Translations under genes and position numbers: made by a program
Part shown: piece by piece, positions 1 through 64,000 of the stretch
How the letters are laid out: every line of letters starts with the position of its first letter
Numbering within the stretch: position 1 is the first letter of the stretch
Notes under the pieces: model-generated
What the model was told of the DNA's origin: nothing
What the model saw: only the letters and a program-made list of their open reading frames with translations
Databases searched by the model: none
Virus record (IMG/VR): IMGVR_UViG_3300032246_001368
Span: 47,584-111,583 of that record
Strand: one strand, 5' to 3'
From: a virus
Length of the DNA: 64,000 bases

Positions 1-1
1 A

Positions 2-3000
2 GCAGGTAAAAGAGGAGCTTACATTTATAGCACAGGGGATTTGGGAATTGAAGTACAAAGCACAGCTCGTACAGCTATTAGTGCTTATGGAGATTATATA
101 GGCGTAGAAGCTACAAGTGAGACTATAGCTATTTCTGCCAATGCTCCTTCTTTTGGTATTATAGTTAGTTCTGCATCAAGAGCAATTTCGGCTTATGGTG
201 GATTAATTGGTTTAGAAGTAGGATCTCGTAATATAGCCCTTAGTGCTGCCGCTAACAATATTGGTGCTGTAGTATTTTCTCGTAATATAGGGTTAAGTGC
301 TCTTGCCGATTCTGTGGGTATTTCTACTGCCTCGCCAAATATTGCATTAAGTGCATTTGGAACCAGAATTGGTATAGCCGCGACATCACCAACCGTTGCA
401 TTAAGTGCTTTCGGTAATGGTTTAGGAATTACAACTTCTTCCCCTAATGTTGCATTAAGTGCTTTTGGTAATAATATTGCTATAGCATCTACATCACCAA
501 ATATTTCATTAAGTGCATTCGGTAATAATTTAGGAGGCACTATATCATCTCCTAATATTGCGTTGAGTGCATTTGGTAATAATATTGGTATATCTACAAC
601 ATCTCCCAATATCTCTCTAAGTGCCTTTGGTAATAATATAGGTATCTCTACCTCATCTCCCAATATTGCATTAAGTGCATTTGGTAATAATATAGCGTCA
701 GTATTAAATTCTCCCAATATAGCATTAAGTGCATTCGGTAATAATATCGCCGGTGTGTTCCTTAGTAATACAGTATGTCTATCAACTAATGGCGGAATTA
801 CAGATGCTTACCCGGTTAAAAATAATCCTTACTACGGACCAAATTATATATCAAAAAATGTTTTAAATAACAGAACTGGTATCTTTACAGAAAATCCGTT
901 ATCAGCATTCCATGTTACTGGTGGATCTCTTTTTGATGGTCATATGACTATTACCGGCAACCTTTCAGTTGCCGGTGATCTTACACGTTTTGATACATAT
1001 GTTTATATAACTAGTAGTGTTGAAATCAATGTACAAAATAATTCAAATACCACACCAGCATTGTATGTAATAAATAGAGGTAACAATAAAGTTATAGCTG
1101 CTTATGATGGTGATGTCAATAATCCAGGTCTTATAGTAGATGGCGATTCATCGCGTCCGGGATATGTTGGTATGGGTGTAACAAACCCTGAAGTACGATT
1201 AGATATTTATAATAATGCTACAGGCACACCACAATCAGCATCGGCTGCTACTGGTACAGTGGTGCATGTATCTCAAGCTGATGCGTCTCCAAGTAGAATA
1301 TTAGTAGATTCTTTCGGTGTAGCATCAGCAGCCAGACCTTCATTTACCGGAAGACATAGTAATGGTACAGCTGCAGCACCTACCGCTGTACAGGGTAATG
1401 ATGTTCTTTGTGAATTTACAGGACAAGGCTATGGAACATCTGCATATAGTACCACTTCAAGAGGTAGAATGAAAATCAATGCTGATGAAGCATGGACTAA
1501 TTCAGCACAAGGAACTTATCTATCTTTTGAAACTACTCAGCGTGGTGGTCTTATCACGTCAGAGGTAATGAAAATTTCTAGCAACGGTTTCGTTGGTATT
1601 AATACAACAGTACCTAATGAAAGATTAACTGTTGCAGGTAGTATCAGTGCTCAGAATAATCTTTCAGCGGTTTACATTCACGTAGCCCCTGGCATGAATG
1701 TAAATTATCCTTCATATCCCAATGTGAGAGCATCCTTTGTTTCCTTTATAGACGGATATGCTCAGGTAAATGCTCAGAATTTAAATTCTGGCAATGCAGC
1801 ATCTACAGATATCATTCTCACAAGTGATAACGGATCAGATACAGCCAATTATCTTGATCTTGGTATTAACAGCAGTACATATAACCAAGCCGCATTTAAT
1901 ATAACTGGAGTAGGTGACGGTTATTTATATGTACAGAATAATGATTTAACAATCGGTACCGCTGGTGCCGCAGACACAACCAATGATCTTATCTTCCATA
2001 CTGGAGGAACGACAACTTCACAAGAAAGAATCCGTATTACCAAAACTGGTGTTACTACAATTAACAATGTTACAAATGCTAATGTATCTATTAATAACGC
2101 TTCTTCAGGAACAGGTACCACCAGCATACATAACAATACTACCAACACTGCAGCATTAGCAATAGGAAATACAGCCGCTCCTGCCACTGTAGGTGCTAGC
2201 ACATTAGGTATAACCACAACCGGTCAAGTAGACTTAAATTCAAGTACAGCAAAAACTTCTAACATTAATACTGGTAGCGGTGCTGTTACAACAACTATTG
2301 GTAATGCAGGTACAGTAGCTATTAACGGAACAACAAACGTTACAGGTACCACAACAATTGCTGGTAATTCTACAATCGCCAACACAGCCGGTAACACTTT
2401 AACAATAGGTAATAGTACAGGAGCAGTAACAGCCAATGCTAGTACATATGGATTAACTGCTGCCAGCACCTTAGATTTAACAAGTGGTGGTACTTTAACC
2501 ATTAATGCCACAACTGGAAGAACATCGAACATTAACACCGGTAGTGGTGCGGTAACAACTACAATAGGTAATAATACAGCTTCTAATGTAACAGTAGTAA
2601 ACAGTCAAAGTGTAACTGCTCCTAATCAAACATATGTAGATGGTACATCTGTTATAACAGGGTCATTAGGTGATGCCAGATATGGTCAACAACTTAAATA
2701 TTTCCGTACTTCAGATTTAAGTCGCTTATCTACAACAACTCTTGCTAATGATGATGTATTAATCATTCCTGCGGCTTCTCTATTAGCTAATAAAACATAT
2801 TCAATAGAATGTGTTCTTAATTTCTCAAGTGCTGTCATAACTAATGGTGCTAGAATAGCCTTTAGTGATGCTAGTGGTAGTGTTACCAATGTTTCTATAA
2901 CAGATATATATGGTGCTAATGGTACAGCAAGTGTTGCTGGTTATACCTCTTTTGTTGCTGCAAATAATACCACTATTGTAGTCACAGGAACAACTCCTAT

Positions 3001-3139
3001 AACATTTACAAGAAAAGGAACTTTCAGAACAGGAGCTTCACCCGGCAATATAACTCTTCAATGGGCTCAAGGTACAAGTATAGCCACAAATACCACTCTT
3101 AAGGCTGGTAGTTATTTAGCCGCAACACTTTTAGGATAA
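2..3139 (+). CDS. Tail fibre / adhesin with 18-residue repeats, 5' truncated
   Basis: The reading frame is open from the first bases of the window with no stop, so the gene starts upstream; TTG at 41 is only an internal possible start. The first 250 residues are about a dozen 18-residue repeats of the type SPNIALSAFGNNIGIST, as in beta-helical or trimeric fibre shafts. The rest is Thr/Asn/Gly-rich with fibre-like stretches (TSNINTGSGAVTTTIGN occurs twice) and ends in a compact domain finishing SYLAATLLG. Likely a virion fibre or baseplate-attached adhesin. No chaperone domain (for example S74) is visible. Head of a same-strand block of structural genes. Confidence 0.8.
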   Translation, partial: AGKRGAYIYSTGDLGIEVQSTARTAISAYGDYIGVEATSETIAISANAPSFGIIVSSASRAISAYGGLIGLEVGSRNIALSAAANNIGAVVFSRNIGLSALADSVGISTASPNIALSAFGTRIGIAATSPTVALSAFGNGLGITTSSPNVALSAFGNNIAIASTSPNISLSAFGNNLGGTISSPNIALSAFGNNIGISTTSPNISLSAFGNNIGISTSSPNIALSAFGNNIASVLNSPNIALSAFGNNIAGVFLSNTVCLSTNGGITDAYPVKNNPYYGPNYISKNVLNNRTGIFTENPLSAFHVTGGSLFDGHMTITGNLSVAGDLTRFDTYVYITSSVEINVQNNSNTTPALYVINRGNNKVIAAYDGDVNNPGLIVDGDSSRPGYVGMGVTNPEVRLDIYNNATGTPQSASAATGTVVHVSQADASPSRILVDSFGVASAARPSFTGRHSNGTAAAPTAVQGNDVLCEFTGQGYGTSAYSTTSRGRMKINADEAWTNSAQGTYLSFETTQRGGLITSEVMKISSNGFVGINTTVPNERLTVAGSISAQNNLSAVYIHVAPGMNVNYPSYPNVRASFVSFIDGYAQVNAQNLNSGNAASTDIILTSDNGSDTANYLDLGINSSTYNQAAFNITGVGDGYLYVQNNDLTIGTAGAADTTNDLIFHTGGTTTSQERIRITKTGVTTINNVTNANVSINNASSGTGTTSIHNNTTNTAALAIGNTAAPATVGASTLGITTTGQVDLNSSTAKTSNINTGSGAVTTTIGNAGTVAINGTTNVTGTTTIAGNSTIANTAGNTLTIGNSTGAVTANASTYGLTAASTLDLTSGGTLTINATTGRTSNINTGSGAVTTTIGNNTASNVTVVNSQSVTAPNQTYVDGTSVITGSLGDARYGQQLKYFRTSDLSRLSTTTLANDDVLIIPAASLLANKTYSIECVLNFSSAVITNGARIAFSDASGSVTNVSITDIYGANGTASVAGYTSFVAANNTTIVVTGTTPITFTRKGTFRTGASPGNITLQWAQGTSIATNTTLKAGSYLAATLLG
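331..762 (+). repeat. 54-bp coding tandem repeats in fibre gene
   Basis: Eight successive 54-bp units encode SPNxxLSAFGxxxxxxxx. The amino-acid core is nearly constant while third positions vary, so the repeats are old and under protein-level selection. Degenerate units extend upstream to about position 70. Confidence 0.85.
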
Positions 3140-3167
3140 TATAGTCTTTAAAATTGAAACTTTACAT

Positions 3168-3175
3168 TAAATATT
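3168..3175 (+). promoter_or_regulatory. Late promoter (TAAATATT)
   Basis: TAAATATT lies 4 bases before the ATG at 3180; it matches the recurrent late-type motif of this window and resembles T4 TATAAATA. Confidence 0.5.
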
Positions 3176-3179
3176 ATTA

Positions 3180-3833
3180 ATGGCATACTCAGCTACTGTA
3201 TCATTAACCTCTACAAATTTTATATCCTTAAGTGGGGTATCACCTTTTGAGTTGACCATAGACCCAAAAAATATTGATGTGCCTAATAAAATAAGACGCA
3301 TTGAATATGATTTTGATGACGGCACAATCATTACACAATCCTTGTTTGGCCCAGAAGTTGTAGGCTCCACGGAAACCAATGATCCTAGAAATTTTTCCAA
3401 AACAAATTTTTATAATCTTGTTGATGAATACAGAAAAACATTTACAGTAAAAACAAAGGTATATCAATTGGGTTTCGAATCTCCTACAATTTTTACAATA
3501 TCTCTCAACCTTACAGTACCTACACTAGAGGGATTAGATGGAGGATATTTTGAAAAATTACATTTAATATCCACACGTATGTTTGGACCTAATAATGATA
3601 TGGTCTATGTTTTCGAAAGTGAAAACCCTTATTATATTTTACCGGTTTTAGTTAATTGGAAATCCAGACCTATAGAACCTATTATACCAATTATAAATAC
3701 TCCATACAGACCTTACAAATTATTAGCACCTTTTGAGGATGAAAGAAGTACCTCTATAGGAACTAGTGGACAAATAGATACAGTAACGGATACACCCGCA
3801 CCTCCGGGAGTAACAGACACAGGAGTATATTAA
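3180..3833 (+). CDS. Virion-associated protein with PKD/Ig-like segment
   Basis: 217 aa, unknown. Residues about 15-115 contain a strand-rich stretch with YDFDDG, reminiscent of PKD or bacterial Ig-like folds. The C-terminus is Pro/Thr-rich and disordered (TDTPAPPGVTDTG). Its place between a fibre and other structural genes suggests a tail or baseplate role. No Shine-Dalgarno; a late-type motif touches the start. Joined to the next gene by TAATATG. Confidence 0.7.
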   Translation: MAYSATVSLTSTNFISLSGVSPFELTIDPKNIDVPNKIRRIEYDFDDGTIITQSLFGPEVVGSTETNDPRNFSKTNFYNLVDEYRKTFTVKTKVYQLGFESPTIFTISLNLTVPTLEGLDGGYFEKLHLISTRMFGPNNDMVYVFESENPYYILPVLVNWKSRPIEPIIPIINTPYRPYKLLAPFEDERSTSIGTSGQIDTVTDTPAPPGVTDTGVY

Positions 3834-3834
3834 T

Positions 3835-4584
3835 ATGAGTAACTATAACACTGTATTATCACCAGGCGAACTCTGGTTAAGAAACGCGGCAGGGGTTTTA
3901 GACTCTGCTAATAATTCATTATCGACTGTCTTCATAAAATATAAAGATGCCAATGCTAATTTTTATTCAGAATTATCATCTAATAATATAACTAGATTTG
4001 ATGTTTTTTATGATTGTATTTTCGTTGAAACACGTTCTGGTTATATCTTTGAAAAAATATACATAGAAGATTCTACCATTAAACCTTTCAATTATAGAAA
4101 TAATTTCACACAAAGAGCTCGTGCAGCAGTAGATTATTGGTTTGATGAAAGAAAAAATAGAATTCATTTTACTCAAATACAAACATTAACTCAAACCCAA
4201 AGCGCTTTTGATTTTTATCTAGATATTAAAACATTTGATTGTTATGAGAGTTCTATAACAACTTCTAGTATTAACCAAGTACATCTAGCCTTTTTAAAAT
4301 CTTTCAATTGGTCTGTATCTTGTTATCAATTAGAAACTCCTAAAATAACATATAACCCTGATAACAAATATTATAATGTGTCTTTTGTCTTTAGAAACTC
4401 TTCTGAAGAAATGTCTTTAGCCAGTATTAATTTATTCGAAGAATCTAATTTAAAAATCAAAGAAATAAACACCTATATACCATTTGCAGAATTGGATAAT
4501 AACAATTCATTCAATATAGAAATAACCTCCGGTCCTTTGTATGATATATTAGTATCAACAAATTACAATATCATATTAAGCTAA
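3835..4584 (+). CDS. Structural-block protein, unknown
   Basis: 249 aa, mostly beta-strand-like, no recognised domain. Starts one base after the previous stop (TAATATG), which suggests coupled translation. Probably a tail or baseplate component by context only. Confidence 0.65.
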   Translation: MSNYNTVLSPGELWLRNAAGVLDSANNSLSTVFIKYKDANANFYSELSSNNITRFDVFYDCIFVETRSGYIFEKIYIEDSTIKPFNYRNNFTQRARAAVDYWFDERKNRIHFTQIQTLTQTQSAFDFYLDIKTFDCYESSITTSSINQVHLAFLKSFNWSVSCYQLETPKITYNPDNKYYNVSFVFRNSSEEMSLASINLFEESNLKIKEINTYIPFAELDNNNSFNIEITSGPLYDILVSTNYNIILS

Positions 4585-4614
4585 AAATAGTAGAGGTATA
4601 TTTGTACTTTCTTT

Positions 4615-4623
4615 CTAAATATT
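4615..4623 (+). promoter_or_regulatory. Late promoter (CTAAATATT)
   Basis: CTAAATATT followed by ATAA and the ATG at 4628; no Shine-Dalgarno fits in between, so the transcript is predicted leaderless or nearly so. Confidence 0.55.
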
Positions 4624-4627
4624 ATAA

Positions 4628-7600
4628 ATGTCCTCACCTATTTATTCCCAGCCACTTTCTTCGATTTACTGGCTACCGATAGAATTTAATATAGTAGGAG
4701 AGGAATTTTCTACAGTTAATACACCATTACTATTCAGTAATGGAATGTCGTTTAATCTCCATGACTGTTTAAAGGATTATAATGACGTTTCCTTTAATAG
4801 AAGAACTGGAATGTTCTTAACAAACATATATAACTATAATTCTATATTAAAAAATAACACATCACCGAATTACAAAGAAGACCTCACAGAAATAAAAAGT
4901 CCTTTAGCTACATTAGATTCCTTAATAATATCATTATCCACAGGTTCTAATGGGTTATTCAAATCTGATAGATACGAAGTAAGTTCTGAAGATAATTTAA
5001 CCTTCACATTTAATTCTGATGATAAAGTATTAATAGAAGCCCCTGATAAAACAGTATTGACTGGAACATCCACTGGTCAAGGAGGTCTTTCTTTCCAATT
5101 AAAAATATCGCCTCCAGACAGCAGTCAATTATTCGATTACTTGTTAGGCCCTGACACGATAGTACTATTTAAATCTGGTACATCATTTTCTCAGATAGTA
5201 GAAAGAAATGGAAATGCCTATCAACTTTCAACCATTAATTATGGAATAAATACGAATCTCCCAGAGACAGTAATTTTTAAACTTGCATCTTATACAGGTC
5301 AAGGTGAATTGTTACCTGACATAAAAAATAGTACACTCATAAGATATTTAACCAATCCACTATCAGACCAAAAATCACTAAAAGTAGATTCTGATATATT
5401 ATCAACCGGATATGCACAAAATTATCTTGGAGTATTCCCTTATGAATACCCACAGATAAACGACAAAACCGCTAGTTATGCATTACAAATGCATGGTCTT
5501 AAAAATTATCAAACACCTGAATACAATTATAGTTTCGGACAGGAATATGTAGCAGGTCAAAAGGGTATAAGGAGAATCTATGATAGAATATTCACCGGTA
5601 CCAATCAAGAAAAGGGTTTGAATAATGTATATCTAGGATTCCAGGCAAATACATCTCAAATAATATTTAAAAGAGATCTAGATACTCCTTTCTATTTTCC
5701 TCCTTCAACTAAAAGAACTGCTTTGAGTTCTGCTGGTATAATTGAAGATGGGGGAATTGCTAGTGGTTCACCTTATACCTCTGATAGAATTTATATAAAA
5801 CAAATAGATTATACAGAAAAAACGCCTGGAGTGCCTCAACCACCTTCAGTTACTCGTTATAGCAATGTCTGGCTTTGTTCTTGGTTATCAGGAGACAATA
5901 ACGGAAATGCCGCTTGGATGGATCGTTTTTACAATTCTGCTTATTATACAATAGATCAAGCTCTTTCAGCCAAGTCACTATTTTATCATCATAAAACAAT
6001 AGCAGACCAAGAATTTACATTTGATGTTCCTTCTACAATGGTTTTAGAACCTGGTGTACTCTATAGATATCACAGGGTAGGTCCTAATGTTAGTTCTTCA
6101 TTCGTAACTCATTTAGATGCAGACCCAGGCAATGCTTTGGGTTCTAAGGTATTACATATCAGTGCTTGGGACTCTTCGCCTTTACAAGATTTATCAAAAT
6201 ATAATAATGACGGATTAATATTCTTTAACAACTCACAAAATTTAAAAGATCAATACTGGATTTTAGACGGAACTAATCATGCCGTATTCCCAGCTAAAAA
6301 TTCTTTATTAGAATCAACAAGAATGACAGTATCTTTATGGATCAACGTCGATGATTGGGCTAATATAAATGGCGGACAAATCTTTGGTAACTATTATGAT
6401 AGTGGTTTTGGTTTAATAAATGATTCCGCCTTAACAGCACCGTTATTTTCTTTAGTAAATAATATATCATCAGCATCCTACGATATAAATTATAGACTCA
6501 ATGTAGTAAACTCAAATAACATTCCTTCATTACCGTTGAGTAATAATAACATTGTAGTACGTTTACCCGATTTTAGTACATGGGTATTTGATTCTTATAA
6601 TATAATAGGTAGAAAATTCAATACATACGGACGTATAGAACATACAACATCTCCTTCAGTATCAGCTTTTATATATAACATAGATCAAGTAGAAGTAGAC
6701 GGAAATGGCAATTTATTCATATTCGATATTGCTAATCACAAATTAGTAAAAACAGATTCTAACGGAAATTATATAACAAATTATTCTTTAGTGTCCAGTG
6801 CAAAACGTTTCGAATTAGATTTAGAGAATACGGTAATCCCTATTTACGGCAATGCGTCCGTAATAGACAATTCAAATAATATTTGGGAGTCTATAGGTAG
6901 CAATCTCTATAAGAATAGAGTTATATATGCAAATATAGGACCTATACAACAATTAAGTTGTGATGCAAGTAATAACATATGGATATTACACGACCAAGAT
7001 AGTGTTACAAAATTAAATGCAGATTCGGGAGTATTTGTTTTTAACTTAAGAATAGGTGAAAATTCAGACTTATCTATTAATTCTTGCAACAAACCCACTA
7101 CACAGACAAGATTTTTAAATTTCTTAAGAACACCGAATCTCAATCAAACATTATGTTCTTCTTCAAAATCTTCAACAGAAGATTTGGCAGTATTAATTGA
7201 CAATGATAATGACCAAGTATATATATTAGATGTAAGTGGTAATCTTTTGACAAAACTCAATTTAAATACATTAAGCAATGGTGATTCTTCAGACTTTGTA
7301 GCTAAGGGAGATTTTTCAGGATATCAGTATCTAAGAAAGTATAGTGCATTGACTAAAAACTTAAGTTGGAAATTTAAAATATCCAATCCTGATGGTTCTA
7401 ATAGCCAATACCTTTCTTTAAATTATGGTGTAAGTTCATTACCCAATGGATGGCATAATTTTGCTTTCGTATTTGATTCCACAAAAGGCATAGCCGAATA
7501 TTATATAGATTCGTTGAAAGTAGACCAAGTGGATTTCACAGCCAACAAATACCAACTCTATTATGACTATAGGTCTTCTTTACTCTTAGGCGCCGCTTCA

Positions 7601-7978
7601 ATGAAGAATAGTACTTTAAATGATATTATTGGTATAGATGATGCTTATAAATTCATAGGTAAGGTTGCGGATCTTCGTATGTATAATAAGTCTTTATCTC
7701 CGGGTGAGATCGAGCAAATATACTTTGCAGCTCCCTTCAATGAAGGTAGACAAGATTTAGCCTGGAATACTTCCGTAGGTAATTGCAACTTCATTGAAGA
7801 AATTCAACATTGGTTCCAAATGCAATTACCAGGTAGTAAAAGTAAATATTATAACATTAATATACACAATCTTAATGTGACAGATGAAATTAAAAAATTA
7901 ATAGAAAATGCTTTGAAAAATAATATTCAAAAGATATCTCCGGCTCAAGCCTCTCTATATAAAATAAATTGGATGTAA
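4628..7978 (+). CDS. Large virion protein: LamG domain interrupted by beta-propeller repeats
   Basis: 1116 aa. Residues about 565-620 start a LamG/concanavalin-like fold (RMTVSLWINVDDW), and residues about 935-1030 complete it (GWHNFAFVFDS, YIDSLKVDQV, IGKVADLRMYNKSLSPGEI). Between them lie NHL-like blade repeats (DGNGNLFIFDIANHKLVKTD; DASNNIWILHDQDSVTKLN; DNDNDQVYILDVSGNLLTKL). A propeller nested in a LamG sandwich suggests a glycan-binding virion protein. The N-terminal half is unassigned. Late motif at the start; TAATATG to the next gene. Confidence 0.75.
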   Translation: MSSPIYSQPLSSIYWLPIEFNIVGEEFSTVNTPLLFSNGMSFNLHDCLKDYNDVSFNRRTGMFLTNIYNYNSILKNNTSPNYKEDLTEIKSPLATLDSLIISLSTGSNGLFKSDRYEVSSEDNLTFTFNSDDKVLIEAPDKTVLTGTSTGQGGLSFQLKISPPDSSQLFDYLLGPDTIVLFKSGTSFSQIVERNGNAYQLSTINYGINTNLPETVIFKLASYTGQGELLPDIKNSTLIRYLTNPLSDQKSLKVDSDILSTGYAQNYLGVFPYEYPQINDKTASYALQMHGLKNYQTPEYNYSFGQEYVAGQKGIRRIYDRIFTGTNQEKGLNNVYLGFQANTSQIIFKRDLDTPFYFPPSTKRTALSSAGIIEDGGIASGSPYTSDRIYIKQIDYTEKTPGVPQPPSVTRYSNVWLCSWLSGDNNGNAAWMDRFYNSAYYTIDQALSAKSLFYHHKTIADQEFTFDVPSTMVLEPGVLYRYHRVGPNVSSSFVTHLDADPGNALGSKVLHISAWDSSPLQDLSKYNNDGLIFFNNSQNLKDQYWILDGTNHAVFPAKNSLLESTRMTVSLWINVDDWANINGGQIFGNYYDSGFGLINDSALTAPLFSLVNNISSASYDINYRLNVVNSNNIPSLPLSNNNIVVRLPDFSTWVFDSYNIIGRKFNTYGRIEHTTSPSVSAFIYNIDQVEVDGNGNLFIFDIANHKLVKTDSNGNYITNYSLVSSAKRFELDLENTVIPIYGNASVIDNSNNIWESIGSNLYKNRVIYANIGPIQQLSCDASNNIWILHDQDSVTKLNADSGVFVFNLRIGENSDLSINSCNKPTTQTRFLNFLRTPNLNQTLCSSSKSSTEDLAVLIDNDNDQVYILDVSGNLLTKLNLNTLSNGDSSDFVAKGDFSGYQYLRKYSALTKNLSWKFKISNPDGSNSQYLSLNYGVSSLPNGWHNFAFVFDSTKGIAEYYIDSLKVDQVDFTANKYQLYYDYRSSLLLGAASMKNSTLNDIIGIDDAYKFIGKVADLRMYNKSLSPGEIEQIYFAAPFNEGRQDLAWNTSVGNCNFIEEIQHWFQMQLPGSKSKYYNINIHNLNVTDEIKKLIENALKNNIQKISPAQASLYKINWM

Positions 7979-7979
7979 T

Positions 7980-8765
7980 ATGGCCACAGTAACATTACCT
8001 ATCAAATCAGACGAGACTTGTTCTAATATATTTTTATTAGATGAACGTCTCTGTTTAGATGTTTCTCTGGATGTTATTAATTTTAATTTTAACCAATTAC
8101 AATCCAATTTAAATGTTATTAACAATTATGGACAACAATGGAATAATTTGTTCACAGTATTTGCTAATAATAGTTCTAGATGGTTTACTTCATCAACTAA
8201 TGTTTATTCTCTCAGCTCTAAATGGGTTAATACATATCAAACAATTAATTCTTTAAGTGCTACTTGGTGTAAAGAATTTTCTTTATATTATCCCACTATC
8301 TTAGAAATCAATTCATGGTATGCTTTAAATACCAATGCCAAGAACAGTATAGCAACTAACTGGTTGAATTTAAACTTCCCAGCATCATCCTTCCCAAAAA
8401 ATCAAATCATATCCTTTTATATAAATTTATATCAACAGAAGCCATTTACTTTTAGTTTCATGAGATCCCTCTATGAACCATGTACACCCAATGGTGGAGG
8501 AGCATCTGTTAGTTGTGGTCAGTGCCCAACACCTTCAAGAGGATGCAATCATCACGGAGGAAGGGCTGGTTATGGACCATGTACAAATGCTTATGATGGA
8601 TGTTCTAAACAAACAACTGGATATGGTACACAATCATTTTCTTGTAGAGCAAATGGATATAAAACATTAGTGATTGGTAAGACCCAAAATTATGTAGACA
8701 CTAGCACCGCTAGAGTTATAAGACTAAGGTTTCAAAATATCAATAATAACTGGAGCGCAATATAA
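7980..8765 (+). CDS. Tandem paralogue 1, Cys-rich structural protein
   Basis: 261 aa. First of three adjacent paralogues sharing a layout: an N-terminal helical region, a W..FS.YYP motif, a region ending NFP..., then a C-terminal strand set ending in a Trp (NNNWSAI). Residues about 170-225 carry a Cys/His/Gly insertion (CGQCPTPSRGCNHHGG) that may bind metal or form disulfides. Joined by TAATATG upstream and TAATG downstream. Function unknown; tail or appendage by context. Confidence 0.7.
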   Translation: MATVTLPIKSDETCSNIFLLDERLCLDVSLDVINFNFNQLQSNLNVINNYGQQWNNLFTVFANNSSRWFTSSTNVYSLSSKWVNTYQTINSLSATWCKEFSLYYPTILEINSWYALNTNAKNSIATNWLNLNFPASSFPKNQIISFYINLYQQKPFTFSFMRSLYEPCTPNGGGASVSCGQCPTPSRGCNHHGGRAGYGPCTNAYDGCSKQTTGYGTQSFSCRANGYKTLVIGKTQNYVDTSTARVIRLRFQNINNNWSAI

Positions 8766-9544
8766 TGCCTTATAATATTACCAATATACAATCAAATACT
8801 ACTATAGGAGACTCACTCTCTTCTATGAACAGTAATTATGCAGTTCTTGAGACCTGGGTCAACAATATTCAATTAAGTGCTACGAATCTTTGGATACCAC
8901 TTACAGAATTCTATAATGCATATTCAGCATTTTTTAAATCTGCAAATACCACGAGCCAGCAATATTCAGCTTCTTGGGTAAGCATGTCTACCACCGTAGA
9001 AACCAATAGTGCCAAGTGGATAAAACCTATAACTATTTTTTATCCCCAAATATTTCCGTATCCATTTACTAACAATAATACAAACACCGTATATAATTGG
9101 CTAACAAATAATTTCCCAGTATCAGGTACTACAGTTACCAAACCAAGTTACGTAGAAAATCAACAAATCATTATTTATGCACATACATATACACAGAATG
9201 TACAACCTGACACGGTATATAACCTCATGGATATGGCACAATGTTCAACCTACGATGGTAATATTTGTGCATATTGCACAACTAGTTATTATGGATATGT
9301 ATATTGCAGTAATGGAGATTTCTCATGCGGAGGATCTTCTTCATGCAGTCAATGTGCCACCGTCAATTGTTATTATACCGGATACCCGTATGTCAATTTA
9401 ACAAATAGAGGTAGATCAGCTCAAAGTTATATATCAGCTGCCGTGACGATGGGCTTCTCCGAAAGACAAGAAGTCAAACAAATCAAAGCAATATCCTATA
9501 AAGTAAAAAATTGTAATTGGGTATTTGATAAATTTATAAACTAA
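8765..9544 (+). CDS. Tandem paralogue 2, Cys-rich structural protein
   Basis: 259 aa, same architecture as its neighbours (WIKPITIFYPQIFPYPF, NNFPVSG, C-terminal NCNWVFDKFIN). Residues about 155-205 are very Cys-rich (CSTYDGNICAYCTTSYYGY, CSQCATVNC), consistent with disulfides or a metal site. Start overlaps the previous stop (TAATG). Confidence 0.7.
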   Translation: MPYNITNIQSNTTIGDSLSSMNSNYAVLETWVNNIQLSATNLWIPLTEFYNAYSAFFKSANTTSQQYSASWVSMSTTVETNSAKWIKPITIFYPQIFPYPFTNNNTNTVYNWLTNNFPVSGTTVTKPSYVENQQIIIYAHTYTQNVQPDTVYNLMDMAQCSTYDGNICAYCTTSYYGYVYCSNGDFSCGGSSSCSQCATVNCYYTGYPYVNLTNRGRSAQSYISAAVTMGFSERQEVKQIKAISYKVKNCNWVFDKFIN

Positions 9545-9545
9545 T

Positions 9546-10184
9546 ATGGCTACAAATAATTTAACATTTGAAATTTTTAATGAAGACTACGTAGGTGATT
9601 CTATAGGCAAACATAATTATAATGCTTTATCACTTGACACGTCAATTTGTAATTTGTCGTCTATGTTATTTAATGATGCGGATAACATATATGTTACGCT
9701 TGCAGATTTAGCATATAATATTAACAAATTTAATCAAACCGCTAGTTTGTTTGTTGATCCTTCACGATATGATACATGTTCTTCTGCTACATCATTATTA
9801 AGTTCTTACTGGAGCCAACATGAATTTTCTGTTCATTATCCTATTAACATATCCACTATTAATAATTTAGCAATCGACGCTCCGGTGTATAATTCCCCAG
9901 AAGCAAGATTAACCTCTTTAGCACTTGCCTATCTTAATGCTAATTTCAAGGCGAATGTCTTTACACAAGGGACCAAAGCTAATGTCATATTCTTTTTGTA
10001 TAATGTAGGTATTAATCCATCAGATCCAAATAATTTAATGCATGTATCATTCTCCCCAGAAATATCATTTGTTAACAGGTATATGTCAGCGTCTTATAAA
10101 AGGGATGACGCCCATTTTACAAATGGTAAAATAATAAAATTCGTGCAAACCAATGGTACCTGGGTTAAAATAAGTTCATTATAA
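9546..10184 (+). CDS. Tandem paralogue 3, lacking the Cys-rich insert
   Basis: 212 aa. Shares the FSVHYPINIS motif, the NANFKANVF region and the C-terminal Trp motif (NGTWVKISSL) with the two preceding proteins but has no Cys-rich insertion. This suggests the insertion was gained on a common scaffold. TAATATG before it and TAATG after it. Confidence 0.7.
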   Translation: MATNNLTFEIFNEDYVGDSIGKHNYNALSLDTSICNLSSMLFNDADNIYVTLADLAYNINKFNQTASLFVDPSRYDTCSSATSLLSSYWSQHEFSVHYPINISTINNLAIDAPVYNSPEARLTSLALAYLNANFKANVFTQGTKANVIFFLYNVGINPSDPNNLMHVSFSPEISFVNRYMSASYKRDDAHFTNGKIIKFVQTNGTWVKISSL

Positions 10185-10630
10185 TGTTAGTACTTTTTAA
10201 CAAAGATAAGCAATTTATAGGATTTAGTCCGGATCTTCCACAAGAAGCTCTGGAAAATTTTTATACCAAAGAAGTACCAGAGTCACAAGCCGATTTTACT
10301 AAATGGAGGTGGGATGGGGATTATGAATCTGGGAGAATGGTATCGATAGTAGAGGATGGATATCCGATAGAAGAATTAGAGTTAGAAAGACAATTATTTG
10401 AAAAGATAGATCAAAAATATCCATTGGGAGTACAGTTGGTTAATATTATCAGACAATTGAAATTACTATCTAATGAAGGAGAAGCCGATTATAGATTTAC
10501 GGATATGGCAGACACAATATTAGATGCAGTGGAAAAACATGATAGTAGAATTAAATATTATCAGTCGCGTAACAAACTTTTAAATAAAGAAGATGCACAA
10601 CAACAATTTACAAACACTTTCGGAAAATAA
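10184..10630 (+). CDS. Small structural-block protein, unknown
   Basis: 148 aa, acidic, helical in the C-terminal two thirds. Begins with a strand pair (LVLFNKDKQFIGFSP) like some tail-fibre assembly or hinge proteins, but I cannot assign it. Start overlaps the preceding TAA. Confidence 0.6.
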   Translation: MLVLFNKDKQFIGFSPDLPQEALENFYTKEVPESQADFTKWRWDGDYESGRMVSIVEDGYPIEELELERQLFEKIDQKYPLGVQLVNIIRQLKLLSNEGEADYRFTDMADTILDAVEKHDSRIKYYQSRNKLLNKEDAQQQFTNTFGK

Positions 10631-11060
10631 AAACCCAAGCCTTAAATGTAGATATGCTAAAGGACTAGGAGATTTAGTGGCATGTATTTTACACGGGCCC
10701 CTTTCTTGGTTAACATTTGCTATCACCAAGAAAAGAATACCTTGTTCTAAATGCTCTTTAAGAGCAGAAGCCCTTAATACGTTAGTACCCATTCCTTTTT
10801 GGAAATTATTTTACGATAGTATAGATGAGTTGTTAAAGGATTTATCACAGGAAATGGTTAGTGCTGGTTATAAAGTATCTTTAACAGAAGATGGAAAGGG
10901 TATTAGTTCATCTAAATTCTCAGAGACTCTACCTCCTTTACAATCCTCACACATGCCTAATATACCTTCAAGTGATATAGAAGATTATAATCTCATCAGT
11001 AGCGGAGATAACATAATGGGAGATTTTATTGTTAGAGTTCAAATTTTTAAACGTAAATAG
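10593..11060 (+). CDS. Small protein with CxxC motif, unknown
   Basis: 155 aa in a +1 frame overlapping the previous gene by 38 bases. Residues 20-55 read KGLGDLVACILHGPLSWL...IPCSKCSLRAEALN, similar in style to short membrane-proximal Cys motifs in phage structural modules. The exact start is uncertain. Confidence 0.55.
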   Translation: MHNNNLQTLSENKNPSLKCRYAKGLGDLVACILHGPLSWLTFAITKKRIPCSKCSLRAEALNTLVPIPFWKLFYDSIDELLKDLSQEMVSAGYKVSLTEDGKGISSSKFSETLPPLQSSHMPNIPSSDIEDYNLISSGDNIMGDFIVRVQIFKRK

Positions 11061-11064
11061 TTCC

Positions 11065-11529
11065 ATGGATATTCAAGTCATAGCAGTAACCCCTATAGAG
11101 TGTTCTTTAGACACTACAAGAGAATTCGGAATACTTCTCTCCAAAGCCATTTCAATCATTCATATGGTTCATTGGTATGCACCTAATTATGATGCGCATG
11201 TTATTTTAGGTGATTTGTATGAGACTCTTGATGGGTTATTTGACAAGCTTCAAGAAGAGATCATAGGAACATCCAAGCTTCAAAACCAACAATTTCCTTC
11301 TCTCGGTCCAGTTGTTCTAGACCTAGACTATATTAATCAATATAGATCAGAAGGTAATAATGTCATGGGCACATACACCAAGACATATCAAACAATTGTT
11401 AATATACTGTCCTCATTAGAATTTACTTCTTATGTTGATAATGTTCAGTCAGGCCTCAATAACACTAAGGAAGATATCCTTTCCTCGTTTAATAAGGCCA
11501 ATTATCTGTTGTCTTTAGTTAAGATTTAA
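11065..11529 (+). CDS. Helical Dps/ferritin-like small protein
   Basis: 154 aa. The ATG at 11065 is chosen because it follows the previous stop by four bases. The run IIHMVHWYAPNYDAHVILGDLYETLDGLFDKLQEEI looks like the first helix of a Dps/ferritin-like bundle; similar phage proteins have been grouped as DUF5856 (from memory). No full di-iron signature was checked. Role unknown. Confidence 0.6.
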   Translation: MDIQVIAVTPIECSLDTTREFGILLSKAISIIHMVHWYAPNYDAHVILGDLYETLDGLFDKLQEEIIGTSKLQNQQFPSLGPVVLDLDYINQYRSEGNNVMGTYTKTYQTIVNILSSLEFTSYVDNVQSGLNNTKEDILSSFNKANYLLSLVKI

Positions 11530-11599
11530 ACAGTTACGAGATAGTCTCGTGCATCTACCTTAGATTGGAGAGATCTAATCTATAGATTTAAGATTTACC

Positions 11600-11633
11600 A
11601 ACGAGCCTTCTCTAATAATGAGAAGACTCGTTA
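11600..11633. terminator. Bidirectional terminator between convergent operons
   Basis: Inverted repeat AACGAG-cc-TTCTC / GAGAA-ga-CTCGTT separates the rightward structural operon from the leftward 1722-aa gene. Smaller inverted repeats precede it (ACGAGA/TCTCGT near 11537 and TTAGAT/ATCTAA near 11563). Confidence 0.7.
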
Positions 11634-11635
11634 GA

Positions 11636-14600
11636 TCAACTAAATGTGACTGTCAATTCCACACCACCACAATACCCATAGATATCATATCCGGTTATTC
11701 TAAATGTTTCTTTAGGGCCTACAGTAATTGAGTAATTAATAGGACCAGCAGCACAAGTAGCGGTTTCTCCACCTGCTCTCAACCAGATATTCCCACCAGT
11801 ATATTCTAATAAGGCATCATCATCTGCACTACCAACTATTGTTACATTAGAGGTTCTATTAAAAGGATTAATGAAAACTTTACTTGCAATGAAATTATAA
11901 GGAGGTTGACATCCAGTGCCTGGGTATATACAACCATTATTTTGAATTAAATATTGAACCGCGGCGGGAGGTTCATTATCCAATATGCAATAATACCCTA
12001 ATTTATCACCATCGGTCGTAGTCACTAATGTAGAATTACATATAGCGCCTGAACCCACACATTCACACCAGGTAGGGCTTGATGCATATCCATAATATTC
12101 TACAGTACTAGGATCACTCGAAGTAGGAGTTGCACAGCCAGCGCAACCAGTTATAGATGTATCACCTGCTCCGCCCGGGCCGTCCGGTATAGATGGTACA
12201 CACCCACCGTTGATATAATACCAAGGATTATCACCTAATCCCTGACATGCAGATACAGACACTAATGTCGAATCTGCACATGGACCTGAAAGCTTATATA
12301 AATTAGTTTTATATAAACCATAATCATTACCGAATATATCACTACTCCAATGATCTAATACACCTTTATTGATTAATAATTTTTCTATTCTCTTGAGATA
12401 AGAAGAAGATAATAATTCATTTCTAAAAGTAAGAGGATATTTTTCTGGTGAATTCCAAACGCCTGGATCAGCTGGGTTCCAGAATTGGAAATTATCAGCT
12501 TCGCCTTGTCTAAAGAGACCGTGTATATTTTTACCCATTATTTCATATCTAGATTGATATGGTGTAAATTTTTGATTCTCTTGAGTGCCTATTATAACTC
12601 CAGCCTTGATACCAGCACTATAAGGCTCCATAACCCATCGATTGTCTATATCGGTAATAGTTACCGGAGTTATCTGATCCTTTTTAGTAAGGCCTCTATT
12701 ACGAGGTCCATACTTTTGTGTATCAAAGAATATTCTTTCTGCACTTAGAGAATCTATACTCTCTAATGTACCGCCATCTACTTCAATAGTATAACCTCTT
12801 CCTCTGTAAGAGGAGGCGCCTAATTTCTCTGGTAACATATACTCACCTAATTGTCTTTCAGAAACAGTCAATTGGGGATATGAAACAGTAGCTACTGTAG
12901 GGTAAAATTTATTATCTAAATTCGCATAAGGTTCTGAGGGTGAAATGATAGCACCAGTATTAAAGACTACGAAAGTCGAAGGACATCTTGAAACATAATA
13001 TAAATTTTGTTGATAGTTAAATGCATTACGTGCAAAGTAATTGTAACGAGAAGGTCGGAATTGTGAGAAGCTTTCTAATAAAATATCACTATCCTCATCA
13101 GATCCATAACCAATAAGATCTAAAGTTCCAGTTCTTAATATATCTGCTAGATTGGAATAATCCTTATAGAAAACCATTTTCTTCCAACGATTGGATGAAA
13201 GAGTTACTTCTAATGAAACTGGTTGATTCCAATCAAGAGTCTTATAATCCTTTCTTGAATATTGAATAAAGTCACCATTTGTTAATACTAACGGTGAAAT
13301 CTCTGGTTGATGGACCGGTACATAATCATCAAAGAATCTTACTTGTCCACCGAAAGATGAAGTCTCTTTATTGAATTCATTGTTAGTGTCAGGAGAATTA
13401 TAAACTTTGCCCCAGAAAGGTTTAGCACCAAAGGAAGAACCTTCTGCAGAGGTTATAAAGGTATTGCTAGTATAATCCCAACCATCTAATTTAAAATTAG
13501 CCGTGAATGAAATTGCTGGTTGTGTGAAGCTAGAACTATTATTTGGTGATATATAACTAATACCGTCCCTGTGAACATATATCAAATAGTCTCCAGGATA
13601 TATATTCATATCAGATATATCATCAGTTGATACCCAATCACCATTAACACCTCTTACAGCTTTATACCAGGTTGCTGCAAAGTTACCACAACCTGCGATT
13701 CTTCGAGATATAAGTTGTGAGAATGTAGGTTCATCACCATCCCCAGAAGTAAGATATCTTTGAAGATTAAAATAGGTAGATGGAGATGAAGCCATCTCTT
13801 CCATCAAGGTATTGTTGACAGACAATAAACCAATATCAACAGTATTAATTTCTACACCCTTATTGGTTAATATTTTAGCACGAGGAAGTGCTGCACCTAT
13901 ATTTTCATTTTCAGCTCCGTCACTGAATATAACAATTTTTTTATTACACCCTTCTTGTGGATTGTTTAAAATCTTAACTGCTTTGGACTGAGATATAATA
14001 GTAGTATTTAAATTTTTACAAAGATCAAAGAAATTAAAATTGTTAACAGTAGCACTAGTAGGGATCTGATTGTAAAGAATAGAATCAGCTAATATTAAAG
14101 CGTTTTCTATATTCGTTCTAAAATTAGGATAACCACTATCGATTTGTATTTGACTTATATATAAATCAATAGTAGCCGGATCATTAGACAGATATGTTAT
14201 AGTAGATGCTTCATTGTCAAAAGTAATAATAGATATCTGAGCAGACACACCGCCGGTGCTTAAAATAGCATCAGTAATATTCTTTAAAGAATTTTTAACA
14301 CTTTGTAGATCTAAACTTTGTGATTTACTGATATCAATGATTAATACTACATCCATACACCCCGAGGCATTACAATTACCCTTTATTCTTTTATATGGAT
14401 AATTGACAACAATATAAGGAGAAGCAATTTCTGTAGTCTTAGCCACATCTTTTCTTAAAGAAGAACGATAATAGGTATAACGTCTTCCAGTTTTAAAAAC
14501 CATGCGTGAACCGTCTCCGGTTTTCCATTTACCCGGGCCCCATCCTATTTCCTTATCTCCGTCTCCTCCCGTCTGTAATTGATAGAAAGCAAACTGAGGA

Positions 14601-16804
14601 CTATTGAATGGAGTATATCCTCTAGTATCAGTCCAGCTGTTTATCGCAAAGTCAGCTCCTAAACCATCCGGATCAGCAAAAAGATAATCAGCAACTCCAT
14701 TATAATCTAAAAGATTCTCTCCAGCATGCCCTATAGGAGAATACTTTAAAGAACGGCATGTACATGTCTTCCAAGCATCTAAAGAATTAATGGGTGTAGG
14801 ATTTAAATAATCTTGATTACTGTAATAATCATGAGGAAGGTTTTTACCATATGCACAATCAGCACTATGCTCATAGTATTTTATAACTTCATCTGCATAG
14901 GTATCTTCGTCCATCCATATAAAGGATATCTTATCAGACGGATCAACCTTTATAGATAAAGCACCTTGTATAGGTCCATCAATAAACTGAGCACATTTAA
15001 TAGCCGGTGTGGAGTAGACCGGAATACTATTCGTAAATAAATCTAAATTGGTAATTGAACCTGAACCAAGCCAAGCCGCTTCTACCGGTTCTGACGTACG
15101 ATTATTAAGTCTGTATATAACATCTGAGGAATTGAAGTCAGTTCCTGCTATGGCACCTGGTACGGTATTGGAAGGATTAGTATAAGATAAACCTAACGGC
15201 AAACATTGATCCTTTTTGATAGTAATGGGTATATTATTAACTTCATCAAATACTTCTATAGGCCAATATATTTGATTAGATCCTTGAGCCAAAGGCAAAT
15301 CAGTTCTATCAAATTTGAAAGCATATGCTTGTTCGGTTTCACCTAAGAGCGAATCACTGTATATAGATAATACACTATTACTACTCAGTCTCTTAGTAAG
15401 AACATCAGCTTCATCAGAAAATTTAGCAGCGAATGCTCCAGAGTCTATTAAATTAGTTTGGTTAATATATAAAGGCTTACTAGCAGAAATGGGCAATGAT
15501 TGTGTATAATACTGTTCTAGGATGAGTCTTTGTATGCTTCCATCCAACGTATTGAATAGAGGAATATAACTTTGATCAAAAGTATAACCACCCCAACTTA
15601 AATTTTTTGAATTTAAATTAAAACCCACATAAGGAAAGATAAACTCTTTTATTAAACCAGGCTTGAATGATATAGAAACATTAGCACTTGTATTTAAAAG
15701 ATAAGTTCCTTTTAACCAGGCTCCCTCTATCGTACCATTTTTCTCTGTAAAGATTAAATCCGAATTAGAATACTCAGTCCCTGCCGTAGCACTACATGCT
15801 ACAAAATTAGAATCGTTTATATAAATTGGAGAGAATATATCATTGAATAAAGTAGTATCAAATACTCTATCTCCGCTCGGCCACAAGAACCAATTATTAC
15901 CAGGTTCCATTCCTATGTTTAATACTTGATCTGGTACATTATATTCACTTAAACGTACAGCAGTTAATCCATAAACAGTCTCCCCAAGATATTTTTGGGC
16001 AGCGGCTGTTTTATTATAAACATCTTGAAAAGCCGTTGAAGATAATGAAGCAGTTGAAAGGGTGGGTATAGATGTCAAATATTGTTTAAATATTTGTGAT
16101 AAAGGAGTCTCTGCTACCTTAGGTAAAAATCTAGTAGCAAGTATTGCATTGATTTCCTCTTCTGTTAAAGGGTCTCCCTCATCCACAAAAGGTATTTCAT
16201 TTTCTACATCTGATAGACTAACATATTCATTTATATTAACTGAAGGATCGGAATCGTGATAAGAAGAAGGATCATATAATTCCTCAACCTCTATGAAGAA
16301 ATTATCCTTTACTGATGTCAAATCAGGGAATACACTTTGAACCACCAATGCAGGTACCTGTACCGTAGAATCTTCTTTCTTCGTAAATCCCTTTAATACA
16401 TATTCATAAAGGAGTCTCTCAAGACCTTGACTCGAACCTACTAAATTATATTTAAGCTTGGCTCTCTTTACGGATTCTCTTTTGTTTGAAAGTGTCTTAG
16501 CTATTTCTTTTAATTTCTTAGCAAAGAAAGGTATTGCAAATACCAATTCTTCATCATTATTATAATCTATTTCATTAAGAAAACGATCCTTTTCGTTTTT
16601 ACCAAATAGAAAGCTTAAATCTTTAACTAGTTGTATATAATCCTCTTTGGAAGATTTGACTTGTTGTTTAGCCTGTTTCTGATTATACCAAGAAGTTAAA
16701 TATTCGGTATAAACTCTCTGAGCGGTACCAGGAATTAAGGTATCTTGATAACTTAACCACTCATTATAGGTTAAAGGTGAGACTGTAGACAGAGGAACTG
16801 ACAT
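11636..16804 (-). CDS. Giant virion protein with von Willebrand A domain
   Basis: 1722 aa. Residues about 815-995 form a VWA domain: VVLIIDISKSQS provides the DxSxS metal-ion motif, followed by the ISIITFDNEA strand and KIVIFSDGAENEN. The C-terminal 250 residues are Cys-rich (CADSTL, CAGCATP, CECVGSGAICN, CQPPYN), suggesting stacked disulfide modules. The remainder is strand-rich. A VWA domain normally binds protein or surface ligands, so this may be a host-contacting baseplate or fibre protein. Transcribed against its neighbours from its own late motif. Confidence 0.75.
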   Translation of the reverse strand: MSVPLSTVSPLTYNEWLSYQDTLIPGTAQRVYTEYLTSWYNQKQAKQQVKSSKEDYIQLVKDLSFLFGKNEKDRFLNEIDYNNDEELVFAIPFFAKKLKEIAKTLSNKRESVKRAKLKYNLVGSSQGLERLLYEYVLKGFTKKEDSTVQVPALVVQSVFPDLTSVKDNFFIEVEELYDPSSYHDSDPSVNINEYVSLSDVENEIPFVDEGDPLTEEEINAILATRFLPKVAETPLSQIFKQYLTSIPTLSTASLSSTAFQDVYNKTAAAQKYLGETVYGLTAVRLSEYNVPDQVLNIGMEPGNNWFLWPSGDRVFDTTLFNDIFSPIYINDSNFVACSATAGTEYSNSDLIFTEKNGTIEGAWLKGTYLLNTSANVSISFKPGLIKEFIFPYVGFNLNSKNLSWGGYTFDQSYIPLFNTLDGSIQRLILEQYYTQSLPISASKPLYINQTNLIDSGAFAAKFSDEADVLTKRLSSNSVLSIYSDSLLGETEQAYAFKFDRTDLPLAQGSNQIYWPIEVFDEVNNIPITIKKDQCLPLGLSYTNPSNTVPGAIAGTDFNSSDVIYRLNNRTSEPVEAAWLGSGSITNLDLFTNSIPVYSTPAIKCAQFIDGPIQGALSIKVDPSDKISFIWMDEDTYADEVIKYYEHSADCAYGKNLPHDYYSNQDYLNPTPINSLDAWKTCTCRSLKYSPIGHAGENLLDYNGVADYLFADPDGLGADFAINSWTDTRGYTPFNSPQFAFYQLQTGGDGDKEIGWGPGKWKTGDGSRMVFKTGRRYTYYRSSLRKDVAKTTEIASPYIVVNYPYKRIKGNCNASGCMDVVLIIDISKSQSLDLQSVKNSLKNITDAILSTGGVSAQISIITFDNEASTITYLSNDPATIDLYISQIQIDSGYPNFRTNIENALILADSILYNQIPTSATVNNFNFFDLCKNLNTTIISQSKAVKILNNPQEGCNKKIVIFSDGAENENIGAALPRAKILTNKGVEINTVDIGLLSVNNTLMEEMASSPSTYFNLQRYLTSGDGDEPTFSQLISRRIAGCGNFAATWYKAVRGVNGDWVSTDDISDMNIYPGDYLIYVHRDGISYISPNNSSSFTQPAISFTANFKLDGWDYTSNTFITSAEGSSFGAKPFWGKVYNSPDTNNEFNKETSSFGGQVRFFDDYVPVHQPEISPLVLTNGDFIQYSRKDYKTLDWNQPVSLEVTLSSNRWKKMVFYKDYSNLADILRTGTLDLIGYGSDEDSDILLESFSQFRPSRYNYFARNAFNYQQNLYYVSRCPSTFVVFNTGAIISPSEPYANLDNKFYPTVATVSYPQLTVSERQLGEYMLPEKLGASSYRGRGYTIEVDGGTLESIDSLSAERIFFDTQKYGPRNRGLTKKDQITPVTITDIDNRWVMEPYSAGIKAGVIIGTQENQKFTPYQSRYEIMGKNIHGLFRQGEADNFQFWNPADPGVWNSPEKYPLTFRNELLSSSYLKRIEKLLINKGVLDHWSSDIFGNDYGLYKTNLYKLSGPCADSTLVSVSACQGLGDNPWYYINGGCVPSIPDGPGGAGDTSITGCAGCATPTSSDPSTVEYYGYASSPTWCECVGSGAICNSTLVTTTDGDKLGYYCILDNEPPAAVQYLIQNNGCIYPGTGCQPPYNFIASKVFINPFNRTSNVTIVGSADDDALLEYTGGNIWLRAGGETATCAAGPINYSITVGPKETFRITGYDIYGYCGGVELTVTFS

Positions 16805-16808
16805 TAAT

Positions 16809-16817
16809 AATATTTAG
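16809..16817 (-). promoter_or_regulatory. Late promoter (CTAAATATT, minus strand)
   Basis: On the minus strand CTAAATATT lies a few bases before the ATG at 16804, the same sequence and spacing as upstream of 3180 and 4628 on the other strand. Confidence 0.6.
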
Positions 16818-16897
16818 AAACAAAGGTTCAATTATCGAGTATTAAATTGTAAACTATATTTTTACCCAAACCAGCGTTTGATTTTAATAGTATCTGA

Positions 16898-17419
16898 TTA
16901 GGATAAGGGCACTATAAAGGTATTTGTGGCGGGACAACCGTTATAAATTATATTGCCTTCACCGTTTGTAACTGTAACCCAAGGAACATTTGAATGACAA
17001 AGGTCATAAGCACACTCTAATTGTAAATTCAATACCCCGGTACTGTTGACTGTATCATAAAATTCTGAATTCTTGTCAATATTTAAAGATAACACTGTAT
17101 TTCTGTCTCCACCATCACTGTAATTATTCAAATCTACAAGGCCTATATTAATACCCTCCACCATTAGATAAAATTGAGCTTGATCACATTGGTGTCCGCC
17201 CGGACACGGGCCAACGGTATTACTATACTGTACATTTATTTCCATACCCCATAAATGATAAGGATCTGCTTTGCCGGTTTCTGAAAGAAAGGAATAATCA
17301 GTAGTTGATGTTGATACATTACACCCTATGGAACCTGTTACGGTTATAGGAAATACTCCGTTTATAGTACTAGTACCTGCTAGATAGGTGTTTAATTTGA
17401 CGATATCAGATGAAGCCAT
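16898..17419 (-). CDS. Small Cys-containing structural protein
   Basis: 173 aa, strand-rich, with four Cys in the middle and C-terminus (PCPGGHQCDQA, CAYDLCHSN). Transcribed with the VWA protein direction and probably a virion partner of it. Start set at ATG 17419 behind an AT-rich late-like stretch. Confidence 0.65.
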   Translation of the reverse strand: MASSDIVKLNTYLAGTSTINGVFPITVTGSIGCNVSTSTTDYSFLSETGKADPYHLWGMEINVQYSNTVGPCPGGHQCDQAQFYLMVEGINIGLVDLNNYSDGGDRNTVLSLNIDKNSEFYDTVNSTGVLNLQLECAYDLCHSNVPWVTVTNGEGNIIYNGCPATNTFIVPLS

Positions 17420-17443
17420 TGTATTAAATAATTATGGTATAAG

Positions 17444-17451
17444 TATAAATA
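17444..17451 (+). promoter_or_regulatory. Canonical T4-type late promoter TATAAATA
   Basis: A perfect TATAAATA lies three bases before the ATG at 17455, the clearest link to T4-type late transcription (sigma factor gp55-like) in this window. Confidence 0.6.
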
Positions 17452-17454
17452 AGC

Positions 17455-17646
17455 ATGGATACATTTACAAGCAATCCTATATCTTCCTTTCAAACTGGAT
17501 TTGAATCTAACGTAGTCAAGAGCATTGCCGGCAACGTAGCATTAAAAATACCTTTGCCTCATATACCAATGCATAAAAGAAAAATAAGAGACATAACAGA
17601 TTCAATAGAAAGAATAGTAGATCTTTTAACTAAAATTAAAGATTGA
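17455..17646 (+). CDS. Small protein, unknown
   Basis: 63 aa with a basic helical C-terminus (KRKIRDITDSIERIVDLLTKIKD). Expressed from a canonical late motif, so probably a minor virion or morphogenesis protein. Confidence 0.6.
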   Translation: MDTFTSNPISSFQTGFESNVVKSIAGNVALKIPLPHIPMHKRKIRDITDSIERIVDLLTKIKD

Positions 17647-17676
17647 TTTTTTCCTACATCCCATTATTATTAAAGG

Positions 17677-18447
17677 ATGTCTAATAATAAGGTCAAGATA
17701 GAGTTCATAGCCAGTAACCAAGAATTATTGGCTATAGCACCTAAACCTTACCCATCAGCTAATAAATTACCTTCATGGTATAAGAACACCTCTTCTTACG
17801 TAGGTGGTATACAATCCGTAGATCAATTCAATGATCCTTCATCAACTATAAAGAAGTGCATGCCGGTTTTTGATATCATGACAGCAGGGTATCATATTCC
17901 ATTGCATTCAGATGTATGGGTTGAGAATGCAGGGGACATGAACATTAGTTTTAGATGGTCTTGGGATACTATCGAAATTGTTAGTGTGCATCCCTCAGAA
18001 CAACATTCAACCTATCCTATACCTCCAGGATATCACGACACGGCATTCAAATGGATCAGTCCTTGGATTATAAAGACTCCACCAGGTTGGTCTTGTATCT
18101 TTACACATCCTTATCATTATGATGATCTTCCGTTCAGATCGTTTTCAGCTCTAGTAGATACTGACAAGCATCCAGCACCTACCCATTTTCCATTCCTCTT
18201 GAAGAAAGGTTTTAACGGTCTTATTCCTTTAGATACTCCTATGATTCAGGTCATTCCATTTAAGAGAGAGACATTTGCAGCAGAATATTCTTTCGATGAT
18301 GGGTCTCATAATACTCTCTGGCAAAAAGCTCATACAGTATTTTTTGATAGATATAAGAAATTTTTTAGATCACCTAAGACATACGAAAACGTAAAACCAA
18401 AAGAATCTAAATGTCCTTTTGCTTTTATGCATAACCCTAATAAATAA
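17677..18447 (+). CDS. Conserved phage protein of unknown function (DUF6065-like)
   Basis: 256 aa. Recognisable by LPSWYKN, IKKCMPVFDIMTAGYHIPL, FKWISPWIIKTPPGWSCIFTHP and MIQVIPFKRE, a pattern I know from large marine and environmental phages. Strand-rich, possibly cupin-like, with many conserved Trp/His. The family name is from memory and no activity is assigned. Ends CPFAFMHNP. Confidence 0.7.
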   Translation: MSNNKVKIEFIASNQELLAIAPKPYPSANKLPSWYKNTSSYVGGIQSVDQFNDPSSTIKKCMPVFDIMTAGYHIPLHSDVWVENAGDMNISFRWSWDTIEIVSVHPSEQHSTYPIPPGYHDTAFKWISPWIIKTPPGWSCIFTHPYHYDDLPFRSFSALVDTDKHPAPTHFPFLLKKGFNGLIPLDTPMIQVIPFKRETFAAEYSFDDGSHNTLWQKAHTVFFDRYKKFFRSPKTYENVKPKESKCPFAFMHNPNK

Positions 18448-18453
18448 ACTCAC

Positions 18454-18636
18454 ATGACACATCAAACCATAATAAACATTCCTTTAGGAATTTCATTCGC
18501 TCAAAGAGAAACCCATATCAATAGAGAAATTGATAAGATCCAAAGAGAATTCGTAAGCAAAGGTTTGCGCGTATCTTCTTTTGAGGTGACTAATAAGTCT
18601 GATCAAAAGGCCACCGTATTATTTCATTACAATTAA
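18454..18636 (+). CDS. Small protein, unknown
   Basis: 60 aa; one helix followed by two strands (LRVSSFEVTNKSDQKATVLFHYN). Starts seven bases after the previous stop. Confidence 0.55.
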   Translation: MTHQTIINIPLGISFAQRETHINREIDKIQREFVSKGLRVSSFEVTNKSDQKATVLFHYN

Positions 18637-18641
18637 AAGGT

Positions 18642-18676
18642 TGACAAAACCTAAAAATTCATTATTATTGAAATTT
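18642..18676 (+). promoter_or_regulatory. Possible early-type promoter before 18677
   Basis: TTGACA just after the 18636 stop, about 17 bases, ATTATT, then GAAATTT and ATG. Fits the -10-to-ATG geometry of the leaderless promoters but the -10 box is weak. Confidence 0.4.
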
Positions 18677-19114
18677 ATGAATAAAATTAACATATCATCT
18701 ATACTTGCAATTGCGGTCCTCTATATTTGCAAATATACACTTAGAGTATTTCCAGGATCATCTAGTCTTGTTAAACTCTCAGCATGGGCAAGACTTCATT
18801 ATCATTTGAGTCAAGATGAAGAAGCAGCAATCCAAGCTGATTATTATAATGATTCCGAAAGTGATGTTATTAATCTTTTCAGAGAGCTTAAATATCTAGC
18901 AGACGAAGGTCATTGCTTTCATGGTGATTATCTTCTCAAGAGAATAAATTTCTTGGCCAATGAAGGTTTAAATATCACAGACTCTGCAAGCTTTCAAGAA
19001 TATCGTAAGCTTAACTTAGATGAGATTAATAAGATTATTCAGGCTTCTAAGCCAAAGATCAAGAGAGATAAGAAAGGTAAGTTCGTTCCTAAGAAGAAGA
19101 ACCTAAAGAAGTAA
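18677..19114 (+). CDS. Membrane-anchored basic protein, unknown
   Basis: 145 aa from ATG 18677; a TTG further upstream overlaps the proposed -35 box and is less likely. Residues 7-25 are a probable transmembrane helix (ISSILAIAVLYICKYTLRVF). A soluble helical part follows, and the last 25 residues are Lys-rich (KIKRDKKGKFVPKKKNLKK), perhaps nucleic-acid binding. Confidence 0.55.
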   Translation: MNKINISSILAIAVLYICKYTLRVFPGSSSLVKLSAWARLHYHLSQDEEAAIQADYYNDSESDVINLFRELKYLADEGHCFHGDYLLKRINFLANEGLNITDSASFQEYRKLNLDEINKIIQASKPKIKRDKKGKFVPKKKNLKK

Positions 19115-19129
19115 TTAACTTAAGGATAG

Positions 19130-19399
19130 ATGGACCTTCTTTCATTATTCCTAGCAGATAACCAAGATAGCCACACTCTTAATGTTTATGAAGAGTGTGG
19201 CAAGTATCTGAGAACAATAGATAAAGATCTCCTTTCAGATAGAATGCAAGCCTTATCTAAGGACAGGCAAGATTTATTAGATCTTACAGTCTTAATAAGA
19301 GATAGTAATAAAGAAGAAGCTTTGATCAGCTACAATAACCTAAGTGATGCTGCTAAGGGAAAGTTATTACCTTCTGTGACAGAATATATATTGGGTTAA
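19130..19399 (+). CDS. Small acidic helical protein, unknown
   Basis: 89 aa, helical. The 5' part of the gene contains a perfect 11-bp inverted repeat (19170-19201), unusual inside a coding region. Confidence 0.55.
   Translation: MDLLSLFLADNQDSHTLNVYEECGKYLRTIDKDLLSDRMQALSKDRQDLLDLTVLIRDSNKEEALISYNNLSDAAKGKLLPSVTEYILG
19170..19201 (+). repeat. Intragenic perfect hairpin
   Basis: GCCACACTCTT, a 10-base loop, then AAGAGTGTGGC. An 11-bp stem 40 bases into a coding sequence; could act in mRNA stability, processing or attenuation. Confidence 0.7.
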
Positions 19400-19402
19400 T
19401 AT

Positions 19403-19479
19403 TTTCCTTGAGTTTTCCCAATAATGGGGATAATATTAAAAGTGAAAGATAACAACAACACAAACACCTAATAAATAAT
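19403..19479 (+). promoter_or_regulatory. Promoter region of the DUF932 gene
   Basis: TTGAGTTTTCCC followed by GATAATATTAAA gives -35, TTTCCC and -10-like elements. Unlike most promoters here it leaves a leader of roughly 35-45 bases before ATG 19480. Confidence 0.5.
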
Positions 19480-20289
19480 ATGGACACATACACACTTAAT
19501 CAAGCAATCCAGATGGCACCAGCAATTGCCGCAACGGAACCCTCACCGATCGTTTCTGATCGATATAGCTTCATCAACACCGGAGAGTTCCTCGAGAAGG
19601 CAATTGATTCGGGTTGGACCATCCGCGATGTTCGTCAGGGCAGGAACCGTTATGGAATGCATAAGGTTGACCTTATCCAGACTCAGTATGCAGATAGCAG
19701 CACGGTTGGAGAGGGTATGCCTCAGATCAGTATTATCAATAGCCATGACCGTTCCAAACGGTTTCAGGTTATGATGGGCTTCTTCCGCTTGGTCTGTTCC
19801 AACGGTCTTGTGGTTGCCACAGGAGCTAATCTTAATATCCGAGCCATGCACCGCTTTGGTGATGATAAGCTCTCCACGCTCATGAGTACCATGGAGCAAG
19901 GTATTAAGCAGTTCAGCGTCATTGGTCAGAAGGTTGATCAATTCCGTGATCGTGTTCTTTCACAGGAAGAGAAGAATGCATTGGCTCGCTTTGCCCATTA
20001 CATCCGCTTCCGTTATCGCCAGAACCTCCCATCATCCATTAAGCCAGACGCTCTTCTCGGAGTCCGCAGAGATGCAGATCAGGGAGACGATCTTTGGAAG
20101 GTCTACAACACCATCCAAGAGAACATGACCCATGGTGGTCATAACCTCGGAAAGGGTCTCACTCGTCTCGAAGATGACACGAGGTTCAATAGCGAGTTTT
20201 GGGTTGGAGCAGAGACCGCTCTCACCACTCGAGGAGCAGACTTTGAGAGGACCCTCAAGACTCTTTTCCCTAAGAAGGAGAGGGCATAA
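19480..20289 (+). CDS. DUF932 family protein
   Basis: 269 aa. Matches the phage/plasmid DUF932 family: SGWTIRDVRQGRNRYGMHKVDLI, MMGFFRLVCSNGLVV, a helical C-terminus and a basic end (FPKKERA). Function unknown in the family; often highly expressed early. Codon use is strikingly different from the AT-rich neighbours (AAG, GAG, CTC, CGC favoured), which suggests selection for high expression. A hairpin lies just downstream in the next gene. Confidence 0.8.
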   Translation: MDTYTLNQAIQMAPAIAATEPSPIVSDRYSFINTGEFLEKAIDSGWTIRDVRQGRNRYGMHKVDLIQTQYADSSTVGEGMPQISIINSHDRSKRFQVMMGFFRLVCSNGLVVATGANLNIRAMHRFGDDKLSTLMSTMEQGIKQFSVIGQKVDQFRDRVLSQEEKNALARFAHYIRFRYRQNLPSSIKPDALLGVRRDADQGDDLWKVYNTIQENMTHGGHNLGKGLTRLEDDTRFNSEFWVGAETALTTRGADFERTLKTLFPKKERA

Positions 20290-20293
20290 TCAT

Positions 20294-20425
20294 ATGGCAG
20301 GCAAAGGACCAAGGCAAAGACCTACAGACATGAAAAAGTACAAAGAGAATTATCCTCTACCTTCAAATAAGAAGGTAGAGGGGTTTGTACGAGTAAAAGG
20401 AAAACAAACCAAAGTTTACAAATGA
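20294..20425 (+). CDS. Small basic protein, 43 aa
   Basis: MAGKGPRQRP... to ...KQTKVYK; 20% Lys. Five bases after the DUF932 stop. Its middle encodes a strong hairpin (20354-20381), so the gene may double as a partial terminator. ATGA overlap with the next gene. Confidence 0.6.
   Translation: MAGKGPRQRPTDMKKYKENYPLPSNKKVEGFVRVKGKQTKVYK
20354..20381 (+). repeat. Intragenic 11-bp hairpin after DUF932 gene
   Basis: CCTCTACCTTC-AAATAA-GAAGGTAGAGG, perfect stem, no U-tract. Could stabilise the upstream highly expressed mRNA. Confidence 0.7.
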
Positions 20426-20562
20426 GCGAAGATAAATGTGCAAGAGAAGCTAAAACAATTGCTAATCAGAGAGCAGTCATTCAAGGACAGAGAGAACGTA
20501 TAGATGAATTGGAACATGAGCTTAAAGAACTTAAAGAGCAAATTGTGAATAATGAAGGTTGA
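20422..20562 (+). CDS. Small coiled-coil protein, 46 aa
   Basis: MSEDKCAREA... with a heptad-like helix (RERIDELEHELKELKEQI). Starts at an ATGA overlap with the preceding stop, the usual sign of coupling. Confidence 0.6.
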   Translation: MSEDKCAREAKTIANQRAVIQGQRERIDELEHELKELKEQIVNNEG

Positions 20563-20587
20563 ACTTTCCCATTAAACTCTCTATCAT
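20559..20587 (+). promoter_or_regulatory. Early promoter (TTGAAC-17-TATCAT)
   Basis: -35 TTGAAC directly followed by TTTCCC, 17-base spacer, -10 TATCAT, then 9 bases to ATG 20597. Confidence 0.65.
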
Positions 20588-20596
20588 ATATACATA

Positions 20597-21145
20597 ATGA
20601 AGAACACAATCAAATTAATTGCAGTCGCCGCAGCAATGTCTTTCACCGGATGTGCCTATTACGGCCCACCTCCCATTGGTGGAGGTTGCGATAACCCCGG
20701 AGCATACGGTACAGGTGGTGTATATGGTGGAGGATATTATCCAGTATACGGGGGTTATGGTGGAGGATATGGTTGGGGGCAATGGGGTGGTTGGGGTGGC
20801 TGGGGATTAGGATATGGAGGTTACGGAGGTGGTGGCTATGCCAATAATAGTGGTAATACCACAGTTAACCGTACGGTTAATGTAAGCAATAGTGGTAACA
20901 CAACAGCCACCTATACAGGAGGTAACCGCACTTATACCGGTGGTACCTATAACCGCAGCACTACAGGAGGTTCTTATAACCGTAGCTATAGTGGCGGTAC
21001 CTATAACCGTAGCTACAGTGGTGGTTCTTATAATCGCAGCTACGGCGGCGGTTCATATAATAGAAGCTATAGCGGCGGAGGAGGAGGAGGTTATCGCGGT
21101 GGTGGTGGTTATCGCGGAGGCGGTGGTGGTGGATATCATCATTAA
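20597..21145 (+). CDS. Gly/Tyr-rich repeat lipoprotein
   Basis: 182 aa. N-terminal signal MKNTIKLIAVAAAMSFTGC ends in a lipobox, so Cys19 is probably lipidated and the protein envelope-anchored. The remainder is low complexity: Gly/Tyr/Trp runs, then NRSYSGG-type repeats of about 9 residues, then poly-Gly and HH. A phage-made surface lipoprotein from an early promoter might alter the host surface (superinfection exclusion), but that is inference. Confidence 0.7.
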   Translation: MKNTIKLIAVAAAMSFTGCAYYGPPPIGGGCDNPGAYGTGGVYGGGYYPVYGGYGGGYGWGQWGGWGGWGLGYGGYGGGGYANNSGNTTVNRTVNVSNSGNTTATYTGGNRTYTGGTYNRSTTGGSYNRSYSGGTYNRSYSGGSYNRSYGGGSYNRSYSGGGGGGYRGGGGYRGGGGGGYHH

Positions 21146-21146
21146 T

Positions 21147-21171
21147 ATATGTTTCAAAAATTTAAACATAT
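21147..21171 (+). terminator. Terminator-like hairpin after lipoprotein gene
   Basis: ATATGTTT, 9-base loop, AAACATAT, then CTTTT. Weak, AT-rich stem. Confidence 0.45.
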
Positions 21172-21279
21172 CTTTTGGATTACGTTATATTTTTTAAAAC
21201 ACTCACCAGAGATTATATATCTTTTAATATATAGAGAATTGTTAATAATCCGTTTGTTTATATATAATATATTTAATTT

Positions 21280-21372
21280 ATGAATGACTCTAAAGCTTTA
21301 TTAATATTATTGATAGTTGTTTCAGCTGCTATTCTATATAAATTTTGTGAGTTGTTTTTACAATATCGATAA
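21280..21372 (+). CDS. Single-span membrane peptide, 30 aa
   Basis: MNDSKALLILLIVVSAAILYKFCELFLQYR: almost entirely one transmembrane helix with a basic end. Preceded by AT-rich promoter-like sequence. Confidence 0.45.
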   Translation: MNDSKALLILLIVVSAAILYKFCELFLQYR

Positions 21373-21377
21373 GTATT
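21370..21377 (+). promoter_or_regulatory. Late promoter (TAAGTATT)
   Basis: TAAGTATT ends three bases before GTG 21381. Confidence 0.45.
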
Positions 21378-21380
21378 TTT

Positions 21381-22358
21381 GTGACTCGTAATTTCAATTT
21401 AAAAACACAAAGAATTCTTCTTGAGGTCAGCGCATTGCAATTGACGCCAGAAGAAAATGATCTAGTTAAAAATGCTCTAGAAGAATATAAAGAATTAAAA
21501 ACTCTAATGGACGAAGTTGGAGTTACAGATCCTAATAAAATTACAAGAACCCAAGCACAAGAATTATCAGCTTATAAGATAGCAGGTAGATCAGTTGTCT
21601 TTAAAAGATTTTCAGTAGGTGGAGATACATTTTACGGTATCCAATTGAGTAGTATAAAACATCTTGATCGTAGTAAAAAGGAAGGTAGACAAAATACCAG
21701 CGCCCTTGTATACGTTAATTTTGCACAACCTCTAGAAGATCTGTCAGCGGTGTTTTATGAGGTAGATAAACAATTCGGTGTAACACAACCTACTATAGTT
21801 ATCAATGACATTTATGTTGGTGGTAAGTTAAAAGATCTTTATGCTTTAGTATCTCATGAGCTACTTCACGGAGTCCAAACATACAAGAAACATTCCCCGG
21901 GTTATGAACAAGCTATAGATGATATACGCAATAATTTAGAATGGGACAGAGTTGATTACTATACAGACCCAGGCGAGCTAGAAGTTCAAATAGGTGAAGT
22001 GGCTGGTAATATTAATCATTATGTAGAAAATGAATATAGAAAGTATCAACAATTGAACAAGACAGAAGGATACCCAGAAAAGGGTTGGAAAGCAAAAAGA
22101 GATCTTATTCTTTTAGAACTTAAGAATTTTCTTTCTTCGCCTCCAGAAAATTATTTTGAATATAAAGAATTAAAGATACCTCCTTATCTTAAAAGAAGTG
22201 ATGAGTTCTTAGAGACCATTGCCGGTCTTTATGGTGCTTCTAAAGAAACAGAGAAGGGATTCGAGAAAAAGAAATGGTCAGCGCCTTGGAAAAGATTACA
22301 AGCGGTTCTTTTTAATACCTATAAAAATTTAGAAAAAAAGTACCCAGTTAGAGATTAG
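21381..22358 (+). CDS. Putative zinc metallopeptidase-like protein (HELLH)
   Basis: 325 aa, GTG start behind a late motif. Residues 158-168 read SHELLHGVQTY, giving the HExxH zinc motif on a helix; acidic residues follow at PGELEVQIGE, a possible third ligand. The flanks are helical and charged. The family is not one I can name; it could be a minigluzincin-type fold or a structural relic. Late expression suggests a virion or host-lysis role. Its N-terminus (RILLEVSAL) only weakly resembles the capsid-targeting motif. Confidence 0.6.
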   Translation: MTRNFNLKTQRILLEVSALQLTPEENDLVKNALEEYKELKTLMDEVGVTDPNKITRTQAQELSAYKIAGRSVVFKRFSVGGDTFYGIQLSSIKHLDRSKKEGRQNTSALVYVNFAQPLEDLSAVFYEVDKQFGVTQPTIVINDIYVGGKLKDLYALVSHELLHGVQTYKKHSPGYEQAIDDIRNNLEWDRVDYYTDPGELEVQIGEVAGNINHYVENEYRKYQQLNKTEGYPEKGWKAKRDLILLELKNFLSSPPENYFEYKELKIPPYLKRSDEFLETIAGLYGASKETEKGFEKKKWSAPWKRLQAVLFNTYKNLEKKYPVRD

Positions 22359-22382
22359 ATTAATTAATAGCCTTAATATTTC

Positions 22383-22391
22383 CTAAGTATT
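22383..22391 (+). promoter_or_regulatory. Late promoter (CTAAGTATT)
   Basis: CTAAGTATT three bases before GTG 22395. Confidence 0.5.
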
Positions 22392-22394
22392 TAG

Positions 22395-22802
22395 GTGAAT
22401 AAACAACCCTCCGCGGAGTTCATCCAAGAAAAGGTATTAGCAAATTTCCAAGCTGAGGCCAAAAGATTTTATAGTAATTTAGAAGAAGAGTATCTTGAAG
22501 ATCTACGTACCAAAATGAGAGATGGTACTATAGAGGTTGATGAAGATACCATTAAAGAGGTGGCCATAGAACAGGCTGCAAAGTATGAAGACTATATAAA
22601 GAAAAGTAAAAAGGTAGAAAACTTTGTTAAAAAATATGTCAATGATACCTTTGACCTGGTCTGTGATAGTTTAAGCGAAGGCATGATAGAACAAGAAGAA
22701 GCTGAAGTAGTATTCTCCACTCTCAAATATATACTAACAGCCGGGAAGATCTGCACTGATGAAAGTTCTCAATTAAAAAATAAAAAGTTGAATAAAAAAT
22801 AA
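22395..22802 (+). CDS. Acidic helical protein, unknown
   Basis: 135 aa from GTG 22395. Long amphipathic helices, many Glu/Lys, no known domain. Late-type motif immediately upstream. Confidence 0.6.
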   Translation: MNKQPSAEFIQEKVLANFQAEAKRFYSNLEEEYLEDLRTKMRDGTIEVDEDTIKEVAIEQAAKYEDYIKKSKKVENFVKKYVNDTFDLVCDSLSEGMIEQEEAEVVFSTLKYILTAGKICTDESSQLKNKKLNKK

Positions 22803-22815
22803 ACCTCTTTATATT
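22788..22815 (+). promoter_or_regulatory. Leaderless-type promoter
   Basis: TTGAAT-16-TATATT, then six bases to ATG 22822. Confidence 0.45.
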
Positions 22816-22821
22816 ATATTA

Positions 22822-23019
22822 ATGAAGTATATCACTTACATAATATATTGTGTGTTAATGTATTCACTAACTTTCCTACCGTTCTTTTATGTAATTTTTT
22901 GGAAGGATGCAAGTCCTTGGTGGTTCATTCTTGCTGCTACAATGGCAAATTGTGTTATATCTCCTACTGGATGGGGATTAACAGAACAAACCAAATCTAC
23001 GACAAATGGCTCAGAATAG
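22822..23019 (+). CDS. Two-span membrane protein, 65 aa
   Basis: Two hydrophobic segments (about residues 4-26 and 33-50: YIIYCVLMYSLTFLPFFYVIF; WWFILAATMANCVISPTGW). Small membrane protein, possibly early host-membrane effector or holin-like; no further support. Confidence 0.55.
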   Translation: MKYITYIIYCVLMYSLTFLPFFYVIFWKDASPWWFILAATMANCVISPTGWGLTEQTKSTTNGSE

Positions 23020-23170
23020 TTTTGGACCGTTTGGACAAGAGTCTACGTTCAGTAAAGAGGATCCTATAGAGCTTAATAGATGGTATCAAATGTATAGAAA
23101 AATGGTTTTGAAACTACCAGAAGAACGTAAAATCAAACGTAAAAAAAGATCGGGCAATTCCAAATATTAA
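23006..23170 (+). CDS. Small basic protein, 54 aa
   Basis: MAQNSFGPFGQES... ending KRKKRSGNSKY. Overlaps the previous gene by 14 bases in another frame. Confidence 0.5.
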   Translation: MAQNSFGPFGQESTFSKEDPIELNRWYQMYRKMVLKLPEERKIKRKKRSGNSKY

Positions 23171-23188
23171 GCTTTAATATATTTGGAT

Positions 23189-23440
23189 ATGAATTGCAAA
23201 TCCTGTTATAATCCAATTGAAACGGAGCGTCTTATGATTCTCTCTAACACAGTACTTTGTTCGTCTTGTGCACGATTACATAATGTAAAGCCTCGTAAAG
23301 GTATTATGTGTTATGATCATAAGACAGGAGCGGATATCCAAATCGTATCACATGATTATTTTGAAGCTAATAAGAATTACTTTATACCAATCGGAGCTAG
23401 GTCGGCTGTAAAGAATTTTAGTAAAAACGTTTGTGCTTAA
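23189..23440 (+). CDS. Small zinc-ribbon-like protein
   Basis: 83 aa. Two CxxC pairs (CKSCYNP and CSSCARLH) about 20 residues apart suggest a zinc ribbon. Start at ATG 23189 rather than TTG 23183. Confidence 0.6.
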   Translation: MNCKSCYNPIETERLMILSNTVLCSSCARLHNVKPRKGIMCYDHKTGADIQIVSHDYFEANKNYFIPIGARSAVKNFSKNVCA

Positions 23441-23608
23441 ATGAAACATCTAATAGCCATAATATTAATCGTACTAGTACCGTTTGTAATATTTCGATCT
23501 TTACAAAATAACAGTATCAAATTTAGATACAATCCTACTTTATCTGAAGGGCATATTATTTCTCAAGAGAAGAATCTTATTAATAAGATTTTAAAACAAA
23601 CCAAATAA
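23441..23608 (+). CDS. Membrane-anchored small protein, 55 aa
   Basis: N-terminal transmembrane or signal segment (HLIAIILIVLVPFVIF), then a polar tail. Starts immediately after the previous stop; ends in a TAATG overlap. Confidence 0.55.
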   Translation: MKHLIAIILIVLVPFVIFRSLQNNSIKFRYNPTLSEGHIISQEKNLINKILKQTK

Positions 23609-23751
23609 TGAAAATAGTTCTGCAACGCTGGTCTGGAAGTAATTGGTACGAAGTAATGCTTTCTCCTTTTAACAACCATTCAGAGGTTGAAAATTATTTA
23701 AAAAAATATTGGTGGCATTTTAGCGCAGAATTTCCGTATAGAATCAAGTAA
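23608..23751 (+). CDS. Small protein, 47 aa
   Basis: Trp-rich (QRWSGSNWYEV, YWWHFSAEF). Coupled to the previous gene through TAATG. Unknown. Confidence 0.5.
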   Translation: MKIVLQRWSGSNWYEVMLSPFNNHSEVENYLKKYWWHFSAEFPYRIK

Positions 23752-23779
23752 AAATACTTTTTAAGTACCCCAAGTGGTC

Positions 23780-23788
23780 CTAAGTATT
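23780..23788 (+). promoter_or_regulatory. Late promoter (CTAAGTATT)
   Basis: CTAAGTATT, AAT, ATG 23792. Confidence 0.5.
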
Positions 23789-23791
23789 AAT

Positions 23792-24031
23792 ATGGTTTCT
23801 ATTGATCATCTGACTGAAAAATGGGTAGAATTCCACAAGAGCCCTGAAGAAGCACAGTCTGCCTTAGATAAACAGGTATCAAAACATAATAAACAATTTC
23901 GTATTGTAAAGGCATCAAAAGAGATCATGGAAAAAAGATCTTTTGATTCTAAAAAATTAGTTAATAAAGATACTAATGAATTAATTTTTCCTTATAAATT
24001 CACTATAGTTAAGGCGTTAAAGGATAAGTAA
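23792..24031 (+). CDS. Small protein, unknown
   Basis: 79 aa, alpha/beta, Lys-rich. Start at ATG 23792 because the late motif occupies the bases just upstream; any longer frame would run through the promoter. Confidence 0.55.
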   Translation: MVSIDHLTEKWVEFHKSPEEAQSALDKQVSKHNKQFRIVKASKEIMEKRSFDSKKLVNKDTNELIFPYKFTIVKALKDK

Positions 24032-24036
24032 TAGAA

Positions 24037-24417
24037 ATGAACAAGAAAGACATTGATTTAATCTCCGAGGCTTACAACAAGGTAGGCAATATTAAAGAAT
24101 CCTTTAACTATATGGATTTAGCAAAAGAAATTCTCCACGCAGCTGAAGAACATATCAATGAAGGTGTAAGACATACCTTCTCAGAAATTTGGTCTGGAAG
24201 TAAAGATTATGATATGGTCTTAGAGCGTTATGTTGATGGCCTTCGTGATTTAGTAAACATTGCCGAAAACTTAAAGAGTGGTAAAATTGAAAAGGTAAAA
24301 TCTCTTTATAAGGGTTTAGACCAGGTCATTAAAGATGAACTTCCTAAATCATTCTTGGTTCTTGTATCCCAAGCAGAAGACACATCAACTGAGGAAGAAG
24401 TAACACCAGCTGAATAA
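24037..24417 (+). CDS. Candidate internal (capsid-targeted) protein
   Basis: 126 aa. N-terminus MNKKDIDLISEAYNKV contains ISE-A, matching the (L/I)xE-(A/G) site cut by the T4 gp21 prohead protease in capsid-targeting sequences. The rest is helical and acidic with no domain I recognise. Belongs to a window-wide set sharing this N-terminal motif. Confidence 0.6.
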   Translation: MNKKDIDLISEAYNKVGNIKESFNYMDLAKEILHAAEEHINEGVRHTFSEIWSGSKDYDMVLERYVDGLRDLVNIAENLKSGKIEKVKSLYKGLDQVIKDELPKSFLVLVSQAEDTSTEEEVTPAE

Positions 24418-24425
24418 TAATTTCT

Positions 24426-24674
24426 ATGAATCACAGGAATCTTTCTGAGGCTTATAGTTCAATTGTTAAGAGTCAGCATTCTAATGTTTTAGAAAATGGT
24501 GATGCCTCTGAAGTAATGTTTAAAGATTATTTCAGCGTACCGGGAAGAGCTGAGGCTGCTCTTCAACAGATTAAATGGGGATTTGATTATTATAAAAAGA
24601 ATTCCAATGCAACTAGCTTACAAATATTTTTAGATAATCTTGATACATATCTAGCACCTAAAAAAGATCTGTAA
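24426..24674 (+). CDS. Candidate internal (capsid-targeted) protein
   Basis: 82 aa. MNHRNLSEAYSSIVKS has LSE-A followed by YSSI, almost identical to the N-terminus of the gene at 26084. Body helical, unknown. TAATATG to the next gene. Confidence 0.6.
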   Translation: MNHRNLSEAYSSIVKSQHSNVLENGDASEVMFKDYFSVPGRAEAALQQIKWGFDYYKKNSNATSLQIFLDNLDTYLAPKKDL

Positions 24675-24675
24675 T

Positions 24676-24924
24676 ATGGCATACATTAAACATTTTGGTG
24701 GTCAGGATTATAAAGTCATCGACGGATCCAAATCCTATGGACCGTTTGATAAAGTCGAAGCGGAGAACTTTTTAAAAGATCTTGAATTGGAAAATAAACC
24801 AGTCTCTCATGAAGACGGGTTAGAATTTTTTAAAAATCTAAGAAATCAAATTAAAAACCTTCCCCCAAGAGAGGAAGGTTTTAATTTTAAGAATCATTTC
24901 TTAGACTCTCAACGTCTTTCCTAA
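24676..24924 (+). CDS. Small protein with terminator in its 3' end
   Basis: 82 aa. N-terminus HFGGQDYKVIDGSKSYGPF is strand-rich. The last 25 codons run through a strong terminator hairpin and overlap the convergent gene by 24 bases. Confidence 0.55.
   Translation: MAYIKHFGGQDYKVIDGSKSYGPFDKVEAENFLKDLELENKPVSHEDGLEFFKNLRNQIKNLPPREEGFNFKNHFLDSQRLS
24854..24882. terminator. Bidirectional terminator embedded in coding sequence
   Basis: AAAACCTTCC, 9-base loop, GGAAGGTTTT followed by AATTTT. Perfect 10-bp stem flanked by A and T runs, so it can serve both the rightward gene and the convergent leftward operon. Confidence 0.75.
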
Positions 24925-25986
24925 GCTACATACTGTAGCCTTGGTTCCGTGAACCACTATAGGTTCCACGCCTATAACTTCTTCTGTGTAGTTAATTAAG
25001 GAGAATCCGTTCTGCCAATTGCAACATGGAGCATAGTCCGGATCCATTTTACAAGCACAAGCATTTTCATAGTTAGTATTAAAAATATCTTCTCTATGTC
25101 CTGCTGCAGGTATTCTCTGACAGGTCATGCCCATACGATGTGTATGGTTGGTCATAGTTGAAGTCATCTTCTTTTCCCACTCTCCTCGTGCAGACATAGC
25201 ACCAATCTTTCTCACAACTGTTCCGTGATATACAAGGAAGTTAGTAGGAAGAACTACTTCGTCCACAAGCTTGATTCGGCTCCAGCTTTCCTTAGGAAAG
25301 AAAAGATTCTCATAAGAAAGTTCATCCTTAGCAATCTCTGCTAATTCGCCAAGTTGAGCACTGAGATATCTCCAGAGTCTACCCTCTACAGAATTACCTG
25401 AATGGTTCGCATTGGTTTCATAAATCTCTGATTGGAATGGTTCTGTAACATCATGGAGCATTTTTAAGAACTTGTGATAGGCTTCTCTCTCCTTAATCAA
25501 ACTCTGCTTATATCTAGCATCCTTTGGATATTTGCTGACTGCAAACAGGTCCATAGTATCGCCATTAAGAATAACCTGACGAGGCTTAGTCTCTTGTACA
25601 GTTTGAAGGAATAGCTCTAATGTGTTCCAATCCTCTAATCCAAAGTGTATATCACCAATGACAGCTGCTATGTTATTAGGTTCTTGATATACCTTAGACC
25701 TGATAGGTGCTGGATATATAATAGGAGCCAATTCTTCAATAGAGAGTTTAGGATTAGAAGCAATAGGATCTAGGGGAACATATACATCTTCATTATCAGA
25801 TTCTTCTGTAAAGTATTCGTCAACTGTAGTAGTAACTATACGATGATTTCGACTGGTAACCCAATCAAATATAGTTGACCTAGGAACACCTAACATATTA
25901 GATATTTCAGACTTAGATTTGCCTTGTTGGAAAAGCTCCTGTGCTAAGGATTTTTTCTGATCGCGTGTGAGAATGTTATTAGACAT
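24901..25986 (-). CDS. HTH domain fused to calcineurin-like metallophosphoesterase
   Basis: 361 aa. Residues about 5-45 form a Hin/Tc-type helix-turn-helix (KSLAQELFQQGKSKSEISNMLGVPRSTIFDWV). From about residue 105 there is a metallophosphoesterase: GDIHFG, NGDTMD, NANHSG, YHGT, NHTHRMG, the five canonical metal motifs. Could be a DNA-targeted phosphatase or nuclease. ATG 25986 is chosen since a promoter-like TTGATA-17-AATATA-6-ATG fits it. Only leftward gene in this stretch. Confidence 0.75.
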   Translation of the reverse strand: MSNNILTRDQKKSLAQELFQQGKSKSEISNMLGVPRSTIFDWVTSRNHRIVTTTVDEYFTEESDNEDVYVPLDPIASNPKLSIEELAPIIYPAPIRSKVYQEPNNIAAVIGDIHFGLEDWNTLELFLQTVQETKPRQVILNGDTMDLFAVSKYPKDARYKQSLIKEREAYHKFLKMLHDVTEPFQSEIYETNANHSGNSVEGRLWRYLSAQLGELAEIAKDELSYENLFFPKESWSRIKLVDEVVLPTNFLVYHGTVVRKIGAMSARGEWEKKMTSTMTNHTHRMGMTCQRIPAAGHREDIFNTNYENACACKMDPDYAPCCNWQNGFSLINYTEEVIGVEPIVVHGTKATVCSLGKTLRV

Positions 25987-25992
25987 TGTTTT

Positions 25993-26021
25993 TATATTAA
26001 CCAAACTTTTCCATATATCAA
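25993..26021 (-). promoter_or_regulatory. Leaderless-type promoter, minus strand
   Basis: Minus strand: TTGATA, 17 bases, AATATA, six bases, ATG 25986. Lacks the TTTCCC element. Confidence 0.45.
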
Positions 26022-26048
26022 GTATTATTTTTAAAAGCCTCTTTTAGG

Positions 26049-26077
26049 TTGATCTTTCCCTAATTATTAGATAATAT
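26049..26077 (+). promoter_or_regulatory. Leaderless early promoter (TTGATC-17-TAATAT-6-ATG)
   Basis: -35 TTGATC followed by TTTCCC, 17-base spacer, -10 TAATAT, six bases, ATG 26084. Confidence 0.7.
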
Positions 26078-26083
26078 ATTCAT

Positions 26084-26713
26084 ATGAAGAATAACTCATC
26101 CACACTTACAGAAGCCTACTCCTCTATCTATAAAGAGGATATCACCACCGAGACAGGTGCAGAACACACCCAAGAGCTCATCACCCAGCTTCTTGATTAT
26201 CTCAGCAAGGGTCAGACCATTGCATCTTTTCTTTATAAGTCTAAGGGTCTTGGTGAGACCGCTCTTTACAATGTTCATTTGAATGTTGATTATAAGAAGG
26301 CCAAGGAAGAAGATTATAAGAGGCTTGAAGACTATCAGCCAGAGACAGAGTTGGAGACTCAGGCTAAGGAACATCTTCTTAACCTTTATCGCAATCCTAA
26401 GACTCGTACTCAGAAGCAGATGGATACCTATACCAATTATGGTAAGGGTATTCGTGTTAACAACAATAACGGATTGTTGCATCTCTTCGGTTATAAGATC
26501 AACAAGAACACAGTTGCAGACGGAGTAGAGAAGAAGGATACACGTAAAGTGCTTACCAAGGCTTGTGATGACCTTAAAGCCAAACTCAACTTCATGCATC
26601 AGAAGATTCGCGATTTCATTCTCGATCCTCAACACATTTCCGGTCTAAAGGCCCAGGGTAATATGATTGAGTTCCAGCAGGATGATGACGGTGCCAGCAC
26701 CGGAGGAGCTTAA
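26084..26713 (+). CDS. Highly expressed candidate internal protein
   Basis: 209 aa. N-terminus MKNNSSTLTEAYSSIYKED carries LTE-A, the putative maturation-protease site. Codon use is biased (AAG, CTT, ACC, CGT) unlike the AT-rich neighbours, and it has its own strong TTTCCC promoter, so high expression is expected. Body helical, Lys/Gln/Asp-rich, with a disordered acidic tail (QQDDDGASTGGA). Candidate abundant packaged protein; biochemical role unknown. Confidence 0.65.
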   Translation: MKNNSSTLTEAYSSIYKEDITTETGAEHTQELITQLLDYLSKGQTIASFLYKSKGLGETALYNVHLNVDYKKAKEEDYKRLEDYQPETELETQAKEHLLNLYRNPKTRTQKQMDTYTNYGKGIRVNNNNGLLHLFGYKINKNTVADGVEKKDTRKVLTKACDDLKAKLNFMHQKIRDFILDPQHISGLKAQGNMIEFQQDDDGASTGGA

Positions 26714-26721
26714 ATCATTTA

Positions 26722-27693
26722 GTGAATTTTAAAGAATTCTTTAAAGAAGCCAAATACCTTCCTTCCAGGGCAGCAGGACGCATATACAAGGCGCCTAAAA
26801 CCTGGAAGGATGTATTTTATATTGAAAAGGATACTGCAGAAGAACCTGTAGAGAATTATAAATTTACAGAGAATAAAACAGATAATACTATAGCACGTCT
26901 TTTTGGTTATATAAAGAAAGGTAATGTGCACGCGGCTAGCGTCTTTGATCCTCTCACAAAGACTACATCTGATTTAAAATTATTCCTCTTCCATTTATCT
27001 AAATCGAGAAGAGACTTAGAAAGAAAATCGAATGATCCTATCACATTAAGACTGAGAAGGGAATATTATGATTCGGTTGTAAACAATACATCTTCTATAG
27101 TAAACAATTTATTGATAGATGATCCCGATGCAACTGTTTTATATATACATTCTAAATCACCCTTCAATCAAGAAGTCAAAGACAAAGTAGGTACAACTAA
27201 TAAACATTTAATATCTAAAAACACTTTAGGAGATCTTGTAGAAAGATATAAGAAAGATCCTTATTGCGTTGATAAATTAGTTTCTTCTAAGAATACATCA
27301 GTCGCTAGAAAGAATATAGCCAAAGATGCTTTAATAAAGCTTTTAGATCTGGTTAAGGATAATGAACAATTAAAAGAAGAACCCCTTTCTGTAGAAAGAT
27401 TATCAAAGCTCATTACGAATAATCATCTTATAGATTTAAATAAAGTATCTCCAGGAGACAAACAATTCGCCTCTCATTCAAATTATCTTCAAGTAGCATT
27501 TGTTCCTGAAGGGTTTTTTAATTTTAATGATATAACAATAGAAAATAAATCTGTTATAGTTGTAGATGATAATATTAATACCAAAGCAACCTACGATGAA
27601 ATTAATCAAAAGATTTTAGAAAAATACGGACATAAAAACATTGCATGGGTCGTTGGAGTTATTCCGAATGAAGTATTACAAAGTATAAAATAA
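26722..27693 (+). CDS. Capsid-targeted phosphoribosyltransferase-like protein
   Basis: 323 aa, GTG start. MNFKEFFKEAKY closely resembles the T4 capsid-targeting sequence (MKTYQEFIAEA), with FKE-A as possible cleavage site. Residues about 277-292 read SVIVVDDNINTKATY, the PRPP-binding loop style of type I phosphoribosyltransferases (Lys in place of the usual Gly). The middle is helical. Could be an injected enzyme acting on nucleotides or ADP-ribose-type substrates; the reaction is not deducible. Confidence 0.6.
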   Translation: MNFKEFFKEAKYLPSRAAGRIYKAPKTWKDVFYIEKDTAEEPVENYKFTENKTDNTIARLFGYIKKGNVHAASVFDPLTKTTSDLKLFLFHLSKSRRDLERKSNDPITLRLRREYYDSVVNNTSSIVNNLLIDDPDATVLYIHSKSPFNQEVKDKVGTTNKHLISKNTLGDLVERYKKDPYCVDKLVSSKNTSVARKNIAKDALIKLLDLVKDNEQLKEEPLSVERLSKLITNNHLIDLNKVSPGDKQFASHSNYLQVAFVPEGFFNFNDITIENKSVIVVDDNINTKATYDEINQKILEKYGHKNIAWVVGVIPNEVLQSIK

Positions 27694-27694
27694 T

Positions 27695-28294
27695 ATGAAA
27701 TTTAAAGAATTCTTAAAAGAAGCCAGAGCAGTCACTCCGGACATCAGAGATCATAATTTAGTTATTCTCTATGGATTACCTGCATCTGGTAAGTCAGCCG
27801 TACTTAAATTTGGTTTAATTAATCTCCCCAACATTCAGGTATTAACATCTGATAAATGGACAGAGTTATTAGGTCGCAAGGAAAGAAAAGACCTGTCAAA
27901 CCCAGAACACACGAGTGAGTTACATCATAAAGTATCTCCTAAGTTTGATGCACATAGATACAATGCTACTCATGTACGTAACAGATCTAATATAGTAATA
28001 GAAAGCATTGGAAGGAATTATCAAAAGCTTTTAAATCTTATAACGAAATCTCAAGCTGATGGATTTAGAATTGTTTTGGTCTGGGTTAAAGTAGATTTAG
28101 AAACATCCATCAAAGCCAACAAAGTTCGCAACAGAATGGTACCTGCGGAGGCTATAGAAGTTTCTTATAAGAATACAAAACAACACTTTAAACAATTGGT
28201 TGATAAAGTAGAAGAAGCCTGGATTATAGATAATACAACACACCCCGACTTTAATGATTTTAGAAGTTCAAATTACATTTCACGAATAAAATGA
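27695..28294 (+). CDS. Capsid-targeted P-loop kinase
   Basis: 199 aa. MKFKEFLKEARA repeats the capsid-targeting-like start (LKE-A). Residues 27-34 GLPASGKS are a Walker A; TSDKW and IVIESIGRNYQKLL follow as in zeta-toxin or polynucleotide-kinase-like P-loop kinases, and VLVWVKVDLETSIKANKVRNR looks like the lid region. Coupled by TAATATG to the phosphoribosyltransferase-like gene, which suggests a two-enzyme pair. Confidence 0.7.
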   Translation: MKFKEFLKEARAVTPDIRDHNLVILYGLPASGKSAVLKFGLINLPNIQVLTSDKWTELLGRKERKDLSNPEHTSELHHKVSPKFDAHRYNATHVRNRSNIVIESIGRNYQKLLNLITKSQADGFRIVLVWVKVDLETSIKANKVRNRMVPAEAIEVSYKNTKQHFKQLVDKVEEAWIIDNTTHPDFNDFRSSNYISRIK

Positions 28295-28479
28295 GAGACC
28301 AAGAAGTAACTAAAGAAGAATTGATTTTAATATTAAATGAATTAAAAGCATTTGAAGGCAGCTTACAAGAATTAATATCTCATAAAGATACTAGCAATCT
28401 TATGAGAGAATGGATTGTAGCATGGGGACCATTCTGTGAATACTCTAATGATATAACAGAATATTACCCCACCTTGTAA
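28291..28479 (+). CDS. Small acidic protein, 62 aa
   Basis: Helical; starts in an ATGA overlap with the kinase. Unknown. Confidence 0.55.
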   Translation: MRDQEVTKEELILILNELKAFEGSLQELISHKDTSNLMREWIVAWGPFCEYSNDITEYYPTL

Positions 28480-28530
28480 AAATCTAAAGGAAAGATAGTG
28501 GTTATTAAGTAATTACTAATAAGTAATGAT

Positions 28531-28550
28531 AAGGTTATTAGTTTAACCTT
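28531..28550 (+). repeat. Hairpin upstream of structural operon
   Basis: AAGGTTA, short loop, TAACCTT just before ATG 28558. May be a weak terminator of the preceding operon or a leader hairpin. Confidence 0.45.
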
Positions 28551-28557
28551 GCAAGGT

Positions 28558-29379
28558 ATGGCATATACGACTACTCAACTCACCACTATAGAAGCAGAAT
28601 TAAGGGCTAACTCTAAAGTATCTCCATATGTTTTGTTAACTCCTACTGGTGGAGTGAGTGTTCTAACACAAGGTTGGTTAAATTCTCTCAGTGCCAATAT
28701 AACTCCTACTAGTGTAACCTCACAATTTTACCCTTCAGTTATTCTAGGATCGTCGTTTACGTATATAGCCCCTACAACTACGACTACTACTACTACTTCC
28801 ACCACACCGACTACTACTACCTCCACATCTACATCTACAGATACAACAACCACAGCAGTCACTACCACTTCATCGATAGATGGAGGATCGCCTATTGATG
28901 GTCAGCTTTTACCATCTGGTTCAGGTTTATTTGGTTGGTTATCTTATATTTACGAAAAACTTACAGGGACCATTAATGTAAGTGTTGAGAATAATCCGAT
29001 AGTAGAAGTAGATTCCGGTTCTCCAGTTACCACAGAATCATTACCCTCAGGGTCAGGAGTAATCGGTTGGTTGTCATATCTTTATTCAAAAACAGCTACT
29101 GAAGCAAAAGCCACCACAGCAGTCATATCCAGGTTCAATGCAGTGGTAAGCACACAGATTTGTGCACAAAGTGATACAAGGGTTTCTTTAGTAGTATATA
29201 ATATAGGACCAGCCAATCTTTATATATCCCAAGGTGATACTGCTTGTAGCTTAACAAATTTTACATATTGTTTATTGGCAGGAGGTACCTTTTCTGCAGA
29301 GCCTCGTGAAGTGGGATTAGAATATAGAGCGTTCTTCCCTACAGGCGGAAGCTACGCTCAAATTACAATAGGAACTTAA
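28558..29379 (+). CDS. Structural protein with Thr-rich linker and duplicated module
   Basis: 273 aa from ATG 28558. Residues about 70-105 are a Thr/Ser linker. Two copies of a module (GSPIDGQLLPSGSGLFGWLSYIYEKL and GSPVTTESLPSGSGVIGWLS) follow, then a strand-rich C-terminal domain. Typical of tail or capsid-decoration proteins. Confidence 0.65.
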   Translation: MAYTTTQLTTIEAELRANSKVSPYVLLTPTGGVSVLTQGWLNSLSANITPTSVTSQFYPSVILGSSFTYIAPTTTTTTTTSTTPTTTTSTSTSTDTTTTAVTTTSSIDGGSPIDGQLLPSGSGLFGWLSYIYEKLTGTINVSVENNPIVEVDSGSPVTTESLPSGSGVIGWLSYLYSKTATEAKATTAVISRFNAVVSTQICAQSDTRVSLVVYNIGPANLYISQGDTACSLTNFTYCLLAGGTFSAEPREVGLEYRAFFPTGGSYAQITIGT

Positions 29380-29381
29380 TC

Positions 29382-29621
29382 ATGATATCCCAACCAGCAG
29401 CAACTTATAGTACAGTAGTAACATCTAATTTTGTTACAGTTAATAATGCCTACAACGGTTTTAGCATACCGGCATTTGATGCCAAGATATTAGGTCTTAG
29501 TTTAACCAACAACATTACAAGTGTAACATTTAAAACTGGAGGTCTTACAGGAACTACAGTAGCTCAATTAGTTTATACTTTCGATGCGAATAGTAATATA
29601 ACATCTGTAGTAAGGTACTAA
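29382..29621 (+). CDS. Small structural-block protein
   Basis: 79 aa, strand-rich (SNFVTVNNAYNGFSIPAF, TSVTFKTGG). In a block with the genes on either side; decoration or tail accessory by context. Confidence 0.6.
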   Translation: MISQPAATYSTVVTSNFVTVNNAYNGFSIPAFDAKILGLSLTNNITSVTFKTGGLTGTTVAQLVYTFDANSNITSVVRY

Positions 29622-29630
29622 ATAATATAT

Positions 29631-31334
29631 ATGGCAAACATCAAAGCAATAGCAAATGGCAATTGGTCAGCCACATCTACATGGTCAAATTCAACTATAC
29701 CTGGAGCAGGTGATGTGGTTTATTCCAACAACTTTGCCATAGTAATCGATGTCGATGCAACTGCAGATACTATTAGAAACGATGCAGCAAGTGTAACATT
29801 TAACAACGGAGATACGTCTTGTGTTGGTGGGGGTGTTTATACTTTAAACACTGGTAAAAATTTAACCGCTAATTTATACTGTGCTAATATAGGAACCGGT
29901 GTAGGGCTCAATAAAGGAATGGTTCTGACATCTGGCACAGGCAATTCTATCATCACTGGTAATTTATCAACAGCTAATGCCAATCTAAATCTAAGATGTC
30001 TGTATATTGAAACTAATTGCACTATACGAGTTATTGGAAATGTAACATCCAATCCAAACACCAGCTCAGGCAATACATATTCCTGTATTTTTCTTTCTGG
30101 CGGAGGCAATTTATATATAGGAGTTTCTGGAACACCAACAACAATTACAGCTGGTGGATATTCCACTTGTTATGGTATACAAATGACCAATGCGATGGGA
30201 ACACTTAACATCGTTGGAAATATATATGCAAATTCAGCAGGAGCCGCGGGTATATATGATCCAAGTTACGCTGTAAATTTTGTTCTTACTGGCAATATAT
30301 ATGCAGTAGGTAGTGCATACGGGGCGCAACTAAATAGTGCAGCCACAGCTGTTATAACCGGTAATATATATAATTCCGGTAATCTGTATGGTTTTTATGG
30401 ATGTTCTTATATAAAATTAACGGGTGATATAGTATTAACCGGTACAGGTGTTGGAGTGTATATAAATGGTAGTAATACAATCCCCAACGAGATAACTGGT
30501 AATATTAGTATAGCGGTCGGAGGGCAATCCGGTTTTTGGAATAATGGTTCTACGCCCACAATTTTTACCGGAACCATAACCAATTATGGTACGGTATATG
30601 GGTTATTTAATAATACGGGAGCTCTTACGGTCAATATACCCGGTTCCAGTCCGACCACCTATGACGGAACCGCACAATCATTTGGCACTGCAACCAATGC
30701 AAGTGTGTTGGGATTGGGCCCTGGTACATTGACATTTAATGGCAATATTGCAGGTGGTGGAGTTGCAAATAATTCATATGGAATACATACATTATCTAAT
30801 ACTCCTATGACCATTAACGGGAATGTATCTGCGGCTGGTTCCGCTGGAATATATTGCAATGCTAATCCAGCATACATTACAGTAACTGGTAATGTATGGG
30901 GCGGAACTGCAACAAATGCTCACGGATTGCGTATGGACGGCACTCCCACAGCAATTACCATTAATGGAAGCGTGTCAGGCGGAAATGTTAATGGAGCATT
31001 GGCTCATGGAGTTTATGTTGCTGGCACTACTACGAATATTGTAGTATATGGAAATATATCTGGTGGCCTTGGTGGTAATGGTATTAATAATCCTACAAGT
31101 ACAGCTACCCATGAATTCAGAGGAAGCTACTTCTCATCTGGTCCTACAGGCTTTGCAGCCTTCTGTGTTCCTAAATTTATAACATCGTCAACCCCTCCCT
31201 TGGCTAATAATCGATTTGCTGTAAACGGAAACTTCTCAGCACCTACCTACGTAGATTACTATACAACAGATAATCCAAATGTGGGTGCAACATCAATTAC
31301 TCAGGTAACCCCGAAATATGTAATATCTATTTGA
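29631..31334 (+). CDS. Parallel beta-helix structural protein
   Basis: 567 aa. Opens ANIKAIANGNWSATSTWSNSTIPGAGDVVY, a start I associate with phage surface proteins, then about 20 turns of ITGNI/LTGNIYA/INGNVS repeats typical of a right-handed beta-helix. The C-terminus (STPPLANNRFAVNGNFSAP) resembles a trimerisation or attachment part. Possibly a tailspike-like or decoration protein; no catalytic signature seen. Confidence 0.7.
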   Translation: MANIKAIANGNWSATSTWSNSTIPGAGDVVYSNNFAIVIDVDATADTIRNDAASVTFNNGDTSCVGGGVYTLNTGKNLTANLYCANIGTGVGLNKGMVLTSGTGNSIITGNLSTANANLNLRCLYIETNCTIRVIGNVTSNPNTSSGNTYSCIFLSGGGNLYIGVSGTPTTITAGGYSTCYGIQMTNAMGTLNIVGNIYANSAGAAGIYDPSYAVNFVLTGNIYAVGSAYGAQLNSAATAVITGNIYNSGNLYGFYGCSYIKLTGDIVLTGTGVGVYINGSNTIPNEITGNISIAVGGQSGFWNNGSTPTIFTGTITNYGTVYGLFNNTGALTVNIPGSSPTTYDGTAQSFGTATNASVLGLGPGTLTFNGNIAGGGVANNSYGIHTLSNTPMTINGNVSAAGSAGIYCNANPAYITVTGNVWGGTATNAHGLRMDGTPTAITINGSVSGGNVNGALAHGVYVAGTTTNIVVYGNISGGLGGNGINNPTSTATHEFRGSYFSSGPTGFAAFCVPKFITSSTPPLANNRFAVNGNFSAPTYVDYYTTDNPNVGATSITQVTPKYVISI

Positions 31335-31358
31335 TTTATCATACTGGTATATTATTAT
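31331..31358 (+). promoter_or_regulatory. Leaderless-type promoter
   Basis: TTGATT-16-TATTAT, then six bases to ATG 31365. Confidence 0.5.
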
Positions 31359-31364
31359 ATATTA

Positions 31365-31622
31365 ATGACAATAGAAGAAGAGAATCAATATTACAAAACA
31401 TTAATACAAGAAGTATCAGACGCTATGGACCGGAATGCTTTGATCTTGTATAAGTGGGAAAAGGTTGCGGAGAAATTAGTTAACCACTTAGAACCTTATC
31501 TTAAGTGGCCTGAGGATAAAGAAATGCTTGAAGTATATTCTACGCTTAAAGATTACCACTCTTTAAAGAATGAGATAAGAACAAATAAATCTAAAAGCTC
31601 GTTGACATATCCCGAAAAATAA
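31365..31622 (+). CDS. Small helical protein, unknown
   Basis: 85 aa, mixed charge, helical. Last gene before the noncoding island. Confidence 0.55.
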   Translation: MTIEEENQYYKTLIQEVSDAMDRNALILYKWEKVAEKLVNHLEPYLKWPEDKEMLEVYSTLKDYHSLKNEIRTNKSKSSLTYPEK

Positions 31623-31642
31623 TATACTATAAATAAATAAGA

Positions 31643-31656
31643 ATTGATCTTTGATA
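31643..31656 (+). promoter_or_regulatory. Shared upstream motif of the two RNA islands
   Basis: ATTGATCTTTGATA occurs here, 17 bases before the first RNA domain, and again at 58761, 9 bases before the tmRNA. Probably a promoter or processing signal for stable RNA. Confidence 0.5.
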
Positions 31657-31673
31657 GTACATTTTAAAAATTT

Positions 31674-31780
31674 GACCGTTCGCAGGCTCGATCGAAAGAG
31701 CTACCGTACGTGTGCGTGACTAGGTTGCTCTGAAAGGCCTTCATCAACCGGTGCACAAGGATGGATTAACCACCCCGGTC
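31674..31780 (+). ncRNA. Structured RNA domain 1 (multi-branch)
   Basis: Outer stem GACCG/CGGTC encloses hairpins GCTC/GAGC, GGTTG/CAACC and GGTG/CACC, a tRNA-like multi-branch layout of 107 bases. No ORF. Class unknown. Confidence 0.5.
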
Positions 31781-31790
31781 ATAATAATTT

Positions 31791-31887
31791 GATTACTGCG
31801 TACAGTCCTCGGTAGTAGCAATACTAGTCCGAAGCCGCGGGTAAGGGCGAAAGCCTTAGACTTCCTAGCTCCGATAGGCCAGTAATC
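31791..31887 (+). ncRNA. Structured RNA domain 2 (GATTACTG motif), copy 1
   Basis: 8-bp stem GATTACTG/CAGTAATC encloses a GNRA hairpin (TAGTA-GCAA-TACTA), the core CGCGGGTAA, a GAAA hairpin (GGC-GAAA-GCC) and CCTA/TAGG. The copy at 59234-59307 keeps the outer stem, the CG after it, CGCGGGTAA and GGCCAGTAATC, while the inner hairpins differ in sequence. Confidence 0.6.
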
Positions 31888-31899
31888 ATTAAATTAATA

Positions 31900-31929
31900 C
31901 TCTCTAGTTTTAGGAATTATTCTAGAGAG
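31900..31929 (+). ncRNA. Hairpin within RNA island
   Basis: CTCTCTAG, 14-base loop, CTAGAGAG; perfect 8-bp stem. Not followed by a T-run, so more likely part of the island than a terminator. Confidence 0.45.
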
Positions 31930-31932
31930 GGG

Positions 31933-31970
31933 TAAGGACGAGTTGCTTGTTGGTATGTTAGTAGTCCTTA
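31933..31970 (+). ncRNA. Hairpin within RNA island
   Basis: TAAGGAC / GTCCTTA with a 24-base loop. Confidence 0.4.
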
Positions 31971-31981
31971 TTCAAGTTAGG

Positions 31982-32056
31982 GGAGCCAAAAACCTATGGT
32001 AAGCTTTGATCCTAGCATATTGATTAAACACAAGCTGGACGGTTAGTATAGGCTCC
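31982..32056 (+). ncRNA. Structured RNA domain 3
   Basis: Nested stems GGAGCC/GGCTCC, AACC/GGTT and AGCTT/AAGCT form one long rod with internal loops. Confidence 0.45.
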
Positions 32057-32059
32057 ACG

Positions 32060-32166
32060 CCCGAACGTCGTTAAGGAAAGAACAAAATCCGGAATAAAAT
32101 CTTTCAATACCAATAATTTCTTTAGTAATGCTACCATCGCACGTCTCAAGTCGTGTATAAGTCGGG
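32060..32166 (+). ncRNA. Structured RNA domain 4
   Basis: Closing stem CCCGA/TCGGG with an internal CACG/CGTG hairpin; the weakest of the island domains. Confidence 0.3.
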
Positions 32167-32209
32167 TCGGACCGTAAAAATGCAGAGAGAATAAAGAGAA
32201 AAAGCAGCG

Positions 32210-32285
32210 CCCTGTGTAGGTTGCAAACTACCGAATGAGTTGGAGTAACCCCTCCCACCATGTAGTCCTCGACGGAGGAGCAGGG
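32210..32285 (+). ncRNA. Structured RNA domain 5 (three-hairpin)
   Basis: CCCTG/CAGGG encloses three hairpins GTAG/CTAC, GGAG/CTCC and TCCTC/GAGGA, again cloverleaf-like but with no recognisable tRNA arms. Confidence 0.4.
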
Positions 32286-32296
32286 ACATTTTCTTA

Positions 32297-32325
32297 TTGA
32301 ATTTCCAACAACAACATAATATAAT
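32297..32325 (+). promoter_or_regulatory. Leaderless promoter (TTGAAT-17-TATAAT-6-ATG)
   Basis: Consensus -10, 17-base spacer, six bases (ATATAC) to ATG 32332. Confidence 0.7.
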
Positions 32326-32331
32326 ATATAC

Positions 32332-32730
32332 ATGATTAGCACCACAATACCTTACGAATACAATGACGGCGGATTTAAAGACTCAGGCATTCAGGATACT
32401 AACAATTGTACTATCGTAGCGTTTGCTATTGTTACGGGTATGGAATATAGTACAGCAGACCAAATTGGCGTTAAGACCAAGAGAGTTCGTCGTCGAGGCC
32501 ATTGGCCAGAGAAGATGGTGAACTATTCTAAAAGGGTATATGGTCTTAGATTTAGGAAGTTTAAATTTGCTTCTATAACCTTACAGAAGTTCCTTAAGAA
32601 GTATCCCACCGGAAGGTATTATGTTGCTAATAAGGATCATTGCTTTGCTATCATTGATGGTGTGGTTCAAGACCATGCTATGCTGGTCAGACCCTTCCAG
32701 ATTATCAAGAACGCCTGGCAGATAATTTAA
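32332..32730 (+). CDS. Putative papain-like cysteine protease
   Basis: 132 aa. NNCTIVAFAIVTGMEY gives a Cys at a helix start and GRYYVANKDHCFAIIDGVVQD gives the His-strand-Asp arrangement seen in small papain-like/C39-like phage proteins. No propeptide or signal. Early-type promoter; a host-directed protease is possible. TAATATG to the next gene. Confidence 0.6.
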   Translation: MISTTIPYEYNDGGFKDSGIQDTNNCTIVAFAIVTGMEYSTADQIGVKTKRVRRRGHWPEKMVNYSKRVYGLRFRKFKFASITLQKFLKKYPTGRYYVANKDHCFAIIDGVVQDHAMLVRPFQIIKNAWQII

Positions 32731-32731
32731 T

Positions 32732-33091
32732 ATGAGCCAGAATCTTAAATTATATTTTGTTAGGTTTATACCTAAGAAGGGTGGAGTAGGAGAATTCTAT
32801 AAATTTGGATACACACATCATTTTGACTTTATGAAGAGATTCCAAGAGGACAAATATAAAGATTGGTATATTAGTCCTATGACATCTGCATATGGTCCTG
32901 AGGATGAAGTATTAAAAGCTGAAAAAGAACTACTTAAAAAATATCCTAAGAACATTTACATTCAAGAAAAGATTAGCGGTGTGACAGAAATCTTTGTACC
33001 CAAAGACCAAAGAGAGATTCAAAACATATTTGCATATTTCAGTGCAAAAAGAAATGAGTGGTATGAAAAAAGAAAAGCAGATATTACTTGA
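32732..33091 (+). CDS. GIY-YIG-like (T5orf172-type) protein
   Basis: 119 aa. KLYFVRFIP...FYKFGYTHHFDFMKRFQ resembles the degenerate GIY-YIG core (YFVRF, YKFGYT, following Arg). Possibly a nuclease domain; catalytic residues are incomplete by eye. Confidence 0.5.
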   Translation: MSQNLKLYFVRFIPKKGGVGEFYKFGYTHHFDFMKRFQEDKYKDWYISPMTSAYGPEDEVLKAEKELLKKYPKNIYIQEKISGVTEIFVPKDQREIQNIFAYFSAKRNEWYEKRKADIT

Positions 33092-33116
33092 TTTCCTATA
33101 ACAATTTACATATTAT
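33088..33116 (+). promoter_or_regulatory. Leaderless promoter (TTGATT-17-TATTAT-6-ATG)
   Basis: -10 TATTAT then ATATAC and ATG 33123; overlaps the end of the preceding gene. Confidence 0.65.
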
Positions 33117-33122
33117 ATATAC

Positions 33123-33599
33123 ATGAAAAAAATTGTAATCAATAAACAATTCGGCGGATTCGGATTATCCCCAGCGGGTCTTAAACGTTGGTGCGAACTC
33201 CAAGACAAAGAGTGTTACTTCTTTAAGAGGACAGATTTGAGTCCAGAAGGTTCGTATGAGCCCATTACAGAAGAAGAAGCTAGAGAACAAAAACTATTTT
33301 GGAGTGCCTTTAATGTTCCTAATCCAAATGAAGTACTGCCAGATCAATCCAATTTCTATGAAATGTCTTTAGAAGAAAGAGCATCTTCCAATGCAGAATA
33401 TGAGAAATACAGAGTAAGCGACAGAGACATACCTCGTGATGACAAGTATCTCATTCAAGTAGTTAATGAACTTAAAAAGAATGCTAATGGTTTTGCTGCA
33501 GATCTTAAAGTGGTTTCTATTCCAGATGATGTTGATTGGGTTATAGAAGATTATGACGGATCAGAACACATTGCCGAAGTCCATAGAACCTGGTGTTAA
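33123..33599 (+). CDS. Conserved phage protein family, copy 1
   Basis: 158 aa. Signature KIVINKQFGGFGLSPAGLKRW, RDDKYLIQVVNELKKNANGFAADLKVVSIPDDVDW and EDYDGSEHIAEVHRTW; a widespread phage family of unknown function. A second copy (154 aa) is at 34536, so the gene was duplicated locally. Confidence 0.7.
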   Translation: MKKIVINKQFGGFGLSPAGLKRWCELQDKECYFFKRTDLSPEGSYEPITEEEAREQKLFWSAFNVPNPNEVLPDQSNFYEMSLEERASSNAEYEKYRVSDRDIPRDDKYLIQVVNELKKNANGFAADLKVVSIPDDVDWVIEDYDGSEHIAEVHRTWC

Positions 33600-33602
33600 A
33601 AA

Positions 33603-33848
33603 ATGAAAATCCTATTATCACTCTTGTTATTACCTTTTGTAGGTTGTACGACAGTATATAAAGTAGATGAGAAAGGTGTATGTAGAGCACCAAGTGGCCA
33701 GGTAGTTAATATTGAAGATATTGAGCCATGTTGCTTTGATAGGTCTTCAGAGTCTGTAGGAGACCCATCAACTTATACCAAGTCAACAATGACTGATATG
33801 AAGTATTGGTTGAGGACACAGGGTGGTTCAACAGCGTATGGTTGGTAA
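33603..33848 (+). CDS. Small lipoprotein
   Basis: 81 aa. MKILLSLLLLPFVGC is a short signal with lipobox at Cys15; further Cys pair (EPCCFD). Probably envelope-anchored. TAATATG to the next gene. Confidence 0.6.
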   Translation: MKILLSLLLLPFVGCTTVYKVDEKGVCRAPSGQVVNIEDIEPCCFDRSSESVGDPSTYTKSTMTDMKYWLRTQGGSTAYGW

Positions 33849-33849
33849 T

Positions 33850-34086
33850 ATGAGCATTTTTATACCAAACACAGCTATACCAGCAAAAAAATACTTCTGC
33901 TTTAACTTGCTGAACAATAAGCTTGTTATTGGCTTTTGGGGTATTCCTGATGCTTTGTCTTTTAAATTTCCAAAGTTGACTACTTTTAATTGTACAGCCT
34001 ATTCAAAGTTTGGAATTAGATGGAAGAAGCTTTTATTTGAGATTGTTTGGAATAAAAGACATAATTCTCTTGACACCTCCTCCTAA
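33850..34086 (+). CDS. Small protein, unknown
   Basis: 78 aa, aromatic-rich. ATG 33850 chosen at the TAATATG junction. Its last codons overlap the next promoter's -35 box. Confidence 0.5.
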   Translation: MSIFIPNTAIPAKKYFCFNLLNNKLVIGFWGIPDALSFKFPKLTTFNCTAYSKFGIRWKKLLFEIVWNKRHNSLDTSS

Positions 34087-34098
34087 AGCATATAGAAT
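34070..34098 (+). promoter_or_regulatory. CCTCCT-type leaderless promoter
   Basis: TTGACA, conserved 17-base spacer CCTCCTCCTAAAGCATA, -10 TAGAAT, six bases, ATG 34105. Same module at 34494, 36052, 36361, 63759 and, shortened, 61355. Confidence 0.75.
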
Positions 34099-34104
34099 AA
34101 GATT

Positions 34105-34491
34105 ATGAAAACAAATAAGTTTGAGTTACTTAAGTCTCCTTTATTGCACTTTAAGTGGATAGGGTTTAAAGACATTATTACTACTAAAGTAGTGTTCAAT
34201 TGTTACTATATTAGGTATTCTAATTTTTTAACAATAGCACTTGGGCCTATAGAATTTGGTTTTAGAATGCCTTGGTTAAAATACAATATCTGGATAAAAG
34301 GATATGAAGCTGGATATAAAGATGGATGGGATTCTGGTGTAAAGGCTGAGTGGATAATTGTTAAAGATCTAGAGGAAGTAGAAAAACAAAAAGTTAAAGG
34401 TGCAGATAGAGAGCTGGAAATGAGACTTGAAATTAAAAAGCAATTAGCTAATGCACAATGCACTATTGTTGATACTAGAGAGTTTAAATAA
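34105..34491 (+). CDS. Small protein, unknown
   Basis: 128 aa. Gly/aromatic segment (WIKGYEAGYKDGWDSGVKAEWI) followed by a charged helix. Followed at once by the next promoter copy. Confidence 0.55.
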   Translation: MKTNKFELLKSPLLHFKWIGFKDIITTKVVFNCYYIRYSNFLTIALGPIEFGFRMPWLKYNIWIKGYEAGYKDGWDSGVKAEWIIVKDLEEVEKQKVKGADRELEMRLEIKKQLANAQCTIVDTREFK

Positions 34492-34493
34492 GC

Positions 34494-34522
34494 TTGACAC
34501 CTCCTCCTAAAGCATATAGAAT
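34494..34522 (+). promoter_or_regulatory. CCTCCT-type promoter
   Basis: TTGACA-17-TAGAAT; here 13 bases separate -10 and ATG 34536, leaving a leader of about 7 bases. Confidence 0.75.
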
Positions 34523-34535
34523 AAGGTTATAAATA

Positions 34536-35000
34536 ATGAAAATTGTAATTAATAAATGTCATGGTGGATTTGAACTGTCACCTGTTGGTCTTAAAAGATA
34601 TACAGAACTGAAAGGTATTAAATGCTTCTTCTTTGGTATGAACATTAAAGATAATGAATACATTCCTTTAACTATTGAGGAAGCATCAGAAACATCATTT
34701 TGGACAGCTTTTAGTGTTCCTAATCCAGAAAAAGTTTTACCAGACCAATCTAAGTTTTTTCAGTTGTCACTGGAAGAGAGAAAGGCATCTAATAGGCTGT
34801 ATGACAAATACAGTATTAGTAAAGGAAATATTAAAAGGAATGATCTTTATCTCATTATGGTTGTTGAAGAGTTGGGTGAAAAGGCCAATGGGAGGCATTG
34901 TGAACTGAAAATTGTTGAAATACCAGATGATGTTGATTGGGAGATTACTGAATATGATGGTTTAGAACAAATCTCTGAGAAACACAGAATATGGAAATAA
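34536..35000 (+). CDS. Conserved phage protein family, copy 2
   Basis: 154 aa paralogue of the 33123 gene (IVINKCHGGFELSPVGLKRY, NDLYLIMVVEELGEKANG, IPDDVDWEITEYDG). Clearly diverged, so the duplication is not recent. Confidence 0.7.
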   Translation: MKIVINKCHGGFELSPVGLKRYTELKGIKCFFFGMNIKDNEYIPLTIEEASETSFWTAFSVPNPEKVLPDQSKFFQLSLEERKASNRLYDKYSISKGNIKRNDLYLIMVVEELGEKANGRHCELKIVEIPDDVDWEITEYDGLEQISEKHRIWK

Positions 35001-35004
35001 GATT

Positions 35005-35463
35005 ATGAACACAGAAGAATTTAACAAAGCAATTAAACCATTATCAGATAAATGGACAGATGATTTAGTCAAAGATGGATTAATCTATAAAAGCAAAACT
35101 CCTAGAACAGATGAAGCTGAACCTAAAATACAATTTATTAAAGGTGGTTGGGTTAGATCAGATTTTGCAAGAGAACTGGAACTTGAATTAAATGCTCTTA
35201 AAAAAGAACTAGATAACTCAAAGTTTGGTTCTCAATGTAGTGTTCATGAACTTGAATATGATAGAAAGACTCTTATAAAGGAAAATGAAGTACTTTGGTC
35301 TAGACTTGATAAAGAGATGGAAGCAGAGCAATTACTCGGAGCAGTAATTCAGATTGCAGAAGATCTGATTGAAGCATGTGGAACAGTTGAACCCTATAAA
35401 TTCGCACAAAAAAAGAAATCACAACTCGACCAGATAAAAGCAACCCTAAAAAATGTAGAATAA
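35005..35463 (+). CDS. Coiled-coil protein, unknown
   Basis: 152 aa. Residues about 55-110 form a coiled coil (ELELELNALKKELDN, LIKENEVLWSRLDKEMEAEQL). Phage proteins with this layout are common and uncharacterised. Confidence 0.55.
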   Translation: MNTEEFNKAIKPLSDKWTDDLVKDGLIYKSKTPRTDEAEPKIQFIKGGWVRSDFARELELELNALKKELDNSKFGSQCSVHELEYDRKTLIKENEVLWSRLDKEMEAEQLLGAVIQIAEDLIEACGTVEPYKFAQKKKSQLDQIKATLKNVE

Positions 35464-35467
35464 GATT

Positions 35468-35605
35468 ATGAATGATAAAGAATCAGTCTATGTGACAATT
35501 AAATTTACTGAAAGTAAACCACTCAAAATTATGAAATTTCTTTTAAAGGGAATATTTGAAGTCTTTAAAGGAATTGGGTTAATTTTTACATATAATTCAA
35601 AATAA
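35468..35605 (+). CDS. Small protein, 45 aa
   Basis: MNDKESVYVTIKFTES... with a hydrophobic amphipathic C-terminal helix (MKFLLKGIFEVFKGIGLIF). Unknown. Confidence 0.45.
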   Translation: MNDKESVYVTIKFTESKPLKIMKFLLKGIFEVFKGIGLIFTYNSK

Positions 35606-35610
35606 TTTTC

Positions 35611-35639
35611 TTGCATTGTCCTAAAATTTCTAATATACT
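35611..35639 (+). promoter_or_regulatory. Leaderless promoter (TTGCAT-17-TATACT-6-ATG)
   Basis: Contains the TGTCCTAAA element shared with the promoter at 61670; six bases to ATG 35646. Confidence 0.7.
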
Positions 35640-35645
35640 GATAGT

Positions 35646-36050
35646 ATGAAAATTAAAGCTGTAATCAACTACCCACTTATCACCGAAGATTCAAAGGGAA
35701 ATGTAGTCTATCGCAAGGACTCAAATGGGTTTGAAATTTGGCAGGAATATGATGAGAATAATAATAGAATTCATCGCAAGGACTCAAATGGGTTTGAAAT
35801 TTGGTATGAATATGATGAGAATCATAATATAATTTATCGCAAGGACTCAAATGGGTTTGAAATTTGGCAGGAATATGATGAGAATCATAATATAATTTAT
35901 CGCAAGGACTCTGAAGGATTTGAAGATTGGACTTGGTATGATTCAGAAGGATATAAAATTCCTAATCCGAACCTAGTAACAGAAGTCACTTTTGATGACA
36001 TTGCTAAGAAGTTTGGTGTTGATGTAAAAAATTTGAAGATTAAGAAGTAG
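35646..36050 (+). CDS. 21-residue repeat protein
   Basis: 134 aa. Four repeats of RKDSNGFEIWQEYDENNNRIH-type (21 aa), like MORN/YD-type antiparallel strand repeats, flanked by short unique ends. Repeat proteins of this kind usually bind surfaces; target unknown. Confidence 0.6.
   Translation: MKIKAVINYPLITEDSKGNVVYRKDSNGFEIWQEYDENNNRIHRKDSNGFEIWYEYDENHNIIYRKDSNGFEIWQEYDENHNIIYRKDSEGFEDWTWYDSEGYKIPNPNLVTEVTFDDIAKKFGVDVKNLKIKK
35712..35963 (+). repeat. 63-bp tandem repeats, four units
   Basis: Units begin at 35712, 35775, 35838 and 35901 (CGCAAGGACTC). The first three are almost identical at DNA level, implying recent expansion. Confidence 0.85.
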
Positions 36051-36051
36051 C

Positions 36052-36080
36052 TTGACACCTCCTCCTAAAGCATATAGAAT
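36052..36080 (+). promoter_or_regulatory. CCTCCT-type promoter
   Basis: TTGACA-17-TAGAAT, then nine bases to ATG 36090. Confidence 0.75.
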
Positions 36081-36089
36081 ACATAAATC

Positions 36090-36359
36090 ATGAAAAGAAA
36101 AATAGTATATAGAATTGCAGAACTTGGTGGGTATTATTATCCACAACAAAAACTTAACCAAGGATTATTTAATAAATGGGAATGTATGTTCAGAAGCATA
36201 CCAGAATTTTATTTGCCTAGTGGTGATAATGTATTACCAGTTATAAAATTTAAGACTGAAAAAGAAGCTATGGACTTTATTATAATTCTTAAAGATGGTG
36301 AAGATGAAATTCTAAATGTTGTTTGGACTGATTGTACTTGTGATTCTTGTAAAGAATAG
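36090..36359 (+). CDS. Small protein, unknown
   Basis: 89 aa ending in a Cys cluster (CTCDSC). Unknown. Confidence 0.5.
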   Translation: MKRKIVYRIAELGGYYYPQQKLNQGLFNKWECMFRSIPEFYLPSGDNVLPVIKFKTEKEAMDFIIILKDGEDEILNVVWTDCTCDSCKE

Positions 36360-36360
36360 C

Positions 36361-36389
36361 TTGACACCTCCTCCTAAAGCATATATAAT
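36361..36389 (+). promoter_or_regulatory. CCTCCT-type leaderless promoter
   Basis: TTGACA-17-TATAAT, six bases, ATG 36396; the best -10 of this family. Confidence 0.75.
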
Positions 36390-36395
36390 AGACTT

Positions 36396-36608
36396 ATGAA
36401 TAAAAAAGCTATCGCCGAACATTTTCTCAACCCCAACCAACCCAACCCCATACCTATGCCTCCTACATCCTTTCCTATTGCTAAAGCCACAGCCTTGAAT
36501 CTTTTCAAAGTATTTGGTTATACATACACAATCTTCTGTGTAATCTATGTCACTCTTTCTATATTATTCTCTACTGCCTATCAGATCGGTAAATTCTTTA
36601 GCCATTAA
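36396..36608 (+). CDS. Single-span membrane protein
   Basis: 70 aa: Pro-rich N-terminus (NPNQPNPIPMPPTSFP) and a transmembrane helix (YTIFCVIYVTLSILFSTAY). Unknown. Confidence 0.5.
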   Translation: MNKKAIAEHFLNPNQPNPIPMPPTSFPIAKATALNLFKVFGYTYTIFCVIYVTLSILFSTAYQIGKFFSH

Positions 36609-36610
36609 TT

Positions 36611-36775
36611 GTGACCCGACGAGAATTTAAAAAGAAACATAATGCTCTGACCAAAGAGCTACAAAAGATGCTTGATGGTATTATAAAAGCCAACGAGCAT
36701 ATTAACAATCTCAGGCATCACGAGAATCTTATCCTAAATAAGATAAGAGAATTAGAGGATACCTATTATAAATAA
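36611..36775 (+). CDS. Small basic helical protein, 54 aa
   Basis: GTG start right after the previous stop. Charged helix (KKHNALTKELQKMLDGIIKANEHINNL). Unknown. Confidence 0.45.
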   Translation: MTRREFKKKHNALTKELQKMLDGIIKANEHINNLRHHENLILNKIRELEDTYYK

Positions 36776-36798
36776 TTTTATAACTCCTTACAAATCAT

Positions 36799-37044
36799 AT
36801 GAATACAAATCACAAACTATTTAAACGACCCGCTGTTGGCATTAGTAAAAAGTGTTACAAGATCCTAGACGAAGGTATGGTGGCTCTACAAGGCAACTGC
36901 CCGTTGACCCTGTTACATCGTAAGTTCCTACTGCATAACCTGATTAATAAATCTTATCAACTTGGTTATGAAAGAGCACTCAAGAAGTATAAGATCAAAC
37001 AAGAGACCGTCTGGAGTCGTATCCTCAGGTACTTTTCTTTCTAA
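36799..37044 (+). CDS. Small basic protein, unknown
   Basis: 81 aa, helical and Lys/Arg-rich at the C-terminus. Unknown. Confidence 0.5.
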   Translation: MNTNHKLFKRPAVGISKKCYKILDEGMVALQGNCPLTLLHRKFLLHNLINKSYQLGYERALKKYKIKQETVWSRILRYFSF

Positions 37045-37081
37045 TATCCCTTATTAGAGGGAGGTTCCCTTCCAAAGCCTT

Positions 37082-37087
37082 TATAAT
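37082..37087 (+). promoter_or_regulatory. -10 box TATAAT, 6 bases from ATG
   Basis: TATAAT, AAGAAC, ATG 37094. No consensus -35, though TTCCC lies near the usual position. Confidence 0.5.
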
Positions 37088-37093
37088 AAGAAC

Positions 37094-37513
37094 ATGAACA
37101 ATGAATTAGAAATGATTATTGCGGCTCGGGACCTAGCATTTGAGTCGCATAAGGGACAGTTTAGAAGGGACGGTAAGACTCCTTATTTCAATCATGTGGC
37201 GGCGGTATCTCTTATGGTTGATCCTAACAACCCAGATAATGTTACCACGGCCTTCCTCCATGACATCTTGGAAGATACCCCTTTGTCCTCTAAGACCCTG
37301 AGCGACATGGGATTCCCAGACCGTATTGTAGAGGCCGTATTGCTTCTCACCCGGTTCGATCATGATCCTTATATGGACTATCTTAAGGGTATTAAGGCCA
37401 ATCCTATTGCCCGTGCCGTTAAGATTGCCGACATGAAACACAATCTCAGCTGTGATCCTACCGTCAAACAAAAGGAAAAGTATGCCAAAGGCCTCGAATA
37501 TCTCCAGTCCTAA
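37094..37513 (+). CDS. HD-domain hydrolase, MESH1/SpoT-like (small alarmone hydrolase candidate)
   Basis: 139 aa. ARDLAFESHKGQFRRDGKTPYFNHVAAV and AFLHDILEDT give the HD metal residues; KIADMKHNLS near residue 115 corresponds to the KADRxxN motif of RelA/SpoT-type hydrolases. Length fits a stand-alone small alarmone hydrolase, which would remove ppGpp and weaken the host stringent response. Other HD substrates remain possible. Confidence 0.7.
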   Translation: MNNELEMIIAARDLAFESHKGQFRRDGKTPYFNHVAAVSLMVDPNNPDNVTTAFLHDILEDTPLSSKTLSDMGFPDRIVEAVLLLTRFDHDPYMDYLKGIKANPIARAVKIADMKHNLSCDPTVKQKEKYAKGLEYLQS

Positions 37514-38036
37514 GAAGACCCTAAGAGACTACGAAGAGCTCTTTCAACCCGATTATACCCCAAAGGACCTAGAGTCTCTTGGGGTATTTGATGAGCTCTA
37601 CTATAGGACCAAACCTAGACTGGCCAGCTGGGGACACTGGAAACCTGAATGGCTCCATCCTGAAGACAAGTATGGATTCCTCGAATGGTATACCAAGTAC
37701 TACTATGGTAGGCGAATGGCAGACGATGAAAGACAGCTAAAGCGTTGGTACGGATATAAGGTAAGAGCCAGCGGACTCCTGAGATATAAGCCTACTCCCC
37801 GAAGCGCCTTTGCTCTAAGAAACTGGGCCATCAATCCCCTGCTCCAATTACCTAATATCCAAGATCGCGATATATTACATGCCAAGATGGAAGCCTATAA
37901 GGCAGAGATCTATAGTACCATAAAGCCCGACAGAGACTATCAGTACGACTTTAAACTCCATGGCTTCAATGTAGACAGAATAAGAATGCAGTATGAGAAG
38001 CCCTTCGATTCCTATATGAACAAGGTATCTTCCTAA
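37482..38036 (+). CDS. Conserved viral protein of unknown function
   Basis: 184 aa from ATG 37482, which has a rare good ribosome site (AAGGAAAAG just upstream). Signature SLGVFDELYY, WGHWKPEWLHPEDKYGFLEWYTKYYYGRRMADDERQLKRW is shared by large phages and giant viruses as I remember. Overlaps the HD gene by 32 bases. Confidence 0.65.
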   Translation: MPKASNISSPKKTLRDYEELFQPDYTPKDLESLGVFDELYYRTKPRLASWGHWKPEWLHPEDKYGFLEWYTKYYYGRRMADDERQLKRWYGYKVRASGLLRYKPTPRSAFALRNWAINPLLQLPNIQDRDILHAKMEAYKAEIYSTIKPDRDYQYDFKLHGFNVDRIRMQYEKPFDSYMNKVSS

Positions 38037-38041
38037 GTATT
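38033..38041 (+). promoter_or_regulatory. Late promoter (CTAAGTATT)
   Basis: CTAAGTATT overlaps the previous stop codon; eight bases to ATG 38050. Confidence 0.45.
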
Positions 38042-38049
38042 TTTATATC

Positions 38050-38223
38050 ATGGAAACCCCCGACCTCTATAAGCTAGTAGAAACATTAAGAAAGAACAAC
38101 AAGACCGATCAATATATAATAGAAGTATTGGTTAGTATCATCAAACAGTATATGACGGCCGGGGGATCTTTATCAGATATTATCAACTACCAATTCTATA
38201 TGGCTAATAAAGAATCAAGGTAA
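38050..38223 (+). CDS. Small helical protein, 57 aa
   Basis: METPDLYKLVETLRKNNKTD...; helical, unknown. Confidence 0.45.
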   Translation: METPDLYKLVETLRKNNKTDQYIIEVLVSIIKQYMTAGGSLSDIINYQFYMANKESR

Positions 38224-38338
38224 TATAAAGATAGTTAATAGTAATAATTTAATAGCACACCCCGATTTAATACAACATGATGTTCTATTAACGCGTTTTT
38301 ATTATCAAACCTCAGTAGAAATACCCCCTTTTATTAAC

Positions 38339-38393
38339 AAAAAGTTATTAAAAATAAAGAAAAAGTTATTAAAAATAAAGAAAAAGTTATTAA
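38339..38393 (+). repeat. 21-bp AT-rich direct repeats
   Basis: AAAAAGTTATTAAAAATAAAG twice in exact tandem plus a 13-base partial third copy. Confidence 0.85.
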
Positions 38394-38807
38394 TTCCCGG
38401 GAACTAATATTAGTAACAATATAGTATATATAAGAAGAAAACATATATAGAACTACTGTATTGTAGAATACAATATAGTTAATAACATACTTTATATAGA
38501 GAGAATAAAGAAAATACATAGATAATCTCTATAGAACAACTCTTTAATAGGCCTTTATAATACCTTAGGGAGAACAAAGGAATCAGAAACAAGGGAAAGT
38601 AATAAGAAGACTATATAAAGGATCTAATAAGGTCTAAAGGGGTATAATAAGAATCCTAAGGAATAAAGGGTTAATAAAGTGTATAAACCTTCCGCCCCCC
38701 AATTTTTCCCACAGACCAAATTAATTTTATAGGAATTTTTGGGAAAGGGCAAGCAAAAAAGCAGGATATTAGGGAACACCCACCCAGCACAGGGGGTATT
38801 CAGTAAC

Positions 38808-38882
38808 GACCGGTTGTTAACTTTTTAACGACCGGTCCATATCTTTTTTAACGACCGGTTGTTAACTTTTTTAATGACCGGT
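38808..38882. repeat. Four GACCGGT iterons, 22-23 bp apart
   Basis: GACCGGT starts at 38808, 38830, 38853 and 38876; two have TGTTAACTTTTT after the core. Spacing of about two helical turns suggests cooperative binding on one face of DNA. The core recurs at 47526-47646. Confidence 0.75.
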
Positions 38883-38908
38883 CGGTATAGAACGCGCATA
38901 CCTATATA

Positions 38909-38998
38909 CTAATATACCCCCTGAGGAAACTCACGCCAAAAATTGAGGCTTGACCTTTCCAGAGAATTCCTATATACTTCCCTGGGTGCAGCCGGCAT
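38909..38998 (-). CDS. Possible 29-aa leaderless ORF
   Basis: MPAAPREVYRNSLE... to ...FPQGVY. Preceded on the minus strand by TTTCCCC and TATAAT at the promoter geometry used elsewhere. Speculative. Confidence 0.3.
   Translation of the reverse strand: MPAAPREVYRNSLERSSLNFWREFPQGVY
38950..38978 (+). promoter_or_regulatory. Early-type promoter without clear gene
   Basis: TTGACC-17-TATACT, seven bases to a GTG that opens only a 13-codon frame. May drive an RNA or tiny peptide. Confidence 0.4.
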
Positions 38999-39014
38999 TT
39001 GGGGTCCAGTTCAA

Positions 39015-39104
39015 TTATATAGGATAATAGGGGAAAGGTCCCGCCTCAAAGGCGCTAGGAATCAGAGCAGCCTCGGTGGCTTGCGTATCAGTCATACGCT
39101 CCAT
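39015..39104 (-). CDS. Possible 29-aa ORF
   Basis: MERMTDTQATEAAL... to ...PFPYYPI. Minus-strand TTTCCC and TATACT lie upstream; a direct repeat GGGAAAGGTCCCGCC flanks this and the neighbouring promoter. Speculative. Confidence 0.3.
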   Translation of the reverse strand: MERMTDTQATEAALIPSAFEAGPFPYYPI

Positions 39105-39109
39105 TTTTA

Positions 39110-39697
39110 TTATACTTTTAGTATAGAGGAATTAGAGGGAAAGGTCCCGCCCTTTTTACAATTATCTTCGCCCCAAAGAGGTTGTAGGTTAGTATAATGG
39201 AAACACTCTTTCTTTTGGGACTCTTCAAATAGATTAAACATACAACAAGGCTTGATATGATCTACATGCCACACCCCATAGTTATCCCAAGACATACCCT
39301 CTGTGAATTGTGACTCTAGGTGTTTCTTTAAAAAGGATAGGGAACAACCCACTAGGTCCTCGGTTCTAAGGGTGTTTGATTTCTGTTTAATAACCTGTCT
39401 CAGACGATGTCTAAGGCCCTTTCTAAGTCTATAGGTTATATTGGTTTTATTTAATTCCCTTTCTTTCTCTTTAACATAGGGTCTATTGCGGTAAGCTTTT
39501 CTATATCCCTTACGGTTAGGGGATCGTTCTCTTTGGTATTCTCTTAGTTTCTCCTTATTATTCTTTTCATAGAGGGAATGATAGGATTTCTTACACACCT
39601 TACACTTACTCATATAGCCGGTTACATTTCTTCTGTCTTTAAAAAATTCTTCCACCGGCTTTTCTGTCTGGCAATTACCACAAAATTTTGTTATCAT
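39110..39697 (-). CDS. HNH endonuclease
   Basis: 195 aa. N-terminal zinc finger (FCGNCQTEKPVEEFF, SKCKVCKKSYH), a basic helical linker, and an HNH core near residue 145-185 (WHVDHIKPCCMFNLFE, CFHYTNLQPLWGEDNCKKG). A free-standing homing-type endonuclease. Starts at ATG 39697; a longer frame begins at 39715. Confidence 0.75.
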   Translation of the reverse strand: MITKFCGNCQTEKPVEEFFKDRRNVTGYMSKCKVCKKSYHSLYEKNNKEKLREYQRERSPNRKGYRKAYRNRPYVKEKERELNKTNITYRLRKGLRHRLRQVIKQKSNTLRTEDLVGCSLSFLKKHLESQFTEGMSWDNYGVWHVDHIKPCCMFNLFEESQKKECFHYTNLQPLWGEDNCKKGGTFPSNSSILKV

Positions 39698-39894
39698 AAT
39701 AGTACTTATCCCCAACCCTCATTTAATCAAGACAAGTGCCAGTCCCCTACCCTCGGGGTTCTATCCCCTGTTAGCCCTGAGTCACGATCGAGGCTCTCGT
39801 TGTTTTGATTATGTATATAGTATATCTGATTATGGGGGAAACCTCCAGCCTATAGCTTTCCCAGAATCTTCTTTTCTTTTCCCACAATCGCTAT

Positions 39895-39900
39895 TATAAT
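39895..39900 (+). promoter_or_regulatory. -10 TATAAT with TTTCCC element
   Basis: TTTCCC in register, TATAAT, AAGGGC, ATG 39907; -35 is poor (TTTTCT). Confidence 0.6.
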
Positions 39901-39906
39901 AAGGGC

Positions 39907-40116
39907 ATGAAAAACAAAAACACACCTATTGAAGGTTCTATCATGGAAGGCGTCTCTGTTCGTACTGGTGTTCACAAGTATGATGATAAGAATAGGACGG
40001 TAGTAGAATTGACCTTTAATAGTTACAATTGTTCCTATGTTCAAGTTATTGACCTAGTAACCGCGGCGAGTCTTATTAAACAGCTTAGGGAACAAGGTAT
40101 TAGCCAGGCTGATTAG
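39907..40116 (+). CDS. Small early protein, unknown
   Basis: 69 aa, alpha/beta (YDDKNRTVVELTFNSYNCSYVQVIDL). First of a long run of tiny genes with individual promoters. Confidence 0.55.
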   Translation: MKNKNTPIEGSIMEGVSVRTGVHKYDDKNRTVVELTFNSYNCSYVQVIDLVTAASLIKQLREQGISQAD

Positions 40117-40118
40117 TC

Positions 40119-40147
40119 TTGAGATTACCCCCAATAACCTATATACT
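40119..40147 (+). promoter_or_regulatory. Leaderless promoter
   Basis: TTGAGA-17-TATACT, AATAGT, ATG 40154. Confidence 0.7.
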
Positions 40148-40153
40148 AATAGT

Positions 40154-40327
40154 ATGAACAATAAGAACACCGTAAAGGATATCGTCGATCATCTGGAGTC
40201 CAAGGATATGTCCAAGGACTTCATCATTGGAACCCTGATGGCCATGCTCGATGGTCTCACCTATGAGTATAGTGGGACCGCGCAGCAGACCATCGATAGT
40301 TACATCAACCGCTACGTCAACAACTAA
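40154..40327 (+). CDS. Small early protein, 57 aa
   Basis: MNNKNTVKDIVDHLESKD...; helical. Own promoter. Unknown. Confidence 0.55.
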   Translation: MNNKNTVKDIVDHLESKDMSKDFIIGTLMAMLDGLTYEYSGTAQQTIDSYINRYVNN

Positions 40328-40333
40328 TAGGGA

Positions 40334-40362
40334 TTGACCTTTCCCCCTAAACCCTAGATAAT
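40334..40362 (+). promoter_or_regulatory. Leaderless promoter
   Basis: TTGACC-17-GATAAT, seven bases, ATG 40370. Confidence 0.7.
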
Positions 40363-40369
40363 AATAACA

Positions 40370-40795
40370 ATGAAAAACACCACCTCGTTTGATCTCGACA
40401 CCATCTCCTCTTACGATAGCCTCCAGAAGGCTGCTAGGGCTCGTTGTAAACATACTAGCAGGGAGGGCAATGTAGGCCTTACCTTCTCTATCTTTGAAAG
40501 CGCTTATGGTTGTCCTATTAAGGGAGACTGGGTAGTTCGCCATCCTGATATCTTTGATGAGGGAGCGGTATTCGAAGGCAAGTGTGTCTTTGTTACCGAT
40601 TACTGGAGGGTATCTGAGAATGAGGTATTCAGCGAGCCTATGGAGAATCCTACCTGGAGCGATATCATTAGCGAATGTAATCGCCAGCTCATTGATCCAG
40701 AGGACGGTAGTACCGCTTGCCTCTTCCTTGAAGGCTTCTATGAGCTCGAGCCTAAAGACGGATGCCGAGTATTTGATATCTGTTGGGGCTCTTAA
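40370..40795 (+). CDS. Early protein, unknown
   Basis: 141 aa, strand-rich (VGLTFSIFESAYGCPIKGDWVV). Codon use is GC-richer than the structural genes. Unknown. Confidence 0.55.
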   Translation: MKNTTSFDLDTISSYDSLQKAARARCKHTSREGNVGLTFSIFESAYGCPIKGDWVVRHPDIFDEGAVFEGKCVFVTDYWRVSENEVFSEPMENPTWSDIISECNRQLIDPEDGSTACLFLEGFYELEPKDGCRVFDICWGS

Positions 40796-40798
40796 GAG

Positions 40799-40827
40799 TT
40801 GATCTTTCCCCCATAATCCATTATACT
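40799..40827 (+). promoter_or_regulatory. Leaderless promoter (archetype)
   Basis: TTGATC, TTTCCCCC in the 17-base spacer, TATACT, AATAGT, ATG 40834. Confidence 0.75.
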
Positions 40828-40833
40828 AATAGT

Positions 40834-41085
40834 ATGAAAAATAAAGCATACCAATTCACCGAGATGTCCGAAGAAGAGCGTTCCATGCATCTCTTCTATA
40901 CGATCGAAGGAATGATCGAAAGCCTCCAGGAGATTAGCAATGAGATGGATCCTGAGTCTCCTACCGGATGCAGTCGCCTAGCCCTCATATCTGATATGGA
41001 AGAGAAGATAGAGGCTCTTTACAATCGAGTTCATAAGGACTTTATCTCTAACAAAACCAAGAACGCAATCGCCTACTCTATCTAA
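40834..41085 (+). CDS. Small early protein, 83 aa
   Basis: Helical and acidic. ATG 40834 follows the promoter geometry; a longer in-frame ORF would read through the promoter. Confidence 0.55.
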   Translation: MKNKAYQFTEMSEEERSMHLFYTIEGMIESLQEISNEMDPESPTGCSRLALISDMEEKIEALYNRVHKDFISNKTKNAIAYSI

Positions 41086-41087
41086 AC

Positions 41088-41279
41088 ATGACCTATCGCC
41101 AATTCATTAAGCAGATGCAAGACCAGTACGAAGAGCATCTGGACGATCAAATGAAGCTGCAATCGACGCACGACAATGCGCTATACAGCGTTTTCTGCGG
41201 CCGAGTGGCACAGAGTGACGCCCCTTACGATGACATCAAAGCTGATGATCTCATCATGATGATCGACAATTACAATTGA
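41088..41279 (+). CDS. Small acidic protein, 63 aa
   Basis: Starts two bases after the previous stop; helical, Asp/Glu-rich. Unknown. Confidence 0.5.
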   Translation: MTYRQFIKQMQDQYEEHLDDQMKLQSTHDNALYSVFCGRVAQSDAPYDDIKADDLIMMIDNYN

Positions 41280-41286
41280 TTGGGGG

Positions 41287-41315
41287 TTGACCTTTCCCCG
41301 GTAATCCCTTATTAT
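41287..41315 (+). promoter_or_regulatory. Leaderless promoter
   Basis: TTGACC-17-TATTAT, ATATAC, ATG 41322. Confidence 0.7.
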
Positions 41316-41321
41316 ATATAC

Positions 41322-41399
41322 ATGCTTAAGAAACACCACGGAGGTATAACCCTACGGTTTACCCGGAAATCCATTCGAGCAACCCTAACCCTTTCCTAG
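41322..41399 (+). CDS. 25-aa leader-like peptide
   Basis: MLKKHHGGITLRFTRKSIRATLTLS; basic. Sits exactly where the promoter predicts the first codon, so it is probably translated before the 222-aa gene two bases downstream. Confidence 0.45.
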   Translation: MLKKHHGGITLRFTRKSIRATLTLS

Positions 41400-41401
41400 T
41401 A

Positions 41402-42070
41402 ATGAAGAAGAAGAAACCTAAGAAGCTTTCCCGGAAACAAGCCATTGCCGATTCCCGGGTACCTGTAAAGATTTCCCGGAAACGTATCCCTAAGAGCGAG
41501 CGTATCAATAAGGCTAACCAGTTCGAATACCTAGGAATCAATACCTGGGTAAAGACTTTCCAGGGAACTAACAAGTTTCCCCACAATAAGATTACCTGTG
41601 CTGAGTGTAGGCATAATACGGTTTCCATGTTTGGTAACCAGTTAGCCAATTACCTGGTAAAGTATAATGGAGATGTCTATAAGCTCCTCACAGAGTTTAA
41701 GTGCCGGCTATGTCGTTCCCTGGATAAGGAGAACATCAAGATCAAGGAGCCTAAGGTAGAGAAGGAAAAGAAAACCCAGGAAAAGGTATTCCTTTCCCCG
41801 GAAGAATGGGAGGCTCGTAAGGAGGAGGTCCGTAAGACCCTTCCTAAGATGAACCCTAACTACGAGACCGTTCAGATCGATCTTACTAAGGATAAGAAGA
41901 TGTGTTCCCAGGTAACCGCTATGGCATGCTACCGTCCAGACATCTTCCTTGATCGTGGATGTGCCGAGTGTGTCCTGGCTAAGAACTGTGCCTGTCCTAT
42001 TAAGGATCTCAATCGTATTCCAGATAACCGTCCAAGGAAATTCAAGCGAGCAGTGACGAAAGCCGCTTGA
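41402..42070 (+). CDS. Basic Cys-rich (zinc-binding) protein
   Basis: 222 aa. Very Lys/Arg-rich N-terminus (KKKKPKKLSRKQ, KISRKRIPKSERI). CAEC and CRLC around residues 60-100 and MACYRPDIFLDRGCAECVLAKNCACP near 175-200 suggest two zinc sites. Probably nucleic-acid binding. The DNA repeatedly contains TTTCCCGGAAA-type words. Confidence 0.55.
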   Translation: MKKKKPKKLSRKQAIADSRVPVKISRKRIPKSERINKANQFEYLGINTWVKTFQGTNKFPHNKITCAECRHNTVSMFGNQLANYLVKYNGDVYKLLTEFKCRLCRSLDKENIKIKEPKVEKEKKTQEKVFLSPEEWEARKEEVRKTLPKMNPNYETVQIDLTKDKKMCSQVTAMACYRPDIFLDRGCAECVLAKNCACPIKDLNRIPDNRPRKFKRAVTKAA

Positions 42071-42095
42071 CATTTCCCAGGAACTATACTATTAT
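42067..42095 (+). promoter_or_regulatory. Leaderless promoter
   Basis: TTGACA-17-TATTAT, TCTTAT, ATG 42102; the -35 box overlaps the preceding stop. Confidence 0.7.
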
Positions 42096-42101
42096 TCTTA
42101 T

Positions 42102-42329
42102 ATGCACGTATGGCAATCTAAACAAGTCTTGAAAACAGCTAGCACCTATCAGGTACCTAGTCACGTCAAGAACAGGACCAAGTCTATCTCCAATGAAGAT
42201 TGGGAGAGGCAGGTTAAGGAATTCAAGTACAACAAGTTAGTCGTACTCGATAAGGTACCCAAGGCAGTCAGAAAGCCAAGGGAGGACGGTAAACAAACAA
42301 ACAACACAGAAAGGAAAAACAGACAATGA
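42102..42329 (+). CDS. Small basic protein, 75 aa
   Basis: Basic, disordered C-terminus (KAVRKPREDGKQTNNTERKN). ATGA overlap with the next gene. Confidence 0.5.
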   Translation: MHVWQSKQVLKTASTYQVPSHVKNRTKSISNEDWERQVKEFKYNKLVVLDKVPKAVRKPREDGKQTNNTERKNRQ

Positions 42330-42565
42330 CGACAATGACATCTAATAACACGATCGTTCGTAGCATCAGTGACCTCACCGGCACCGCAGTCTCCAGCCGC
42401 ATTGGCAAGACCGCAAAGCTTGAGTTGGTCTCCGAGAGCATCAACGAGAGCCGTTACGAGATTCTTGGCATCGTTGGCCGTAGTAACAATGTCATGTTGC
42501 GCCCACGTTTCTATAACGTTCGCAATAAGGCAGGTCAGTTCACTACTCGCCGCCGTAGCCGATAA
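42326..42565 (+). CDS. Small basic protein, 79 aa
   Basis: Ends with an Arg-rich tail (KAGQFTTRRRSR). Codon-optimised and followed by the best terminator in the array. Unknown; RNA/DNA binding is plausible. Confidence 0.55.
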   Translation: MTTMTSNNTIVRSISDLTGTAVSSRIGKTAKLELVSESINESRYEILGIVGRSNNVMLRPRFYNVRNKAGQFTTRRRSR

Positions 42566-42576
42566 TCCCAATCGTT

Positions 42577-42616
42577 AAAAGGGATCTAGTAAAATAAAAC
42601 CTAGATCCCTTTTTTC
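42577..42616 (+). terminator. Strong intrinsic terminator
   Basis: AAAGGGATCTAG / CTAGATCCCTTT with an 11-base loop followed by a T-run that merges into the next -35 box (TTGAAC). Confidence 0.85.
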
Positions 42617-42645
42617 TTGAACTTTCCCACTCAATCCCTTATTAT
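42617..42645 (+). promoter_or_regulatory. Leaderless promoter
   Basis: TTGAAC-17-TATTAT, ATATAC, ATG 42652. Confidence 0.7.
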
Positions 42646-42651
42646 ATATAC

Positions 42652-42903
42652 ATGATTGATTCAAACCTGTATCGTAAGATTGAAATGGCTGGTGAGGCTC
42701 TCTTGAATGATTTCGAGTTGACTCATCCGGATATGAGTGGTGATCAGATCCGTACAGATCTTCTTCTTGATCATGCAACTAAGATCATGCATATGAGTGT
42801 AGATAATGATCTCCTCGAAGGGATTATCGATAAGGATCGCGAAGACGATCCTGAGCACAAAGCTCTTCTCCTAACCTCTGGAGCATATTTCGTAACCCTC
42901 TAA
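42652..42903 (+). CDS. Small acidic early protein, 83 aa
   Basis: Helical (KIEMAGEALLNDFELTHPDMSGDQI). Directly upstream of a tRNA, probably in the same transcript. Confidence 0.55.
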   Translation: MIDSNLYRKIEMAGEALLNDFELTHPDMSGDQIRTDLLLDHATKIMHMSVDNDLLEGIIDKDREDDPEHKALLLTSGAYFVTL

Positions 42904-42911
42904 CCCTTTAT

Positions 42912-42989
42912 GCCTCGGTAGTCCAATTGGCAGCAGACAAGCGACTTAAAATCGCTCCAGTGCGGGTTCGAATCCCGCCCGAGGTACCA
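42912..42989 (+). tRNA. tRNA with UAA anticodon (Leu), class I shape
   Basis: Acceptor GCCTCGG/CCGAGGT, anticodon arm AGCGA-CTTAAAA-TCGCT (anticodon TAA), T-arm GCGGG-TTCGAAT-CCCGC, encoded ACCA. The variable loop is only about five bases, although bacterial leucine tRNAs normally have a long variable arm. Confidence 0.85.
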
Positions 42990-42997
42990 CTTTCAGA

Positions 42998-43026
42998 TTG
43001 ACCTTTCCCACCAATTGCTTTAATAT
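42998..43026 (+). promoter_or_regulatory. Leaderless promoter
   Basis: TTGACC-17-TAATAT, seven bases, ATG 43034. Confidence 0.7.
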
Positions 43027-43033
43027 ATAAACA

Positions 43034-43174
43034 ATGAAACACCTCCTACACCTCCTTGGTTACACTCAACGTAAGCCTTCACTCCTCCTCATGCACATGT
43101 GTGACGTTACTCACAGCTCCTGGATACAGGATCTCTATCGTACCAACCGCATTAACGATTATCTTATTAAGTAA
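43034..43174 (+). CDS. Small early protein, 46 aa
   Basis: MKHLLHLLGYTQRKPSLLLM...; His/Leu-rich. Own promoter. Unknown. Confidence 0.5.
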   Translation: MKHLLHLLGYTQRKPSLLLMHMCDVTHSSWIQDLYRTNRINDYLIK

Positions 43175-43177
43175 GAG

Positions 43178-43206
43178 TTGAACTATCCCACTAAACGGAG
43201 TATAAT
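43178..43206 (+). promoter_or_regulatory. Leaderless promoter
   Basis: TTGAAC-17-TATAAT, AATATT, ATG 43213. Confidence 0.7.
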
Positions 43207-43212
43207 AATATT

Positions 43213-43380
43213 ATGATCATTGAATTCACCCCTGGCAAGATGCCAAAGAGTAAAGAAGCTTTAAAGGATATTATCCTCGAGGCAGTCAAGAAGTCTTCAA
43301 CGAACCCTGAGACCGTTAATGCCGGCCGACAGTCCCAGGATAACAATACAAAGGCCGGCGTTCCTCATCATGCAAACTAA
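43213..43380 (+). CDS. Small protein, 55 aa
   Basis: MIIEFTPGKMPKSKEALKD...; first half structured, second half polar. Overlaps the next gene by 11 bases. Confidence 0.5.
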   Translation: MIIEFTPGKMPKSKEALKDIILEAVKKSSTNPETVNAGRQSQDNNTKAGVPHHAN

Positions 43381-43588
43381 AGTCACACTCACGGATCTAA
43401 TTCGTAACATCTTAAATACAGAACAGGAACTATCCGTAAAAGATATCCTTACTAAAGTACAAGAGACTATTGCAGGAGAGCAACTAACCATACAGGCCGA
43501 CTACCGTAAGGTATATCGTCACCTGCGTACGTGTGCGACTAAGACGGCACGAGGTCAGTTCTCCCTCACCGAGACCTCTGCCTCCTAA
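43370..43588 (+). CDS. Small winged-helix-like protein, 72 aa
   Basis: MQTKVTLTDLIRNILNTEQELSVKDILTKVQ... then ARGQFSLTE: the helix pattern and a terminal strand resemble a small winged helix. Assignment tentative. Confidence 0.45.
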   Translation: MQTKVTLTDLIRNILNTEQELSVKDILTKVQETIAGEQLTIQADYRKVYRHLRTCATKTARGQFSLTETSAS

Positions 43589-43611
43589 AGGTAAGTCTCG
43601 GCAACAATACT

Positions 43612-43705
43612 ACTGGGTTAATGTAATTGGAAGCATCGACAGACTTATAATCTGTGTTCGCCAGATTAGCGACGAGCGAGGGTTCGATTCCCTCACCCAG
43701 TACCA
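43612..43705 (+). tRNA. tRNA with UAU anticodon and long variable arm
   Basis: Acceptor ACTGGGT/ACCCAGT, anticodon arm ACAGA-CTTATAA-TCTGT (anticodon TAT, reads AUA), variable arm of about 22 bases with stem TCGC/GCGA, T-arm GAGGG-TTCGATT-CCCTC, encoded ACCA. Class II shape is normal for Leu, Ser and Tyr but not for Ile. Confidence 0.85.
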
Positions 43706-43726
43706 ATTTCAAAACAAACAAATTAT

Positions 43727-43900
43727 ATGGAAGATACAAACACATCAAAAGAAGCAAAGGTATTCCAACTCTGCCAAGACCTGGAAGACATGAGAGACCG
43801 TAAGAAGGCATCTGGTAAAGCCTTTAACGATGAGATCAAGCGTATTCAAGCTGAGATCAAGGATCTAATTGATCCAACGGAACCTGAAGAGGCTCCTTAG
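43727..43900 (+). CDS. Small helical protein, 57 aa
   Basis: MEDTNTSKEAKVFQLCQDLED...; helical. Lies between tRNAs, probably co-transcribed. Confidence 0.5.
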   Translation: MEDTNTSKEAKVFQLCQDLEDMRDRKKASGKAFNDEIKRIQAEIKDLIDPTEPEEAP

Positions 43901-43907
43901 TAATTTC

Positions 43908-43980
43908 GCCCTTGTAGCTCAATGGTCAGAGCAGATCCCTCATAAGGATTAGGTTGGGGGTTCGAATCCCTCCGGGGGCA
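43908..43980 (+). tRNA. tRNA-Met (CAU), or Ile2 if modified
   Basis: Acceptor GCCCTTG/CGGGGGC, anticodon arm GATCC-CTCATAA-GGATT (CAT), T-arm GGGGG-TTCGAAT-CCCTC. CCA not encoded. The paired 1-72 end argues for an elongator; lysidine modification would make it Ile(AUA). Confidence 0.85.
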
Positions 43981-43987
43981 CACTTTA

Positions 43988-44026
43988 GCATCTATCGTTC
44001 AACGGATAGGACAGGGCAAGACTTTA
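43988..44026 (+). pseudogene. 5' half of an interrupted tRNA
   Basis: GCATCTA acceptor strand, then D-arm GTTC...GGAC (Glu-like TATCGTTCAACGGATAGGAC) and GGGC as a possible anticodon stem. Its acceptor complement TAGATGC, with T-arm and CCA, sits 633 bases further on at 44659. Confidence 0.65.
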
Positions 44027-44027
44027 C

Positions 44028-44101
44028 GTGCCAGTAGCTCAATCGGATAGAGCAACGGTTTTCTAAACCGTAGGTTGCAGGATCGTACCCTGCCTGGCAC
44101 A
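44028..44101 (+). tRNA. tRNA-Arg (UCU)
   Basis: Acceptor GTGCCAG/CTGGCAC, anticodon arm ACGGT-TTTCTAA-ACCGT (TCT), T-stem GCAGG/CCTGC with an unusual T-loop ATCGTAC (A54 and T58 swapped). Located inside the split tRNA and overlapping the 3' end of the antisense HNH gene. Confidence 0.85.
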
Positions 44102-44590
44102 GTCTTTCAATAATCCATTATCAAACTCCCAATGGCAATTAGGACATAAAGGAATAACATTCTCTATAGAATTAATATCCCTCAATAAAGCATCGTCATT
44201 GAAAGAAGATATAGGTTTGATATGACAAAGTTCTATGTGCTTATCATACCCACAATTCAAACATTTATTACCTAAAAGAGGTTTTAACCAAGACCTAGCC
44301 ATTCCTCTTATATGTACATATATAGATGATTGATGCAAACCTTTTAAACATTCTCTAGATTTATAGTATCCCAATGTTCTGTCTTTATAAGATTCTTTCA
44401 AAGAACTTTTATATTCTTCCCAATGTTCTTTACATAAACTAGAATTCCATTTATGAGTAATGTTATCACATCTAGTACATTTCCTTTTACGAATTCGTTT
44501 GGGTGATGTCTTATTGGTATAAGTAGCCGCACAAGACCTTGAACAGAATTTTGGATTTGAAGTTTCTTCTTGACAATTAACACATTTCAT
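44063..44590 (-). CDS. HNH endonuclease inserted in tRNA cluster
   Basis: 175 aa from ATG 44590; an in-frame extension upstream would run into tRNA-Lys and is rejected. N-terminal finger (KCVNCQEETSNPKFCSRSC), a second Cys motif, and an HNH core (CLNCGYDKHIELCHIKPISSF, NVIPLCPNCHWEFDNGLL). Antisense to the tRNAs. Likely the mobile component of the 0.6-kb insertion that splits a tRNA; its last 13 codons overlap tRNA-Arg. Confidence 0.7.
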   Translation of the reverse strand: MKCVNCQEETSNPKFCSRSCAATYTNKTSPKRIRKRKCTRCDNITHKWNSSLCKEHWEEYKSSLKESYKDRTLGYYKSRECLKGLHQSSIYVHIRGMARSWLKPLLGNKCLNCGYDKHIELCHIKPISSFNDDALLRDINSIENVIPLCPNCHWEFDNGLLKDCARQGTILQPTV

Positions 44591-44635
44591 ATAATAATAC
44601 TTACCGTAATAGAACATATTATTTAAAACAAAAGC

Positions 44636-44669
44636 CTCAATGTTGGTTCGATTCCAACTAGATGCACCA
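44636..44669 (+). pseudogene. 3' half of the interrupted tRNA
   Basis: GCCTC region, T-arm GTTGG-TTCGATT-CCAAC, acceptor TAGATGC, then ACCA. Pairs perfectly (7 bp) with the acceptor strand at 43988. Confidence 0.65.
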
Positions 44670-44673
44670 TTTT

Positions 44674-44745
44674 GGAATCGTAGCTCAACGGTAGAGCAGT
44701 AGACTTTTAATCTATTGGCTATGGGTTCGAGTCCCATCGATTCCA
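44674..44745 (+). tRNA. tRNA-Lys (UUU)
   Basis: Acceptor GGAATCG/CGATTCC, anticodon arm GTAGA-CTTTTAA-TCTAT (TTT), T-arm ATGGG-TTCGAGT-CCCAT. CCA not encoded. Confidence 0.9.
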
Positions 44746-44791
44746 CTTTAATACAGAGGCATAAAATAATAACGCCGGCCTCTCTATTAAC

Positions 44792-44820
44792 GTGAATTTT
44801 CCCACGTAAAGATTTATACT
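44792..44820 (+). promoter_or_regulatory. Leaderless promoter
   Basis: GTGAAT, TTTCCC in the 17-base spacer, TATACT, TATAGT, ATG 44827. Confidence 0.6.
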
Positions 44821-44826
44821 TATAGT

Positions 44827-45027
44827 ATGAAAAATGAAATGAACCGACACGAGAAGCTTGAATGGCTCTATGAAACCTGTGCCACCAGCTTCCTTCAAAA
44901 CAACCTCATTCAGGAAATGGTTACCTGGATGGGAGAGGATGAGTTCGATAAGTTCTACGAACACCTTTGCCGCAATTGGGAGATTGCTCGAAGCCCAGAA
45001 GAGCTAGCAGAGAAGATGTTTTCTTAA
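44827..45027 (+). CDS. Small early protein, 66 aa
   Basis: Helical, acidic, Trp-containing (EMVTWMGEDEFDKFYEHLCRNW). Unknown. Confidence 0.55.
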   Translation: MKNEMNRHEKLEWLYETCATSFLQNNLIQEMVTWMGEDEFDKFYEHLCRNWEIARSPEELAEKMFS

Positions 45028-45034
45028 CGGGGCA

Positions 45035-45067
45035 AGGGGGGAGAGGTTGTGGTGGCCTTTCCCCCCT
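45035..45067 (+). terminator. G/C hairpin with TTGTGGTGG loop, copy 1
   Basis: AGGGGGG-ag-AGG / CCT-tt-CCCCCCT closing the loop TTGTGGTGG. The same nine-base loop closes a different stem at 46786-46818. Overlaps the -35 region of the next promoter. Confidence 0.6.
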
Positions 45068-45081
45068 AAATCCTAGATAAT
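45053..45081 (+). promoter_or_regulatory. Leaderless promoter
   Basis: -10 GATAAT, six bases, ATG 45088; the -35 position is TGGCCT next to TTTCCCCCC. Confidence 0.5.
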
Positions 45082-45087
45082 AAATGT

Positions 45088-45312
45088 ATGAAAAATAAGA
45101 AAACGTTCGAAGAAATCATGACAGAGTACAGGGCCCTGGGCGACATGATGCGCACCATGGTTCGTAACACAGCCGTAATGGAGCTGAGAGAGTGGGGCTT
45201 CGAGGAGATCGGTTCCTCAGATGTTAACTGCCAGATCGTCGACCTCTACAACAGCTACGGAGGATTCGACGAGATCGTACGCCACGGCCTCGAACTCGTA
45301 AGGACCCACTAA
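45088..45312 (+). CDS. Small early protein, 74 aa
   Basis: Helical (IMTEYRALGDMMRTMVRNTAVMELREW). TAATATG to the next gene. Confidence 0.55.
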   Translation: MKNKKTFEEIMTEYRALGDMMRTMVRNTAVMELREWGFEEIGSSDVNCQIVDLYNSYGGFDEIVRHGLELVRTH

Positions 45313-45313
45313 T

Positions 45314-45469
45314 ATGATCACCATCAAAGTAACCTTATCAAACGGCAACCGTTGGACCACAGGCTTCAACGGGACCCTCCAAGACGCAGAGACCTACTAT
45401 GTCGGTAGGTACTTCGAGACCGCAGACGAGCTTCATTCCCATGAATGCGTCAGAGTCGAATTGATTTGA
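45314..45469 (+). CDS. Small phage protein family (MITIKVT...), 51 aa
   Basis: MITIKVTLSNGNRWTTGFNGTLQDAETYYVGRYF... belongs to a recurrent short phage family, two strands plus helix. Function unknown. Its stop overlaps the next -35 box. Confidence 0.6.
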   Translation: MITIKVTLSNGNRWTTGFNGTLQDAETYYVGRYFETADELHSHECVRVELI

Positions 45470-45494
45470 ATTTCCCCCATAAACCAAATATAAT
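45466..45494 (+). promoter_or_regulatory. Leaderless promoter
   Basis: TTGAAT-17-TATAAT, AATAGT, ATG 45501. Confidence 0.7.
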
Positions 45495-45500
45495 AATAGT

Positions 45501-45824
45501 ATGAAAATTAAGAACGCCCGAATGCAGTGGAGTCAATCAATGCGCTCCAAGAAGTCCGTCATGTACTTCTTTCCTACCGGAGAGACGATCCTCGATAATC
45601 TCGCTCAGCGTCGTAAGCGTCCTGTAAAGGAGTTTCGAGCGCTTATACCTCAAGTATGCGCAGCTGTTGGTATTACCAATATGCAAGACCTGAAGTTTAG
45701 CTGGAGCCAGAAGGCTGGATGCTCTTGCGGTTGCTCTCCAGGATTCGTAGTTAAAGGTCTCTATTGCAAGGACATCTTCGTCGATGTTACCATGGAGAAC
45801 GACTTCGAAGGTCTTGGACTCTAA
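45501..45824 (+). CDS. Cys-motif early protein, 107 aa
   Basis: FSWSQKAGCSCGCSPGFVV is a motif seen in other phage hypotheticals; likely metal or disulfide site. Basic N-terminus. Unknown. Confidence 0.6.
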   Translation: MKIKNARMQWSQSMRSKKSVMYFFPTGETILDNLAQRRKRPVKEFRALIPQVCAAVGITNMQDLKFSWSQKAGCSCGCSPGFVVKGLYCKDIFVDVTMENDFEGLGL

Positions 45825-45826
45825 GA

Positions 45827-45855
45827 TTGTTTTTCCCACCTAAACCCATTATACT
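45827..45855 (+). promoter_or_regulatory. Early promoter with short leader
   Basis: TTGTTT-17-TATACT; ATG 45877 is 21 bases after -10, so a leader of about 15 bases is expected, an exception to the rule here. Confidence 0.6.
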
Positions 45856-45876
45856 ATAGGAACAATCAAACACCAC

Positions 45877-46143
45877 ATGAAGAACACTGACCCCACACAA
45901 AACTGCACAGACGCCCTTATCCTTTTGGTCAACAATGACGAATGGCTTCACCAGAGCTGGAGGAAGACTCTCCGCGCAGGCAATATGGTCCACGTTAAAG
46001 ATGCCTTGGAAGAGGCTGGATTCACCTACACTCCTTTCCAGTGGCAGGCTCTAGAGTTCGAGTTCGAGGACGAGCTTCAGGCTGAAGAGGATGCACAAGA
46101 GGCTAATGAGTTCTTCGTTGAGCTGTCCACATCAAACAACTAG
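45877..46143 (+). CDS. Acidic early protein, 88 aa
   Basis: Very acidic C-terminus (LEFEFEDELQAEEDAQEANEFFVEL), possibly a DNA mimic or adaptor; unknown. Confidence 0.55.
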   Translation: MKNTDPTQNCTDALILLVNNDEWLHQSWRKTLRAGNMVHVKDALEEAGFTYTPFQWQALEFEFEDELQAEEDAQEANEFFVELSTSNN

Positions 46144-46152
46144 AATAGACTC

Positions 46153-46377
46153 ATGATTAAGAAAGAACACAGAGACAGAACAGTAGACGAACTCGTAGAC
46201 CTCTATCAGAAAGAGCTTGAGGCTCAAGGACTTACAGGAGCTGATAAGTGGGCTCGCTTAGCAGGAATGATCCAGGGACATTTCTCCTTCAGCATGACTT
46301 GGATGGGGACCAAGAAGGACATACAACAATCTCTCAACAATGTGGTAAATGATCTCGAAAAGAAGCTCACAGCCTAA
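46153..46377 (+). CDS. Small early protein, 74 aa
   Basis: Helical (RTVDELVDLYQKELEAQGLTGADKW). Nine bases after the previous stop; operon partner. Confidence 0.55.
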   Translation: MIKKEHRDRTVDELVDLYQKELEAQGLTGADKWARLAGMIQGHFSFSMTWMGTKKDIQQSLNNVVNDLEKKLTA

Positions 46378-46398
46378 ACCTTTAACATAGAACATTTT

Positions 46399-46470
46399 AT
46401 GAAGAACACCAAAACAGTAATAGCAGCAATCGCAACACTCCTCCTCTGTGCCGCAGCCATTAAGGATTGA
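46399..46470 (+). CDS. 23-aa hydrophobic peptide
   Basis: MKNTKTVIAAIATLLLCAAAIKD looks like a signal or transmembrane peptide. Stop overlaps the following -35 box. Confidence 0.4.
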   Translation: MKNTKTVIAAIATLLLCAAAIKD

Positions 46471-46495
46471 ATTTCCCCCATAAACCTAATATACT
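46467..46495 (+). promoter_or_regulatory. Leaderless promoter
   Basis: TTGAAT-17-TATACT, AATAGT, ATG 46502. Confidence 0.7.
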
Positions 46496-46501
46496 AATAG
46501 T

Positions 46502-46762
46502 ATGAACAATAAGAACACCACATACAAAGGAGAAGCAGCAGTCCTCAAGTACCAAGAGATGGTAGAAGAGATCGCAGCCCTAGGCGAGAGCTACATCCTC
46601 ACCGAGATCGAGATCAAGAACAATACATTCAAGCAAGAGCCTAACCTCTACAAGCGCATGGCCCTCCTAGGAGAGATCACGATGCTTGAGAAAGCTCTCA
46701 AGGCCATCAAAGACATAGAGGCTGCAGACAAGTATCTTCTAAGTCAGACAGATAAGAGCTAA
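46502..46762 (+). CDS. Small helical early protein, 86 aa
   Basis: Coiled-coil-like (EMVEEIAALGESYILTEIEIKNN). Unknown. Confidence 0.55.
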   Translation: MNNKNTTYKGEAAVLKYQEMVEEIAALGESYILTEIEIKNNTFKQEPNLYKRMALLGEITMLEKALKAIKDIEAADKYLLSQTDKS

Positions 46763-46785
46763 TAACATTTCATAGCGGGTGGGTC

Positions 46786-46820
46786 GAGGGAGGAGACTTG
46801 TGGTGGGTCTCCTCCCTCTT
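46786..46820 (+). terminator. Terminator-like hairpin with TTGTGGTGG loop, copy 2
   Basis: 12-bp stem GAGGGAGGAGAC/GTCTCCTCCCTC closing the same TTGTGGTGG loop as at 45035, then CTTTG. Confidence 0.7.
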
Positions 46821-46825
46821 TGCTG

Positions 46826-46854
46826 TTGAGATTCCCCCATAAAGGTCTTATAAT
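46826..46854 (+). promoter_or_regulatory. Leaderless promoter
   Basis: TTGAGA-17-TATAAT, AATAGT, ATG 46861. Confidence 0.7.
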
Positions 46855-46860
46855 AATAGT

Positions 46861-47235
46861 ATGAAAATTGAGAACACCACACCTACTGAAGCTCAAATCG
46901 AACTCGCCGGCTACCTCCTCACGCGCGAGACCATCTTCATCGAAGAGTGTGAGGCCGATATCAAAGCCGGCAAGACCGTCTGGTATGGAGTCGCCAGCAC
47001 GAGCCTAGAGGACATCATGGGTCTTACCCCCTACCGTAGCGGCTATAAGGACATCGCCGAGTATGAGTACCAAGAGGACCTCATTGAAGCTAAGGAGGCT
47101 CGTAAGAACTGGTACTGCGATCAACAGGATGCCTGGGAAGAGGAACAAAAGAAAGAAGAGGAAGCTCACCAGAAGGCCCTCAGAGAGTATGTAAAGACTG
47201 AATACCAACCACTAGGAGTCCCAGTCCTAGTGTGA
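46861..47235 (+). CDS. Acidic early protein, 124 aa
   Basis: Helical with a Glu/Lys/Gln coiled coil (AWEEEQKKEEEAHQKALREYV). Unknown. Confidence 0.55.
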   Translation: MKIENTTPTEAQIELAGYLLTRETIFIEECEADIKAGKTVWYGVASTSLEDIMGLTPYRSGYKDIAEYEYQEDLIEAKEARKNWYCDQQDAWEEEQKKEEEAHQKALREYVKTEYQPLGVPVLV

Positions 47236-47243
47236 TTGGGGTA

Positions 47244-47272
47244 TTGCCTTTCCCCCTTACAGCTTATATAAT
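47244..47272 (+). promoter_or_regulatory. Leaderless promoter
   Basis: TTGCCT-17-TATAAT, AATAGT, ATG 47279. Confidence 0.7.
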
Positions 47273-47278
47273 AATAGT

Positions 47279-47515
47279 ATGAACAATAAGAAATACGATG
47301 AACGTCACGGAGGCCCTTACGATCGCGGACACGCCGACAGCTACTACCGTCGCTCCAGGGAGCCTCACTACTACATGGCTGGCACTGGAGGCTCCCCACG
47401 CATCGAGGAGGCCAATATGACGCCAGAGGAGATCGAAGCCTACCATGCCGGCTATGATGCCAATGAGGCCGAGGGAGACTTCAAGGACTATGGATGGGGA
47501 GGAGGCCGCTACTAA
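47279..47515 (+). CDS. Conserved small phage protein (YDERHGGPYDRG family)
   Basis: 78 aa. YDERHGGPYDRGHADSYYRR, PHYYMAG, MTPEEIEAYHAGYDANEAEGD and YGWGGGRY form a signature common to many phages. Function unknown. Confidence 0.65.
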   Translation: MNNKKYDERHGGPYDRGHADSYYRRSREPHYYMAGTGGSPRIEEANMTPEEIEAYHAGYDANEAEGDFKDYGWGGGRY

Positions 47516-47525
47516 GGGTCTTAGC

Positions 47526-47646
47526 GACCGGTTGTTACCAAGCTCAAGATAACAACCGGTCGTAATAGCAACCAGGGGTAATACGATACCGACCGGTATT
47601 AAAGGACCCCGGACGTTCAAATTTGGTATATAGGGTAACGACCGGT
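47526..47646. repeat. Second ACCGGT cluster with inverted repeat
   Basis: GACCGGT at 47526, 47591 and 47640 and ACCGGTC at 47555. The first pair forms a 13-bp inverted repeat (CGACCGGTTGTTA / TAACAACCGGTCG) around a 9-base centre. Same core as the iterons at 38808, so the two clusters bracket the 39-47.5 kb promoter array. Confidence 0.7.
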
Positions 47647-47733
47647 CGGTAACCCGGGGGGGCGATCTCGGGTACCCGGGGTATAGGTATATGAGGTTAT
47701 ATAAGGTTATATAAGGATATACAAAGATCCGCG

Positions 47734-47742
47734 CTAAATAGT
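47734..47742 (+). promoter_or_regulatory. Late-like promoter (CTAAATAGT)
   Basis: CTAAATAGT, three bases, ATG 47746. Confidence 0.4.
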
Positions 47743-47745
47743 ATC

Positions 47746-47874
47746 ATGACCAATAAATTTGATACTGTATACGAAAAACAGATGCATTGCTGGAAGGGGT
47801 ATAAGAAGAAAGGTACTAAGAAGCTTTCCTCTGGGAAGACCGTTAATAACTGCGTAAAGAAAGATTCTAAGTAA
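47746..47874 (+). CDS. Small basic protein with WKGYKKKGTKKL motif
   Basis: 42 aa. CWKGYKKKGTKKLSSGKTVNNC is a motif that recurs at the ends of phage virion proteins; here it is stand-alone behind a late-type motif. Role unknown. Confidence 0.6.
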   Translation: MTNKFDTVYEKQMHCWKGYKKKGTKKLSSGKTVNNCVKKDSK

Positions 47875-47881
47875 ATTGTTC

Positions 47882-47910
47882 TTGTCTTTCCTTTATAGAT
47901 TCCTTATAAT
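47882..47910 (+). promoter_or_regulatory. Leaderless promoter
   Basis: TTGTCT-17-TATAAT, seven bases, ATG 47918. Confidence 0.65.
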
Positions 47911-47917
47911 AGAGGCT

Positions 47918-48103
47918 ATGAAGAAAACAACTATTAAGTTCCGCGACAACAAGTATCCATTCATGACTACTCTTATTGGTGGTACCTTTAAGATGAATGC
48001 TCTTATGGGTGTTAATACCTTTAGGAAGCTGAAGGCCTTGGGTATGCGTTATAGTCAGCATAAGATGGCCAATGGAAAGATCCTGGCTGTCCGTACTGCC
48101 TAA
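47918..48103 (+). CDS. Small basic protein, 61 aa
   Basis: Basic, Met-rich (KMNALMGVNTFRKLKALGMRYSQHKM). Followed by a strong terminator. Unknown. Confidence 0.55.
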   Translation: MKKTTIKFRDNKYPFMTTLIGGTFKMNALMGVNTFRKLKALGMRYSQHKMANGKILAVRTA

Positions 48104-48105
48104 TA

Positions 48106-48156
48106 TTAATAGGGGCAGTTTAATATCATGTTGTATTAAACTGCCCCTCTATTAAC
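48106..48156 (+). terminator. Strong terminator hairpin
   Basis: AGGGGCAGTTTAATA / TATTAAACTGCCCCT, at least 15 bp, with flanking TTAAT/ATTAA extension. Confidence 0.8.
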
Positions 48157-48160
48157 TCAC

Positions 48161-48367
48161 ATGATTGATTCTAAACGTATAGCTGTTAAATTAGGTCACT
48201 TCTCTTGTGGAAGGGGTATCTTTGATAGAGAGGGTAAGAAGTATGTAAATCCTCATACCTCTGGAGATGATGTGTATCTTGAAGATCCTACTAACTACAA
48301 GTATATAAAGTATGAGAATGGTAAATTTGTAGATAGTGATGGATTTGTTATCTATATAACCTTTTAG
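48161..48367 (+). CDS. Small protein, 68 aa
   Basis: Strand-rich (KRIAVKLGHFSCGRGIF; YKYIKYENGKFVDSDGFVIY). No clear promoter; starts 5 bases after the terminator. Confidence 0.5.
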   Translation: MIDSKRIAVKLGHFSCGRGIFDREGKKYVNPHTSGDDVYLEDPTNYKYIKYENGKFVDSDGFVIYITF

Positions 48368-48370
48368 TTA

Positions 48371-48399
48371 TTGCCCTTTCCCTTATAATTTAATATTAT
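48371..48399 (+). promoter_or_regulatory. Leaderless promoter
   Basis: TTGCCC-17-TATTAT, ATATAC, ATG 48406. Confidence 0.7.
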
Positions 48400-48405
48400 A
48401 TATAC

Positions 48406-48813
48406 ATGCTTAAAAGAGACCATTGGACCATAGAGGAGGCAGAAGATATTCTTTTAGGGAATACTATTGCCTATACCAAGAGAAACGGAGTCGCTATTGA
48501 TGATCCAGAGTTCTATAGGAACATGGATCGTAATAAGGGTATCTATAAGATTGTTAATGATATTAAGAACTCTGAGAAGTCTATTTGGACCAATGATGAG
48601 ATTATAGACCATATTGATAATAATCAGTTTAAGATGGATGACTCTTGGACCAAAGAGGAATGGGACTCTAAAGGACGATGGAATCAAGGTCTAGAACAAT
48701 GTGCTATTCAATTTGGAAGCTTTAAAGAGGATCCAGAAGAGTCTTATAGTGCTATGGCCTATGATGTTTTAACCAAGCGAATTTATGTTATTTCCCCACC
48801 TCTTCCACAATGA
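48406..48813 (+). CDS. Early protein, unknown
   Basis: 135 aa, alpha/beta, acidic. ATGA overlap with the next gene. Confidence 0.55.
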   Translation: MLKRDHWTIEEAEDILLGNTIAYTKRNGVAIDDPEFYRNMDRNKGIYKIVNDIKNSEKSIWTNDEIIDHIDNNQFKMDDSWTKEEWDSKGRWNQGLEQCAIQFGSFKEDPEESYSAMAYDVLTKRIYVISPPLPQ

Positions 48814-49013
48814 GAACATTTAATACCAAGAACAAAGAAGGACATCCTATTACGTTTAAAGGAATCAAGTATCTCTTCCTTATTGATGATCAGGGAGTAG
48901 GCATCAGGAGAGTCGATAATAAGGTTCCTATGCCAGAGGACATTACTTCTCTTACTCAATATCTCTTTGAAGAAGGATTTGCTAACCCGGAGGACTTTAA
49001 AAATGAAGAATAA
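48810..49013 (+). CDS. Small protein, 67 aa
   Basis: Strand-rich; coupled by ATGA. Unknown. Confidence 0.5.
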   Translation: MRTFNTKNKEGHPITFKGIKYLFLIDDQGVGIRRVDNKVPMPEDITSLTQYLFEEGFANPEDFKNEE

Positions 49014-49248
49014 CGCAACGTTTGTTGATACAACCAATTGCGACATCTTTTGGTTTGATGTAAAGCTATATGGTGCCTATGAAGGCAAATATCAGGCCAT
49101 GATGATTAAGAATGCAGATAAGGAACATTGGGCAGCTCGAGATTATTTTAATCTTTATGTTTGGGCCGGAACGAGTAAGAAAGTTTTTATTACTAACGAA
49201 GATATTATTGATCTCGTTTACCAGGCTATAAACGACCCAGAATTTTAA
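49003..49248 (+). CDS. Small protein, 81 aa
   Basis: ATG 49003, overlapping the previous gene by 11 bases. Aromatic-rich (IFWFDVKLYGAYEGKYQAMMI). Unknown. Confidence 0.5.
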   Translation: MKNNATFVDTTNCDIFWFDVKLYGAYEGKYQAMMIKNADKEHWAARDYFNLYVWAGTSKKVFITNEDIIDLVYQAINDPEF

Positions 49249-49251
49249 TAT

Positions 49252-49314
49252 ATGATTATCCTATTGCTCCTTTTTGTTATAGCTATGTATTATAAAGACA
49301 AGGGTCCTCTATAA
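49252..49314 (+). CDS. 20-aa membrane peptide
   Basis: MIILLLLFVIAMYYKDKGPL: one hydrophobic helix and a charged end. Four bases after the previous stop. Confidence 0.4.
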   Translation: MIILLLLFVIAMYYKDKGPL

Positions 49315-49393
49315 TTTTATACCCCCCTGTTCAAAAAATTTTTTTGGCGAGGCGGGTGTTTATGACTATAGGCGCGCGGCCAAGGATAAGTAA

Positions 49394-49804
49394 ATGATAA
49401 CCATGAATAATAAAGATTCTCATTTACTCGCAGAAGCCTATACCCTTGTCTTAGAGGCCAAGAAGAAACTCACAGCCAAGCAGAAGGAGCTCGCCGCCGC
49501 TGCCGAACCTTATGACAAGATCACCAAGGCCGATATTATCACCATGGCCAAGAAGAAGTCTCTCAAAGAAGATGCTGCTGGTATCGAGGATCAAGAGGAA
49601 GAACATTGTGATGCAGCTGAGCATGGTTGTGATTGTGACGGATGTAACGAATGTATTGCCAATCAGAAAGAAGAGGTAAAAGAAGAGGCTCCGGTTCCTC
49701 ACACCGTTAATCTCAATAATGGAGATACCGTTTCTTGGAAAGGTTCCTCATATAGAGTAGAAGACGTCATGGGTGGTACTTTTAAATTAATCCCGGTTTC
49801 TTAA
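49394..49804 (+). CDS. Candidate internal protein with Cys cluster
   Basis: 136 aa (ATG 49403 is an alternative start). N-terminus NNKDSHLLAEAYTLVLEAKKKL has LAE-A, the maturation-site motif. Middle carries HCDAAEHGCDCDGCNEC, a possible metal site, and the C-terminus is a small beta domain (NNGDTVSWKGSSYRVEDVMGGTFKLIP). Confidence 0.6.
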   Translation: MITMNNKDSHLLAEAYTLVLEAKKKLTAKQKELAAAAEPYDKITKADIITMAKKKSLKEDAAGIEDQEEEHCDAAEHGCDCDGCNECIANQKEEVKEEAPVPHTVNLNNGDTVSWKGSSYRVEDVMGGTFKLIPVS

Positions 49805-49823
49805 TTTAGAGGGGTAAAAAAGT

Positions 49824-49832
49824 CTAAGTATT
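49824..49832 (+). promoter_or_regulatory. Late promoter (CTAAGTATT)
   Basis: CTAAGTATT, four bases, ATG 49837. Confidence 0.5.
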
Positions 49833-49836
49833 CTAT

Positions 49837-50277
49837 ATGGAATACTTGAACTATGGTTGCCGAAGGACCCTAGAAAAGGATCTTCCTTTTTGGAAGATAA
49901 TTTATTCAGATCCTGACACATTAAAAAACATGAATAGTTCTCCCCTCATAGAGAACTATTCTGATTTTTGGCTATATATCAATAGTGTTGAAAGATATGT
50001 AATATATGAGACCCTGAAAGATAAAGATGATAATCTCATAGGAGGATTTAGTCTTTACGACCGTAAGAACAAAGAATCTTCTTTCGGTATAGTTATACAT
50101 CCTTTATACAGAGGACACGGACTCGGAAATGTGCTTATAGATTTCCTCTGTGATACAGCAAGAGGATGTGGTATCAAGACTCTAAAGGCAGATGTATATT
50201 CTGATAACAAGGCATCTTTATCCTTGTTAGAAAGGAATGGTTTCCGTGCTATGACCTTACTTGAGAAGCACCTTTAA
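49837..50277 (+). CDS. GNAT acetyltransferase
   Basis: 146 aa. Residues about 83-97 SFGIVIHPLYRGHGLGNVLI contain the acetyl-CoA loop; LKADVYSDNKASLSLLERNGF is the C-terminal GNAT motif. Late-type motif; substrate unknown. Overlaps the convergent gene by 29 bases. Confidence 0.8.
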   Translation: MEYLNYGCRRTLEKDLPFWKIIYSDPDTLKNMNSSPLIENYSDFWLYINSVERYVIYETLKDKDDNLIGGFSLYDRKNKESSFGIVIHPLYRGHGLGNVLIDFLCDTARGCGIKTLKADVYSDNKASLSLLERNGFRAMTLLEKHL

Positions 50278-50623
50278 GTTTTAACATATACTTAATTTCT
50301 TCTACGATAGTAACGTCTTCTCTAGTATAGATCTTTATATCTCCTTTACTAATATCATGTTCGTCAATGTTAGTAATGGTGTATATATAAAATTCTGGAT
50401 TTGTTTGGAGTTGATTGTGACTAGCTTTTTCAAGCCATCGACCCTCTAGTCTCCTTTTGGTGGTAGCCTTAACCTCGATGTATCGGGTTTCATTACCACT
50501 ACCAGTACACAGATCCCACCCACATCCCTTTACTTTGGGTTTGCAAATTTCTCTTCCCTGGGACTTTTCATAGGCAATAACCAAATCAGTACCAATCCTT
50601 TCAATATCTAAATTCTTAATCAT
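50249..50623 (-). CDS. DUF3883-like / PD-(D/E)xK nuclease-fold protein
   Basis: 124 aa. GCGWDLCTGSGNETRYIEVKATTKRR gives the GxDL...IEVK pattern of restriction-endonuclease-like folds as in DUF3883; the C-terminus continues with strands (FYIYTITNIDE). Possibly a DNA-cleaving or DNA-sensing protein. TATAAT sits six bases before its ATG on the minus strand. Confidence 0.6.
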   Translation of the reverse strand: MIKNLDIERIGTDLVIAYEKSQGREICKPKVKGCGWDLCTGSGNETRYIEVKATTKRRLEGRWLEKASHNQLQTNPEFYIYTITNIDEHDISKGDIKIYTREDVTIVEEIKYMLKLKGASQVRS

Positions 50624-50629
50624 GTTTAT

Positions 50630-50635
50630 ATTATA
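50630..50635 (-). promoter_or_regulatory. -10 TATAAT, minus strand, 6 bases from ATG
   Basis: Minus strand TATAAT, ATAAAC, ATG 50623; no consensus -35. Confidence 0.45.
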
Positions 50636-50660
50636 CTATAGAATATTAGGTGTTACCCGC

Positions 50661-50669
50661 CTAAATATA
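50661..50669 (+). promoter_or_regulatory. Late promoter (CTAAATATA)
   Basis: CTAAATATA, four bases, ATG 50674. Confidence 0.5.
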
Positions 50670-50673
50670 GGAT

Positions 50674-51105
50674 ATGTTATCGTTTAAGGAATATTTTGAA
50701 GAGGCTGAATTAGCTCAAAGAACCGGTCATAAAAGTTTTACAGGTAAGGTGTTTGTTTATTTTAATATAAACCTTTCTGCTAAATTAAAAACTCCTATGT
50801 TTTCTATACAGGATACAAGCACCGGGAGAGTGATTGGACACGAGACCACCTTCATGGTGAGAGATGCAATATTCAAGGTCTTACAATCAGGAAATGAAAG
50901 AGTAAGAAAGGAAGGTAAGAAGAATGTCCATGCGGGTGTTGTTGGATACTTGGTACATGAAGAACCACGTGTTCTTCCTACTCCGGTGACCTATAATCCT
51001 TACAAATATAAAACCTTTATAAACATGATAGACGAAAGTCCTGCGCTTGCGGCTGATTTAGTATCCTTTAAGGATAAGAAGCTTACCGCAGAAAATGTAA
51101 AATAG
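50674..51105 (+). CDS. Candidate internal protein (FKEYFEEA start)
   Basis: 143 aa. MLSFKEYFEEAEL resembles the T4 capsid-targeting sequence (FEE-A). Body alpha/beta (GKVFVYFNINLSAKLKTPMFSI; STGRVIGHETTFMVRDAIF). Function unknown. Confidence 0.6.
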   Translation: MLSFKEYFEEAELAQRTGHKSFTGKVFVYFNINLSAKLKTPMFSIQDTSTGRVIGHETTFMVRDAIFKVLQSGNERVRKEGKKNVHAGVVGYLVHEEPRVLPTPVTYNPYKYKTFINMIDESPALAADLVSFKDKKLTAENVK

Positions 51106-51134
51106 AATATACTTTAGACTAATTATTATAACAT

Positions 51135-51521
51135 ATGAATAAAGACCAATTTAATTTACAAGAAGCTTACAGCAAAATTTATCTCAAAGAAGATGAAGAT
51201 TTCCATGATCAAATAACTCCATCAGCACACGAGAGAGCCGAGTCAGTTTATGGAGAAGAGATTCCTCCGGTAGAAGGAGAAGACGAAGAATGGGGTGAAG
51301 GTTCTGATGATACTCTCCCTCCAGCATCTTATCCAGTGGATGAAGATGAGGACGAGGGTGATGAAGATCTTACTGAAAAGAAAGAGAAATTTACTATCAA
51401 TACACCTACACAAGCCCAGTTAATTTCCAAAATGAGATCTCCAGTGCACAAGCCCACCATGCAAATCAAACCTAAAAAGGGTATCTATAATCGCCAACAA
51501 TTTAAAAACAATCATGAGTAA
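51135..51521 (+). CDS. Candidate internal protein, acidic
   Basis: 128 aa. MNKDQFNLQEAYSKIYLKED has LQE-A. The middle is strongly acidic and disordered (DEEWGEGSDDTL, DEDEDEGDEDL), the C-terminus basic. Overlaps the next gene by 8 bases. Confidence 0.6.
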   Translation: MNKDQFNLQEAYSKIYLKEDEDFHDQITPSAHERAESVYGEEIPPVEGEDEEWGEGSDDTLPPASYPVDEDEDEGDEDLTEKKEKFTINTPTQAQLISKMRSPVHKPTMQIKPKKGIYNRQQFKNNHE

Positions 51522-51957
51522 ATTTCAAAGACTCTATGAATCTCTTCTTACAGAGATGCCTCATATTTCTTTTGAAATAAAGGGGAAACATTTTGACTTT
51601 GATTTGGAAATGGAAAAGCATCAGAAGGATTGGTTTGGATTGGTGCGTTTAATGCATAATGTTTTATCGTCCAATTCGATAGAAGACAAGTATAATAATG
51701 TTTTAACTCTTAATACAAGAGAAGAAAAGGAAGCCTTTGTAGAGGCATTACGCCACAATCCTACTTTCAATGCCTTTTTGAAAAGATTTTACAATAAAAC
51801 TTTTGATGATCTTATAAATGTTGAAAGAGGTAATCCCAGATTAAATGTTTCACATAAGAACAATACTTCTCCTTTAGGGCCAGTATTATCTAAAGACTTC
51901 AGTCCTAATGCCAGAGCAGCTGGTGGAGGAGAAACCTCCGGGCCTACTTCTGGTTAG
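51514..51957 (+). CDS. Possible internal protein, unknown
   Basis: 147 aa. N-terminus MSKFQRLYESLLTEMPH has LTE near residue 14, a weaker match to the maturation motif. Gly/Ser/Asn-rich end. Confidence 0.5.
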   Translation: MSKFQRLYESLLTEMPHISFEIKGKHFDFDLEMEKHQKDWFGLVRLMHNVLSSNSIEDKYNNVLTLNTREEKEAFVEALRHNPTFNAFLKRFYNKTFDDLINVERGNPRLNVSHKNNTSPLGPVLSKDFSPNARAAGGGETSGPTSG

Positions 51958-51966
51958 AGAGGTAAA

Positions 51967-51974
51967 TATAAATA
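51967..51974 (+). promoter_or_regulatory. Canonical late promoter TATAAATA
   Basis: TATAAATA, two bases, ATG 51977. Confidence 0.55.
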
Positions 51975-51976
51975 CA

Positions 51977-52405
51977 ATGCGTACAAAAGATTCCATTCTT
52001 TTAGAAGATGCTTACGTAAAGGCTCGTGTCTTACAAGAAGCAAGATTTCGTGATATAGCTGCTGCTGCTGCCTTAGGTCTCTCAGCTGCTAAGGCTGGTA
52101 TGACTCCAGATGATTTAGCTGACAAGCACGGAATGAATCCTCCTATTGTTCAACAAGCAGTTAAACATGAAGAACCAGTAGAAAGCAATTATCATAAAGC
52201 CAAGGTAGCTTATGATAAGGCGGTTAAAGAAAGAAAAGCTGATGAATCACTTTTAAAGGATATAGCATTGGATACAGATTTATCAAAAAGATTTGCAGGT
52301 CATTTAGTTTTACAAGGTCTTAATGTTCCTGATATTATCAGGAAAGCATCTGATGGTTATGCTGACGAGTTTAAAAGGGCAGCTTCTAGTCAAAATTTAG
52401 AATAA
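51977..52405 (+). CDS. Candidate internal protein, helical
   Basis: 142 aa. MRTKDSILLEDAYVKARVLQEARF contains the AY motif and LQE-A. Ala-rich helical body. ATG 51977 follows a late motif. Confidence 0.6.
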   Translation: MRTKDSILLEDAYVKARVLQEARFRDIAAAAALGLSAAKAGMTPDDLADKHGMNPPIVQQAVKHEEPVESNYHKAKVAYDKAVKERKADESLLKDIALDTDLSKRFAGHLVLQGLNVPDIIRKASDGYADEFKRAASSQNLE

Positions 52406-52454
52406 AGCATTACAGAAATGGGGGCATGTTGCTGTAAATAATAGCAATAGTTTT

Positions 52455-52682
52455 ATGACTCTCAAAGAAACACAAGAATTAATTGACAATACTCAAGCAG
52501 TATTAATTAAAGATTTTATTACAGTTCACCATCGCAAGCCAGAAGGTAAAGAACTCCTTCAACATTTGAAACATATCTTCAAAGAAGGTTACCAAGAAGA
52601 TATTTTAGAAAATTCTTTAGGCGAAGAAGTAAATTGCCCTAACGATTATTATAAACTTTTATTATTAGTAGCTGCTTCCTGA
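52455..52682 (+). CDS. Small acidic helical protein, 75 aa
   Basis: Helical, unknown; followed by about 120 bp without a gene. Confidence 0.5.
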   Translation: MTLKETQELIDNTQAVLIKDFITVHHRKPEGKELLQHLKHIFKEGYQEDILENSLGEEVNCPNDYYKLLLLVAAS

Positions 52683-52803
52683 TAATTTATTTTTTAATAA
52701 TATTGGCAAGTAATATCCAGGTTGTTATAAAAGAACCTGCAACAAGTTTTAAAAAGAAACAAATATCCACACTCATGATAATACTTATGAGATAAAGGGG
52801 GTA

Positions 52804-53526
52804 TTAAAATGAGATTTCCGTTGCGTAGAATTTTTTAAAGTCTTCCAAAGATAATTCTTTATCAAAGAGATTTAGTCTATAATCAGATATCTTTTGTAAG
52901 TGTCCGCTATAGCGTAAAGTCTTAAAGGCTAAATTGCCTATGGAATATTCTCCACCTTCTTTTAACCCATTGGTTCTTAAAAGTTTGATTTCATCTCTTA
53001 TAACTTTAAAATCTTCTAACGGAGCCTTACGAACGATCATATCATCTATTCTATTTTGAAATTCATGTGCAATTTTTAAAACCTCTGGATCATCTAAAGT
53101 ATTAGTAGGTTCGCGAGGTTCTACTAACCATTCATTTTTAACTAAATCATAGATGGCTTTATTCTCATATTCTGTCTCTATATCTTTTAAGTTGACTTCC
53201 ACTGGATAACCCTTTAAAGTTATATTATGTCTTTCATTAAATTCTTTGCTTTTGGTAGCGAAATAATCAAGAACCGTATCCTTATATGAGTCTTCTTTTG
53301 GTTCTGCTATAATATGAAGATCCCAATCACTCTCGGCTCTCCATTGATACGAACAGAGAGACCCGGTCAAGATCACGTGTTTAATTTTTATAGGGCCTAC
53401 AATGTCATCCAAAAATTCTTTAGATATCTGTAATAGTTTTTGTCTTATCTCTGGAAGAAGAACATTATCTTCTCCCCAAATTCTTGGATTTAATTTCGAT
53501 TCCATTGATAAATTACTTATTGCCAT
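52804..53526 (-). CDS. Nucleotidyltransferase (Pol beta superfamily)
   Basis: 240 aa. Residues about 52-72 VILTGSLCSYQWRAESDWDLHII give the GS...DxD motif of minimal nucleotidyltransferases, with a later acidic residue in PVEVNLKDIE. Helical C-terminal half. A SD-like GAGG precedes the ATG. Target unknown; related phage proteins are annotated only as nucleotidyltransferases. Confidence 0.7.
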   Translation of the reverse strand: MAISNLSMESKLNPRIWGEDNVLLPEIRQKLLQISKEFLDDIVGPIKIKHVILTGSLCSYQWRAESDWDLHIIAEPKEDSYKDTVLDYFATKSKEFNERHNITLKGYPVEVNLKDIETEYENKAIYDLVKNEWLVEPREPTNTLDDPEVLKIAHEFQNRIDDMIVRKAPLEDFKVIRDEIKLLRTNGLKEGGEYSIGNLAFKTLRYSGHLQKISDYRLNLFDKELSLEDFKKFYATEISF

Positions 53527-53604
53527 TTCCTCTAAAACACTTTATTTTCATCTAAAGAATTTATTTTTAATATGAATAATACAACCAAATCGCCATTTAC
53601 GTGG

Positions 53605-53612
53605 TAAATAGT
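53605..53612 (+). promoter_or_regulatory. Late-like motif (TAAATAGT)
   Basis: TAAATAGT, four bases, ATG 53617. Confidence 0.35.
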
Positions 53613-53616
53613 AAAA

Positions 53617-53823
53617 ATGGTAATTAAAGCTAAATACCTTACTGCTATCATTTTACTCGCTATTTTCTGTAGCTCTCTCATTTACGAGATTACAGGGGGT
53701 AGTAACAGTTTTTCTTTTATACTATCTGGTATAATAATTGGTTCAGCATTAGGAGTATCTACCTATTGTGCAGTAGTTCATTATGGTTCAAAAGTAATGT
53801 CAAAATTTTTTAAAGATGTTTAA
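53617..53823 (+). CDS. Two-span membrane protein, 68 aa
   Basis: Helices at about residues 7-25 and 34-56 (YLTAIILLAIFCSSLIYEI; FILSGIIIGSALGVSTYCAVV). Small holin-like size, but no lysis neighbours. Overlaps the next gene by 8 bases. Confidence 0.55.
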   Translation: MVIKAKYLTAIILLAIFCSSLIYEITGGSNSFSFILSGIIIGSALGVSTYCAVVHYGSKVMSKFFKDV

Positions 53824-54028
53824 AATAGATGATTACATCACCAAAGAGGGTGATAGGTTTTTTGTAGATATTGAAGACCGAAAGAAGGGTCCTGAGGTTG
53901 GTATTGAACAAGGTGATATAATCAAATTTACCTATGAAGGTAAAAGATATATTTCCAAAGTAATAAAATTTGGTAGCGAGCCAGGTCTTTTTGAGTTGAT
54001 AAATGTTAGAAGTGTAGTTAAGATTTAA
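53816..54028 (+). CDS. Small beta protein, 70 aa
   Basis: GIEQGDIIKFTYEGKRYISKVIKF suggests a small SH3-like barrel. Unknown. Confidence 0.5.
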   Translation: MFKIDDYITKEGDRFFVDIEDRKKGPEVGIEQGDIIKFTYEGKRYISKVIKFGSEPGLFELINVRSVVKI

Positions 54029-54036
54029 TTCTTACT

Positions 54037-55011
54037 ATGACAGATATACATTCTATCAGATATGGGTATTACAACAATCCAATACTAGGATATAATGATG
54101 TTTACCTTTTACCAGGGTATTCAGAATTAGATTCTAGGAGTGAGGCTAATACTTCAATTGAATTTGGTAATCGAATATTCAAACTACCTATTACCCCTTC
54201 TAACATGGGTACAGTTATCAACGAGAAGTGGTCTAAATGGCTTTCAGCAAATGATTATTTTTATGTGATGCATCGTTTCGATAAGTGTACAGTTCCATTT
54301 GTTCGTAAAGCTAATATAGAAAGATGGAAGACTATTAGTATCAGTACTGGTGTTAATGAAGATACTCTAGAAGAGTTAATTGATATTTCTAAAAGAGGAT
54401 TGACAGTTGATTACGTCACTATCGACGTTGCACACGGACATCATAAGAAAGTTAAAGAACGTATTAAATGGGTCAAAGAACTTTTACCTGATGCCTTTGT
54501 AATTGCTGGAAATACAGCAACAGCGGAAGCAACTCTAGCATTAGAAGAATGGGGAGCAGACGCAACAAAGTGTTTGATAGGAACCGGAGCAGCCTGTAGT
54601 ACAAAATATCAAACAGGTTTCCATGTACCTGCTTTTAGTTGTTTGAAAGAATGTAGTTTAGTTGCTAAGAAACCTGTTATAGCTGATGGCGGTGCTCAAT
54701 ATTATGGGGACATTGCCAAAGCATTAGTTGCAGGGGCTTCCATGATCATGTCTGGCCACTTCTTTGCATCTTGTTCAGATTCTCCGGCACCAGAGATAGA
54801 CGGCAAGAAAATATACTTTGGTAATGCATCCGCAGCTGCAAAGGGACAAAAGAAACACGTAGAAGGTTTCGAGTTGCAAATTGAAAATAGTAACTTAAGT
54901 CTTGAAGAAAGATTAAACGAAATCAAAGAAGCCTTACAGAGTTCTATAAGCTATGCAGGTGGAAAGGATTTAAATTGTTTTAATAAAGTAAAATATGTCA
55001 CAACAAAATAA
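54037..55011 (+). CDS. guaC: GMP reductase
   Basis: 324 aa, full length for the IMPDH/GMPR family without a CBS insert. IGTGAACSTKYQTG carries the catalytic Cys (about residue 187), KPVIADGGAQYYGDIAKALVAGASMIMSGHFFA is the phosphate-binding part, and VQ/LQSSISYAGGKDL matches GuaC rather than IMP dehydrogenase. Converts GMP to IMP with NADPH. A phage copy would shift guanine toward inosine/adenine nucleotides, which suits an AT-rich genome. Overlaps the next gene by 17 bases. Confidence 0.85.
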   Translation: MTDIHSIRYGYYNNPILGYNDVYLLPGYSELDSRSEANTSIEFGNRIFKLPITPSNMGTVINEKWSKWLSANDYFYVMHRFDKCTVPFVRKANIERWKTISISTGVNEDTLEELIDISKRGLTVDYVTIDVAHGHHKKVKERIKWVKELLPDAFVIAGNTATAEATLALEEWGADATKCLIGTGAACSTKYQTGFHVPAFSCLKECSLVAKKPVIADGGAQYYGDIAKALVAGASMIMSGHFFASCSDSPAPEIDGKKIYFGNASAAAKGQKKHVEGFELQIENSNLSLEERLNEIKEALQSSISYAGGKDLNCFNKVKYVTTK

Positions 55012-55201
55012 TAACCCAGAATTAATTGAAGAATATCTTTATCTTGTCATAAGCAAAGATAAGGATGAGTTAGGTAACCCTCACATGGAGGTTGCCCAAT
55101 ACCGTAAAGGAAAATTTTATTTCTTTGGATGGCAAACACCAGAACCTATAGAAATTTTTGAATCTTGGAAAGAATTAGTAGTCTCTTTAAAGAATGAATA
55201 A
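54995..55201 (+). CDS. Small protein, 68 aa
   Basis: Strand-rich (YLYLVISKDKDELGNPHMEVAQYRKGKFYFFGW). Operon with guaC. Unknown. Confidence 0.5.
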   Translation: MSQQNNNPELIEEYLYLVISKDKDELGNPHMEVAQYRKGKFYFFGWQTPEPIEIFESWKELVVSLKNE

Positions 55202-55430
55202 GAAACAAAAATTGCAGCTATGTAATACTACCATTATTTGGTTGAGTAAAGAAGTAGCTGAAGTTTCTTATATTATAGAAAGACTAAAAAAGACATCTCA
55301 TATCAAAGGATATACTGTAGGTCAATATAGTATGGATGATATTGATATATTAGAGTATAAATTAAAAGAATTGAATTGCCGTTCCGACTTTGAATCCCGT
55401 AATATTAAAAGAATAAGAGATGAATACTGA
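55194..55430 (+). CDS. Small coiled-coil protein, 78 aa
   Basis: Helical; overlaps both neighbours by 8-11 bases, indicating translational coupling. Confidence 0.5.
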   Translation: MNKKQKLQLCNTTIIWLSKEVAEVSYIIERLKKTSHIKGYTVGQYSMDDIDILEYKLKELNCRSDFESRNIKRIRDEY

Positions 55431-55776
55431 ACTTAAAAACCTTACAGATAGAGTACATGCATTGGCACAAAAAGTCAAAGCCACTAATATTCAAGAAGTT
55501 GTCGATGATCCTGAATGGCAAAAACTTCGAGTTTGGCTTAAAGGTAAATGGGCAAATCATGGGCCAGAATGTGTAAAAAGATTGGAAGAGTATTTTGAAA
55601 AGGATAAGACAGATCCTTGGCGGGTACGACGAGTTTTAAATTATGTTACCTGTTCTGGATTTAGAACCGGCGCTATTAAGGAACCTTCAGTTGATGGTCT
55701 CAGAGAAAAGGTGAGGAATACCTGGAATCAATTGTTGGGGGATAAATCAACTCATCGACTTGGCGGTAAACTTTAA
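55420..55776 (+). CDS. Small helical protein, 118 aa
   Basis: Basic, Trp-containing helices (PEWQKLRVWLKGKWANHGPECVKRLEEYF). Unknown. Confidence 0.55.
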   Translation: MNTELKNLTDRVHALAQKVKATNIQEVVDDPEWQKLRVWLKGKWANHGPECVKRLEEYFEKDKTDPWRVRRVLNYVTCSGFRTGAIKEPSVDGLREKVRNTWNQLLGDKSTHRLGGKL

Positions 55777-55778
55777 GG

Positions 55779-55786
55779 TAAGTAGA
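55779..55786 (+). promoter_or_regulatory. Weak late-like motif (TAAGTAGA)
   Basis: TAAGTAGA, four bases, ATG 55791. Confidence 0.3.
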
Positions 55787-55790
55787 CTAT

Positions 55791-56033
55791 ATGTCTAAAC
55801 TTACAGATAGAAGCACGGCTCCTAAAAAATTATCTAAAACAGATAAGAAAGCATTCTGGAGAGCCAAAAAGAAAATAGCTTACCAAGATTTAAAACAAGC
55901 CAAGAAAACTAATAATATTGGATGGGTTAAAATGCTTCATAAGCGTATTAACAAATACAATAGTCACATAGGTGAGTCATTCAATGATAAGGTAAATTGT
56001 ATATTAGAATCAATTGATGTGGTAAAAGGATAA
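55791..56033 (+). CDS. Small basic protein, 80 aa
   Basis: Lys-rich helices (DKKAFWRAKKKIAYQDLKQAKK). Unknown. Confidence 0.5.
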   Translation: MSKLTDRSTAPKKLSKTDKKAFWRAKKKIAYQDLKQAKKTNNIGWVKMLHKRINKYNSHIGESFNDKVNCILESIDVVKG

Positions 56034-56038
56034 GTATA
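56031..56038 (+). promoter_or_regulatory. Late promoter (TAAGTATA)
   Basis: TAAGTATA, six bases, ATG 56045; overlaps the previous stop. Confidence 0.4.
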
Positions 56039-56044
56039 TTAGGT

Positions 56045-57757
56045 ATGCCTAATAACTATACACTGAGTAACAACCTTTCTGCTACAATAAATCCTAATGT
56101 AGCGTACTGTAATGCTTGGGTTCCAGTAGAAAATAATGCGGGAAGACTTCTTTACGCAGAGGCTTCATATATTACTAATTTTTCTGATCTTAATATTAGT
56201 CTTTCATCGAGTAATTTAGATATCGGTGCGGTTCATATTATAGATAAAGACACTGGATTAGCAGCAACTATAGCCGATGTTGGTATTGGTGTTGGAGCCA
56301 TGAGAGTTCTTTCACAGGATTTGGAACCATATCATGACACTATTTCAATAGGAGACACAAACGGAAAACTTGCATATGTTACAGCAAGTGCTTTGAACGT
56401 TTTTAATACAAATCCAGTATCTTCAATTACGGTTAGGAATCCAGTTACAGCAGTTAGTATTTTAAATCCTGTAAGCTCTTTTACTCTTTTAAATTCATCA
56501 ATAGAAATATCAAATGATATTGGTAATCCTGTTCCTGTTAATGTTACAAATACAATATTAACAGCACCAGCCCCAACTCAACTTGATGCCTTTGGTCGTT
56601 TAAGAGTTTCTACACCACTTACTTTATTTGATTCTTCTCATCGTTATAGAGACAATAATCTTTGGTCATCACTAACAGCCGTTGGTGGATCTTATACATT
56701 TAACCAAAATCAAGGATTAGTTGATTTAACAGTTAATGCATTATCTGGTTCTTCGGTTATCAGAGAAACTACAAAAGTGTTTTCCTATCAACCAGGTAAA
56801 AGTTTATTAGTTCTAAATACATTTGTATTTGCCTCTTCTGCTACAAATTTAAGACAAAGAGTTGGTTATTATGGTCGAGATAACGGAATTTATTTTCAAT
56901 TAGATGATAATGTTTTAAGCTTTGTAGAGAGATCGTTAGTTACAGGATCAACTCAAGAAACAATTGTTCCAAGATCTTCTTGGAATGGAGATAAACTTGA
57001 TGGAACAGGTGCTTCGGGGTTGACTCTTGATATAACAAAAGCACAAATCCTTTGGATGGATATTGAATGGTTGGGTCTTGGTTCTGTTAGAGTTGGTTTT
57101 ATAATCAATGGTCAATATATTGTTTGTCACACCTTCAATCATGCAAACCTAATTGCATCAACATATATAACAACAGCATCTCTACCTCTGAGATATGAAA
57201 TCACAAATAAAAATGCTACGAGTGGATCTAAAACCATGAAGCAAGTATGTTCTTCTGTAATCTCAGAAGGTGGTTACGAATTAAGAGGATTGCAACAGGC
57301 AATAGGTTTACCAGTAACAGATCCATTAAATCTCCCAACAGCAGGAACATTTTATCCGATAATTTCGTTAAGATTAAAATCAGATCGTTTGGATGGTATA
57401 GTAATCTTAACTGCATTATCAATATTAGGATTAGGAGATTCTACTTATAATTGGCAAGTTAGAGCATCTGGAACTACTAGTGGAGGTTCTTGGGTAAGTG
57501 CTGGTACTGATAATTCAGTTGAATATAATATCTCTGGTACATCTATAACTGGTGGAAGAGTTTTAGCAAGTGGGTACTTTGATAGTAGTAAGAATAATGT
57601 TGGATCAATAGATATTCTTAAAGAAGCATTATTTAAATTTCAGTTAGAAAGAAACGGATTGACAAGTGCTTCTTATGAATTATCTGTTGTTGCCACTTGT
57701 GCAGCTGCTAATAAGACTGTTCTTGCTTCAATGGATTGGGAAGAGATCAGTAGGTAG
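56045..57757 (+). CDS. Large virion structural protein
   Basis: 570 aa, strand-rich throughout. Middle has DAFGRLRVSTPLTLFDSSHRYRDNNLWSS and VIRETTKVFSYQPGKSLLVLNTFVF, a pattern I recall from structural proteins of large environmental phages, followed by a jelly-roll-like region (WMDIEWLGLGSVRVGFIING). Likely a decoration or tail protein. Isolated from the main structural block. Confidence 0.7.
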   Translation: MPNNYTLSNNLSATINPNVAYCNAWVPVENNAGRLLYAEASYITNFSDLNISLSSSNLDIGAVHIIDKDTGLAATIADVGIGVGAMRVLSQDLEPYHDTISIGDTNGKLAYVTASALNVFNTNPVSSITVRNPVTAVSILNPVSSFTLLNSSIEISNDIGNPVPVNVTNTILTAPAPTQLDAFGRLRVSTPLTLFDSSHRYRDNNLWSSLTAVGGSYTFNQNQGLVDLTVNALSGSSVIRETTKVFSYQPGKSLLVLNTFVFASSATNLRQRVGYYGRDNGIYFQLDDNVLSFVERSLVTGSTQETIVPRSSWNGDKLDGTGASGLTLDITKAQILWMDIEWLGLGSVRVGFIINGQYIVCHTFNHANLIASTYITTASLPLRYEITNKNATSGSKTMKQVCSSVISEGGYELRGLQQAIGLPVTDPLNLPTAGTFYPIISLRLKSDRLDGIVILTALSILGLGDSTYNWQVRASGTTSGGSWVSAGTDNSVEYNISGTSITGGRVLASGYFDSSKNNVGSIDILKEALFKFQLERNGLTSASYELSVVATCAAANKTVLASMDWEEISR

Positions 57758-57759
57758 AA

Positions 57760-57767
57760 TAAGTATT
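57760..57767 (+). promoter_or_regulatory. Late promoter (TAAGTATT)
   Basis: TAAGTATT, four bases, ATG 57772. Confidence 0.45.
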
Positions 57768-57771
57768 GTAT

Positions 57772-58596
57772 ATGTTTACAATACTAGTTGGTTTAGTAGC
57801 ACTTCTAGTTGCTGGTTGCGCTGCTTTCTTTTCTGTTCAAGGACTCGCAACACTTTACGCTGCAAAGTTTATTGCCGTATGTATAATGGCTGGAAGTCTT
57901 GAGGTCGGCAAACTTGTTGCGGCTTCCTTTCTCCACCGCTATTGGCATACTTGTGGAATACTTTTAAAATTTTATTTAACTATAGCTGTTGTAATTTTAA
58001 TGGGAATTACATCATTAGGTATATTTGGTTTCTTAACAGGAGCATATCAACAGAGTCATACTAAAGTAGAACTTGCGGATGTTAAACAAGAAGCATTAAA
58101 TTCAAAAAAAGATTTTTTAAAAGTTGAAATTGATCAATTAAATACTAGAATAAATACATTAAATGAAGCTAGGAAATCCCAAGAAAAACGATTACCAGGA
58201 CTCTCTTCAAGAGCATCTAAACCCATCTACGACGATATCAAAAGATCTTCTGAAGAAATTACATCAACGAGACAAAGAGTGGAGTCACTCAGTACTGATC
58301 TCTTCAGGGCGAATCAAGAATCAATCAATGAAAAAGTGGAGGGTTCAAAAGAAACTGATATCGGGACTCTCAAATATGTCGCAAAAGCCTTCGGGGTGGA
58401 TATGGATACTATTGTTAAGTGGTTTACTTTGGCTATTGTTTTGGTATTTGACCCTCTCGCAGTTGCATTAATTTTGGCTTATAATAGTTTAATAATATTA
58501 CCAGCAATAAAAGAAATTCTTGAGAATAAACAAGAATCTATACATAAAAGAATAATTAAAAAATTAAGCGGAGCACATTACAGAGATCAAGAATGA
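57772..58596 (+). CDS. Multi-span membrane protein with coiled coil (DUF4407-like layout)
   Basis: 274 aa. Hydrophobic segments near residues 2-22, 28-45, 63-85 and 205-235; between the last two lies a long coiled coil (about 90-185: EIDQLNTRINTLNEARKSQEKRL). The shape resembles DUF4407 proteins. Position just before the tmRNA island; ATGA overlap with the next gene. Function unknown. Confidence 0.65.
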   Translation: MFTILVGLVALLVAGCAAFFSVQGLATLYAAKFIAVCIMAGSLEVGKLVAASFLHRYWHTCGILLKFYLTIAVVILMGITSLGIFGFLTGAYQQSHTKVELADVKQEALNSKKDFLKVEIDQLNTRINTLNEARKSQEKRLPGLSSRASKPIYDDIKRSSEEITSTRQRVESLSTDLFRANQESINEKVEGSKETDIGTLKYVAKAFGVDMDTIVKWFTLAIVLVFDPLAVALILAYNSLIILPAIKEILENKQESIHKRIIKKLSGAHYRDQE

Positions 58597-58736
58597 AAAA
58601 TATAAAATATACATCAAACAGAAATTATAGAGATTTTAATACAGAAGTAATTAAAAAAAATAATATCTTGTTAAATAAAAAGAAGAGTGTTGTAGGAAAG
58701 ATAAAAGAAAAGGTTGCTTCTTGGTTTAAAATATAA
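58593..58736 (+). CDS. Small basic protein, 47 aa
   Basis: MKNIKYTSNRNYRDFN... ending KEKVASWFKI; basic and helical, coupled through ATGA. Confidence 0.5.
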   Translation: MKNIKYTSNRNYRDFNTEVIKKNNILLNKKKSVVGKIKEKVASWFKI

Positions 58737-58760
58737 TATATTAATAAAAGTCTTAACGAC

Positions 58761-58774
58761 ATTGATCTTTGATA
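58761..58774 (+). promoter_or_regulatory. Shared upstream motif, tmRNA island
   Basis: ATTGATCTTTGATA, identical to 31643-31656, nine bases before the tmRNA 5' end. Confidence 0.5.
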
Positions 58775-58783
58775 AATAATTTT

Positions 58784-59224
58784 GGGGGCGTACTGGCTTC
58801 GACTTATAATTGAAGTTTGTATTGCATGCAGTAGTTGATCTGTGGCTACTTTAAAACGGATTAAAAAACTAAATGCAAAAGTTATTACTAATGCAGTTAA
58901 GTCAGTCAAGTCATTCTTGACAAATGCTGCTGAGTCCATGTTCGCTTGCGAAGATGAGCTCTGCCTCATGGCTGCTTGACAATAAAAGAGGATCCTATTA
59001 AATCTTTTATTACATAATAGGTTAAGAAGTACTTGTGATTCTTAGGCAAATGAGAGCAAGGGGTGGTATGTGGTCCTTATTCACACATACAGGTAGGACT
59101 CTAAACATAGATAGGTTGGCGACACCTTGTTACCTTTAGTCAACGAAAGTACAAAGTCGTTCTAAGCATGTAGAAGTATAAATAGAACATTATAAACACA
59201 GGGGTTCGACTCCCCTCGCCTCCT
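58784..59224 (+). ncRNA. ssrA: tmRNA with 34-residue tag
   Basis: 5' end GGGGGCG plus TGGCTTCGAC matches the tRNA-like half; the 3' end has T-arm AGGGG-TTCGACT-CCCCT and CGCCTCC, which pairs with GGGGGCG (7 bp, one G-U). CCA is not encoded. Resume codon GCA at 58875, preceded by TAAAT as expected, opens 34 codons ending LMAA and TGA at 58977-58979. The tag starts AKVITNAVKS and ends ELCLMAA, a typical degron end on an unusually long tag. Pseudoknot-like GC segments follow. Confidence 0.9.
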
Positions 59225-59233
59225 CTTTACTTT

Positions 59234-59307
59234 GATTACTGCGTTTATCATCCGAGGTAATGCTCGGTCGCGGGTAACGATTCCAGTAAGCCGCCCGGCC
59301 AGTAATC
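59234..59307 (+). ncRNA. Structured RNA domain 2 (GATTACTG motif), copy 2
   Basis: Same outer stem GATTACTG/CAGTAATC, CG after it, hairpin CCGAG/CTCGG, core CGCGGGTAAC and closing GGCCAGTAATC as at 31791-31887, but 74 instead of 97 bases. Nine bases after the tmRNA, so probably co-transcribed. Confidence 0.6.
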
Positions 59308-59318
59308 TTCAATTTAAT

Positions 59319-59371
59319 AGAACTCGGTGTATCCCTCTCCAAGACTGTTCGAAAGGTCTTGTGATGGTTCT
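59319..59371 (+). ncRNA. Hairpin domain after tmRNA
   Basis: AGAAC/GTTCT encloses CAAGAC/GTCTTG. Nothing coding is supported between here and 59490. Confidence 0.4.
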
Positions 59372-59490
59372 CGGGTCGTCGTAGGTCATAACAAAACTAG
59401 AACATAATTCTGGACGCTGAAGGTTTTTAGGACAAAAAGACTTACATATTTTTTAGTTGATTTATTATAACTTTTATATATTATAAATGG

Positions 59491-60120
59491 ATGGGCATGT
59501 TTGACACAATTAAATCGGAACGAAAGCTTCCTCTTACAAAAGAGATTAAGAAAGCTTTCCCTAATCAAGACTGGACTAAAGTATCTTTTCAAACAAAAGA
59601 CTTGGATAATACAATGGCTGATTATCTTATTAAAAAGAATGGCTTTCTTTATGCTGAAAAAGTAGAAGGTGAGTATGTTCGTACATTGTCTGAAAAGGAA
59701 GAAACAGCGGAGCGTAAGAAGAATCGTTGGTGCTGGCCTTATAAGTTTGTTGAGTCTAGTAGAAGCTTCGTAAAGCAAGAAATCACCCAGACTGTTAATT
59801 TCTATGAATATGATGAAGATGCTGCAGGTAATACTTGGAGTGTTGAATGGGATGCAACGTTTGTGAAGGGTAAGCTTACTGAGATTAAACTCACTAAAGG
59901 CAAGATTGTTGTTACAGCAGAAGTCAACGCTGAGAACGAAAAGAAGTGGCAAGATCGAATGACTGCTTACGAAAAGCATCCTTGGACTAAAACAAAGAAG
60001 ATTCTCAATAAGATTACTTTTAATTATTGGAGAAGGTTCTGGGATAAGGTTTCGAGACTTCTTGGATGGTTAAGTCGCAAGATTGCATCACTTCAGCTTT
60101 TTATACTAAAGAATTTTTAA
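59491..60120 (+). CDS. Conserved phage protein (MGMFDTI family)
   Basis: 209 aa. Opens MGMFDTIKSERKLPL and has VSFQTKDLDNTMADYLI, hallmarks of a phage family of unknown function that begins MGMFD. Basic and amphipathic C-terminal helix (LLGWLSRKIASLQLFIL). Confidence 0.65.
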   Translation: MGMFDTIKSERKLPLTKEIKKAFPNQDWTKVSFQTKDLDNTMADYLIKKNGFLYAEKVEGEYVRTLSEKEETAERKKNRWCWPYKFVESSRSFVKQEITQTVNFYEYDEDAAGNTWSVEWDATFVKGKLTEIKLTKGKIVVTAEVNAENEKKWQDRMTAYEKHPWTKTKKILNKITFNYWRRFWDKVSRLLGWLSRKIASLQLFILKNF

Positions 60121-60121
60121 C

Positions 60122-60150
60122 TTGCACTGTCTAGGGAAATCCTATATATT
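60122..60150 (+). promoter_or_regulatory. Leaderless promoter
   Basis: TTGCAC-17-TATATT, AAAGGC, ATG 60157. Confidence 0.65.
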
Positions 60151-60156
60151 AAAGGC

Positions 60157-60261
60157 ATGAATTATTTTACTAAGTTAACTTGGATTACTACTATCACCTC
60201 ATGTCTTGCTATTTGGTATCTAGTTATTAAGACGGTAGCATATTTCTATCATCATGCCTAA
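60157..60261 (+). CDS. 34-aa membrane peptide
   Basis: MNYFTKLTWITTITSCLAIWYLVIKTVAYFYHHA; one transmembrane helix. Overlaps the next gene by 8 bases and sits exactly at the predicted transcript start. Confidence 0.5.
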   Translation: MNYFTKLTWITTITSCLAIWYLVIKTVAYFYHHA

Positions 60262-61129
60262 GATTCTAGCAATTGGGGATATCCACAATAGGTGGGTACA
60301 TGCAGAAGCAATAGCATCTAAATATGATGCTACACATACTATTGTGTTCACTGGTGACTATTACGACAACTTTGATGACACAGCTATTGATGCTGAACAA
60401 ACAGCTCGTTGGCTTAAAGAATCTTTATCTAAGCCTAATCGAATTCATTTGATGGGTAACCACGATGTTAACTATCACTACAAAAATATTCGCCCTGGTT
60501 CTAATCTAGGTGATCAGATCTATTATTGTTCTGGTTATCATCCAGCTAAAGATGATGCAATTAATCGAATCCTGTCTAATGAGGATTGGGATAAGATTAA
60601 ATTTGCTCATAAGGAGAATGGTTTCTGGTTTAGTCATGCAGGTTTTCATCCTAATTGGTTCTCTAGTCCTCCTTATGGAATGGATGATGAGACCATTAAC
60701 ATTAAGCTGAAGAAGATTCAACAGGACTTTGATGCTCGAATCTTTAGTCATGAACTCTGTGGAGCTGGAAGGTGCAGAGGTGGTATGAACAGAGTTGGTG
60801 GTTTGCTCTGGCGAGATCAGAACCAAGAGTCTTATGCTGGTGGTATGTGGAATGATGAGTCTGGTATTAAACAGGTTTGTGGTCATACACCCATGAGAAA
60901 TGGAATTGATGTCGAGGAGCTCCATAATAAGGGACTCTGTATTGATATTGATTGTGGTCTTCAACAGGTTCTTGAGATCGATGAAGATGGTACCTATACT
61001 ATTATTGATACAGAATTTACTAACTTTTATAAAGAACAGGAAGACAAGTTTCATGCTCAGCAAAAGAAAGAAAAAGCAGAACAAAAGCTAAAGTATATAA
61101 TGAGTCAGTCAGGTTGGTCCAAATACTAA
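60254..61129 (+). CDS. Metallophosphoesterase (PPP-like)
   Basis: 291 aa. All calcineurin-type motifs: GDIHNR, GDYYDN, MGNHD, FSHAG and VCGHTP, with CIDIDCGL after them. Charged helical C-terminus. A phosphatase acting on proteins or dinucleotides is likely; the substrate is unknown. Second of three such enzymes here. Confidence 0.75.
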   Translation: MPKILAIGDIHNRWVHAEAIASKYDATHTIVFTGDYYDNFDDTAIDAEQTARWLKESLSKPNRIHLMGNHDVNYHYKNIRPGSNLGDQIYYCSGYHPAKDDAINRILSNEDWDKIKFAHKENGFWFSHAGFHPNWFSSPPYGMDDETINIKLKKIQQDFDARIFSHELCGAGRCRGGMNRVGGLLWRDQNQESYAGGMWNDESGIKQVCGHTPMRNGIDVEELHNKGLCIDIDCGLQQVLEIDEDGTYTIIDTEFTNFYKEQEDKFHAQQKKEKAEQKLKYIMSQSGWSKY

Positions 61130-61135
61130 AGCATA

Positions 61136-61141
61136 TAGGAT
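61136..61141 (+). promoter_or_regulatory. -10 TAGGAT, 6 bases from ATG
   Basis: TAAAGCATATAGGAT then AAGATT and ATG 61148; -35 is not recognisable, but the downstream half matches the CCTCCT-type module. Confidence 0.45.
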
Positions 61142-61147
61142 AAGATT

Positions 61148-61351
61148 ATGAATGAAGGAACAGTCAAGGAACTTGATAGCATTAGTGATGAAATGCAAAA
61201 TCTTATTGGAGAAGTGTATGATCTTTGGGTTCTTGGTAATATGACAAGACAAGATTATATTAATTTTTTATCTCTATATGCTAAGATGTTTAAAGAGGAA
61301 GCTGAAAAACATCAAGCAATATTGGATTTAGATATTGACACTTCCTCCTAA
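61148..61351 (+). CDS. Small helical protein, 67 aa
   Basis: Acidic, helical. Unknown; its 3' end holds the next -35 box. Confidence 0.5.
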   Translation: MNEGTVKELDSISDEMQNLIGEVYDLWVLGNMTRQDYINFLSLYAKMFKEEAEKHQAILDLDIDTSS

Positions 61352-61362
61352 AGCTATAGAAT
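61335..61362 (+). promoter_or_regulatory. CCTCCT-type leaderless promoter
   Basis: TTGACA-16-TAGAAT, AAGATT, ATG 61369. Confidence 0.65.
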
Positions 61363-61368
61363 AAGATT

Positions 61369-61665
61369 ATGAATATGGATAACTTTTATGGTAAAGATGT
61401 ATCAGAGGTAAAGAGTACAACAACATCAACTTTTAGATACAATAATGATGCTTTGGTTGATGCAGAGACTATTAATGCCTATATTGAAGAGCTAGAAGAA
61501 GCTGAACTAGAGAAAGATAGGCTTTTGAAAGCTCTTAAATCCTTAGTATGTACTGTTCAAAAAGATGAGATCAATAAGAATCATTTGGATGTAGCATTAA
61601 GAAAAGCTAGAAATGTTATTGCAGACATTGATCCAACTGTTGAAAAGTGTGATTGTTGTTATTAA
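61369..61665 (+). CDS. Small acidic coiled-coil protein, 98 aa
   Basis: Helical heptads (NAYIEELEEAELEKDRLLKAL) and a C-terminal CDCCY. Unknown. Confidence 0.55.
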   Translation: MNMDNFYGKDVSEVKSTTTSTFRYNNDALVDAETINAYIEELEEAELEKDRLLKALKSLVCTVQKDEINKNHLDVALRKARNVIADIDPTVEKCDCCY

Positions 61666-61669
61666 AAGC

Positions 61670-61698
61670 TTGAAGTGTCCTAAAGAGCCCTATATACT
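61670..61698 (+). promoter_or_regulatory. Leaderless promoter
   Basis: TTGAAG-17-TATACT, GAATGT, ATG 61705; contains TGTCCTAAA like the promoter at 35611. Confidence 0.7.
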
Positions 61699-61704
61699 GA
61701 ATGT

Positions 61705-61890
61705 ATGAAAAATAAAAAGAAAGATATGAAGGTCAAGGATCTAGTAAAGAAGCTGTTGAAACTTGATCAGAATAAAGACATTGCCTTTGGTGATGTTAAT
61801 GGAAAGAATCTCTGGTTTGTGTGTATTGATAAAGAACTTCTAAAGGAAACTGGTCAATATTTTTTGATTGTTGAAAAGGAGGAGAACTAA
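61705..61890 (+). CDS. Small protein, 61 aa
   Basis: VKDLVKKLLKLDQNKDIAFG is a common short phage motif (helix then strand). TAATATG to the next gene. Confidence 0.55.
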   Translation: MKNKKKDMKVKDLVKKLLKLDQNKDIAFGDVNGKNLWFVCIDKELLKETGQYFLIVEKEEN

Positions 61891-61891
61891 T

Positions 61892-62326
61892 ATGATAGAA
61901 GGCTGGACTAATAATAATGTATGTGTTAGTAGTAATGATTCTACTTGGGGATCAGTTAGTATAGATATTGCGAAAGTTCCCCAAAATAGAGTAGAAGGAT
62001 TAGAGGAAGCTCTAGAAGATATTGCAGTCTGTGTTAATGATAATAGAAAGAGAGTAGAAGATCTGGAACATAATATTGAAGAGAATGAGTTCGAGTTTGA
62101 TATACACAAAAATGTAACTGAGCAAGTTATTAAAAATAATAAACTTGATTTAGATGTATTCAAATCAGCACAAAACAATTTCAATGAAGATCAAATAGGA
62201 ATTAACCTAGCACATTTTACCCTCATTAAAGAAATTCATAAGACACTGATTATTGGCTTCTGGGTCTTTATAGTATTTTCACTTGCAACTTGGGGATATT
62301 TGCTGTATACTCTTCTTAAACATTAA
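61892..62326 (+). CDS. C-terminally anchored coiled-coil protein
   Basis: 144 aa from ATG 61892. Central coiled coil (LEEALEDIAVCVNDNRKRVEDLEHNI) and a C-terminal transmembrane helix (TLIIGFWVFIVFSLATWGYLLY), so tail-anchored. TAATATG to the next gene. Confidence 0.55.
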   Translation: MIEGWTNNNVCVSSNDSTWGSVSIDIAKVPQNRVEGLEEALEDIAVCVNDNRKRVEDLEHNIEENEFEFDIHKNVTEQVIKNNKLDLDVFKSAQNNFNEDQIGINLAHFTLIKEIHKTLIIGFWVFIVFSLATWGYLLYTLLKH

Positions 62327-62327
62327 T

Positions 62328-62597
62328 ATGTATAATGCACCAGCATCAGTTATAGCAGCATCAAAGAGAACTAAAATTAGAGATGTTCTTTTAGAGCTTT
62401 TAGTTCAGGAAAAGAAAGAAGAGATTACTATTAAGTGTGGTCTGAAGATTCTGGATATGATTATGAATATGGCAGAGTATATAAGATTATCAGAAGGTGG
62501 TTATATAAGTTTGGCTGGATGTGATATTAATGTAGAAAGAGATTTTGAATTAGAACCTTGGAATATTGTGTATGAGGGTAAAGTAATTTTTAATTGA
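62328..62597 (+). CDS. Small protein, 89 aa
   Basis: ATG 62328 at the TAATATG junction. Alpha then beta; unknown. Confidence 0.5.
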   Translation: MYNAPASVIAASKRTKIRDVLLELLVQEKKEEITIKCGLKILDMIMNMAEYIRLSEGGYISLAGCDINVERDFELEPWNIVYEGKVIFN

Positions 62598-62598
62598 T

Positions 62599-62823
62599 AT
62601 GCAACATAAAACAATCTTTGCTAATCCATTTCTTAATAATGAGACTTTAGAATTTGCACCTGTTATAGGTCAAAGAGTTCATTGTACTTGTGTTCATTGT
62701 AATAAAGATATGGTCATTCCAGTACCAAATGAATATGTTGATTGGGAGGATGTAGCATCTTGCGAATACTATGCATCGACAAATCATTTGCTCAGAACTC
62801 TAATTGGAGAAGAAAATGTCTGA
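62599..62823 (+). CDS. Small zinc-ribbon-like protein, 74 aa
   Basis: VHCTCVHCNKDMVIPV gives a CxCxxC site. Unknown. Confidence 0.5.
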   Translation: MQHKTIFANPFLNNETLEFAPVIGQRVHCTCVHCNKDMVIPVPNEYVDWEDVASCEYYASTNHLLRTLIGEENV

Positions 62824-63046
62824 TCTAAAGAAGATTATCATTACTAAAAAGACCTACGACTACGCATGTTCGGATGGATGTTGTTCAGAATATGGTTGGA
62901 CCTGGTATGTAGATGGTGTTGAGGTTCATAGTTCTCCTTGTGAAAGTAATGCTCTACAGGCCATTCTTAAACACTTAGGATTCGATGCTACTATTAACTT
63001 CTGTAATGAGGAAGATGATTTGGATGATCCTTATGCATCACTTTAA
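62816..63046 (+). CDS. Small Cys-containing protein, 76 aa
   Basis: CSDGCCSEYGWTWYVDGVEVHSSPCES resembles short phage proteins of unknown role. Overlaps the previous gene by 8 bases. Confidence 0.5.
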   Translation: MSDLKKIIITKKTYDYACSDGCCSEYGWTWYVDGVEVHSSPCESNALQAILKHLGFDATINFCNEEDDLDDPYASL

Positions 63047-63048
63047 TC

Positions 63049-63077
63049 TTGCCTTGTCCTAGTTTTAGATATAGTAT
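63049..63077 (+). promoter_or_regulatory. Leaderless promoter
   Basis: TTGCCT-17-TAGTAT, seven bases, ATG 63085. Confidence 0.6.
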
Positions 63078-63084
63078 ATAGGTA

Positions 63085-63762
63085 ATGAAAGAGTACTTCT
63101 ATAAACCTGTTAAAGTAACAGCTAAAGATCATGATGTACTTTTTCAAGGCTGCTTACATTATGGACATGATCCTAAGTGGGATGAGCCAATCTGGAAGAC
63201 TAGAGGTTATAACAGTTCTAGAGAGCATGAGGAGGGTCTGATTAATAATTGGAACTCAAAGGCTAATAAGGACACTGTTGGATTCCTTCTTGGTGATACA
63301 ATTTTTGGTCATATGGCTGATGAAAGGCTTATGGAGCTCTTTAGGAGGCTTGAGTTTAAGACTCTATATGTTCTTCCTGGAAATCATCAGGCTGGATATA
63401 AGCAGCTCTTAGAGAAGGCTGAGAACAACACCCTCTATATGAGCAATTTCTGGGATCATAATGATGAGAGGGAAATTGTATTTGTTCCAAATTATCTTGA
63501 GGCTGTAGTAAATGGGCAGGCTATTGTTATGTGTCATTACCCTATACTAAGTTTCAATGGAAGTGGAAAAGGGGCTTATCATATCTTTGCCCATGTTCAT
63601 AACAATCTCAATAGATCTGAGCTTGGAAGGCTTTATCTAAAGACAGGATTGAATTATGAGGTCTCTGTAGAGAACTGTCCATCCCCAATTACATTTGGAG
63701 AGCTAAGAGCAGAGATGAGAAAGAGAGTACAAAGCTGTCCTGATCATCATAATGATGCTTGA
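63085..63762 (+). CDS. Metallophosphoesterase
   Basis: 225 aa. FQGCLHYGHD replaces the usual GDxHG, followed by LLGDTIFG, LPGNHQ, MCHYPI and FAHVHNN. A calcineurin-like fold with a variant first motif, like phage phosphoesterases annotated only generally. Third such enzyme in the window. Confidence 0.7.
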   Translation: MKEYFYKPVKVTAKDHDVLFQGCLHYGHDPKWDEPIWKTRGYNSSREHEEGLINNWNSKANKDTVGFLLGDTIFGHMADERLMELFRRLEFKTLYVLPGNHQAGYKQLLEKAENNTLYMSNFWDHNDEREIVFVPNYLEAVVNGQAIVMCHYPILSFNGSGKGAYHIFAHVHNNLNRSELGRLYLKTGLNYEVSVENCPSPITFGELRAEMRKRVQSCPDHHNDA

Positions 63763-63787
63763 CACTTCCTCCTAAAGCATATAGAAT
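63759..63787 (+). promoter_or_regulatory. CCTCCT-type promoter
   Basis: TTGACA-17-TAGAAT; 16 bases to ATG 63804, leaving a leader of about ten bases. Confidence 0.7.
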
Positions 63788-63803
63788 AAAGACAAATAAT
63801 AAT

Positions 63804-64000
63804 ATGAAATACAAATTAACTAAAAACACAAAAGAAGTAAATGGTACTACTCTTTACCAAATCCAAGCTCTTAAAGACTTTGGAAATGTAAATAAAGGAG
63901 ATCTTGGAGGTTGGATTGAAAAGGAAGAGAATCTAAGCCACAAGGATAATTGCTGGGTCTATGGTAATGCTTGGGTCTATGGTGATGCTAAGGTCTGTGG
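63804..64000 (+). CDS. Hexapeptide-repeat-like protein, 3' truncated
   Basis: Continues beyond the window. KGDLGGWIEKEENLSHKDN then WVYGNAWVYGDAKVCG, a six-residue repeat typical of phage left-handed beta-helix-like proteins (YdcK-like). Function unknown. Confidence 0.65.
   Translation, partial: MKYKLTKNTKEVNGTTLYQIQALKDFGNVNKGDLGGWIEKEENLSHKDNCWVYGNAWVYGDAKVC

Follow-up and report, generated by a model that had tools for sequence, protein, structure and literature searches.

Sigma70-type and T4-late-type promoters adjoining start codons suggest leaderless genes in a clade of uncultured T4-like phages

The viral DNA stretch studied here, a window of 64,000 nucleotides that corresponds to bases 47584–111583 of the IMG/VR record IMGVR_UViG_3300032246_001368 (G000; 111,583 bases), contains a series of small genes preceded by sigma70-type promoters whose -10 hexamers lie only 6 nt before ATG. 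If the -10 hexamer occupies positions -12 to -7, this 6-nt gap makes the A of ATG the +1 base, which raises the question of whether these genes are transcribed without leaders. An earlier note had proposed an array of such leaderless early genes at 40–48 kb, with TTTCCC at the start of the promoter spacer. We consider it likely (probability about 0.83) that the array promoters put +1 on the start codon and that this leaderless layout is clade-wide. This reading is inferred from sequence alone: it was supported by every sequence test available, and no RNA 5' ends have been mapped.

The record could be compared with several relatives. A motif search of viral contigs identified a close relative, G001 (106,787 bases), which has at least 10 exact TTTCCC-type units and shows collinearity with G000 along most of its own length; both are partial records. 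G002 (176,807 bases) is more distantly related and retains the promoter-start unit at 26084 along with several others. The phage of the window possesses T4-type head, portal and baseplate genes (phrog_138, phrog_213, and phrog_219), and its major capsid protein (MCP) was 28% identical to that of T4 and 33–34% identical to those of HTVC008M and S-RIM50 (34% for S-RIM50). In the 98 kb of RM378 that were searched, the MCP had no match and the portal match was distant and weak. The same MCP query retrieved at least 599 relatives from viral contigs, of which the best 80 loci were used for the wider-clade statistics. The phage is a member of a large clade of uncultured T4-like phages. Megablast of the promoter array against 50,697 phage records gave no match, and an MCP search of genome contigs for a host gave only distant MAG matches (33–34%).

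All 14 starts listed in the earlier note as having an exact 6-nt gap held, each with a TTG-type -35, a 17-nt spacer, a -10-like hexamer, 6 nt and ATG. Its claim of occasional 7-nt gaps also held (40370, 43034, and 47918), and a PWM scan of the whole record recovered these variants together with extra cases at 35646, 36396, 37094, 39907, 44827, 45088, and 61705. The promoter-start units of G000 are nearly all on the + strand, as are all those described in this paragraph. Motif inspection, the scan and ortholog comparison together supported the units at 40799..40836 (TATACT-6-ATG, 83 aa ORF), 42067..42104 (TATTAT-6-ATG, 75 aa), 42617..42654 (TATTAT-6-ATG, 83 aa), 42998..43036 (TAATAT-7-ATG, 46 aa), 45466..45503 (TATAAT-6-ATG, 107 aa), 46826..46863 (TATAAT-6-ATG, 124 aa), and 48371..48408 (TATTAT-6-ATG, 135 aa). 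Motif inspection and the scan supported those at 33088..33125 (TATTAT-6-ATG, 158 aa), 46467..46504 (TATACT-6-ATG, 86 aa), and 47244..47281 (TATAAT-6-ATG, 78 aa). Conservation in G001 was found for 40119..40156 (TTGAGA-N17-TATACT-6-ATG, 57 aa; G001 position 23662), for 40334..40372 (TTGACC-N17-GATAAT-7-ATG, 141 aa), whose gap is also 7 in G001, for 32297..32334 (TATAAT-6-ATG, 132 aa), and, in both G001 and G002, for 26049..26086 (TAATAT-6-ATG, 209 aa). The unit at 43178..43215 (TATAAT-6-ATG, 55 aa) was aligned to G001. The scan with G001 alignment gave 44792..44829 (GTGAAT-N17-TATACT-6-ATG, 66 aa), and the scan with ortholog comparison gave 45053..45090 (GATAAT-6-ATG, 74 aa). The unit at 39872..39909 (TATAAT-6-ATG, 69 aa) lacks TTG at -35, and its G001 ortholog has a full promoter with a gap of 6. 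Units of other spacer types were found by the scan at 35611..35648 (TCCTAAA type, TATACT-6-ATG, 134 aa), 36361..36398 (CCTCCTCCTAAAG type, TATAAT-6-ATG, 70 aa), and 61670..61707 (TGTCCTAAAG type, TATACT-6-ATG, 61 aa), and a weaker unit by the scan only at 46118..46155 (TAGAAT-6-ATG, 74 aa). Finally, the ATG at 41322, listed as a gene start, held only in part: the promoter unit at 41287..41324 stands ahead of a 25-codon ORF that precedes a 222-aa gene at 41402, while comparison with G001 places the promoter directly on the 222-aa gene there. One similar promoter, at 45877, is an exception, its ATG being about 21 nt downstream.

The earlier note had proposed a motif search against shuffled sequence as a check, and the excess was confirmed. 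A PWM-free count of TTGnnn-N16-18-TAnnnT at a gap of 6 before the ATG of ORFs of at least 35 aa gave 27 units in G000, against a mean of 0.8 and a maximum of 3 in dinucleotide-type shuffles. Gaps other than 6 gave 0–5 units each, with about 2 at the neighboring gaps. G001 had 24 gap-6 units versus 0.55 in shuffles, and the sigma70-type promoters of the 80 wider-clade loci also peaked at a gap of 6 (23 versus about 2–3). The arrangement is genome-wide rather than limited to 40–48 kb. Random viral contigs showed a small gap-6 excess too; thus, leaderless starts as such are not unique to this phage.

The promoter and its ATG were conserved together, with an identical gap of 6 or 7, in 13 well-matched ortholog pairs of G000 and G001. 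Two further automatic pairings, 43213 and 46502, were poor (37–38% identity), and our conclusions rest on the other 13. The proteins aligned from residue 1 in 12 of these pairs, with a shift of one residue in the 40370 pair. Mismatches within codons 2–11 fell on codon positions 1, 2, and 3 at 12, 7, and 35%, respectively. In the same alignments, an indel of 3 nt lay close to the 5' end of 39907. Given the third-position bias and the alignment from residue 1, the ATG adjoining the promoter is very likely the true gene start.

If this ATG is also the transcription start, the bases around it should reflect the preference of sigma70, which favors pyrimidines at -1 and purines at +1. The base before ATG was T or C in 22/22 curated units. 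Without curation, a pyrimidine preceded ATG in 22/27 units of G000 (p 0.003), 19/20 of G001, 15/18 of G002, and 23/26 of the wider clade, compared with about 52% at other starts. This is as expected if the A of ATG is +1. Moreover, an SD-like 4-mer was found at 0/19 promoter-linked starts versus 16/103 others among conserved ORFs, and the position profiles of Shine-Dalgarno (SD) sequences in G000, G001, and G002 were flat, at background level, genome-wide. The SD peak of T4 was sharp at 5–8 nt, RM378 and HTVC008M also peaked, and so did about 150 unrelated viral contigs used as a control. In addition, the first 40 nt folded weakly (-1.6 versus -5.5 kcal/mol for inner stretches, p 7e-10) and the 5' coding ends were rich in A (53 versus 31%), both as expected of leaderless mRNAs. 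These positions, statistics, base preferences and patterns of conservation, and the absence of SD signals, are shown at the sequence level; the actual +1, leaderless translation and use of the host sigma70 remain inferences, as does the early timing claimed for these genes, for which there are no timing data.

The earlier note had understated the leaderless reading, as late-type genes behave alike. TAARTA, the core of T4 late promoters, precedes structural-type genes and peaks 6 nt before ATG in G000 (15 versus 0.15 expected) and G001 (13 versus 0.17). TAAATA-6-ATG occurs on the + strand at 3168..3182 (217-aa ORF), 4616..4630 (1116-aa ORF), and 50662..50676 (143-aa ORF), and on the - strand at 16802..16816 (1722-aa ORF), all identified by TAARTA register analysis; other late-type units are at 10593, 23792, 24037, 29631, 49837, 53617, 55791, and 57772. 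Among the 80 clade loci, TAARTA lies at gaps of 5, 6, and 7 nt before 77, 56, and 35 starts, respectively (168 in total), against a background of about 5 per gap. This close spacing was absent in T4, S-RIM50, HTVC008M, RM378, and the Bacteroidetes phage phi14:2. T4 late promoters span -13 to -6 (PMC1524935), and a TATAAATA-like core in that register, taken as the criterion of T4-type late transcription, is met by the TAARTA peaks 5–7 nt before ATG. In the T4 register a gap of 5 is exactly leaderless, and gaps of 5–7 would place the late-type +1 at ATG or within 2 nt of it. A pyrimidine preceded ATG in 97% of cases at gap 5, and at gap 7 a Y-R step was still at motif +5/+6 in 73%. The late-type units of G000 and G001 prefer a gap of 6 and have no clear Y-R register, which leaves the late-type reading better supported in the wider clade than in the phage of the window. 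A gp55 homolog was found in 4/6 genomes (G002, G005, G006, and G007) but in neither of the two partial ones (G000 and G001). Genes of the early type (sigma70) and of the late type thus appear to be leaderless alike, a conclusion again inferred from sequence alone.

The TTTCCC element claimed for the start of the spacer is real, and the claim held in part, as the element is neither invariant nor widespread. An alignment of 22 units showed conserved TTTCCCC (-29 to -23), AAA (-20 to -18) and C (-16). Variants occur at 32332 (TTTCCA), 33123 (TTTCCT), 40154 (TTACCC), and 43213 (TATCCC), and some promoters carry CCTCCTCCTAAAG or TGTCCTAAAG in its place. Among gap-6 units, TTTCCC was present in 12/28 of G000, 14/20 of G001, 3/18 of G002, and 0/27 of the wider clade. 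This distribution marks it as a trait of the G000/G001 sublineage, added to an older leaderless layout, and it is therefore not required for leaderless starts. The suggestion that it binds a factor remains an inference without binding data, and no binding protein has been shown; TTTCCC and TCCTAAA are probably sites for a regulator or contacts of the polymerase.

In the proposed explanation, the array would be a set of separate promoters of the host sigma70 type, each serving a single small gene and positioned so that +1 coincides with the start-codon A or precedes it by 1–2 nt. The transcripts would be leaderless and translated by a Shine-Dalgarno-independent route, in which ribosomes may bind the 5'-terminal AUG, aided by the A-rich, unstructured 5' coding end. 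Late-type genes would follow the same rule through the T4 gp55-type promoter core TAARTA, and the layout would be common to the large uncultured T4-like clade. Many genes have neither a sigma70-type nor a TAARTA motif; these may be transcribed, with leaders, from promoters further upstream. Of genes that could act on translation, tmRNA was found in 6/6 and bS21 in 3/6 relatives examined, and no S1-domain genes were found in the phages. A low-threshold Rfam search of the conserved intergenic region at 38.2–39.9 kb yielded nothing credible. A bolder reading, which we would neither back nor dismiss, is that the clade dropped SD initiation altogether, with early and late genes leaderless under two RNA polymerase specificities, and that tmRNA and, in some members, bS21 may retune host ribosomes to 5'-AUG messages.

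Three rival explanations need to be considered. The one that survives best, and remains possible, is that TAARTA is a ribosome-binding or stop-codon effect rather than a promoter, with only the sigma70-type genes being leaderless. In its favor, an A at -6, the position of the last base of TAARTA at gap 5, favors initiation in F. johnsoniae (PMC6847099), and TAA may be the stop codon of the upstream gene. Against it, RTA follows TAA in 168/286 cases, far above other triplets and unlike random letters, so the stop-codon origin was rejected. Moreover, the Y-R step at gap 7 follows the motif rather than ATG, which favors a promoter over a ribosome signal; T4 and S-RIM50 carry the same motif 24–34 nt upstream (26–28 nt in T4, mostly 24–34 nt in S-RIM50); and phi14:2 has no peak.

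An unlikely alternative is that leadered polycistronic mRNAs are the main source of the proteins, the promoters next to the genes play a secondary part, and ribosomes initiate independently of SD through S1 or through A-rich, Kozak-like signals of the kind used in Bacteroidia. Lack of SD is by itself usual in Bacteroidia, although most of their mRNAs have leaders (PMC6847099), and many genes here lack a promoter of their own. However, ribosome signals do not explain full -35/-10 promoters at a fixed spacing from ATG, the base at -1 is T or C and not A, and the Cellulophaga phage phi14:2, a control, lacks such spacing. The weakest rival, that the promoters are real, the true start codons lie further downstream and the ATG at +1 belongs to the promoter or initial transcribed sequence, can draw on the likeness of the first ~18 nt after ATG between unrelated genes (AACAATAAGAACACC), as in a duplicated promoter cassette, but is very unlikely given the codon-position substitution bias already in codons 2–11, the 3-nt length of the indel in 39907, the persistence of the spacing in the wider clade where post-ATG sequences differ, and the lack of SD sequences before downstream ATGs.

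If the leaderless reading is true, these phages would enter translation without the anti-Shine-Dalgarno sequence, and host or phage changes to the anti-Shine-Dalgarno region would favor phage mRNAs. Annotation of start sites and promoters would change across a large set of uncultured phages, and the clade would offer a natural system for genome-scale study of leaderless translation. A search of the open-access literature, which is limited evidence, yielded no description of leaderless expression spanning a whole phage clade, nor of leaderless genes under T4-type late promoters. What would be new here is the clade-wide leaderless phage program, leaderless mRNA itself having been described before in bacteria and in individual phage genes.

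Similar to T4 (Straboviridae) and the T4-like cyanophages (Kyanoviridae), the phages of this study have a T4-like head, portal and baseplate, the TAARTA late core and, in relatives, a gp55 homolog. Different from T4, where TAARTA lies 26–28 nt before ATG and SD sequences at 5–8 nt, TAARTA lies here at 5–7 nt and SD sequences are missing. Similar to the Far-T4 phages (Roux 2015, PMC4360716), they are uncultured, T4-like and abundant with unknown hosts, and the phage of the window may or may not fall in that group; the hosts given for Far-T4 phages in the literature are predicted ones, in many cases Flavobacteriales (PMC7198788, PMC13037479). However, RM378, a cultured Far-T4 phage, has SD signals and no leaderless spacing, unlike the phage here. 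F. johnsoniae works without SD, yet 87% of its predicted transcripts have leaders of >10 nt (PMC6847099), and the Bacteroidetes phage phi14:2 has neither the sigma70-type nor the TAARTA spacing. Among prokaryotes, the leaderless genes of Actinobacteria, Deinococcus-Thermus, and archaea (GeneMarkS-2 group C/D) have a -10 about 6–7 nt before the start codon, no SD and +1 at the start codon. Here, in contrast, the setting is a T4-like phage clade with host-type and gp55-type promoters, and the promoters combine a complete -35 with a conserved element in the spacer. Among phages, the lambda cI mRNA from PRM starts at AUG, and a leaderless transcript is reported to occur in the repressor region of phage PY54 (PMC4488713). 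Those cases concern one regulatory gene in a phage that otherwise uses SD, whereas the layout described here involves dozens of genes in genomes without an SD signal.

Within the array, a cluster of small plus-strand genes each with its own promoter, genes for five tRNAs lie at 42912-44746 (Leu-TAA, Ile-TAT, Met-CAT, Arg-TCT and Lys-TTT), and this tRNA cluster is interrupted by an HNH endonuclease gene at 44063-44602 (-) that matched Pfam HNH_2. Another ORF that resembles an endonuclease gene lies at about 39.1-39.7 kb (39110-39697, -). It had no match in a Pfam search and possesses a late-type start, in which the T4 late-promoter core TAAGTA is followed by 5 nt and then ATG.

The intergenic region at 38690-39070 was strongly conserved. 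Array-type (sigma70-type) promoters were found within it on both strands, none of which faced an ORF. The palindromes GACCGGTNGTTAAC/GACCGGTC recurred within the region, and repeats akin to them were also found at 47519-47700. The region might be an origin, encode small RNAs or contain regulator sites.

Elsewhere, the gene at 54037-55011 (+) resembled IMP dehydrogenase/GMP reductase (PF00478), and that at 27695-28294 (+) contained an AAA/zeta-toxin-like kinase domain (PF13671, PF06414).

A full-length tmRNA gene was identified by Rfam at 58784-59227 (+), with a score of 99.7 bits; ARAGORN did not report a tmRNA gene at this position. Its tag peptide, as read from the alignment, seems to be ACEDELCLMAA. 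Homologs of the ribosomal protein bS21 were found in three relatives, all above the Pfam cut-off (G005:C1:70324-70455, G006:C1:134233-134376 and G007:C1:39344-39463), and tmRNA exceeded the Rfam cut-off in all six T4-like records tested.
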